Shown here: one piece after another, positions 1 to 32,805 of the stretch
Numbering within the stretch: the stretch's first letter is position 1
Layout of the letters: each line of letters starts with the position of its first letter
Assembly (NCBI GenBank): GCA_015055945.1
Contig: SVHH01000010.1
Location: 1 to 32,805 of the forward strand
DNA from: Clostridiales bacterium
Lineage (GTDB): Bacteria > Bacillota > Clostridia > Christensenellales > Borkfalkiaceae
Reading direction: 5' to 3'
DNA length: 32,805 nt
Made by a program: the position numbers and the translations under genes
The notes under the pieces: model-generated
What the model saw: only the letters and a program-made list of their open reading frames with translations
What the model was told of the DNA's origin: nothing
Databases searched by the model: none

Positions 1-4
1 TTTT

Positions 5-11
5 CCTCCTT
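5..11 (-). promoter_or_regulatory. Ribosome binding site of a gene off the left edge
   Basis: On the minus strand the last bases of the window read AAGGAGG, a full Shine-Dalgarno sequence, so another gene probably starts just beyond position 1 and continues the operon of the two small genes to the right. Upstream, GTCGGG and CCCGAC can pair around it. An ATG near 31-33 opens a frame to the edge but has only a weak ribosome binding site. Confidence 0.45.
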
Positions 12-69
12 GTGAAAGGTCGGGGCTTTCATAATTTATTTTCCCGACAATTACAAGAAGAAAGAAGGG

Positions 70-339
70 TTATTTTTTATTCTCGGACTCAAAGAAGTCA
101 TCATATCCGTCCATAATCTTGGCAAGACCTAAATCATTTTCAGCGGCTTCATCCATTAACGCTTTATATCCAGCTTCGATTAGTTGAACTTTGGTAAAAC
201 CGTATTGAGTTAAAAACTCGTTTATCTCTTCGGCTTTACTTCTCGGCATACTCGTTCCAAAGAACATACTTTTTGCCTTTCTTTCTTCTTTGTGCTTGTC
301 CTCGTATCTCTTATCTTTTACGTATCTTTTACTTTCCAT
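70..339 (-). CDS. Small charged protein of a mobilizable element, function unknown
   Basis: This 89-residue protein has a very basic, charged N-terminus (residues 1-25 rich in K, R, E) and a more acidic helical C-terminus. I do not recognise a named family. The size, charge and position beside a MobV relaxase would fit a small DNA-binding or relaxosome accessory protein, but that is inference from context. The start is supported by AAGGAG seven to eight bases upstream. That ribosome binding site overlaps the stop codon of the 41-residue gene before it, so the two are co-transcribed and probably coupled in translation. Confidence 0.7.
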   Translation of the reverse strand: MESKRYVKDKRYEDKHKEERKAKSMFFGTSMPRSKAEEINEFLTQYGFTKVQLIEAGYKALMDEAAENDLGLAKIMDGYDDFFESENKK

Positions 340-350
340 AATAATTCTCC

Positions 351-476
351 TTAATCCTGTGAAGTGATTGCAGTAACAAGTATTCCAACACAGCTCACAA
401 TAAAATGACCTACAATCAATACTCCCGCAAGAGCAAATCTCATAGTCACGCCTAATACCTTCATAAATTTTGCCAT
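351..476 (-). CDS. 41-residue single-span membrane peptide
   Basis: A short reading frame, ATG at 476 to TAA at 351, begins MAKFMKVLGV and continues with one hydrophobic stretch (about residues 13-37: FALAGVLIVGHFIVSCVGIL), ending TSQD. A good ribosome binding site (AAGGAG, eight to nine bases before the ATG) precedes it. Its stop codon overlaps the ribosome binding site of the next gene. It looks like a small inner-membrane peptide carried by the mobile element. No function can be assigned. The strong ribosome binding site and tight coupling argue against a chance frame. Confidence 0.6.
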   Translation of the reverse strand: MAKFMKVLGVTMRFALAGVLIVGHFIVSCVGILVTAITSQD

Positions 477-620
477 AACTTCACATCTCCTTACTTAAAA
501 TATATTGTCGTATTGATACGACTTGTTATAATTATTATACTCAATGAGAAAGGCTTTGTCAATAGCTTTTGATAGGTAAAAGTAGAAAATTTTGGACAGC
601 ACGTAGTAATTACCGATATT

Positions 621-1784
621 TTAATCGGCTTTACTGTTATTATTAAATTTTTTCTTATATTCAGTTTTAGTGGCGTTTTCACGCTCAATTTCTTCTTCAA
701 TTTGTTGTAAACGGCTTTTACCTAAATTAGCGATAGGCTCATCTTTAGGAATAAACGCACCAACGATAGACGGCGCACGATGAAATGCTCGTGTAAACGC
801 TTCGGGTTCTCGCTCTCGAAAAAGTGTGTAGGCACGACTCATTTTAGTGAACTTATCTTTATCTTTTGAGAGTTCTTGAACTTCTTTGTACAATAAGCCG
901 TTATCTTTTTGTTGACGGTCAACGACCTCTTCTAAACGTTGAACTTCGGCAGTTAATACGACGATTTGATTACGTAGCCCGTTTTTACTAAAAGCAAACT
1001 TGCCTTGTTTGGCATCTGCTAACGCTTGGGTATAATCGGCTTCGGCGTTACGTTCTTCAACGATTTTATCTCGCTCGGCTTTCGCCGTTGAGATTTCTTT
1101 CATTGTGTCGATAAAATGCTCGTCTGCTTTTTGAACGGCTTTTTCCATCGTTTCTAATTCCGCTTGCACACGTTTTCCTGCGCTTGAAAGAATTTCAGTT
1201 GATTTATCCCACGCTTCATCTACGATACATTTAGCCTTAAACTCGGCAGTAGAGAGATGGGAAGCTACGCTTCCTTCTTTACCACGCTGTAAACCCCAAC
1301 GCTTTCCGACTTGCTCGTAAAAATCCGTTTGCAGTTTAGATAACTCGTTGCGATTAAGTAAGTCTTTTGCGCAGAGCCGACCGTCTTTGATAGGGATAAG
1401 GTTTAGATGTAAATGTGGAGTTGTTTCGTCATTGTGGACAACGGCAGAGATTATGTTTTTTCTTCCGTAACGCTCTATAAAGAAATTAGTGCAGTCACGA
1501 AAGAACTCGTTTTGCTCATCTTTGTCTAAACCGTTAAAAAATTCTCTATCCGAGCCAAGCACGAACGAAGCCATTAGTACGGCATCTTTTCTCGGCGCTT
1601 TTGGTAGGTTTAATTCTTTTATCCGTTCGTTAATAAAGTCGGTGTAAGAACTATTCCTAAACACAAGCCGAAAATTATTTTTCGTTCTTGAACTGTCGAT
1701 ACAAGTGTTTGAGCCGACGTAGTTTTCGTCACGCTCGTTTTCATTTTCTATGGGGCAAATATCCGTTTTGTGATACTTCTCCAT
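621..1784 (-). CDS. mobV: MobV-family (Pre/Mob) relaxase
   Basis: This is a plasmid or transposon mobilization relaxase that nicks one strand at oriT and pilots it into a recipient using a helper conjugation system. Counting from the ATG at 1784, residues 28-40 (CIDSSRTKNNFRL) match the N-terminal motif of the family. Residues 117-131 (HNDETTPHLHLNLIP) are the metal-binding HxxxxTPHxH motif, with H117, H124 and H126. Residues 200-310 are coiled-coil-rich. At 387 residues it is near full length. The ATG has no ribosome binding site at the right distance. The frame continues upstream as ISYLVCH, the usual MobV N-terminus, to an ATA codon at 1805-1803 that lies eight bases after AAGGAGG. The true start is therefore probably 1805. 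Confidence 0.93.
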   Translation of the reverse strand: MEKYHKTDICPIENENERDENYVGSNTCIDSSRTKNNFRLVFRNSSYTDFINERIKELNLPKAPRKDAVLMASFVLGSDREFFNGLDKDEQNEFFRDCTNFFIERYGRKNIISAVVHNDETTPHLHLNLIPIKDGRLCAKDLLNRNELSKLQTDFYEQVGKRWGLQRGKEGSVASHLSTAEFKAKCIVDEAWDKSTEILSSAGKRVQAELETMEKAVQKADEHFIDTMKEISTAKAERDKIVEERNAEADYTQALADAKQGKFAFSKNGLRNQIVVLTAEVQRLEEVVDRQQKDNGLLYKEVQELSKDKDKFTKMSRAYTLFREREPEAFTRAFHRAPSIVGAFIPKDEPIANLGKSRLQQIEEEIERENATKTEYKKKFNNNSKAD

Positions 1785-1854
1785 ATGGCATACTAAATAC
1801 GATATTTTGGTTTCCTCCTTTTAATTTTTTTTGGTCGTAAAATAGCCTCGCAGA

Positions 1855-1900
1855 GCACACTACTTTCAGGGAAAGTATAGTGTGCTATACTTTACAAGCC
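1855..1900 (+). other. Candidate pMV158-type origin of transfer (oriT)
   Basis: Just upstream of the relaxase gene, the plus strand reads GCACACTACTTTC, AGG, then GAAAGTATAGTGTG, CTATACTTTACA. This gives two overlapping inverted repeats: GCACAC...GTGTGC, and AAAGTATA-GTGTGC-TATACTTT. Both the order and the sequence closely match the pMV158 oriT as I remember it. By that comparison the nick would fall between G1884 and C1885 (TAGTGTG/CTA). The polarity relative to mob should be checked against a reference. Confidence 0.75.
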
Positions 1901-1934
1901 TTCTATAAAGTTTTGCTTGCCGTTTGCTTGACGC

Positions 1935-1967
1935 TCACGGCGGGTGATAATGATGATAATTTTTCAT
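1935..1967 (-). CDS. Possible 10-residue histidine-rich leader peptide
   Basis: ATG at 1967 opens the frame MKNYHHYHPP and stops with TGA at 1935. A perfect AGGAGG lies eight bases upstream, a spacing too good to ignore. The stop overlaps a GTG that opens a second short frame. The peptide sits between structured DNA and the oriT, upstream of mobV on the same strand. It may be a regulatory leader, a degraded gene start or chance. Confidence 0.3.
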   Translation of the reverse strand: MKNYHHYHPP

Positions 1968-2569
1968 TTTTATATCCTCCTAAATTTAATAAAGCCCTAC
2001 AATAGGTAGGCAGCGAAAACGCCCAAAACTTAACCTTTTGATAAAAATTTTTTTCTTACAAAAGGGCGCAAAAAAGTCGCTGATAAAAACTACCACCGAC
2101 CTAAAGGGATAAAAAATCCGTACGAATCAAACACGCTTAAAACGTTTCTACCCGTACGGATTAAATATCCGAATATGAAGTTGTAAGAGTGTAGTACCTA
2201 AAAATTTGTACCACAAAATAGACCTATCGCCAAACCTCGTTTTTCAACGTCGGCGCGCCTACTTGAAACGTTGGTCAGTCATCTCAAGCCTTTCACTTCC
2301 TATGAGCGAAAGGACGGCGTATTGTCGTAAAAATTTGCACGACAATAAAACCCGCTTAAAGCCGTTTGTTTTCCTTTATTATAAAACGACTTCGGGTAAA
2401 CGGGAGAACTTCTCCCACAAGCGCACGTTTGTACGCTAACAAAGCCTGCTGCCCCAAGCAGGCTAAATCAAGGGGAATAACCCCTTAACTATACATACCC
2501 ACACAAAGCATATTCTAAACATATGTTCGTGTTTGTAATTCTATTTTATCATAAGAATCTATAAAAGTC
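1968..2569. other. Structured non-coding stretch of the mobile element
   Basis: No convincing gene is seen here. The only long frame (2206-2439, plus) starts with TTG and has no ribosome binding site. The stretch is rich in short inverted repeats: AATCCGTACG/CGTACGGATT (2115-2162), TTGTCGT/ACGACAA near 2324-2345, GGGAGAAC/TTCTCCC near 2402-2415, GCCTGCT/AGCAGGC (2444-2463) and AAGGGG/CCCCTT near 2470-2486. This would fit a replication origin, an RNA leader or the remains of a replicon. Confidence 0.4.
2115..2162. repeat. Perfect 10-bp inverted repeat
   Basis: AATCCGTACG at 2115-2124 and its exact reverse complement CGTACGGATT at 2153-2162 are separated by 28 bases. There is no T-run on either side, so it is not a typical intrinsic terminator. 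It could be a protein-binding site or an RNA stem in the leader of the mobile element. Confidence 0.6.
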
Positions 2570-2613
2570 AATAGGCAAATGTCCACGTTCTTGGACACCT
2601 GCCTATTTTTTTT
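2570..2613 (+). terminator. Strong intrinsic terminator at the element boundary
   Basis: AATAGGCA (2570-2577) pairs with TGCCTATT (2600-2607). GTCCA/TGGAC forms an inner stem, and a run of eight T residues follows. It terminates plus-strand transcription, yet no plus-strand gene is visible upstream, which suggests a lost gene or an untranslated RNA. It separates the mobile-element DNA from the potassium operon. Confidence 0.7.
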
Positions 2614-2723
2614 GCTAGAATTTTAGCATTTCTTGTCGGTAATTTTATTTTGCTTAATTTTTCGACGAAACATCTACTTTAATCTCTTGAGTTTGTGTAT
2701 TTTTTACTTTTATAACTGTAATA

Positions 2724-3422
2724 TTATTCTATTCTCATCATTCTATATCCCACGCCGATATGCGTTTGAATATACTGTGGAGAATCTGGTTCTATTTCAA
2801 TCTTCTTTCGAAGCGTTGCCATAAACACACGCAAGGACGCAACGTTGCTTTCCCAAGCCGCGCCCCAAATCTTTTGAGTTATAAAGGTATGAGTGAGAAC
2901 TTTCCCTACGTTTTGAGAAAGCAAACACAGCAATTTATATTCAATAGGTGTTAAATGTAACTCGTTGTCGTTAATATATGCACAACCCGCGGCATAATCA
3001 ATTTTAAGATTACCGTTTGTAAATAGTGAGTCCGATTGCATTGCTGAATGCAAGACAGACAATCTTCGTGTGGTAACACGAATTCTCGCAAGCAATTCTT
3101 CCACAGAAAACGGTTTGGTTAAATAATCATCAGCGCCTGCATCCAACGCTTCTATTTTATCATTATCTTCACTTCTGGCACTGATAACGATAATTGGCAT
3201 TTCCGACCAAGTTCGTATCTTTTTTATTACCTCTATCCCGTCAATATCAGGAAGACCTAAATCAAGCAAAACAATATCGGGATTGTGTGAAGATGCTTGC
3301 ATTATTGCGTTTTCTCCGTTTTGAGCGGTTAAGTATTTGTATTCGTGCGCCTTTAACGTAGTCGTAATTAAATTACGGATAGGCGCGTCATCTTCAACTA
3401 TCAATATCAATGGATTATTCAT
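2724..3422 (-). CDS. kdpE: KdpE-like response regulator
   Basis: This is an OmpR/PhoB-type response regulator that would be phosphorylated by the KdpD kinase and control potassium transport genes. The receiver domain spans residues 4-115, with acidic residues E10, D11 and D12, phospho-acceptor D54 in DIVLLDLGLPD and the conserved lysine in DDYLTKPFS. A winged-helix DNA-binding domain occupies about 130-232 (LTPIEYKLLCLL, GVGYRM). The 232-residue length is normal. Its ATG overlaps the last eight bases of the kinase gene (ATGAATAA), so translation is coupled. No kdpFABC genes are in the window; the likely target is the trk pair in the same operon. Confidence 0.93.
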   Translation of the reverse strand: MNNPLILIVEDDAPIRNLITTTLKAHEYKYLTAQNGENAIMQASSHNPDIVLLDLGLPDIDGIEVIKKIRTWSEMPIIVISARSEDNDKIEALDAGADDYLTKPFSVEELLARIRVTTRRLSVLHSAMQSDSLFTNGNLKIDYAAGCAYINDNELHLTPIEYKLLCLLSQNVGKVLTHTFITQKIWGAAWESNVASLRVFMATLRKKIEIEPDSPQYIQTHIGVGYRMMRIE

Positions 3423-4191
3423 TTATTTTTATCTCCCCAATAGGTAAAGTAAAGGTAAATATAGCGCCACTCGGCACGTTGTCTTTTACAAAAATTTCTC
3501 CGCCGTGCACGCTAATTATAGATTTACAAAGAGCAAGACCTAACCCGATGCTCCTACGGCTATCGGCTAACTTATTCGCTCCTATATAAAACATATCAAA
3601 AACACGCTCTTTTAATTCATCTGGAATACCTGCGCCGTTGTCGGCAATACTAATTATTGCTTTATCTTTTTGTTTTTCAGTGGTTATAGTTATCATTGAA
3701 TCTTTCGGCGTATATTTTATTGCGTTATCAAGGATATTGATAATAACTTGAATAATTAAGCGTGTATCCATTTTTGCAAGCAAAAATTCATCTTTATGGA
3801 CTACGGTTATTTTTTGTCCACCTTGACGCATATGAACGTGTTTAATAGCTTCAGCCACAACCTCGTCAATAAGTTCAGCCGTGAAGTTTAGATTCATTCT
3901 GCCTTCTTCAAAGCGAGTTATGGACAACAAGTTTTCAACAAGATTTATAAGCCACATTGAATCGTTGTAAATGTCGTTATAAATTGATAATTTAGTTTGT
4001 TCGTCAAAGGAAGATGCGTTCGAAATAAGATTGCTCGCATTTCCCGAAATAGCAGTCAACGGAGTACGCAAGTCGTGTGAAATTGCACGAAGTAGATTTG
4101 CGCGCAATTGTTCATTTTCGGCAAGCACTGCGGCAAGTTCTTTTTCTTTTGCGTTAAAAAGATTTTCAAGAGCTAACGCGCATTCGCCCAC
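3415..4191 (-). CDS. kdpD: KdpD C-terminal half: histidine kinase core of a split kdpD
   Basis: This fragment carries the dimerization/phospho-acceptor domain, with H39 in AISHDLRTPL, followed by the ATPase domain (N box near LDNAIKYT, G boxes DNGAGIP and GLGLALC). It begins at the point where intact KdpD proteins read ...LLLSILGECALALEN; here the frame reads SIVLSLVGECALALEN. The only usable start is a GTG at 4191 with no ribosome binding site, 16 bases after the stop of the upstream fragment. Expression would need re-initiation. It is either the downstream part of a pseudogene or a functional separate kinase subunit. The frame downstream is intact and overlaps kdpE. Confidence 0.85.
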   Translation of the reverse strand: MGECALALENLFNAKEKELAAVLAENEQLRANLLRAISHDLRTPLTAISGNASNLISNASSFDEQTKLSIYNDIYNDSMWLINLVENLLSITRFEEGRMNLNFTAELIDEVVAEAIKHVHMRQGGQKITVVHKDEFLLAKMDTRLIIQVIINILDNAIKYTPKDSMITITTEKQKDKAIISIADNGAGIPDELKERVFDMFYIGANKLADSRRSIGLGLALCKSIISVHGGEIFVKDNVPSGAIFTFTLPIGEIKINE

Positions 4192-4207
4192 AAGTGATAA
4201 TACAATA

Positions 4208-5119
4208 CTATTTTAATTGCTCCGCCGTTATTTTCAAAACTTCTTCGTCGTCGCTTGCACGTTGTAATAACCGATTAGCATCAAAAAGAATTTTCGTTCG
4301 ATATGCCGCTTGTGAAGATTGTTTCGTTTGGTTATGCATTTTAGACGCCAAACTACCCGTAATTAAAGAAGCGACAAACATAATTGCAAACGTAATAGGA
4401 TATCCGTCACCGTAAGCCATTAATGAAAATCTTGGCTTTGTAAATAGAAAATTAAATATCAATACGCTTGCTACCGAAGAAAATCCCCACGCTAATTTAC
4501 TGCTTGTAACTATAGATGTTATCAACACACCAAGAATGTAAAGCGTTATAATATTAGCTTCAGAAAAGCCAAGATGGGCAAAAAATAGTCCAATTAAAGA
4601 AGTAACTATAATTACTCCAAGACTTATTGCAAGGTCTTTGACAATAGACAAAGCATTTGTTTTCTTAAATAAAGTTTCTTTTTGTTCTCTTAAATCAGAA
4701 TCAGCATCAGGAATAATATGAATATCTATATTCGTAGCAAGGGCAATCAATTTATCCGCAAGAGTAGGTTTTCGTATAATTCCCGCTCTTTTCGTTGCAT
4801 TTCTACCGATAACGATTTTGGTAGCACCTGATGTTTTTGCGTATTCAGCCATTTGAAGCGCTACGTCTTCACCATAAACGGTCACAATCGTTGCTCCCAT
4901 TCGTTCTGCAAACTTTATATTATTTTGTAATCGCTTTGCATTTTCCTCTGATAAGACTTCACTTTGGGAAGTTTTTATATACAACGCAGTAAGATTAGCG
5001 TCAAACGCTCTTGCCATTTTCGATGCAGTTTCAACAATTTTTGAATTGGAAGGAGCAGAAGATAGCCCAACTAAAATATGCTCTTTTTTCTTGGATTGTT
5101 TTTCCGCATTTTGCACCAT
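4208..5119 (-). CDS. kdpD: KdpD N-terminal half: Usp domain and four-helix membrane domain, truncated
   Basis: Residues 12-140 form the universal-stress-like domain (ILVGLSSAPSNSKIVETA, IVIGRNATKR). Residues about 160-260 hold the four transmembrane segments of the KdpD sensor module (DUF4118). The linker helix ITAEQLK then ends at a TAG. The N-terminal ATP-binding KdpD domain of enterobacterial proteins is absent, as is usual for short clostridial forms. The GAF-like domain expected next, by comparison with E. coli KdpD about 90 residues, is missing. The kinase core resumes in another frame at 4191. The start is supported by AAGGAGATGAAGT before the ATG. This looks like an internal deletion that also shifted the frame. 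Confidence 0.85.
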   Translation of the reverse strand: MVQNAEKQSKKKEHILVGLSSAPSNSKIVETASKMARAFDANLTALYIKTSQSEVLSEENAKRLQNNIKFAERMGATIVTVYGEDVALQMAEYAKTSGATKIVIGRNATKRAGIIRKPTLADKLIALATNIDIHIIPDADSDLREQKETLFKKTNALSIVKDLAISLGVIIVTSLIGLFFAHLGFSEANIITLYILGVLITSIVTSSKLAWGFSSVASVLIFNFLFTKPRFSLMAYGDGYPITFAIMFVASLITGSLASKMHNQTKQSSQAAYRTKILFDANRLLQRASDDEEVLKITAEQLK

Positions 5120-5204
5120 ACTTCATCTCCTTTTTATTTTTTACATTTCTATTATAACATATCTTTTCAAAAAAATCTATTACAACCTACGCTCCTTAAT
5201 TATT

Positions 5205-5474
5205 TTATCCATCACAAAAGTCATCTTCATTGGAAATAACTACTTTCATTTTGCCACCTTTTTCTCTAACCTTTTTTATGTCTGAAAGGATTTCTTCGTC
5301 CGATGCATCTTCGTTATGTATGATTCGTGTCGGTTTTTCTTCATCTTCTCTAAAATACGGTTTATAATTTTCATTCAAAAATTTGTCAAGACGTTTCATA
5401 ACGAAAAAACCGAATACAAAAATAGCCAATACAGTTATTACTAATAATATATCTCTTAATACTTCGTTTTCCAT
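5205..5474 (-). CDS. Small single-span membrane protein of the trk-kdp operon
   Basis: This 89-residue protein has one N-terminal transmembrane helix (about residues 8-27, ILLVITVLAIFVFGFFVMK) and an acidic, charged cytoplasmic tail. The gene lies between trkA and kdpD, has a perfect AAGGAGG ribosome binding site and is clearly part of the operon. I do not recognise a family. A role tuning Trk or KdpD is suggested only by position. The C-terminal residues MKVVISNEDDFCDG might form a short beta segment. Confidence 0.75.
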   Translation of the reverse strand: MENEVLRDILLVITVLAIFVFGFFVMKRLDKFLNENYKPYFREDEEKPTRIIHNEDASDEEILSDIKKVREKGGKMKVVISNEDDFCDG

Positions 5475-5511
5475 TATGTAACCTCCTTATAAGTTTGTAT
5501 TTTTACCGCTT

Positions 5512-6165
5512 TTATATATTAAAGCATTTTTTTAATGCTTTATACTCTCCACACACGAGCAACGTTTTCTTTGATGTTAGTACAGTGTCAGGCGCAAACA
5601 TTGCGTTTATTTTTCCATTTTCCTTAATCGCTATGATATTAACGTTATATTTCTTACGTATATCAATTTGCAAAATACTTTTACCTATCCATTCTTTTGG
5701 AACGGAAACCTCAAAAATCGAACAAGATTCATCAAGTTCTATATAATCAAGAATATGGTCTGCACTATATCGAATCGCCATCCAAGACGCAAGTTGCTTT
5801 TCAGGATATACTATTTCGTCAGCACCGTTACGTAATAGGAATTTTGCCTGCCCATCGCGTTCAGCACGGGAAACGACTTTTTTCGCCCCAAGTTCTTTCA
5901 ATAAACAAGTAGTTTCAAGCGAACTTTGAAAATCCCCACCGATTGTAACGATACAAACGTCGTAATTATCCACGCCAAGCGAACGTAAAAATAATTCGTT
6001 TGTACTATCGCCAATTTGTCCATTGGTTACAATAGGCATAATCTCATTGACCTTTTCTTCGTCGTGGTCAACTGCCATAATTTCGTGTCCCAGTTCGTTT
6101 AATTTCATAGCGATATGCTTTCCAAAACGACCAAGTCCAATAAGCAAAATTGATTTTTTCTTCAT
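5512..6165 (-). CDS. trkA: TrkA/KtrA-type potassium channel gating subunit
   Basis: This cytosolic RCK protein controls the potassium channel TrkH/KtrB in response to nucleotides. The Rossmann-fold RCK_N domain has the dinucleotide motif GLGRFGKH (residues 10-17) and D33 at the end of beta-2, which favours NAD(H). The RCK_C domain occupies about residues 140-217. At 217 residues it has a single RCK_N/RCK_C pair, as in KtrA. TTAAGGAG precedes the ATG and overlaps the stop of trkH, eleven bases away, so the two subunits are made together. Confidence 0.95.
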   Translation of the reverse strand: MKKKSILLIGLGRFGKHIAMKLNELGHEIMAVDHDEEKVNEIMPIVTNGQIGDSTNELFLRSLGVDNYDVCIVTIGGDFQSSLETTCLLKELGAKKVVSRAERDGQAKFLLRNGADEIVYPEKQLASWMAIRYSADHILDYIELDESCSIFEVSVPKEWIGKSILQIDIRKKYNVNIIAIKENGKINAMFAPDTVLTSKKTLLVCGEYKALKKCFNI

Positions 6166-6176
6166 ATATCTTCTCC

Positions 6177-7508
6177 TTAACCTACCGTTATGTTGTCTAT
6201 AGGCAACTTTGAAACTTGTTTTTTATTTCCACCTAAAGCCGCATATATAAGGGTTAACCCGCCAACACGACCAAAAAACATCAAAATCATCAATATTATT
6301 TTCGATATTATCCCAAGAGATGGCGTAATACCTAGAGTTAATCCAACCGTACCGATTGCCGATGCCGTTTCAAAAAGGCATGTCATAATTGGCAACCCTT
6401 CAATGGAACTTATTATCATTCCGCCAAGCACAAACAACGTTACGTACATCAAGAATATTGTAATAGCATTCTTAACAGTATCATCATCTATTCTACGTTT
6501 CATAAGTTCTGCATTGTCTTTTTTCTTGAATACGGATATTGCAGATGAAAATAATACCGCAACCGTAGTCGTTTTCATACCGCCTGCCGTAGAACCCGGC
6601 GAGCCTCCAATTAACATAAGAATTATCATAAGCAACAAGCCCGTTCCACTAATAGCGGTTAAACTTGCCGTATTAAATCCTGCCGTTCTCGGGGTTATGG
6701 CTTGAAATAAAGAAACGAGAATTCTTTCGCCTATCGGTAAAGTAGTAAACTCAAAGAAAAAGAAATAAACAAAAGGGAAAAGGATTAAAAGTCCCGTTAC
6801 AAGTAGAACGACTTTACTTTGAGTTCTATATTTCTTTACTCTCCATTTATGTTTGCAAACGTCTTCCCATACAAGAAAACCGATACCGCCTATTATAATT
6901 AACAGCATAACAGTTATACTAATTATGGGTTGTGCAGAATAATTTGTTAGCGAACTAAAATCTCCACTTTTCGTCCCCATAATATCAAACCCCGCATTGC
7001 AAAATGCAGATACAGAGTGAAATATTGCCATCCAAATTCCTTCAACTCCATAATCTTTACAAAAGATAGGCAACATTATTAAAGCGCCGATTAGTTCTAT
7101 AATAAATATTCCTTTTATTATAAAGCCAACTAAACGAACTATGCCGCCTACGCTTGGAGCAGATATTGCTTCTTTCATCGTGCCACGACTAAAAAGACCA
7201 ATTTTTTTACCTGAAAGTAGCGCAAACGATATCGCTACCGTTACAATACCCATACCACCGATTTGGATTAAAATCAATATTATTATTTGCCCAAAAATCG
7301 TCCAATGCGTTGCCGTATCAAAAACAACTAACCCAGTCACGCATACAGCTGACGTTGATGTAAACAAAGAATCAATAAAGGAAGTCCATTCGCTCGATTT
7401 GCTCGATATTGGAAGGGAAAGCAAAAATGCTCCAATAAAAATTACTGCTGCAAAACCGAGTAAAATAATTTGAAAGGAAGATAATTTGAATTTTGTTTTA
7501 ACTTCCAT
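6177..7508 (-). CDS. trkH: TrkH/KtrB-type potassium uptake channel
   Basis: This is the membrane pore subunit of a Trk/Ktr potassium transporter. The four pore-loop repeats are visible with their selectivity-filter glycines: TSAVCVTGL (about residues 51-59), FCNAGFDI (about 164-171), PRTAGFNTAS (about 270-279) and GTVGLTLG (about 382-389). Several hydrophobic helices separate them. The 443-residue length fits KtrB-like proteins. AGAGGTG precedes the ATG. It is first in the operon trkH-trkA-small membrane protein-kdpD-kdpE. No c-di-AMP riboswitch was recognised in the short leader. Confidence 0.95.
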   Translation of the reverse strand: MEVKTKFKLSSFQIILLGFAAVIFIGAFLLSLPISSKSSEWTSFIDSLFTSTSAVCVTGLVVFDTATHWTIFGQIIILILIQIGGMGIVTVAISFALLSGKKIGLFSRGTMKEAISAPSVGGIVRLVGFIIKGIFIIELIGALIMLPIFCKDYGVEGIWMAIFHSVSAFCNAGFDIMGTKSGDFSSLTNYSAQPIISITVMLLIIIGGIGFLVWEDVCKHKWRVKKYRTQSKVVLLVTGLLILFPFVYFFFFEFTTLPIGERILVSLFQAITPRTAGFNTASLTAISGTGLLLMIILMLIGGSPGSTAGGMKTTTVAVLFSSAISVFKKKDNAELMKRRIDDDTVKNAITIFLMYVTLFVLGGMIISSIEGLPIMTCLFETASAIGTVGLTLGITPSLGIISKIILMILMFFGRVGGLTLIYAALGGNKKQVSKLPIDNITVG

Positions 7509-7610
7509 AAACGCACCTCTAGAATATCTTTCTTCGCTAATTATTGTACTATATTTTTTATAAAGAATACGTTATGATTTTTCTTGTCGGTATTAAGATT
7601 GTATAAAGAA

Positions 7611-7680
7611 AACTCTCGCCATTTAATAACGAGAGTTAAACAAAAAAATCAGACCCCGTAATGGAATCCGATTTTTCTCC
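7611..7680 (-). terminator. Tandem terminators after the ABC transporter operon
   Basis: Reading the minus strand after the ATPase gene, an imperfect hairpin (AAAATCGGA...TCTGATTTT) is followed by seven T residues. A second hairpin comes next, AACTCTCG/CGAGAGTT at 7611-7637, followed by TTCTTT. Together they separate the amino-acid transporter operon from the promoter of trkH. Confidence 0.65.
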
Positions 7681-7753
7681 GCTTGAAAGTGCAATTATAT
7701 AATGTTTATAAAAATCCCTATGGGATAAGCACTTTTTAGTAACCGTTTTTTTG

Positions 7754-8710
7754 TTATAAAACTTTTGATAAAAATTCTTTTAATCTTTCGTTTTTAGGGT
7801 TATCGAAGAAGTTTTTGGGGTCGTTTTCTTCTTGAATTTTACCTTCGTTCATAAATAGAATTCTAGACGCAACTTCTCTCGCAAAGCCCATTTCGTGCGT
7901 AACAACCACCATGGTCATACCTTCGTTTGCAAGGTCTTTCATGAGTTCTAAAACTTCGCCAACCATTTCGGGGTCGAGCGCGGAAGTCGGCTCGTCAAAG
8001 AGCATAACTTCAGGCTCCATAGCGAGTGCACGAACGATTGCAATACGCTGTTTTTGTCCGCCAGATAAGGTAGACGGATAAACGCTTGCTTTGTCTTCTA
8101 AGCCTATGCGCTTTAGTAATTCAAAAGCCTTTTCTTGCGCTTGTTCTTTAGTTTTAAGTTTAAGGTTGACGGGGGCAAGGGTAAGGTTTTCTAAAACGGT
8201 AAGGTTATTAAAAAGATTGAAGTGTTGGAAAACCATACCGATTCTAGCGCGCGCCTTGTTTACGTTAAGAACGTGCTTTGTATAGAAATCTTTAATAGCC
8301 TTTTTATAAAGTTTACCTTCGCGCTTTTTAAGCAAGTCGTTTTGCTTAATTTCTTTAATTGCAGCGTCCCTAACTTGTTCTTCGGTTAAAGATTTATCTT
8401 GAGCGTATTTTTCTTTTATTTCAGCAAAAGTGTTTGATAATTCAATAATATCAAAGTGAAGATAAGGATCAACTGGGGTAAGAAGGTTATCGTGAAACCA
8501 AACTTCACCGTAAGTGGGTTCTTCCAAAAGGTTTAAGCAGCGGAGCATAGTAGATTTACCGCTACCAGACGGACCTATTACAACCACTTTTTCACCTTTT
8601 TTAATATCGAGTGAAACGCCTTTTAATACTTCTAACTTACCAAAGTTTTTATAAAGCCCTTTAATGCTTATTACTTTTTTGTCGTCGGGAGTGATATTAT
8701 TTTTTTGCAT
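7754..8710 (-). CDS. Polar amino-acid ABC transporter ATPase with a large insertion
   Basis: This is the ATP-binding subunit of a GlnQ-type amino-acid importer. The Walker A GPSGSGKS (46-53), Q-loop Q162 in [10 protein letters not shown], signature LSGGQ (215-219), Walker B LFDEP (D239, E240) and H-loop H272 are all present, so it should be active. The protein has 318 residues, where GlnQ proteins usually have about 240. The extra is a lysine/glutamate-rich helical insertion at about residues 80-152, between Walker A and the Q-loop. The gene overlaps the permease gene by 14 bases and has AAAGGAGA upstream of its ATG. Confidence 0.93.
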
Positions 8711-9386
8711 CAGTATTCAATCTCCTTTCCATAAACTTAACAAGCAACGATATAATGTAAACTATTACGAAGTAGGTAACGGCAAGCATTATATAGGGGA
8801 TAAAGTATTCATAAGTTGATTCTGCAATAGCCTTAAATGATTTAGTAAGGTCGGTAACGGCAATCAAACTTAAAACGGAAGTTTCTTTAATGAGTGAAAT
8901 AAATTCGTTACCAAGCGTAGGTAATATATTCTTAAAAGCTTGGGGGATAATGATTTTAATCATTGTCGTAGTGTAGCCAAAACCTAAGCTTCTGCCCGCT
9001 TCCATTTGTCCTTTATCAACAGAGTTAATACCGCCACGCATAATTTCAGAAATATACGCTGCAGAGTTAAGCCCAAAAATAAGGCTTGCTTCAACAACGT
9101 CTTCCAAAAGTAAACCAAGGGCAGGGAAAACTGCAAAGTGTAAAAGCAATAATTGCACAACTATAGGAGTTCCCCTAAAAATTGCAACGTAGCCATCACA
9201 AAGTTTTTTAAGAATATTAAAAAGAACGTTTTTTGCAGGAACAAGTTTTACTACTGCAATAATGCTACCGAGTAAAAAACCTATAAGCAAACCAAACACT
9301 GCTATTAAAGCAGTGTTTGTTAAGCCTGTAAGAGTAAGTTTGTACCCTTCTTGTTCTATAAATTTTTCAACAAAAGTGTTCCACAT
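8697..9386 (-). CDS. Polar amino-acid ABC transporter permease
   Basis: This membrane subunit of the HisMQ/GlnP family should form the homodimeric pore of the importer. The EAA-type coupling loop that contacts the ATPase is clear near residues 134-160 ([21 protein letters not shown]). About five hydrophobic helices are visible. The 229-residue length is typical. The gene starts two bases after the stop of the binding-protein gene and has no separate ribosome binding site, so it depends on coupled translation. The substrate cannot be told from sequence. Glutamate would suit the fermentation genes downstream, but that is speculation. Confidence 0.95.
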
Positions 9387-9388
9387 AA

Positions 9389-10246
9389 TTATTTATTCAT
9401 TGAAGAAGTAATCATCAAAGAAGGTTGTTTGTCAAGGATTACAGCATTGATTTTGCCGTTCTTAAGGTCTTGCATTGCAAGAGCGCCAGTGTCGTAAGCC
9501 TTTGTTTCAAGGTTAGTAAAGCCATCGTAGCCAAAGTCAGCGTCACCTGCAGAATACATATAACCAGTAGTACCTTTTTGAGTACCTACTTTGAATTCTT
9601 TGTTTTGAGCTTTGAGAACGTTTTCAACGTCTTCTACGGTTTTGCATTCATCAAAAGTAGTGTCGCTTGCTAAAACTGTAATAACTTGAGCAGAAGTATA
9701 GTAGCCTTCAGCGAAGTCAACTTCTTCAAGACGCTTTTCAGTAACGGTCATACCAGCCATTGCCATATCAACTTCGCCATTCTTTACAGAAGGAATAAGT
9801 GCGTCGAATTCCATATCTTTAATGTAAAGAGTTTTGCCAAGCTTTTGAGCGATGATTGAAGCGAGTTGCATATCAACACCAGTAAGCTTTACACCGTTAT
9901 ACATTTCAAACGGGGGGAAGTAAGCGTTAGTACCAACGATGAGATAATCTGCTTTGTTTGCTGCAGTGGGTTCGGCAGGGTTGGTGTATTCGAAAGTAGC
10001 GTCGCCAGTAAAGAAAGAATCAATAACAGTAGCGAGTTCGCCAGTTTCTTCAAGGTCAGCAAGAATTGAGTTAACAGAGTCTTTTAATTCAGTGTTTCCT
10101 TTTGCAATAGCAAACGCATAAGTTTCACTTGTAAGTTCAATGTTCTTAACGTCAAGTTCAACCTTTTCGTTGTTGCAACCAGTAAGTGCAAATGCGGAAC
10201 ATAAAACAAGAACGCCGCAAAGCAAAATGCTTAATAATTTTTTCAT
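9389..10246 (-). CDS. Amino-acid-binding lipoprotein, apparently circularly permuted
   Basis: This is a substrate-binding protein of the SBP_bac_3 family, anchored as a lipoprotein (signal peptide 1-23, lipobox LTGC with C24). The usual N-lobe starts only at about residue 100 (YLIVGTNAYFPPFEM), and the ligand-binding arginine lies in GMTVTEKR (R172). The protein stops at DKQPSLMITSSMNK (285), where family members normally continue with a C-terminal LTxExYxIAVxKGNTEL...WF segment. Exactly that segment (residues 31-79: IELTSETYAFAIAKGNTEL...IDSFF) is found at the N-terminus, right after the lipobox. The order of the fold is thus permuted. AAGGAG precedes the ATG. Confidence 0.92.
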   Translation of the reverse strand: MKKLLSILLCGVLVLCSAFALTGCNNEKVELDVKNIELTSETYAFAIAKGNTELKDSVNSILADLEETGELATVIDSFFTGDATFEYTNPAEPTAANKADYLIVGTNAYFPPFEMYNGVKLTGVDMQLASIIAQKLGKTLYIKDMEFDALIPSVKNGEVDMAMAGMTVTEKRLEEVDFAEGYYTSAQVITVLASDTTFDECKTVEDVENVLKAQNKEFKVGTQKGTTGYMYSAGDADFGYDGFTNLETKAYDTGALAMQDLKNGKINAVILDKQPSLMITSSMNK

Positions 10247-10290
10247 AAAAATTTCTCCTTAAAAAGATTTTGTTTTTTGATTGTACGCTT

Positions 10291-10319
10291 ATAATACATC
10301 ATAAATTATAATTTGTCAA
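10291..10319 (-). promoter_or_regulatory. Promoter of the amino-acid ABC transporter operon
   Basis: On the minus strand TTGACA (10319-10314) and TATTAT (10296-10291) are separated by exactly 17 bases, about 45 bases before the ATG of the binding-protein gene. This is a good vegetative sigma-factor promoter for the three-gene operon. Confidence 0.75.
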
Positions 10320-10442
10320 CCGATTTTGAGTAAAAAAATAAAAATATTCAAAATAATTTGCATAAAAGCATTAAATATTGCATAAATAAATGAATATGAA
10401 ATATTTTACCCGCATATTATGCGCATATTGATGAATATATGC

Positions 10443-10475
10443 AAAAAGCCCAAAACTATGGGTAAGTTTCGGGCT
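10443..10475 (-). terminator. Terminator after the tandem HTH regulator genes
   Basis: On the minus strand AGCCCGAAAC pairs with GTTTTGGGCT (one G-T pair), followed by TTTTG. It lies shortly after the stop of the 156-residue regulator gene and ends that transcript. The AT-rich gap from here to 10290 contains several GCATAT and TGCATA repeats but no gene. Confidence 0.7.
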
Positions 10476-10489
10476 AATATATATAATGT

Positions 10490-10960
10490 TTATTTATAGT
10501 CAGTTCTACCTAAAAGATAGTCGATAGAAACGTTAAAATACTTTGCTAATTCTTTTAAGTTGTCAAGCGTTGGGATGGTGTTGTTACGTTTCCACTCTGA
10601 TATGACGTTTCTACTAAAGGGCATTACGTTTGCAATTTGAGAGTGCTTAACGTTCTTTTCTTTGCGCAAAGCGTCGTATCTTTCATAAAAAGAGCAAGGG
10701 CTAACTGATTCGATAAAATCGTTTTCGTTTTTTTCACAAATTAAATATTCAAACGAAACTTTGAAAAAGTCTGCTATCTTTACAAGAATTAAAACACTTG
10801 GGATAATACCAAATGTCAGTGCATTTCTAATAGGTGTTTGACTAATGCCGCTCTTTTTGCAAAAATCAGTAAGGTCTAAATCTTCATCATCAAGCAAGTC
10901 AATAAGCCTACTTTTAAATTTTAATGAAATTCTTTCTGTGTCTTTAGATATTTTCGCCAT
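10490..10960 (-). CDS. Regulator with two XRE-type HTH domains (copy 1)
   Basis: This is a probable DNA-binding transcriptional regulator of 156 residues. It has two Cro/C1-type helix-turn-helix modules in one chain: a diverged one at about residues 14-75 (DFCKKSGISQTPIRNAL, FFKVSFEYLI) and a canonical one at about 92-152 (SQIANVMPFSRNVISEWKRN, YFNVSIDYLLGRTD). It follows the paralogous regulator gene by 23 bases. The leader before its ATG (TATTTTGTAGAATT) resembles that of the paralog (TATTTTGTCGAGTT), so a tandem gene duplication is likely. No strong ribosome binding site is visible. Confidence 0.85.
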   Translation of the reverse strand: MAKISKDTERISLKFKSRLIDLLDDEDLDLTDFCKKSGISQTPIRNALTFGIIPSVLILVKIADFFKVSFEYLICEKNENDFIESVSPCSFYERYDALRKEKNVKHSQIANVMPFSRNVISEWKRNNTIPTLDNLKELAKYFNVSIDYLLGRTDYK

Positions 10961-10983
10961 AATTCTACAAAATAAGTCAAAAA

Positions 10984-11424
10984 TCAGTCAGTTCTACCTA
11001 AGAGATAGTCGATAGAAACTTCAAAGTAGTCGGCAATAATTTCTAATGAAGATATATTTGCTACAAATTTGCCTTGCAACCATCTTGTAAGATAACTTTT
11101 ATCAACGTGCCACTTTAGTGCTAACTTATAAGGTGTGTTTCCGTCTTTTTCAATAAGCGTGCGCAATCTATCTGCGAAATTAGAAGGTTTTTGGGCAGGG
11201 GTAAAACTATCATCTTCCGTATAGCCCAAAAGAAATTCTATTGAGATATTAAAATAATCGGCTATTTTTATTAAAGATTGAGTAGCGGGAATAATGCCAA
11301 AGTCTTTTGCTAAAGAAATTGCCCTAGCATCTACGCCTATTTGTTTGCAAGTTTTAACTTTTTCTTTTTCATCAAAAACTATCAATTCATTTATTCTGTT
11401 TTGAAATTCGACAGAATTGGTCAT
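10984..11424 (-). CDS. Regulator with two XRE-type HTH domains (copy 2)
   Basis: This 146-residue paralog of the downstream regulator has the same two-module build: a weak first helix-turn-helix (about residues 20-68, ending YFNISIEFLLGYTEDD) and a second at about 83-144 (YKLALKWHVDKSYLTRWLQG, YFEVSIDYLLGRTD). AAAGGGG lies about 13 bases before the ATG. The gene diverges from the 99-residue gene, and the shared gap holds repeated TTAGTAT half-sites that could be its operator. The pair resembles regulator genes of prophages or small genetic islands, but no phage genes are present. Confidence 0.85.
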   Translation of the reverse strand: MTNSVEFQNRINELIVFDEKEKVKTCKQIGVDARAISLAKDFGIIPATQSLIKIADYFNISIEFLLGYTEDDSFTPAQKPSNFADRLRTLIEKDGNTPYKLALKWHVDKSYLTRWLQGKFVANISSLEIIADYFEVSIDYLLGRTD

Positions 11425-11474
11425 AACTCGACAAAATACCCCTTTATTCTTAGTTGCATTTATTTTATTTGCAA

Positions 11475-11533
11475 TTAGTATTATGATATACTAACATTAG
11501 TATTAAATAGTTGTGTAAATCTTAATCACAACT
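11475..11533. promoter_or_regulatory. Operator-like repeats and extended -10 promoter between divergent genes
   Basis: TTAGTAT (11475-11481), its inverse ATACTAA (11488-11494) and a third copy TTAGTAT (11497-11503) surround an extended -10 element TGATATACT (11484-11492) facing the 99-residue gene. Next comes a second inverted repeat, TAGTTGTG/CACAACTA (11508-11515 and 11527-11534). This arrangement fits repression of the plus-strand promoter by one or both neighbouring HTH regulators. Confidence 0.55.
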
Positions 11534-11554
11534 AAGCAAAAAGGAGAAAAACTT

Positions 11555-11854
11555 ATGAAAAAATTTGAAAGAACAAAAAACTATGACTTTGACGATTATT
11601 TTATGCAGCGCATAAACCGCGTTGAATTTAATGATTGCAACTTGACTTTAACGGTATCGGATAGAGTGCCGTTAAAGTTTTGCGGGGTAAACGTTGAGTT
11701 TGCCGCATTAAATGCGTTTAGAGATTGCGCTGATAAAACTCTATATTCTTTATTCGTAAATGAAGAAAACGGCGTAAATAAAGTAGAACTAAAGATTTTA
11801 TGCGAAGAAGAATTGTGTGAATTATATTTTACTACAAAAGAGATAAAAGCGTAA
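11555..11854 (+). CDS. Small acidic cysteine-containing protein, unknown function
   Basis: This 99-residue soluble protein has no signal peptide or membrane segment. It is acidic and has five cysteines (28, 43, 58, 83, 88), the last two in ILCEEELCEL. Predicted content is mostly beta strands, as judged by eye. I do not recognise a family. The start is well supported by AAAGGAG seven to eight bases before the ATG. It is divergent from two duplicated HTH regulator genes and has its own promoter and terminator, so it is probably their main target. Confidence 0.75.
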   Translation: MKKFERTKNYDFDDYFMQRINRVEFNDCNLTLTVSDRVPLKFCGVNVEFAALNAFRDCADKTLYSLFVNEENGVNKVELKILCEEELCELYFTTKEIKA

Positions 11855-11856
11855 AA

Positions 11857-11895
11857 AACAAAAACGGTTGTGAAATTCACAACCGTTTTTGTTTT
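11857..11895. terminator. Bidirectional terminator
   Basis: ACAAAAACGGTTGTGAA is mirrored by TTCACAACCGTTTTTGT, giving a long perfect stem with A-runs on one side and T-runs on the other. It lies between the convergent 99-residue gene and fba and can terminate both. Confidence 0.85.
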
Positions 11896-11905
11896 TAATT
11901 AAAAA

Positions 11906-12901
11906 TTATTTGCATTCGTCTGCTTTGCCTGCGCAACCAAGAACGTTGATAAGTTTATGCTTAACGATTTCTTTGATGTTTGCACGTGCGGGTTTTAAGT
12001 ATTCTCTGGGGTCGAACTTGTCGGGTTTTTCGTTGAAGAATTGACGGATAGTACCAGTCATTGCCAAACGCAAGTCAGAGTCGATATTGATTTTGCAAAC
12101 TGAAAGAGCAGCAGCCTTTCTCAATTGTTCTTCAGGAACACCGATAGCATCGGGCATTTTACCGCCGTTTTCGTTTACCATTTTAACGTATTCTTGGGGA
12201 ACTGATGAAGAACCGTGTAATACGATGGGGAATCCGGGGAGTTTTTCAGAAACTTTTTCTAAGATATCGAAACGGAGTGCGGGGGGAACGAGAATACCTT
12301 CTTCGTTTCTGGTGCATTGTTCGGGTTTGAACTTATATGCGCCGTGTGAAGTACCGATAGCGATTGCTAAACTGTCAACGCCGGTTCTAGTAACGAATTC
12401 GATAACTTCTTCGGGTTTGGTGTAACTTTCAGCACCGTGTTCAACCTTAACTTCATCTTCAATACCAGCCAAAGTACCAAGTTCGCCTTCAACGGTGATG
12501 TATCTGCCGCGAGCAGCAACGTCGTGTGCGTAGTCAACTACCTTTTTGGTAAGTGCAACGTTTTCTTCAAAGGGAAGGTGTGAACCGTCGATCATAACTG
12601 AAGTGAAACCGCCGTCGATAACTGCTTTACAAGTTTCGAAGTCAGGGCCGTGGTCAAGGTGCAATACGATAGGAATATCGGGGCATTCTTGAACTGCTGC
12701 TTCTACGAGTTTAACAAGGTAAGTGTGGTTAGCGTACGCTCTTGCACCCTTACTTACTTGTAAGATAACGGGAGCGTTTACTTCTTTGCACGCTTCGGTA
12801 ATACCTTGAACGATTTCCATGTTGTTTACGTTGAACGCGCCGATAGCGTAGCCGTTCTTGTAAGCTTGTTCAAACATTTTCTTAGAGTTAACTAAAGCCA
12901 T
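11906..12901 (-). CDS. fba: Class II fructose-bisphosphate aldolase
   Basis: This glycolytic enzyme splits fructose-1,6-bisphosphate into dihydroxyacetone phosphate and glyceraldehyde-3-phosphate. The zinc-enzyme motif HLDHG (81-85, catalytic D83 and zinc ligand H84) is present, as are later class II features (VEGELGTLAGIED, IAIGTSHGAY, VLHGSSSVP, KINIDSDLR). I set the start at the ATG at 12901 (331 residues, MALVNSKKMF). The TTG five codons earlier lies inside the GGAGG ribosome binding site. A clear promoter lies upstream. Confidence 0.97.
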   Translation of the reverse strand: MALVNSKKMFEQAYKNGYAIGAFNVNNMEIVQGITEACKEVNAPVILQVSKGARAYANHTYLVKLVEAAVQECPDIPIVLHLDHGPDFETCKAVIDGGFTSVMIDGSHLPFEENVALTKKVVDYAHDVAARGRYITVEGELGTLAGIEDEVKVEHGAESYTKPEEVIEFVTRTGVDSLAIAIGTSHGAYKFKPEQCTRNEEGILVPPALRFDILEKVSEKLPGFPIVLHGSSSVPQEYVKMVNENGGKMPDAIGVPEEQLRKAAALSVCKINIDSDLRLAMTGTIRQFFNEKPDKFDPREYLKPARANIKEIVKHKLINVLGCAGKADECK

Positions 12902-12947
12902 TTTATGGACCTCCAAAAATATATAAATATAATTATTTTATCATATG

Positions 12948-12985
12948 AAAAGTGGTTTTATAGTTAAAGCACCACTTTTTGACAA
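12948..12985 (-). promoter_or_regulatory. fba promoter overlapped by an inverted repeat
   Basis: On the minus strand TTGTCA (12985-12980) and TATAAA (12962-12957) are 17 bases apart. The inverted repeat AAAAGTGGT (12948-12956) and ACCACTTTT (12971-12979) fills part of the spacer and the region just after the -10. It could be an operator; it lacks the T-run position expected of a terminator for any nearby gene. Confidence 0.6.
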
Positions 12986-13107
12986 GTACTATTATATAAC
13001 TTTTTTGTCAAATAATCAAACAAAATTTAATTCTAACGCAAAAATACTTTATAAAAAACGCGTTTGGTTGTATAATAAATATGTAATATCGCTTAGGCAG
13101 GTGTTTT

Positions 13108-14223
13108 ATGCAAGATTTAAGAGTAAATCAGTTGGCAAAAAATCTTATAAACTATTCGTGTAAATTGAAAAAAGGTGAAAAAGTTTTAATCGAAGCAAAG
13201 GGTATCGACTATATGTTAGTTAATGCGCTCGTTAAAGAAGCGTATAAAGTGGGTGCTTATCCTTTCGTGGAAATTTACGATAACAGAGTTACCAGAGAAC
13301 TTATGCTCGGCAACAGCGTGGAACTTGCAAAGTTAAAGGCAAAGTTCGACAGTGCGCGCATGAGTGAAATGGACGCTTATATCGGAATTCGCGGTGGGGA
13401 AAACTGCAACGAACTCTCCGACGTGCCTGAAGATAAGGCTAAAATCGAGAGCGAATATTATTCTCATCCCGTTCATCACGAAATCCGTGTTAAAAAGACC
13501 AAGTGGGTTGTGCTCCGTTACCCCAACCAAGGTATGGCGCAACAAGCGGGTATGAGTACGGATGCATTTGAAGAATTTTACTTTAATGTATGCAACCTTG
13601 ACTATTCTAAAATGGACAAGGCTATGGATGCGTTGGCTGTGCGCTTAAATAAAGCGGATAAAGTTCATATTATTGCAAAAGATACTGATATAACCTTTTC
13701 AATAAAAGGTATCGGAAGTAAGAAGTGTTCTGGTAGATGTAATATACCCGACGGTGAAATTTACACCGCGCCCGTCAAGGACAGCGTAAACGGCGTTATC
13801 ACTTACAATGCTCCGTCAGTTGAAAACGGCTTTAAGTTTGAAAACGTTTCTTTAACCTTTAAGGACGGTAAAATCATCAAAGCAACCGCAAACGATAACC
13901 AAAAGGTAAACGCTATTTTCGATACGGACGAAGGTGCAAGATACGTTGGCGAATTTGCGTTCGGTGTTAATCCTTATATAAATAAACCTATGGGCGATAT
14001 TTTGTTCGATGAAAAAATCTCGGGCTCTATCCACTTTACGCCCGGTTGTTGCTATGACGATTGCTATAACGGCAACGTTTCTGCCGTGCACTGGGATTTG
14101 GTGCAAATTCAAACCAAAGAATACGGCGGCGGCGAGATTTATCTCGACGGCGAACTTATTCGTAAAGACGGACTGTTCGTTCCTAGTGATTTACAATGCT
14201 TAAACCCCGAAAATTTAAAATAA
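13108..14223 (+). CDS. M29-family metallo-aminopeptidase
   Basis: This is a cytosolic aminopeptidase of the AmpS/PepS (thermophilic aminopeptidase) family, which removes N-terminal residues from peptides using two metal ions. The expected ligands are all visible: E217 in NIPDGEIYTAP, E282 in GEFAFGVNP, H309 in GSIHF, H328 and D330 in AVHWD. The C-terminal GGEIYLDGELI motif is also present. At 371 residues it is slightly short for the family (about 400) but complete. AGGCAGGTG precedes the ATG. It is divergent from fba. Supplying free amino acids, including glutamate, would suit the fermentation genes further on. Confidence 0.93.
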   Translation: MQDLRVNQLAKNLINYSCKLKKGEKVLIEAKGIDYMLVNALVKEAYKVGAYPFVEIYDNRVTRELMLGNSVELAKLKAKFDSARMSEMDAYIGIRGGENCNELSDVPEDKAKIESEYYSHPVHHEIRVKKTKWVVLRYPNQGMAQQAGMSTDAFEEFYFNVCNLDYSKMDKAMDALAVRLNKADKVHIIAKDTDITFSIKGIGSKKCSGRCNIPDGEIYTAPVKDSVNGVITYNAPSVENGFKFENVSLTFKDGKIIKATANDNQKVNAIFDTDEGARYVGEFAFGVNPYINKPMGDILFDEKISGSIHFTPGCCYDDCYNGNVSAVHWDLVQIQTKEYGGGEIYLDGELIRKDGLFVPSDLQCLNPENLK

Positions 14224-14237
14224 CGGCGTCAAAATAA

Positions 14238-14267
14238 TTGACAAAGCCTTGTTTTAGGGGCTATAAT
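14238..14267 (+). promoter_or_regulatory. gap promoter
   Basis: TTGACA at 14238-14243 and TATAAT at 14262-14267 are consensus hexamers separated by 18 bases. They lie about 55 bases before the gap start, so gap is transcribed on its own and strongly. Confidence 0.85.
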
Positions 14268-14322
14268 GTATAAGACAAAATTTGAAAAATTTTAAGAAAT
14301 ATATTATTTGGAGGACATTAAC

Positions 14323-15345
14323 ATGTCAAAAGTAACAAAAGTTGCAATTAACGGTTTCGGTCGTATCGGCCGTCTCGCTTTCAGACAGATGTTCGGTGCT
14401 GAAGGTTATGAAGTTGTTGCTATCAACGACTTAACTAGCCCTGAAATGCTCGCTCATCTCTTGAAGTATGACACTATGCAAGGTAACTACGTTGCACAAG
14501 GTCACACCGTTGAATCTACTGAAGATTCAATCATCGTTGACGGCAAGGAAATTAAGATTTCTAAGTGCGCTAACGCTGCTGAATGCCCCTGGGCTCAATA
14601 CGACGTTGACGTTGTATTAGAATGTACTGGTTTCTACACCAGCAAAGAAAAGGCTCAAGCACACATCGTTGCTGGCGCTAAGAAAGTTGTTATTTCTGCT
14701 CCCGCAGGTAACGACCTTCCCACTATCGTTTACAACGTAAACCACAAGACCTTAACTAAAGAAGACAAGATCATTTCTGCTGCATCTTGCACCACTAACT
14801 GTCTTGCTCCTATGGCTAAGGCTCTTAACGATTACGCTCCCATCCAAAGCGGTATCATGACCACCGTTCACGCTTACACTGGCGACCAAATGATTCTTGA
14901 CGGTCCGCAAAGAAAGGGTGATAAGAGACGTTCAAGAGCAGGTGCTATGAACATCGTTCCTAACAGCACTGGCGCTGCAAAAGCAATCGGTCTCGTTATC
15001 CCTGAACTCAACGGCAAACTTATCGGTGCTGCTCAACGTGTTCCTACCGCTACTGGTTCAACCACTATCCTTATCGCAGTTGTTAAGGGTAAGGACGTTA
15101 CCAAAGAAGGTATCAACGCAGCAATGAAGGCTCAAGCAACTGAATCTTTCGGTTACAACACCGACGAAATCGTATCTTCTGACGTTATCGGTATGAGATT
15201 TGGTTCACTCTTTGATGCTACTCAAACCATGGTTTCTAAGATTGATGAAGAAACTTACCAAGTACAAGTTGTTTCTTGGTACGACAACGAAAACTCTTAC
15301 ACCAGCCAAATGGTTAGAACCATCAAGTACTTCTCAGAAATTTAA
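14323..15345 (+). CDS. gap: Glyceraldehyde-3-phosphate dehydrogenase
   Basis: This NAD-dependent glycolytic enzyme oxidises and phosphorylates glyceraldehyde-3-phosphate. The N-terminal Rossmann motif INGFGRIGR is present, with D36 (INDL) indicating NAD preference. The catalytic cysteine is C156 in SAASCTTNC and the catalytic histidine H183 in [10 protein letters not shown]. The ATG at 14323 (340 residues) is chosen over the TTG five codons upstream because TTG is part of the ribosome binding site TTGGAGG. Third positions are richer in C and T than in neighbouring genes, as in many highly expressed genes. Confidence 0.98.
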
Positions 15346-15353
15346 AAAAACGA

Positions 15354-15397
15354 GTTTAAGCAAAACCCCCTATCAATTTAGGGGGTTTTGCTTAAAC
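15354..15397 (+). terminator. Terminator after gap
   Basis: A perfect 19-bp inverted repeat, GTTTAAGCAAAACCCCCTA with its reverse complement, has a six-base loop and sits just after the gap stop. The T-run is inside the stem (GTTTTGC), so it probably acts as a terminator and also protects the 3' end. Confidence 0.8.
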
Positions 15398-15402
15398 AGT
15401 TT

Positions 15403-15510
15403 ATAAACGGCGCAATACTTCGTTAACTGCTTTGCGTTTTGATTTCGATAACCAAAAAGGTTAATCTCATCCAAAACGCTTCGCGAGCCTTGTCTTGCTA
15501 GTTTCTAAAC
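15403..15510 (+). repeat. Modular intergenic repeat, copy R1
   Basis: The head ATAAACGGCGCAATACT is followed by a central segment in which GCGTTTTG pairs with CAAAACGC around AACC-AAAAA-GGTT. The element ends with the tail GCCTTGTCTTGCTAGTTTCT. Head, centre and tail recur at 24220-24446, and head and tail recur at 22680-22777. It lies between gap and the hydratase genes; no gene is present here. Confidence 0.75.
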
Positions 15511-15557
15511 CGTTTTTATTATTTTACAAACCGCATTAAATCAAAAAAGGAATTATT

Positions 15558-16397
15558 ATGAGAAAGATTGATTTGAAAGACGTTAGTGAAAAGGTTAGGG
15601 AATTATTTATCGACGCGTGCGAAAACATCCCCGAAAACGTTCTCAACGCATTGAAAAAGGCCGCTCAGGAAGAACAATCTCCCCTTGGCAAACAAGTTAT
15701 TGAACAAATCATTGAAAACGCTTATCTCGGCAGAGAAAAACATCTTCCCATTTGTCAAGATACCGGCGTTGCAGTTGTATACCTTACCATCGGTTCTGAA
15801 GTATGCTTTGAAGGTGATATTTACGAAGCCGTTAACGAAGGCGTAAGACGTGCTTACACTGAAGGTTTCCTTAGAAAATCAGTTGTTCGTCATCCTATCG
15901 ACAGAGTTAACACCAAGGATAACACTCCCGCTATCGTACATATCAAGATGGTTCCTGGCGATACTTTCAAAATCGACGTTGCTCCTAAGGGCGGCGGAAG
16001 TGAAAATATGTCTACCGTTAAAATGCTTATCCCCGCTGACGGCATCGAAGGCATTAAGAAACTCGTTGTAGACACCGTTTTCCACGCTGGTGGTAAACCT
16101 TGTCCCCCTATCGTAGTAGGCGTTGGTATCGGCGGCAACTTCGAAAAGAGTGCACTTCTTGCAAAAGAAGCGCTTTTCCGTGAAATTGACGACGAAAGTG
16201 CTGATCCTATTGCAAACAAACTTGAAAAAGACCTTTTAGAACTTATCAACAACACTGGTGTTGGTCCTATGGGCTTTGGCGGAACTAGAACTTGCCTTGC
16301 TGTTAAGGTTAACGTTCATCCTTGCCATATTGCAAGTTTACCCGTGGCTATCAATATTCAATGCCACTCTGCAAGACACAAATCTTGCACGCTTTAA
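15558..16397 (+). CDS. Class I fumarase-like hydratase, alpha subunit (probable mesaconase)
   Basis: This is the larger subunit of a two-subunit [4Fe-4S] hydro-lyase of the fumarase/tartrate dehydratase class. The three cluster-binding cysteines are visible: C66 in PICQDTG, C182 in GKPCPP and C269 in NIQCHSARH. The 279-residue length is normal. Class I enzymes of this type hydrate fumarate and often mesaconate. Here the neighbours encode the steps before and after mesaconate, so conversion of mesaconate to citramalate is the likely role; fumarate hydratase remains possible. AAAAAGGAATT precedes the ATG, and the beta subunit gene follows after 12 bases. Confidence 0.93.
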   Translation: MRKIDLKDVSEKVRELFIDACENIPENVLNALKKAAQEEQSPLGKQVIEQIIENAYLGREKHLPICQDTGVAVVYLTIGSEVCFEGDIYEAVNEGVRRAYTEGFLRKSVVRHPIDRVNTKDNTPAIVHIKMVPGDTFKIDVAPKGGGSENMSTVKMLIPADGIEGIKKLVVDTVFHAGGKPCPPIVVGVGIGGNFEKSALLAKEALFREIDDESADPIANKLEKDLLELINNTGVGPMGFGGTRTCLAVKVNVHPCHIASLPVAINIQCHSARHKSCTL

Positions 16398-16409
16398 TGG
16401 GAGGTTATC

Positions 16410-16955
16410 ATGATTGAATTAAAAAGCCCTGTAAACCCTGAAGAAGTTAAGAAATTACGTGCAGGTGATGCTGTTAAAATCACCGGTATTATCTATACTG
16501 GTAGAGATGCTGCACACAAGCGCCTTTGCGAACTTTTAGAAAAAGGCGAAGCACTTCCTATCGACGTAAACAACGCTTGTATTTATTACGTAGGTCCGAC
16601 TCCCGCAAAACCCGGTAGAGCAATCGGTTCTGCTGGTCCTACTTCAAGTTATCGTATGGACCCCTATTCAGAACCCCTTTTGAAAGAAGGCTTAAAGGTT
16701 ATGATAGGTAAAGGTCCTAGAGATAAGGCTTTCAAAGAAATGCTCCCCAAATACGGTGCAGTTTATATGTCAGCAATCGGCGGCGCAGCAGCATCAATCT
16801 CTGAAACCGTTAAAACTTGTGAAGTAGTTACTTACGAAGATTTAGGCGCAGAAGCAATTCACCGCTTAGAAGTTAAAGATTTCTATGCAATCGTAACTTA
16901 CGACTCAGAAGGAAACGACCTTTTTGAACAAGGTATTGCTGAATACAAGAAATAA
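16410..16955 (+). CDS. Class I fumarase-like hydratase, beta subunit (probable mesaconase)
   Basis: This is the smaller subunit that completes the hydratase with the preceding alpha subunit. The family motifs are present: YVGPTPAKPGRAIGSAGPTS (substrate-binding region, about residues 54-73), MIGKGPR (about 95-101) and VYMSAIGGAAA (about 115-125). At 181 residues it matches split class I fumarases. GGGAGG lies before the ATG, 12 bases after the alpha stop. The two-gene unit ends in a stem-loop repeat and a terminator before the LysR gene. Confidence 0.93.
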   Translation: MIELKSPVNPEEVKKLRAGDAVKITGIIYTGRDAAHKRLCELLEKGEALPIDVNNACIYYVGPTPAKPGRAIGSAGPTSSYRMDPYSEPLLKEGLKVMIGKGPRDKAFKEMLPKYGAVYMSAIGGAAASISETVKTCEVVTYEDLGAEAIHRLEVKDFYAIVTYDSEGNDLFEQGIAEYKK

Positions 16956-16981
16956 AGCGCCTTCCACGGCGTTATACTCTC

Positions 16982-17026
16982 AAAAACCCCTTGACAATAT
17001 GCATGCTATTGCCTTCGGGGCATTTT
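16982..17026 (+). repeat. Stem-loop repeat, copy A
   Basis: The core CAATATGCATGCTATTG, itself an inverted repeat around GCATGC, lies inside an outer stem CCCC (16987-16990)/GGGG (17017-17020). The same core recurs at 22702-22741, there with ACCC/GGGT as outer stem. It follows the hydratase genes. A small GCGCC/GGCGT hairpin lies just upstream. Confidence 0.7.
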
Positions 17027-17095
17027 GAAAGTCTAACTTGTGTTATGCACTTTATTAAGTAAAATACTTTTTGGGTTAAATAGAACACAAAACAC

Positions 17096-17127
17096 AAAAA
17101 CCTTTGCAGTTAAATGCAAAGGTTTTT
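17096..17127 (+). terminator. Terminator after the hydratase genes
   Basis: AACCTTTGCA pairs with TGCAAAGGTT around GTTAAA, and a T-run follows. It ends transcription from the hydratase pair before the LysR promoter. Confidence 0.85.
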
Positions 17128-17158
17128 TAATATTTAAGGATATTAAAAATTTTTATGG

Positions 17159-17195
17159 AAATAAATTTGATATTTATTTTAAATTATGATATAAT
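17159..17195 (+). promoter_or_regulatory. LysR gene promoter with palindrome over the -35 element
   Basis: TTGATA (17167-17172) and TATAAT (17190-17195) are 17 bases apart, with TG one base before the -10. The -35 lies in the middle of a perfect inverted repeat, AAATAAAT/ATTTATTT (17159-17166 and 17172-17179). The position suits autoregulation by the LysR protein. Confidence 0.6.
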
Positions 17196-17234
17196 AAAAG
17201 CGAATAAAAAACAAAAGGGTATAAATATAAATTT

Positions 17235-18197
17235 ATGGAAAAGAATTTAGACGTAACCGATTATATATACGAAGTATATAAAGAAAAAAGTTTTTCACTT
17301 GCGGCAAAAAAGTTCTTTGTTTCGCAGCCCGCGCTCTCTGCTATGGTTAAAAAGGTGGAAACAAGTCTTGGCGTAACTATTTTTGACCGTTCAACATCTC
17401 CCATAACCTTGACGGAAGCGGGTAAAATTTATATTAAGTCTATTGAAGAAATGCACTCACTTAGAAAGCGTTTGCAAGAAGAATTAAACGACATAGGCTC
17501 ACTTAAAACTGGCAAATTAGTTTTAAGCGGTGAAAACTTTGTTTCTTCTTTTATTATGCCCAAGGTTATAATGAAGTTTTCTGAAAAATATCCTGGTATA
17601 AAGATTGAACTTGTGGAATCAAACTCACCGGACCTTCGCCAACTTTTGCTTACCGATGCAATAGATTTACTTATTGCGCACGATTTTGACCAAAAGTTAT
17701 ATTCTTGCGAACCGCTTTTTGATGAAATGGTAATTTTAGCAGTGCCTAAGCATTTAGAAATCAACAACGGCTTAGTAGATTGCGCACTCACCATTGAAGA
17801 TTTGAAAAACGGTAAGCACGATAGGGAAGACTGCCCCGCAGTAAACCTTGCCGCTTTTGAAAATGAAGAGTTCTTGATTATGAAAAAGGGCAACGATATG
17901 CAGCGCCGCGCCCAAGTTCTTTGTGAAAAGGCTGGGTTTACACCAAATGCAAGAATTTATCTTGACCAACTTATTACTTCGTACAATATGGCTTGTTCGG
18001 GTATGGGGATTGCGTTCGTAACCGACACGTTGGCAACCAGTGCAAACGGCGAAAACTGTATTTATTACAAGATTAAAGGTGATGATACAACAAGACGTAT
18101 GTACATAGGTTATAAAAAGAACCGTTATATTAGCAAAGCATGCGCAGCCTTTATAGAAATAGCAAAGGAAGTATTTGTAGATAAACTTCAGGGGTGA
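17235..18197 (+). CDS. LysR-type transcriptional regulator
   Basis: This is a DNA-binding regulator with a winged helix-turn-helix at residues 1-65 (SFSLAAKKFFVSQPALSAMVKKVE, GVTIFDRSTSPITLTEAG) and a periplasmic-binding-like effector domain at about 95-315. The 320-residue length is standard. It lies between the hydratase pair and the glutamate mutase genes, so regulation of the methylaspartate pathway with a pathway intermediate as effector is likely but inferred. The ribosome binding site (AAAGGG) is rather far from the ATG. The next gene starts at its stop codon. Confidence 0.92.
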   Translation: MEKNLDVTDYIYEVYKEKSFSLAAKKFFVSQPALSAMVKKVETSLGVTIFDRSTSPITLTEAGKIYIKSIEEMHSLRKRLQEELNDIGSLKTGKLVLSGENFVSSFIMPKVIMKFSEKYPGIKIELVESNSPDLRQLLLTDAIDLLIAHDFDQKLYSCEPLFDEMVILAVPKHLEINNGLVDCALTIEDLKNGKHDREDCPAVNLAAFENEEFLIMKKGNDMQRRAQVLCEKAGFTPNARIYLDQLITSYNMACSGMGIAFVTDTLATSANGENCIYYKIKGDDTTRRMYIGYKKNRYISKACAAFIEIAKEVFVDKLQG

Positions 18198-18199
18198 AT

Positions 18200-19213
18200 A
18201 TGAAAAACCGACTAGTTAGATTTTTGGCGTTAATTTTAGTATTCAGTATTTGTGTTTTAGGGTGTTGTGCATGTTCTTGTGCGGACGTTACTTATGACGA
18301 AAATGGGTTTGAATATAGAAAAACGAATTTTGGGTTTGCTTATAGTATTAGTGAAGGTGCTTGTACCGATAAGCAAATTGAAATTCCCAAAACATACAAG
18401 GGTTTATCTGTATCAGAAATAAATAATCATGCGTTTATGTCTAACGAAAAATTAGAAACGGTAAAAATTTCTAAAAACGTTGAAAATATACGCTCGCAAG
18501 CATTTGAAAATTGTAAGAATTTAAAAAGCGTTATTTTTGAAGAAGGTAGCAAACTAAAGAGCATAGGCGCTAGCGCGTTTGAAAGTTGTGTAAGTTTAAC
18601 AAAGATTAACGTTCCAGAAAAGATAAAAACCATAGATGGAAACGCTTTTGAAGGTTGCGTTAATTTGGAAAGCGTGATTTTTGACAAAGAAAGCAAATTA
18701 GACAAAATAAACCACGCTACTTTTTTTGGGTGTGAAAAATTAAAAACTATACAAATTCCTAATAGGGTAACTTTAATAGAAAATCGCGCTTTTTATAACT
18801 GTAAAAGTTTACAAAGTATAGAAATTCCTAACAGCGTAGAATATTTAAACAATCAAGCATTTTCTTGGTGTGAAAGTTTAGAAAGTTTGAAAATCGGAAG
18901 CGGCTTAAAAAGAATAGGAGAAGAAGCGTTTGAAGGTTGCTCAAACTTGAAAAACATAGTTTTTGTTGCACCATACAGTATATCGGAAATTAAGTTCGCT
19001 GCATTTTCAAGATGTAGAAGTCTAGAAAGCATAGAAATTCCCGCAAGTGTTGAATTTATCAGTTCTTATGCTTTTTCTGGGTGCATTAACTTACTAAACA
19101 TATCGTTTAGTGGAACGGTTGCCGAGTGGAATAACGTGGTTAAAGGCGAAAGTTGGAATGAATCAGTGCCCGCCCAAACGGTTAAATGTATTGACGGTAT
19201 AGTGGAAATTTAA
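18200..19213 (+). CDS. Leucine-rich-repeat (BspA-type, LRR_5) lipoprotein
   Basis: This is a probable surface lipoprotein. The signal peptide ends at a lipobox (CVLGC), and an array of about nine BspA-like repeats of roughly 23 residues follows (AFENCKNLKSVIF, AFEGCVNLESVIF, AFYNCKSLQSIEIP, AFSGCINLLNISF). Such proteins often take part in adhesion or protein binding. The ATG at 18200 is chosen, with AGGGGTG five bases upstream, over the GTG at 18194. It overlaps the end of the LysR gene region and is probably co-transcribed with it. Its link to the pathway is unclear. Confidence 0.88.
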   Translation: MKNRLVRFLALILVFSICVLGCCACSCADVTYDENGFEYRKTNFGFAYSISEGACTDKQIEIPKTYKGLSVSEINNHAFMSNEKLETVKISKNVENIRSQAFENCKNLKSVIFEEGSKLKSIGASAFESCVSLTKINVPEKIKTIDGNAFEGCVNLESVIFDKESKLDKINHATFFGCEKLKTIQIPNRVTLIENRAFYNCKSLQSIEIPNSVEYLNNQAFSWCESLESLKIGSGLKRIGEEAFEGCSNLKNIVFVAPYSISEIKFAAFSRCRSLESIEIPASVEFISSYAFSGCINLLNISFSGTVAEWNNVVKGESWNESVPAQTVKCIDGIVEI

Positions 19214-19229
19214 TAAAACGATAAATTAA

Positions 19230-19263
19230 CCCCGCGAAAAAGACGCGGGGTATTATTTTTTCC
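19230..19263 (+). terminator. Terminator after the LRR lipoprotein gene
   Basis: CCCCGCG and CGCGGGG form a GC-rich hairpin with a seven-base loop, followed by TATTATTTTTTCC. Confidence 0.88.
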
Positions 19264-19277
19264 TTTCGTTATAAAAA

Positions 19278-19341
19278 ATTTTTATAAAAGTTATAAATAG
19301 TTGTTTATTTACTTGTAAATAATTTTTATAAGTGTTATAAT
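19278..19341 (+). promoter_or_regulatory. Glutamate mutase operon promoter with operator-like repeats
   Basis: TTGTAA (19313-19318) and TATAAT (19336-19341) are 17 bases apart. The -35 element lies within a perfect palindrome TTATTTAC-TT-GTAAATAA (19305-19322). A 19-base direct repeat (ATTTTTATAA...TTATAA, 17 of 19 identical) occurs at 19278-19296 and 19322-19340. This is the likely control region of the glm operon, perhaps bound by the LysR regulator encoded upstream. Confidence 0.6.
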
Positions 19342-19392
19342 CAAACTAATATAATGTGTCGTTTAATTTTTAACGGCTAGAAAAGGTGAATT

Positions 19393-19797
19393 ATGAAGAC
19401 AATAGTTATTGGTGTAATCGGTGCAGACGTTCACGCAGTGGGTAACAAGATTATCGAATACGTTTTGAAGAACGAAGGCTATAACGTAGTTAATATCGGC
19501 GTTTTATCTTCACAAGAAGATTTTATCAACGCTGCTATTGAAACTAAGGCTGATTTAATTATGGTATCATCTCTCTACGGTCAAGGCGAAATTGACTGCC
19601 GTGGTATGAGAGAAAACTGCATCGAAGCAGGTATTGGCGATATTCCGCTTTTTGTTGGCGGCAACATCGTTGTTGGTAAGCAAAACTTCGATGACGTAAG
19701 AGCAAGATTTGAAGCGATGGGCTTTAACAAAGTTTACGGTCCTGGTGTTCCTATTGAAGAAACTTTGCCCGACATCAAAGAACTTTTGGGAGAATAA
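19393..19797 (+). CDS. glmS: Glutamate mutase sigma subunit (cobalamin-binding)
   Basis: This is the small subunit of glutamate mutase, which binds adenosylcobalamin and with the epsilon subunit rearranges L-glutamate to (2S,3S)-3-methylaspartate. The base-off/His-on motif DxHxxG is visible as D12, H14 and G17 (GADVHAVG), followed by the SLYGQGE loop and the nucleotide-tail region GGNIVVGKQ. The 134-residue length is normal for GlmS/MutS. AAAGGTG precedes the ATG. It is the first gene of a glmS-glmL-glmE operon. Confidence 0.97.
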
Positions 19798-19801
19798 TTA
19801 G

Positions 19802-21190
19802 ATGAGCCGTTATCTTATGATAGATTTCGGTTCTACTTTTACCAAACTGACGGCGGTTGATACTGAAAAAGAAGATATTATTGCCACCGCAAGTCATTTT
19901 ACAACTGTAGATACCGATATCACAATCGGGTATAACAACGCTCTTAAAGTTCTTGCTGAAAAGTTAGGGGAAGAAAATCCCAAGTTTGATAGAATTATCG
20001 GTTGTTCGTCAGCGGCGGGCGGTCTTAAAATGGCTGCTATCGGGTTAGTCCTAGAACTTACCGTGGAAGCGGCAAGGCGGGTATGCTTAGGCGCTGGTGC
20101 AAAAGTTGAACTTTCCTTTTCACACCACTTAACGAATGCGGACGTCGATAAGATTATTGAAAAAAAGATAGATATTATTCTTCTTTCAGGCGGAACTGAC
20201 GGCGGTAACGACGAGTGCGTGTTGTTCAACCAAAAAATGCTTTGTGAACGCGGAATTAAAATCCCCATCATCTTTGCGGGTAACAAAAACTGCACGGATG
20301 AAATCAAAGCAATGGCTGAAAAATACGGCATGAACGAGTATTATTGTGAAAACGTTATGCCTAGACTAAACGTTCTAAACATTGACAACGCAAGGGATAG
20401 GATACGCAAAATCTTCTTAGAAAATATCATCGTTGCAAAGGGTATAAAGAAGATTGAAGGCGAAATCGACAGGTTAATTCTTCCTACACCCGAATCAGTG
20501 CTCCGCGCGGCAACACTTCTTGCCGACGGTTATATGCACGAAAGTGGTTTAGGCGAAATAGTTTTAGTCGACATCGGCGGTGCAACTACTGATATGTACT
20601 CAATTTGTTCGGCATCAGCAAAGCGTAGCGACGTCGTTATTAAAGGTCTAGAAGAACCTTACGCAAAGCGTACGGTTGAAGGCGACCTTGGTATGAGATA
20701 CTCTGCGCTCGGCGTGTTATCTTCTTTAACTGAAGAAGAAATACGAATGATTGATGAAGACGAAGGCGTTGACCTAAAAAAAGAACTTCTTTACCGCCAC
20801 GAACACGTAGACACCGTTCCAAATACCCCAGAGCAAGTTAAGATTGACAGAATTATGGGTAGAATTTGCGTGGACAAGGCTATAAGTAGGCACGCTGGCA
20901 GAATGGAAGAGATGTACACGCCTATGGGCATGCTCTATAACCAGTTCGGAAAAGACTTAAGTAAAGTAAATTTCGTTATAGGTACGGGCGGCGTTTTAGT
21001 TCATAACGAAAACCCCGAAAAGATTTTAAGCGCAGTAGAGTATTCAATAAACAAAGGTTTAGAACTTAGACCGCGCTCGCCGAGATATATGCTCGACAAA
21101 GATTATATACTTGCAGCAATGGGCTTGCTTGCGGAAATTGACCCGCTACTTGCTCTTAAAATAATGAAAAAACATATTGTTAAAATATAA
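19802..21190 (+). CDS. glmL: GlmL/MutL, glutamate mutase accessory ATPase
   Basis: This ASKHA-fold (actin/Hsp70-like) ATPase is always encoded between the two glutamate mutase subunits and is thought to assist or reactivate the mutase by exchanging damaged cobalamin. The phosphate-binding motifs are clear: [17 protein letters not shown] (residues 4-20), [11 protein letters not shown] (about 257-267) and the adenosine motif [11 protein letters not shown] (about 394-404). At 462 residues it is full length. It starts four bases after glmS, with GGGAG inside the end of glmS as ribosome binding site. Confidence 0.95.
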
Positions 21191-21201
21191 ATGGTGAGAT
21201 T

Positions 21202-22668
21202 ATGATACAAAATAAAAAGATTAGTGAAAAAGACTTTTTAGCAGAAAGAGAACAAGTTTTAGCAACTTGGAAAACTGGTAAAGATTACCATCTTGATTTT
21301 GATGAATCAATACCTTTCTTAAAGAGTATTCCCGAAGAAAAGAACTTTGCGGATAAACTCGCTAAGGCTAAAAAATTAAAATCAAGAACACTCGTTCAAC
21401 CGCGTGCCGGCGTGCCCGTTGTGAATAAGCACATTGAACTTTTACAATACTTGGAAGATGCAGGTGCAGACTTCTTACCTAGCACAATAGACTCGTATAC
21501 CCGTCAAAACAGATACGTTGAAGCGGATATGGGTATTAAAGAAAGTATTATGAACGACCGTGCACTTCTTAACGGTTTTCCGTGTGTAAACTACGGTGTT
21601 ACCGGTTGTAAACAAGTTTTTGACGCGGTTAAAGTTCCCCTTCAAGCAAGACACGGAACTCCCGATGCAAGACTTCTTGCTGAAATTATCCACGCTGCTG
21701 GCTGGACTTCTAACGAAGGCGGCGCAATCTCTTATAACCTACCTTATGCAAAGAGCATTTCTTTGGAAGATTCTATCAAATACTGGCAATATTGCGACCG
21801 TTTGGTAGGTTACTATGAAGAAAACGGCGTTCACATCAACCGTGAACCGTTTGGACCTTTGACTGGTACGCTCGTTCCGCCGTCAATCTCCAACACTGTT
21901 GGTATTATCGAAGCGCTTCTTGCTGCTGAACAAGGCGTTAAGAATATTACCGTTGGTTACGGTATGGGTGGTAACGTTATTCAAGACGTTGCTGCTATCC
22001 GCTCACTTCAAGAACAAACCGAAGAATATCTTGAAAAATTCGGTTATAAAGACGTTGTCGTTACAACTGTATTCCATCAATGGATGGGTGGTTTCCCGCA
22101 TGATGAAACCGAAGCGTTAGGGCTTATTTCTTTCTCGTCAACCGTTGGCGCACTCTCTGGTGCAACCAAGATGATTACTAAAACCCCGCACGAATCAGTT
22201 GGTATTCCTACTAAGGAAGCAAACGCACAAGGTATCAAAGCATCTAAGTTTATCACTAGACTTCTTTGCGACCAAAGATTCCCCGACTGCAAAGAATTAA
22301 GAGAAGAAATTGAGCAAATCAAGAAAGAAGTTGATTGCCTTATGGACGCTGTTTTGAAAGTTGGCGACGGCGACCTTGCTCAAGGCACTGTAAACGCTTT
22401 TGCTCAAGGTCTTATCGACGTACCTTTCGCACCCAGTAAATACAACGCTGGTCTTATTCTTCCCGTTCGTGATAACGACGGTTGCATTAGAATTTTTGAA
22501 TTCGGTAACCTTGCATTTACTGATGAAATCAAAGAATTCCACCGCAAAAAGATTGAAGAACGTGCAGCCGCTGAAGGTCGTCCCGTATCTTTCCAATTTA
22601 CCATTGACGATATTTATGCAGTAAGTTTAGGTAGGATTGTTGGGCGTACTTCATACGTTGAAATCTAA
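21202..22668 (+). CDS. glmE: Glutamate mutase epsilon subunit
   Basis: This is the catalytic TIM-barrel subunit of glutamate mutase, where substrate binds and adenosylcobalamin is cleaved. Recognisable family segments are [21 protein letters not shown] (about residues 64-84), [17 protein letters not shown] (about 213-229) and [12 protein letters not shown] (about 291-302). The 488-residue length matches known GlmE/MutE proteins. GGTGAG lies before the ATG, 11 bases after the glmL stop. The stop is followed by a 310-base gap full of repeats before mal. Confidence 0.96.
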
Positions 22669-22701
22669 TTTTAAGCCAAACAAACTGCGCAATACTGTGT
22701 T

Positions 22702-22741
22702 AACACCCTTGTCAATATGCATGCTATTGCCTGCGGGTGTT
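22702..22741 (+). repeat. Stem-loop repeat, copy B
   Basis: AACACCC (22702-22708) pairs with GGGTGTT (22735-22741). The inner part contains CAATATGCATGCTATTG, identical to copy A at 16982-17026. The outer stem differs from copy A but keeps pairing. Confidence 0.75.
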
Positions 22742-22742
22742 G

Positions 22743-22895
22743 CCTTGTCTTGCTTGTTTCTTTGTCTTAAAATACTGCTGATGAGCCTATCCACGCTTGT
22801 ATCTAAACCCTTAAAACTCAATAGAACAGCAAGTACGCTCCCTTCACAAAGTTTAACTTTCCTTGTATTGCTTGTTTCTTTGTCTTAAAATACTG
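22743..22895 (+). repeat. 35-base direct repeat, two copies
   Basis: Positions 22743-22777 and 22861-22895 carry the same 35 bases with one difference (CCTTGTCTTGC or CCTTGTATTGC, then TTGTTTCTTTG and TCTTAAAATACTG). They start 118 bases apart. The first part is the tail module also found at R1 and R4. A shorter echo, CCTTGTTTTAAAATAC, follows at 22905-22920. Confidence 0.85.
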
Positions 22896-22978
22896 TTTGG
22901 CTTTCCTTGTTTTAAAATACATATTAAAATTAAAAACTATTAACTTACAAACAATCAAATTTTTAGAAGGTATAAATT

Positions 22979-24223
22979 ATGAAAATTATTGACGTTATTC
23001 TCACAAAATCATATACGGGTTTCTATTTTGACGACCAAAAGGCTATTAAGCAAGGTGCTGGACACGACGGCATTTTCTATATCGGCGAACCTGTTACCGA
23101 AGGCTTTACAAGTATCCGTCAAGCGGGTGAAGCAATTTCCGTTCAACTCGTTTTAGAAGACGGTACAGTAGGTTATGGCGACTGCGCTGCAGTTCAATAT
23201 TCAGGCGCAGGCGGACGCGACCCCTTGTTCTTAGCAAGTGATTTTATTCCTTTCATAGAAGAAAAAATTAAACCTATGCTTATCGGTGAAGACGTTTCTT
23301 CTTTTCGTCCTTTAGCAGAAAAATATGACAAACTTATCGTTGACGGCAAGCGTTTACACACCGCTATCCGTTACGGTATAACTCAAGCGCTCTTAAATGC
23401 TACTGCAAACGCTAAGAGAATTACTATGGCGGAAGTTATCCGTGCAGAGTATGACGTTGAAGGTAAAACTTACGAACCTATTCCCGTATTTACTCAATCG
23501 GGCGATGATAGACACGACAACGCTGACAAGATGATTATCAAAGAAGCAGACGTTCTTCCGCACGCACTTATAAACCACGTGGAAACCAAACTTGGCACTA
23601 AGGGCGAAATTCTTCTCGAATACATTGCATGGCTTCGCGACCGTATCTTAAACCACAGAGTAAACGCGGACTATAACCCCGTATTCCATATTGACGTTTA
23701 CGGAACTATCGGTTTAGCGTTTAACTATGACGTAGATAAGATGTTTAATTATCTTTTAGAATGTGAAAAGACCGCTGCTCCCTTTAGAATTCGTATTGAA
23801 GGTCCTATCGATACTGGCGATAGAGAAGGCACCCTCCACTATGAAAAAGTTCTCACCAAAATGCTTGATGATTGCGGCAGCAAACTTCAAATCGTTGCGG
23901 ACGAATGGTGCAACACTTTAGAAGACATCAAACTTTTTGCTGACGAACACGCTGGACACGTTCTTCAAATCAAAACTCCCGACCTTGGCGGTGTAAATAA
24001 CGTTGCTGAAGCAATCATTTACTGCAACCAAAAGGGAGTAGGTAGTTATTGCGGCGGTACTTGTAACGAAACCGACCAATCAGCAAAAACTACTACTAAC
24101 ATTGCAATTGCATGCCGTGCAATTCAATGCCTTGCAAAACCTGGTATGGGCGTTGACGAAGGTTACATGATCGTTAAAAACGAAATGAATCGTGTTATTG
24201 CATCAGCAAATAAGCGTTCATAA
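22979..24223 (+). CDS. mal: Methylaspartate ammonia-lyase
   Basis: This enolase-superfamily enzyme removes ammonia from 3-methylaspartate to give mesaconate. The catalytic and metal residues known from Clostridium tetanomorphum are all present, shifted by one: Q173, H195, magnesium ligands D239 (HIDVYG), E274 (IEGPID) and D308 (VADEW), and the base K332 (QIKTPD). At 414 residues it is full length. AGAAGG precedes the ATG. The stop codon lies inside the first bases of the next intergenic repeat (R4). Confidence 0.98.
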   Translation: MKIIDVILTKSYTGFYFDDQKAIKQGAGHDGIFYIGEPVTEGFTSIRQAGEAISVQLVLEDGTVGYGDCAAVQYSGAGGRDPLFLASDFIPFIEEKIKPMLIGEDVSSFRPLAEKYDKLIVDGKRLHTAIRYGITQALLNATANAKRITMAEVIRAEYDVEGKTYEPIPVFTQSGDDRHDNADKMIIKEADVLPHALINHVETKLGTKGEILLEYIAWLRDRILNHRVNADYNPVFHIDVYGTIGLAFNYDVDKMFNYLLECEKTAAPFRIRIEGPIDTGDREGTLHYEKVLTKMLDDCGSKLQIVADEWCNTLEDIKLFADEHAGHVLQIKTPDLGGVNNVAEAIIYCNQKGVGSYCGGTCNETDQSAKTTTNIAIACRAIQCLAKPGMGVDEGYMIVKNEMNRVIASANKRS

Positions 24224-24446
24224 ACGGCGCAATACTACGTTTACTGCTCTGCAAAAACGACTTCGATAACCAAAAAGGTTTATTTCATCCAAAACAAAAA
24301 AGGGTATCCCGAAAAAGATTTTGCGAAGCAAAAGATTTTTTGGGAAGAGGAAGAACAATTGCAAAATATTGCACTTTGTTTTTATCAAAGTGCTGATATT
24401 GCTTATTAGTTCTGACGAGCGAGCCTTGTCTTGCTTGTTTCTAAAC
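24220..24446 (+). repeat. Modular intergenic repeat, copy R4, with an inserted segment
   Basis: It has the same head (ATAAACGGCGCAATACT), centre (TTCGATAACCAAAAAGGTT, TCATCCAAAAC) and tail (GCCTTGTCTTGCTTGTTTCT) as R1. About 110 extra bases lie between centre and tail. The extra part holds two hairpins: a long one around CCCGAAAAAGATTTTGC (24308-24342) and GCACTTTG/CAAAGTGC (24371-24393). The head begins at the mal stop codon. The 350-base gap to citD holds no gene. Confidence 0.75.
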
Positions 24447-24485
24447 GCTTATTACATAAACAAGCGTTAAGCGCAATATAGCATG

Positions 24486-24553
24486 TTGACAATAAAAGCA
24501 AATTATTATGAAATATTAAAAAACTTGCCTTACACTATAGAAGCGTAAGGCAA
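24486..24553 (+). promoter_or_regulatory. Probable cit operon promoter region and 5' hairpin
   Basis: TTGACA at 24486-24491 is a consensus -35; a weak -10 (TATGAA or TGAAAT) follows near 24507-24514. A perfect hairpin TTGCCTTAC/GTAAGGCAA (24525-24533 and 24545-24553) then lies before the citD ribosome binding site. On the opposite strand the hairpin is followed by a T-run and would work as a terminator. Confidence 0.45.
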
Positions 24554-24576
24554 AAAGTATATATGGAGATGAAATT

Positions 24577-24831
24577 ATGAAGATAGGGGTCTGTGGCTCT
24601 CTTGAATCAAACGATGCACTTATAACGGTTAAACCTAGTGAAAAACAAGAAATCGTTATCAAAAGTATCGTTTACGATTTTTTCCACGAACAAATTGAAC
24701 AAGTTATTAAAGACACCTTAAAAGAAGTTAATAAGGAAAATTTAAGCGTGCTTTGTGAAGATAAGGGCGCGCTTGATTACACCATAAAATCAAGACTTTT
24801 AACGGCGATTAAGCGTATGGAGGAAAAATAA
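24577..24831 (+). CDS. citD: Citrate/citramalate lyase acyl carrier protein (gamma subunit)
   Basis: This small acyl carrier protein bears the 2'-(5''-triphosphoribosyl)-3'-dephospho-CoA group on which the acetyl thioester of the lyase turns over. The attachment motif is GSLESND, with the modified serine at S11 by alignment to the GTLESSD motif of the Klebsiella protein. The 84-residue length is slightly short but complete. GGAGATGAAATT precedes the ATG. Its stop overlaps the citE start by one base (TAATG). In this neighbourhood the complex probably cleaves citramalate rather than citrate. Confidence 0.93.
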   Translation: MKIGVCGSLESNDALITVKPSEKQEIVIKSIVYDFFHEQIEQVIKDTLKEVNKENLSVLCEDKGALDYTIKSRLLTAIKRMEEK

Positions 24832-25691
24832 TGAGAAGAAGTTTACTCTTTATGCCGGGCAATAACCCTGCTATGCTCCAAAATTCCGACGTTTTTGAAG
24901 CGGATGCCGTTATTTACGACTTAGAAGATGCCGTTTCAGTAACTGAAAAGGATGCCGCAAGGGTACTTGTTGCAAACTTTATCGGTGCAAGAAAGGCAGC
25001 CTTTCCGATGGAAATAGTAGTTCGTATCAACGGACTTGACACTGATTTTTACGCGGAAGATTTAAATGCCGTAGTAAGCGATAAAATCGATACGATAATG
25101 CTCCCAAAAGCAACGCTTGAAACGCTTATTGAACTCGATAAGATTTTAACTGATATTGAAAACAAGAAAAATCTTACCAAAAAGATAGGGGTTATTCCTA
25201 TTATTGAACTTGCTTGTTCGGTTTTAGAAATTGATCAAATTGCAAAAGCGCCCAGAGTTAACGGTATTCTTTTGGGGGCGGAAGACTTGACTTCCGACTT
25301 AGAAGTTTCAAGAACCAAAAAGGGTGATGAAATTTTATACGCCCGCCAACGCGTAGTTATGGCTTGCGCAGCGTATAAACTCGATTCTATCGACACGCCT
25401 TTTACCGACACTAACGACGAAGACGGACTACAAACCGACAGTAATTTTGCTTTGGGGCTTGGTTTTACTTCAAAAGCGGCAATTCACCCCAACCAAGTTG
25501 GCGTTATCAACTCTACTTTTGTTCCCACAATGGATAAAATTAAGTGGGCACTCCGCGTAGAACAAGCAAACAAAGCGGCTTTAGAAAAGGGCTTAGGCGT
25601 ATTTAGTCTTGACGGTAAGATGGTTGACAAGCCCATTATTGAGCGCGCAAAGAAAATTTTAGTTAAAGCAAAGCGTTATAATCTCATTTAA
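24831..25691 (+). CDS. citE: Citrate/citramalate lyase beta subunit
   Basis: This is the lyase subunit that splits the acyl-carrier thioester into acetyl carrier and the 2-oxo acid (pyruvate if the substrate is citramalate, oxaloacetate if citrate). It is an HpcH/HpaI-type TIM barrel. RRSLLFMPGNNPAML opens the chain, VIYDLEDAVS (about residues 27-36) and GAEDLTSD (about 148-155) supply the metal and substrate residues. The 286-residue length is standard. It is translationally coupled to citD and followed after five bases by citF. Confidence 0.95.
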   Translation: MRRSLLFMPGNNPAMLQNSDVFEADAVIYDLEDAVSVTEKDAARVLVANFIGARKAAFPMEIVVRINGLDTDFYAEDLNAVVSDKIDTIMLPKATLETLIELDKILTDIENKKNLTKKIGVIPIIELACSVLEIDQIAKAPRVNGILLGAEDLTSDLEVSRTKKGDEILYARQRVVMACAAYKLDSIDTPFTDTNDEDGLQTDSNFALGLGFTSKAAIHPNQVGVINSTFVPTMDKIKWALRVEQANKAALEKGLGVFSLDGKMVDKPIIERAKKILVKAKRYNLI

Positions 25692-25696
25692 GTATT

Positions 25697-27202
25697 ATGA
25701 AAAACATTTTAGGTAGAGAAGTTCCCCAAGGCTTTAAGGCATTTAACGGGAGCAGTGAATATAAAAAAGTACAATTTAATAGAATTTCTAAAAAGAAAAC
25801 TTCTGACGGCGTTATTATGCTCGACAGTTACGCCGATTTATTCGATAAGTTGGGTATTACCGACGGTATGACCTTATCTTTTCACCACCATTTAAGAAAC
25901 GGCGATTACGTTCTTGACGAAGTGTGCAAAGAGATTAAGAAAAGGGACTTGAAAAATATGGGCTTTGCACCCAGTTCAATTTTCCCCAACTATTCTTCTA
26001 TGGTTGAACTTATTGAAAACGGCAATATCACCAGCATTTCAACCGACTACGCTAACGGACCTGTTGCTGCGGCTATTTCTAACGGCAAGTTAAAAGATTT
26101 GTTCGTTATGTATACGCACGGCGGCCGCCCCGTTGCAATAGAGAGCGGCGATCTTCGCATTGATGTTGCAATTTTGGCAGTTCCCACCGTTGATAAAAAC
26201 GGTAACGGTACTGGTGAAATAGGTAAGAGCGCGTGCGGGAGTTTAGGTTATGCGGTAAGTGATCTTATGTATGCGGACAAAGTAGTACTCGTAACCGATA
26301 ATTTGGTTGATAGCATAGAAGAGCCTTTCCTTGACGGAAAATACGTTGATTACGTGTTGAAAGTTGATGCTATCGGCGATCCCGCGGGTATCGTTTCTGG
26401 TACGACAAAAATTACCAAAGACCCCGTAGGGTTAAAGATTGCGCGCCTTGCGGCAGCAGCACTTGATAAAATCGGTTTGATTAAGGACGGCGTTTCAATG
26501 CAAACTGGTGCGGGCGGAACTTCGCTTGCAGTTGCATCTTTCGTAAAGAAAATGATGCAAGAGCGTGGTATTAAGGGTAGTTTTGCTTCGGGCGGTATTA
26601 CTGGATATTTTACCGATATGCTTGAAGAAGGCTTGTTCGATGAACTTTATGACGTTCAATGTTTTGACTTGTCAGCAGTTCAATCAATTGCTAAAAATAA
26701 AAATCACCACGGAATGAGTGGCAGTCGTTACGCAAGTTGCTTTGACGATAACGTCGTTGACAAACTTGACTTTGTTATCTTGGGTGCAACAGAAATAGAC
26801 CTTGACTTTAACGTAAACGTAACTACCGACTCACACGGACTTATTATGGGTGGCTCGGGCGGACATAGCGACACTGCACACGGCGCTTTCGTTACGGTTA
26901 TCACAACTAATCTTATCAAGTCTCGTATGCCTATCATTAAAGAAAAGGTTACCACGGTAACCACACCTGGTGAAGACGTTGATATTTTGGTTACCGAACG
27001 CGGTATTGCCGTTAACCCCAAAAGACAAGATATTTTGGATAAATTAAGTAAAAGCGGGCTTCCCGTTTGCACTATTGAAGAGTTGCTTGAAAAAGCGTAC
27101 GAAATCACTGGCACTCCTTCAAAACCCGTTCAATCAAAAGAGCCCGTTGGCGTTGTGGTTTACCGCGACGGAACGGTTATCGATACTATTTATAAGATAT
27201 AA
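25697..27202 (+). CDS. citF: Citrate/citramalate lyase alpha subunit (acyl-carrier transferase)
   Basis: This subunit exchanges the acetyl group on the carrier protein for the incoming citrate or citramalate, releasing acetate. It belongs to the CoA-transferase-like CitF family (LSFHHHLRNGDYVLDEV, SMQTGAGGTSLAVASF, GGSGGHSDTAHGA). The 501-residue length is normal. It has no clear ribosome binding site and starts five bases after citE, so translation is coupled. Whether citrate or citramalate is used cannot be told from sequence; the flanking glutamate mutase and mal genes favour citramalate. Confidence 0.95.
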   Translation: MKNILGREVPQGFKAFNGSSEYKKVQFNRISKKKTSDGVIMLDSYADLFDKLGITDGMTLSFHHHLRNGDYVLDEVCKEIKKRDLKNMGFAPSSIFPNYSSMVELIENGNITSISTDYANGPVAAAISNGKLKDLFVMYTHGGRPVAIESGDLRIDVAILAVPTVDKNGNGTGEIGKSACGSLGYAVSDLMYADKVVLVTDNLVDSIEEPFLDGKYVDYVLKVDAIGDPAGIVSGTTKITKDPVGLKIARLAAAALDKIGLIKDGVSMQTGAGGTSLAVASFVKKMMQERGIKGSFASGGITGYFTDMLEEGLFDELYDVQCFDLSAVQSIAKNKNHHGMSGSRYASCFDDNVVDKLDFVILGATEIDLDFNVNVTTDSHGLIMGGSGGHSDTAHGAFVTVITTNLIKSRMPIIKEKVTTVTTPGEDVDILVTERGIAVNPKRQDILDKLSKSGLPVCTIEELLEKAYEITGTPSKPVQSKEPVGVVVYRDGTVIDTIYKI

Positions 27203-27204
27203 AA

Positions 27205-28203
27205 ATGGAATTAAAACAAGCGATTTTACAATCGGAAATAGTTGCGGTTAAATCTTTTCTATCAAAGTTTGATTTGCAGTATAGGGAAGACTCAACTTAC
27301 ACCGTTTATATGGAAGATAACGGCGATATTGTCGGCACGGTTTCACTTGTCGACAATCTTATCGTATGCCTTGCCGTTGATAAAAATATGCAGGGTGAAA
27401 ATCTTGCCGTAACGCTTGTTAATCACGCCGTAACAAAACTTCGTGAAGAAGGAATTTTCGGGTATAGAGTGTTCACTAAGCCCGAATACGAGTCAGTATT
27501 TATCAATATGGGCTTTAACCTTTTAGTTAAAACGGAAAAGTTTTGCGCGTTAGAAGGCGGTCAATCTAATATTTTAAACGAAGTTGAAAACTTAAAAGTA
27601 AAGGTAGTAATGGACCTTGGCGGGTTTTATGAAGATAGCGCTGCAATAGTTCTTAACGGCAACCCCTTTACACAAGGGCACTTATCGCTTTGCGAATACG
27701 CGCTTACAAAACACCGCCGCTTAATTATTTTCGTTTTAGAAGAAGATTTATCTGAATTTTCGTTTAAAGAACGCTTTTCACTTGCATTTTTAGCAACCCG
27801 CCAGTTTGGTGATAAAGTGTGCGTGCTTCCGTCAACTAAATACGTCGTTTCGAAAACGACTTTTCCCGATTATTTTCTTAAAACCGTAGATGAAAAAACC
27901 GAGGCGTTTGCCGAATACGATGCTTTGATATTCAAGAACTTCTTTATGGAAAAGTTAGGCATAGCAAAAAGATATTTCGGCAGCGAAAAAACCGATTATA
28001 TGTCGATATATAACTCGGTTATGGAACGCGTTTTAGGGGATAGTGCCGAGTTTGTTGATAGATTTACAATAGACGGCAAAGAGATTTCCGCTAAAGAATT
28101 TAGAACGCTTATAAAGTGCGGTAAACAGAAAGAAGCACTTGAACTTATCCCCGTATCTTGCCGTGCGGTAATGAATATGATTCTTACAGGTAAAAAATGG
28201 TAG
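27205..28203 (+). CDS. citC: [Citrate (pro-3S)-lyase] ligase (acetyl-carrier ligase)
   Basis: This enzyme activates the lyase by acetylating the prosthetic group of CitD with acetate and ATP. An N-terminal GNAT-like domain (residues about 5-115) precedes a nucleotidyltransferase-like domain with the ATP motif NGNPFTQGH (151-159). The 332-residue length is usual. It starts two bases after citF without its own ribosome binding site and overlaps the next gene by seven bases (ATGGTAG). Confidence 0.93.
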   Translation: MELKQAILQSEIVAVKSFLSKFDLQYREDSTYTVYMEDNGDIVGTVSLVDNLIVCLAVDKNMQGENLAVTLVNHAVTKLREEGIFGYRVFTKPEYESVFINMGFNLLVKTEKFCALEGGQSNILNEVENLKVKVVMDLGGFYEDSAAIVLNGNPFTQGHLSLCEYALTKHRRLIIFVLEEDLSEFSFKERFSLAFLATRQFGDKVCVLPSTKYVVSKTTFPDYFLKTVDEKTEAFAEYDALIFKNFFMEKLGIAKRYFGSEKTDYMSIYNSVMERVLGDSAEFVDRFTIDGKEISAKEFRTLIKCGKQKEALELIPVSCRAVMNMILTGKKW

Positions 28204-29417
28204 ACGATAAAATTCTCTTATCAAGAGAACTACGCGCGCAAAAAATTAAGGAATTGTCGCAAAAAAGCGACACCGTTACCGTAAAATCTAACGTTCCCGG
28301 TTGGGCAAAGAACATTGACAGTGCGCATATTTTGTCGGCATATTTTATAAAACGCTGCACAGAACTTGGCGTTTACGATATAGAACGCTTAGACGGTGCG
28401 GACGGTTTAACCTATTTTGGCAAGACGGCTGACGGCAAAACCTTAAAAGAAAAGACGGTTAATTTAGAACAAACGCACCCTATCGGAAGATTTATCGATA
28501 TAGATATAACGTTAAAAGGGGAAGAAAAGAGTTTATCAAGAAAAGATATGCGCAAGTGTTATCTTTGTGATAAGCCAGCCTTTATTTGCGGTAGGGAAAA
28601 AACTCATACTACCAGTCAATTACTAAGTTTTTTCAATGATAAAACCCAAAGTTATTTTGACAACTTAATAGAAAATATAATTAAAGAGAGTATGCTTGAA
28701 GAACTTAACTTAGATAATAAGTTCGGGCTCGTAACTCCCACTTCAAACGGCTCTCATACCGACTTAAATTATTCGGTTATGGTAAATGCAATAAACGCTG
28801 TAAATACTAGGCTAAAAGATGCGTTTTTTATAGGGTTTAAGGCGGAAAAAACGGATAACCTTTTAGACAAGTTAAGACCTATCGGCATTGAGAGTGAAGA
28901 GAAAATGCTCAAAGTAACCGACGGCGCAAACGCTTATAAAGGGTTTATATTCGTGGGCGGTGTGCTGCTTGCGGCTGCGGGGTTATGTCTTAAAAAAGGT
29001 AAACCGTTTAGCGAAATTTATAACGCCTGCGCAAGTATTTGCGCTGATTTATCAGCCCCCCTTTCAACTTTTGGCTATGCTGCTTATAAAAACGGCTTTG
29101 GCGGAGTTAGAAAGCAAGCAAAAATGGGTTTTCCAGCCGTAAAAAAAGCAAAACAATTGCTTGAAAACAATTCACTTATTACAGTGCTTAAAAATATAGT
29201 TAAAAGTATTGATGATAGCGTGCTATTAAAGCGAGCAAAAAGCGTTGAAAGGTATGAGTATTTTAAAAACCTTATTTCAAACTGTGCTGATGGACGGGAA
29301 AAACAAGTTACAAAAGAGTGTATTGAAAACAATATTAGCATAGGCGGTGCGGCGGATATTTTAATCGCAGCGCTAATGCTTAGAAAAATAGAAAAAACTT
29401 TTTATTTTGAGGGATAA
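28197..29417 (+). CDS. citXG: CitX-CitG fusion: prosthetic-group synthase and transferase
   Basis: This two-domain protein makes and attaches the CitD cofactor. The N-terminal CitX part (about 1-145) transfers the group to apo-CitD; its HPIGRFIDIDI (94-104) and the cysteine motif C121, C124, C131 with H137 are visible. The C-terminal CitG part (about 150-406) makes triphosphoribosyl-dephospho-CoA; its KFGLVTPTSNGSHTDLNY (175-192) and GANAYKGFIF motifs match. CitX and CitG are separate proteins in some bacteria and fused in others. The next gene begins one base after its stop. Confidence 0.93.
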   Translation: MVDDKILLSRELRAQKIKELSQKSDTVTVKSNVPGWAKNIDSAHILSAYFIKRCTELGVYDIERLDGADGLTYFGKTADGKTLKEKTVNLEQTHPIGRFIDIDITLKGEEKSLSRKDMRKCYLCDKPAFICGREKTHTTSQLLSFFNDKTQSYFDNLIENIIKESMLEELNLDNKFGLVTPTSNGSHTDLNYSVMVNAINAVNTRLKDAFFIGFKAEKTDNLLDKLRPIGIESEEKMLKVTDGANAYKGFIFVGGVLLAAAGLCLKKGKPFSEIYNACASICADLSAPLSTFGYAAYKNGFGGVRKQAKMGFPAVKKAKQLLENNSLITVLKNIVKSIDDSVLLKRAKSVERYEYFKNLISNCADGREKQVTKECIENNISIGGAADILIAALMLRKIEKTFYFEG

Positions 29418-29418
29418 A

Positions 29419-29895
29419 ATGATTAAAGATAAGCCTTTGACCACTGACTTAGTGGGTGATAAAACGCTTAAAACTGATGAAAAGATAGAGTTTTTTGGTC
29501 AAGTTGATGAACTTTCCGCGTTTATTATGGAATTTACGCACCACGTAGAAGACAAAAAACTTGAAATGGAACTTAGAAAAATAGTCAATCTTTTGTCGGT
29601 TATGCTTGCTGAAGTTGCGGGCGGGTACGGACACGTTGGCGAAATGCACTTAAACGAACTTATGGAAGTTGTGAATGAATATAACCAAAAAGCAGGCGCG
29701 TTTAAGGGTTTCGTTTTACCTGGTGAAACGCATATGGGTGCAAAAGCGCATATAGTTAGAACTATCGTGCGTAGAGCCGAAAGAGCGTACGCAAGGGTTT
29801 ATGAAAAGTACGGCGGAAGTGCAATTATTTTCGAGTACTTAAACAAACTTTCTACTTTGTTTTTTGCTATTGCAAGAATTTATGATGAACAATAA
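29419..29895 (+). CDS. PduO-type ATP:cob(I)alamin adenosyltransferase, short N-terminus
   Basis: This trimeric helical-bundle enzyme makes adenosylcobalamin, the coenzyme of glutamate mutase. The conserved VDELSAF (residues 29-35), FVLPGETHMGAKAHIVRTIVRRAERAY region and YLNKLSTLFF segment support the family. The usual N-terminal TKTGDxGxT loop that contacts ATP is missing: the chain begins shortly before the GGK-like motif VGDKTLKTDEK. The ATG at 29419 (158 residues) is preceded by GAGGGA; a TTG four codons earlier is less likely. It is the last gene of the cit operon and precedes a cobalamin riboswitch. Confidence 0.85.
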   Translation: MIKDKPLTTDLVGDKTLKTDEKIEFFGQVDELSAFIMEFTHHVEDKKLEMELRKIVNLLSVMLAEVAGGYGHVGEMHLNELMEVVNEYNQKAGAFKGFVLPGETHMGAKAHIVRTIVRRAERAYARVYEKYGGSAIIFEYLNKLSTLFFAIARIYDEQ

Positions 29896-29917
29896 TTAAA
29901 TTGAATTTTGGATATAT

Positions 29918-30100
29918 CCAACGAAGTTGCGCTTTATAAACCAAGCGCAGAAAGCAAGGGAAGCACGGTGAAATTCCGTCGCAACGGTCATTACGGTTAA
30001 AGCCCGATAACTTGCTCGTTGGTGGGCGTTTTCTCTCTTGGGCAGTGAAGAAATGGGGAAATGCTAAATATATTGTATGCGCCCAAGTGGCGCATTTTTT
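29918..30100 (+). promoter_or_regulatory. Cobalamin riboswitch with terminator
   Basis: CCAACGA (29918-29924) and TCGTTGG (30016-30022) form the closing stem. The GGTGAAATTCCG segment (29968-29979) and the B12-box-like AGCCCGATAAC (30001-30011) match the conserved core, and GCAAG/CTTGC pairs inside. Downstream, ATGCGCC/GGCGCAT plus a T-run (30077-30100) is an intrinsic terminator. CTTGGGC (30037-30043) can instead pair with GCCCAAG (30081-30087) and break it. Cobalamin binding would then favour termination and shut off the DUF4430 and ECF genes. Confidence 0.9.
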
Positions 30101-30152
30101 ATTGCTTTATGCAAACGGGCTTAGCCCAAAATAATTAAAAGGAGAATAAAAA

Positions 30153-30578
30153 ATGAAAAAATTAACTAAACTTTTTGCATTTATGCTTGTTTTAGTAAGC
30201 ATGATGACTATGTTTGCCTGCCAAAACCCCACTACCGATAACGGAGATAGAGAACCGTCTGATGCGGACGTTATTATGACCGTGTCAGCCGCGGAGTTTG
30301 ACCTTGAAGGTAAAACTTTGAAAGATTATATGGATCACCTTGTAGGTAAGGGCGAACTCATTTATACACTTGCCGACGGTATGATTACCGAAATCAACGG
30401 AACTAAGAACGGACTTAACTCTTACTGGATGCTCTACACCGACGATACTGAAAACTCTAACACCGCGTGGGGCACTTACGAAGTAGGTGGCAAAACTTAC
30501 GCATCAGCAGCGGTTGGCGCTACTGAACTTGCATTAAAAGACGGCTGCACTTATATTTTTACCTATCAAACTTTTTAA
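30153..30578 (+). CDS. DUF4430 (transcobalamin-like) lipoprotein
   Basis: This 141-residue lipoprotein has a signal peptide with lipobox MFAC (C23), followed by one DUF4430 domain (about residues 40-141; the SYWMLYTDD and LKDGCTYIFTYQTF segments are typical). DUF4430 shares the fold of the cobalamin-binding transcobalamin C-terminal domain. It lies directly after a cobalamin riboswitch and directly before an ECF S-component gene, so it is very probably a cobalamin- or corrinoid-capturing surface protein. AAAAGGAG precedes the ATG. Confidence 0.88.
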   Translation: MKKLTKLFAFMLVLVSMMTMFACQNPTTDNGDREPSDADVIMTVSAAEFDLEGKTLKDYMDHLVGKGELIYTLADGMITEINGTKNGLNSYWMLYTDDTENSNTAWGTYEVGGKTYASAAVGATELALKDGCTYIFTYQTF

Positions 30579-30581
30579 CAA

Positions 30582-31106
30582 ATGAAAGCGACTAAAGATT
30601 TAACCATAATCGGTTTATACACTGCCTTGCTGATTGGTGGTCAAATAGCGCTTGCAGGCATTTCAGGCGTGGAAATAGTTACGCTTCTTATCACGGCGTT
30701 TGCATTTTACTTCGGTGTGATAAGGGGCACGGTGCTCGCAACGGTCTTTTCCGTTATGCGATGCTTTGTGTTTGGTTTTTTTCCTAATATTTTGATATTA
30801 TACCTTGTGTATTATAACTTGTTTGCGGTTGTGATAGGCTTAATAGGTAAGGCAATGAATAGAGAACTTAACTTAAAAAAGCATATTTTAGTAGTGCTTG
30901 CAGTTGCTCTTTTGACGGTAATATTTACCTTGCTTGATAATATCATTACCCCGAACTTTTTTGGTTACAGTATAGATGCTGCAAAAGCCTATTGGGTAGC
31001 ATCGCTAACCGCCGTAATTCCACAAACTATATGCGCGGTAATAACTGTTGGACTTCTCAATATGCCGCTAGTTAAACTCTTTGATAAATTAAAATTAAAC
31101 AAATAA
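30582..31106 (+). CDS. ECF transporter S component, probable cobalamin
   Basis: This integral membrane protein of 174 residues has about six transmembrane helices. It has the features of ECF-type substrate-specific S components (N-terminal LTIIGLYTALLIGGQIAL, then a loop with RGTVLATVFSVMRCFVFGF). It would deliver its vitamin to a shared EcfA-EcfA'-EcfT module encoded elsewhere; none is in the window. It begins three bases after the DUF4430 gene with no ribosome binding site of its own, so the pair is coupled. The riboswitch points to a corrinoid as substrate. Confidence 0.85.
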   Translation: MKATKDLTIIGLYTALLIGGQIALAGISGVEIVTLLITAFAFYFGVIRGTVLATVFSVMRCFVFGFFPNILILYLVYYNLFAVVIGLIGKAMNRELNLKKHILVVLAVALLTVIFTLLDNIITPNFFGYSIDAAKAYWVASLTAVIPQTICAVITVGLLNMPLVKLFDKLKLNK

Positions 31107-31107
31107 A

Positions 31108-31137
31108 AAAACGCTCCCTTTTTTAAGGGGGCGTTTT
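31108..31137 (+). terminator. Terminator after the ECF S-component gene
   Basis: AAAACGCTCCCTT pairs with AAGGGGGCGTTTT (one G-T pair) around TTTT. It ends the riboswitch-controlled operon and may also serve the convergent small gene. Confidence 0.8.
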
Positions 31138-31148
31138 AACTTTATCTT

Positions 31149-31313
31149 TTAAGTAAAAGTAGCGTTTTGAGTGTTATTACCACACAAGCAGTTAAATGCG
31201 CCAGTCGTAGTCGAAAGTAGCGCTAATAGTAACAGCAACTGCGTGGTGTTTATAGTATTGTTACTAGTAAGCAACAACAAGAGTGCAATTAAAACTATAT
31301 TGTTTGAACTCAA
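31149..31313 (-). CDS. 54-residue Leu/Asn/Thr-rich hydrophobic peptide
   Basis: I place the start at a TTG (31313) because AAGGGGGT lies seven bases upstream; longer ATG starts lack this. The peptide has two hydrophobic blocks (LIALLLLLT and LLLLLALLST) joined by SNNTINTTQ, and a polar end with FNCLCGNN. I do not recognise a family by name. It resembles the small hydrophobic Asn-rich proteins seen in many Clostridia, some linked to spores or membranes. It is convergent with the ECF gene and divergent from the ArsR gene. Confidence 0.55.
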   Translation of the reverse strand: MSSNNIVLIALLLLLTSNNTINTTQLLLLLALLSTTTGAFNCLCGNNTQNATFT

Positions 31314-31434
31314 ATTGTTTACCCCCTTATAAAAATAAAGTTTTTTACTATAAAACATAATATGCGACAAATATCTTGAAAATTCCATCTCCAAATTATT
31401 ATATGATGTGTGTACAATCATTATGGAGGTTCAT

Positions 31435-31770
31435 ATGAAAGAAGTTTTATTAGACAGAAGATTACAATCTATGGTCACGGAATACGTGCCAAAAGGGGAA
31501 ATTTTAGACGACTTGGTGTGCTTTTTCTCTATATTTTCCGATTATACAAGGTTAAGGATGATTTCCGCGCTTGCCATAAGCGAAATGTGCGTAAGCGATA
31601 TATCCGCACTACTTTGCTTAAACCAAACAACCGTTTCACACCAACTAAGGCTACTTAAAAACTTAAACGCCGTAACAACCCGCCGCCAAGGCAAAGTAGT
31701 GTTTTATTCGCTTAGAAACGAAGTGCTTAACGACGTGCTTTTAAAAGGGGTGGAATTTTTAGGCTATTAA
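31435..31770 (+). CDS. ArsR/SmtB-type winged-helix regulator
   Basis: This small repressor-type DNA-binding protein of 111 residues has its helix-turn-helix at about residues 45-75 (VSDISALLCLNQTTVSHQLRLLKNL), followed by the wing (RQGKVVFYSL). The usual metal-sensing ELCVCD motif reads EMCVSD here, so one of the two cysteines is replaced by serine. A metal ligand site of the classical alpha-3 type is therefore doubtful. The ATG at 31435 is chosen because TGGAGG lies just upstream; earlier in-frame starts lie before it. Confidence 0.88.
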   Translation: MKEVLLDRRLQSMVTEYVPKGEILDDLVCFFSIFSDYTRLRMISALAISEMCVSDISALLCLNQTTVSHQLRLLKNLNAVTTRRQGKVVFYSLRNEVLNDVLLKGVEFLGY

Positions 31771-31806
31771 ACCTTTGTAAAACACTGATTATTTTGCATA
31801 AGGCTA

Positions 31807-31835
31807 TTGACAACATCATAAAATGATGTTATAAT
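31807..31835 (+). promoter_or_regulatory. Consensus promoter with palindromic spacer
   Basis: TTGACA (31807-31812) and TATAAT (31830-31835) are separated by exactly 17 bases. The spacer is itself a perfect inverted repeat, ACATCAT-AAA-ATGATGT. A repressor bound there would block RNA polymerase. The ArsR-type protein encoded just upstream is the obvious candidate. Confidence 0.75.
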
Positions 31836-31867
31836 GAAATTAGAAAACATAATTAAAGGGGGGTAAT

Positions 31868-32317
31868 ATGTTAAGTAAAAGAAAGAAAACTACTTTAATA
31901 GTTATGGCAAGCATTTTAGCGGGTATTCTTTTAACCGTATGTATTATTTTCTTTCCGAGACCAGTTTCAATGCACTTACCTAAAGAAGAGATACTAAAGG
32001 TGGAAATGCATGATATGAGTACTGGCGAAATTCACGAGTTGCCTACGGAACAAATTTCTAAATTTAGTGAAAAATTGAATTCTATTTGGTATATGAATAG
32101 AATTAATTTTAGTAAACACTATAGATATACGCCAGTAAATTATGTTATAACTTATGAAAGTGTTAATATTAGGCTTAGTGATTGTGGTATATCAGTTTAT
32201 ACTATAGAAGATGATGGTTCTATAGATGAATTTACGGTTAATAAAGATTTTTATCTTGTATTTCCTATAGAACAGTATAATGGACTGCATGCTACTTTTG
32301 TAGATTGGTTGAATTAA
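31868..32317 (+). CDS. Membrane-anchored protein of unknown function
   Basis: This 149-residue protein has a short basic N-terminus (MLSKRKK), one transmembrane helix (about residues 9-29) and an extracytoplasmic domain of about 115 residues. That domain has alternating hydrophobic residues suggestive of beta strands (YVITYESVNIRLSDCGISVY). No family is recognised. AAGGGGGG lies before the ATG. It has its own strong promoter with a palindrome in the spacer. It is more AT-rich than the metabolic genes. Confidence 0.75.
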   Translation: MLSKRKKTTLIVMASILAGILLTVCIIFFPRPVSMHLPKEEILKVEMHDMSTGEIHELPTEQISKFSEKLNSIWYMNRINFSKHYRYTPVNYVITYESVNIRLSDCGISVYTIEDDGSIDEFTVNKDFYLVFPIEQYNGLHATFVDWLN

Positions 32318-32346
32318 AAAGTTATTTTAATGAACGTTAAAAAGGC

Positions 32347-32420
32347 TTTCCCTTGAGTGGGTGCGAATTAGGGATTTTGCATCCCTGGGAAAATGGCATA
32401 GTCGTTAATTCGGCTATGCC
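32347..32420. terminator. Hairpins at the edge of the right-hand mobile element
   Basis: TTTCCC (32347-32352) pairs with GGGAAA (32387-32392) around an inner GGGAT/ATCCC stem. GGCATAG (32395-32401) pairs with CTATGCC (32414-32420). On the minus strand the last stem is followed by ATTTTCCC and probably terminates the recombinase gene, whose TAG stop lies in the stem. Confidence 0.55.
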
Positions 32421-32805
32421 GTTTTCTCGTTTATAGGCGTGGTGGGTATTTCACCAATGCCGTTGTATATGATTTTAATACGCTGAACCCTGTGTCCCTC
32501 AACCTTTTCTGCCTTGTAGACGAGGATTTTCTCAACGAACACACGGATAAGTTCCGCATCGAGTTCCTTGATGTCCGTATACCTTCTAACCATCGAAAGG
32601 AAGGTATCAATGCCAAGGGACTCGTTTTTTGCGTTTGCCATAAAGCTCTGCAGTTCCGCAATGCGATGTTCCAACTGCCTCTGTTCGGCTTCATAGGTAG
32701 CGGTCAGCTTTGCAAAACGCTCATCGGAAACCTTGCCCTCAATGTTGTCTTCATAAAGCCTTTGGATTATGCTGTCGAGCTTGGAAATACGAGCCTTGGC
32801 TGCCT
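32414..32805 (-). CDS. Large serine recombinase, C-terminal end (partial)
   Basis: The frame is open from the right edge to the TAG at 32414, giving the last 129 residues. It starts with a coiled-coil region (KLDSIIQRLYEDNIEGKVSDERF) and ends with the DUF4368-type tail (FLSMVRRYTDIKELDAELIRVFVEKILVY, IIYNGIGEI) typical of TnpX/Tn4451-like transposon recombinases. The catalytic domain lies outside the window. The region is visibly richer in G and C than the rest of the window, and its codon use differs. This marks the start of a separate mobile element. Confidence 0.88.
   Translation of the reverse strand, partial: AAKARISKLDSIIQRLYEDNIEGKVSDERFAKLTATYEAEQRQLEHRIAELQSFMANAKNESLGIDTFLSMVRRYTDIKELDAELIRVFVEKILVYKAEKVEGHRVQRIKIIYNGIGEIPTTPINEKTA

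Follow-up and report, generated by a model that had tools for sequence, protein, structure and literature searches.

Locus and operon

The window, by which we mean the whole stretch of 32805 nucleotides analysed, carries on its minus strand an operon for an ABC importer, led by the gene of a substrate-binding lipoprotein (SBP) of the Pfam family SBP_bac_3. Its features, in the direction of transcription, are as follows.

9389..10246, minus strand: SBP_bac_3 lipoprotein with a circularly permuted chain, 285 amino acids (coordinates include the stop codon)
10175..10246, minus strand: signal peptide and lipobox, residues 1–24, with Cys24 as lipidation site by pattern
10007..10156, minus strand: moved segment, residues 31–80 (phmmer, canonical model and profile–profile comparison)
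9947..10006, minus strand: new linker from the old C-terminus to the old N-terminus, residues 81–100
9704..9946, minus strand: N-terminal part of lobe 1, residues 101–181 (phmmer against the PDB and canonical model)
9731..9733, minus strand: Arg172, aligned with GlnBP Arg75
9689..9703, minus strand: hinge 1, residues 182–186 (6svf alignment, limits of PMC9402392)
9392..9688, minus strand: body of lobe 2, residues 187–285, ending at the new C-terminus
9431..9433, minus strand: Asp272, aligned with GlnBP Asp157
8697..9386, minus strand: ABC importer permease (BPD_transp_1; TIGR01726), starting 2 bases past the SBP stop
7754..8710, minus strand: ABC importer ATPase, overlapping the permease gene by 14 bases, nearest to GlnQ but below the curated cut-off

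The lipobox reads LTGC and ends in Cys24. With 106.1 bits against PF00497 (cut-off 26.4) the protein falls within SBP_bac_3, and all 12 of its NCBIfam matches lie below their cut-offs. The permease exceeds the NCBIfam cut-off for TIGR01726 (62.5 against 42.2), the ATPase reaches 299 bits for GlnQ, under the equivalog cut-off of 379, and the operon with a permease and an ATPase of that family places the gene among the polar amino acid ABC importers. A promoter-like site at 10319–10291, 45–73 bases upstream of the SBP start, agrees with the consensus at 11 of 12 positions; such sites in the region are not enriched over shuffled sequence (10 against a mean of 8.2). Further upstream, two adjacent genes for small proteins, each with an HTH_3 match, lie on the minus strand (10490–10960 and 10984–11424).

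Between Walker A and the Q-loop the ATPase (7754–8710, minus strand) contains an insert of about 60 residues, giving a spacing of 113, when 111 of 145 ATPase ORFs have a spacing of 40–59 and 29 of the 145 one of 80 or more. We considered a link between the permutation and the large insert, and rejected it because the insert adjoins canonical as well as permuted SBP genes.

Elsewhere in the window, the plus strand holds a glutamate mutase (methylaspartate) fermentation cluster at 19393–27202, in which methylaspartate mutase S, GlmL, methylaspartate mutase E, methylaspartate ammonia-lyase and a citrate-lyase-type alpha subunit score above their NCBIfam cut-offs and a citrate-lyase-type beta subunit scores below. 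Judged by these matches, the window carries glutamate fermentation by the methylaspartate route, and an amino-acid importer would fit a glutamate-fermenting lifestyle. Two adjacent minus-strand ORFs, 3415–4191 and 4208–5119, align with different parts of KdpD, one with its middle and one with its C-terminal part, as a split or broken sensor kinase gene, next to an ORF that by eye resembles a response regulator (2724–3422) and to TrkH (6177–7508). An AdoCbl-II riboswitch at 29943–30021 on the plus strand, barely above the gathering score, precedes a small lipoprotein-like ORF and an ORF (30153–31106) that by eye resembles a membrane protein.

Rotated segment order of the window protein

A reading of the sequence without database searches (the sequence-only reading) had placed the C-terminal segment of SBP_bac_3 proteins, as residues 31–79, directly behind the lipobox. 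We found that segment there, with limits of 31–80. In a Pfam search, residues 102–219 match profile positions 1–114 of PF00497, and residues 27–94 taken alone match positions 98–131 with E=6e-4, at 20 bits and thus under the curated cut-off. When the PDB was searched with phmmer, residues 102–278 aligned with positions 12–173 of AncQR (4zv1) and residues 37–79 with 189–231 of the same chain; for TmArgBP (6svf) the pairs were residues 99–275 with 9–168 and 31–80 with 179–228. Singly, the matches of the moved segment are weak, at 12.5 and 17.8 bits with i-Evalues of 0.79 and 0.019. We also used a canonical model of 223 columns, made from 30 SBP_bac_3 proteins (29 from the bacterial class of the window plus Escherichia coli GlnH), on which the window protein occupies columns 165–222 and then 2–167, with an overlap of 3 columns, the rest of the chain being in normal order as had been read. 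Every part of the domain is present once, in the order lobe 1 C-terminal part, lobe 1 N-terminal part, lobe 2, in place of the family order lobe 1 N-terminal part, lobe 2, lobe 1 C-terminal part. The homology is rotated, the old termini are joined and new termini lie elsewhere, as in a natural circular permutant.

The relatives that share this cut (class IV, 109 ORFs) give the segment match its weight. The lipobox pattern is present in 102 of the 109, and 95 N-terminal segments were used, 14 being left out for want of a lipobox found just before the segment. All but one of the 95 match the canonical model at column 150 or beyond, 91 of them with more than 10 bits, a score reached by none of 475 shuffled segments (maximum 9.9). 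In a profile–profile comparison of the 95 relatives, segment columns 4–56 corresponded to canonical columns 169–221 (99%, E=4.3e-18, 45% identity), which is the match to the C-terminal part of SBP_bac_3 that the sequence-only reading had called for. Duplication within the window gene was rejected: the moved segment is single-copy in the ORF, and a genome search with it at E≤0.001 returned as sole other match a paralogue of 28% identity. These sequence comparisons confirm that the ORF encodes an SBP_bac_3 lipoprotein with a circularly permuted chain, and profiles, homologues and an AlphaFold2 model agree in supporting a clean permutation, as first read, over a duplication or an extra domain.

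Lobes, anchor and predicted structure

The structure prediction that had been proposed gave one compact protein (AlphaFold2; pLDDT 91, pTM 0.83), whose comparison with known structures is by sequential aligners only; on this model the fold is predicted to be like that of canonical SBP_bac_3 proteins. The alignments cover mainly model residues ~70–262, and 6 of 50 rows begin at residue 27–29, so that in those rows part of the moved segment was matched in sequence order. The structural check by this model covers one cut class, IV; an archaeal permutant of another class (L041, below), predicted from an alignment of two rows only, scored pLDDT 39.5 and pTM 0.39.

Lobe limits were taken from those given for TmArgBP in the accessible part of PMC9402392 and mapped through the 6svf alignment. 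By these limits the moved segment comprises the last strand of lobe 2 (residues 31–37), hinge 2 (38–43) and the C-terminal part of lobe 1 (44–80). The segment had been said to close the second lobe; by the same TmArgBP limits it mostly completes lobe 1, through residues 44–80. This shifts the anchor from lobe 1 to lobe 2. The tethered end of the chain, which had been expected to change, is still an N-terminal lipid; what has changed is the lobe attached to it, and by the aligned sequence lobe 2 has taken over this place from lobe 1. Beyond the lipidated Cys24 come the last lobe-2 strand, hinge 2 and the C-terminal part of lobe 1; the new linker of 20 residues then leads to where lobe 1 begins, and the chain goes on through hinge 1 and ends in lobe 2. 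Both hinge crossings remain covalent, by sequence, within the compact fold given by the model.

Ligand site and likely function

Arg75 and Asp157 of GlnBP are, as we take it, the ligands of the α-carboxylate and the α-amino group respectively, with Arg172 and Asp272 as presumed counterparts in the window protein; the amino-acid ligand pair of SBP_bac_3 is present in it as these residues. Across the 200 rows of the larger tree set the Asp is kept in 115 of 116 permuted and 81 of 84 canonical rows, the Arg in 108 of 116 and 58 of 84. Compared with the 82%-identical copy L003, the mature protein has a pN/pS of 0.118, its moved segment one of 0.136 and its linker one of 0.211; with synonymous sites close to saturated, these figures are rough. 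Within the 600 bases downstream, a permease homologue in the same orientation was found for 102 of the 109 class-IV genes (of the rest, three are fused in frame, two have none and two lack room), and likewise in class IIa for 13 of 16 (two fused, one without room), IIb 9 of 9, III 15 of 17, I 4 of 4 and for 91 of 100 canonical genes. Since the ligand Arg and Asp, the lipobox and the permease–ATPase operon are all kept, the window protein most likely functions as a subunit of an amino-acid importer. With both hinge crossings covalent and the Arg and Asp conserved, it should close on an α-amino acid like GlnH or HisJ, and from the operon it would hand the amino acid to the permease encoded 2 bases downstream.

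Relatives, cut classes and distribution

The homologue search that had been suggested for the same order returned many permuted relatives, with other cut points as well. A full-length copy with 82% identity is present in another metagenome-assembled genome (MAG), from sheep colon (L003, the same as L032), and the same segment order occurs in the single-contig genomes G492 and G520. In the window's family, a search at E≤1e-30 finds matches in 80 of 301 genomes; some of the matched proteins are canonical in order, such as L124 and L127. The window genome itself has two SBP_bac_3 genes, both of class IV.

We assembled 255 distinct SBP_bac_3 ORFs that cover at least 150 of the 223 columns (3 of 258 were dropped), a set biased in that many were fetched with permuted queries and others were top Pfam matches. 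Within this set 155 are permuted, at five cut sites, and come from many families of the window's class and one archaeon. The remaining 100 are canonical, and the permuted ORFs divide into 109 of class IV (cut ~168), 17 of class III (~124–133), 16 of class IIa (~95), nine of class IIb (~105) and four of class I (~16). Classes II and III move far longer pieces that still sum to one domain, and more than one order class occurs in 29 of 220 sources. The best Pfam matches in 196 genomes of the window's class were canonical at 30 of 30 loci, and 29 of these built the canonical model. A junction profile (A2, 20 rows) was run over 341 genomes of this class, counting matches from ≤10 to ≥161 without a stop; it matched at least 78 places in at least 71 genomes and at least 25 families, and all of the 50 loci fetched from these were permuted (L211–L240 and L247–L266), the window gene and L003 being two of them. 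One further junction match, G310:C35, spans stops and was discarded; the gene there is an ordinary canonical one (L267).

The archaeal permutant L041 (Methanocorpusculum; 2878–3756) is of class IIa, has a short hydrophobic C-terminal stretch and nests in the tree among IIa proteins of the window's class, which suggests transfer. Its cut presumably adjoins the place where ionotropic glutamate receptors insert the channel between S1 and S2. Two loci outside the tree, L269 and L271, have cuts at ~107–109 and by eye GlnPQ-type-like domains. In five loci the permuted SBP is fused in frame to the permease (L016, 1306–2949; L030, 1489–3084; L135, 1484–3088; L253, 1161–2663; L255, 1433–3043), the new C-terminus passing straight into the transmembrane domain.

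Trees and the number of switches

Trees were built with the pieces laid in canonical column order; changes were counted without direction and the two segments treated jointly. FastTree on 200 rows (80% identity filter) gave 17 changes among six order states, 11 of them between canonical and permuted. IQ-TREE under a C20 mixture, on 69 rows left after 13 long, partial or odd rows had been dropped and the remainder thinned, gave 15 changes, 10 of them canonical/permuted and eight of these forced by starred branches. The AU test rejected trees in which all permuted rows form a single clade (p 7e-32), as well as those with a single class-IV clade (p 6.6e-6). On this evidence from the alignments a single origin is rejected in favour of at least eight supported canonical/permuted switches, and permutation in the SBP_bac_3 proteins of this bacterial group seems to have been repeated, at several cut sites.

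L124 and L127 have canonical order inside a permuted clade (100/98), and each ends in a tail similar to linkers from permuted relatives (L127, score 63, z 9.9; L124, score 50, z 7.4). Ordinary canonical C-tails, however, also resemble some permuted linkers, with z up to 10, since the old C-tail forms the first part of a linker; a return of L124 and L127 to canonical order is therefore only suggested.

Linkers and origin of the permutation

Some linkers may record the route. The start of the L265 linker resembles the C-tails of three canonical proteins (L049, L055 and L059) and its end a canonical post-lipobox leader (z 12.3); in L266 the linker opens with a stretch similar to the C-tail of its canonical tree sister, L066. 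Against canonical leaders, 15 of 150 linkers reached z>3 (class III 8 of 17, IV 4 of 108, IIa 2 of 16, IIb 1 of 9); the linker of the window lineage has no recognizable leader, and most of the 150 are likewise without a trace. At L040 a class-IV gene adjoins a class-IIb gene, the pair being followed by one permease and ATPase. When the PDB was searched with the junction, the sole spanning chain among the 60 of 83 matches listed was GlnPQ, with two tandem domains. An intact fused two-copy intermediate was not found among the loci examined; L174, considered as a partial duplication intermediate, was rejected as by eye one domain with an insert.

From the linkers of other permutants, the tandem pair at L040 and the GlnPQ-type tandem domains we infer duplication, fusion and trimming: a canonical gene would duplicate in tandem, the copies would fuse in frame, losing the signal peptide between them, and both ends of the fusion would then be trimmed. 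For the window permutant this origin is most likely by analogy, because its own linker has no recognizable leader. Taken together, we consider it very probable that the gene encodes the SBP lipoprotein of a polar-amino-acid ABC importer, its chain permuted by tandem duplication, fusion and trimming in a recurrent process with several cut sites. The broader proposal, that SBP_bac_3 chain ends are evolutionarily mobile in Clostridia, where tandem duplication and trimming would have recut the domain repeatedly at no fewer than five sites, where canonical order would have been regained at least once with a linker remnant left at the C-terminus, and where selection on the anchor or on fused permeases would help fixation, is one that we favour on balance.

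Alternative explanations

Residues 31–80 might instead be a separate small N-terminal domain on a truncated SBP whose lobe 1 is incomplete or otherwise completed, a reading in line with the low scores of the segment in the window protein (20 bits in Pfam; 12.5 and 17.8 bits in phmmer) and with a sequential aligner that covers mainly model residues ~70–262. The profile–profile match (E=4.3e-18) falls, however, on exactly the missing columns 169–221, and on this ground we rejected the separate domain; the two pieces jointly cover columns 2–222 with 3 overlapping, the model is compact (pTM 0.83), and cut classes II and III move longer pieces yet total one domain, which together make that reading very improbable. 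Still harder to credit, and practically negligible, is a rearrangement produced by MAG assembly or binning. The window does come from an 18-contig assembly, but an assembly error is rejected because an 82%-identical copy with this order lies in another MAG (L003/L032, sheep colon) and the same order in single-contig genomes (G492 and G520); all 50 junction loci fetched, from at least 78, are permuted as well.

The permutation itself being accepted, it could have arisen once, long ago, with the scatter in the trees due to gene conversion, horizontal transfer or alignment error. The junctions of all permuted proteins follow one logic, horizontal transfer probably occurred in places (archaeal L041 among IIa), and part of the scatter lies on branches of modest support in a tree that joins the segments. 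Against this stand the AU tests (p 7e-32 for all permuted rows, p 6.6e-6 for class IV), the eight canonical/permuted changes forced by starred branches and the linker of L266, which starts like the C-tail of its canonical sister L066, and we regard one ancient event as unlikely. Much nearer to an even chance, although slightly below it, is that the rotation as such serves no function and that termini drift neutrally in a fold tolerant of surface-loop cuts. Neutral drift is compatible with repeated duplication and trimming and competes only with selection on anchor position. It agrees with the several cut sites and recurrent switches, with canonical-order L124 and L127 nested in a permuted clade with linker-like C-tails, and with the ArgT and HisJ permutants among the working sensors in the accessible part of PMC7503967. 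The retention of cut IV across many genera in the window lineage speaks against it, as does the position of four of the five cut sites in lobe 2, ~42% of the columns, a count of few sites and without statistics.

Significance and comparison with known systems

Natural circular permutation is commonly regarded as rare, with one event per family. One everyday transporter family here seems to have been permuted many times, at several cut sites and with a possible reversal, and this repetition, for which the sequence evidence is strong, is more surprising than the window protein itself. Possible precursors are at hand in tandem genes and tandem domains, and linkers may record the route, so that the duplication-and-trimming model becomes testable in natural data. 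Pfam and NCBIfam annotation names such proteins without revealing the rotation. For a general reader, this is a surface protein with which a gut bacterium captures amino acids, and of which rotated versions occur in many related bacteria. The proteins offer a natural experiment on the effect of membrane tether position on permease docking, and ready-made natural permutants of glutamine/arginine-type binding proteins for biosensor design. For the engineered sensors cpFLIPR, FLIP-cpArgT194, FLIP-cpHisJ194 and cpLAO-BP, we take 'cp' to denote a permuted binding protein. A table in the accessible part of PMC7503967 lists these as working sensors, and they resemble the window protein as permuted SBP_bac_3 proteins that still sense ligand, but are man-made and soluble.

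Among natural systems the nearest precedent is TpMglB-2 (Tp0684) of Treponema pallidum, described in the accessible text of PMC4990184 as a naturally permuted type I binding lipoprotein of an ABC importer, grouped with Gram-positive homologues as 'Type Ic / Cluster Bc', for which its authors raise membrane anchoring as a possible reason for the permutation. By that text TpMglB-2 binds glucose, belongs to type I (cluster B), has its cut in the N-lobe and needs a fourth hinge crossing. The window protein differs in being of PF00497 (type II), without an extra crossing and from a family with five cut sites; its only Pfam matches at E≤1 are PF00497 and PF10613, which sets it outside Type Ic / Cluster Bc with its type I, Peripla_BP family proteins. 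No report of natural permutation in SBP_bac_3 was found in the open-access literature, outside which most subscription journals lie, and among the 60 of 83 PDB junction matches listed there was no solved permuted SBP_bac_3. As far as their accessible parts go, PMC3597751 concerns permuted ATP-grasp domains, not binding proteins, and PMC7683729 and PMC6335823 engineered uses only. Natural permutation, known for type I TpMglB-2, is to judge from the accessible open-access texts apparently new for SBP_bac_3.

GlnPQ of Lactococcus lactis (6h30) has an SBD1/SBD2 junction that aligns contiguously with the permuted junction, and its tandem SBD1–SBD2 is fused to the permease, as are some permuted proteins; it has two complete canonical domains, whereas the permutants have one domain made from two partial ones. 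With GlnH, HisJ, ArtJ and AncQR (cluster F, type II) the window protein shares the Pfam family, the Arg/Asp pair, the permease–ATPase operon and, by prediction, the fold, and it departs from them in its segment order, its lobe-2 anchor and the linker between the old termini.
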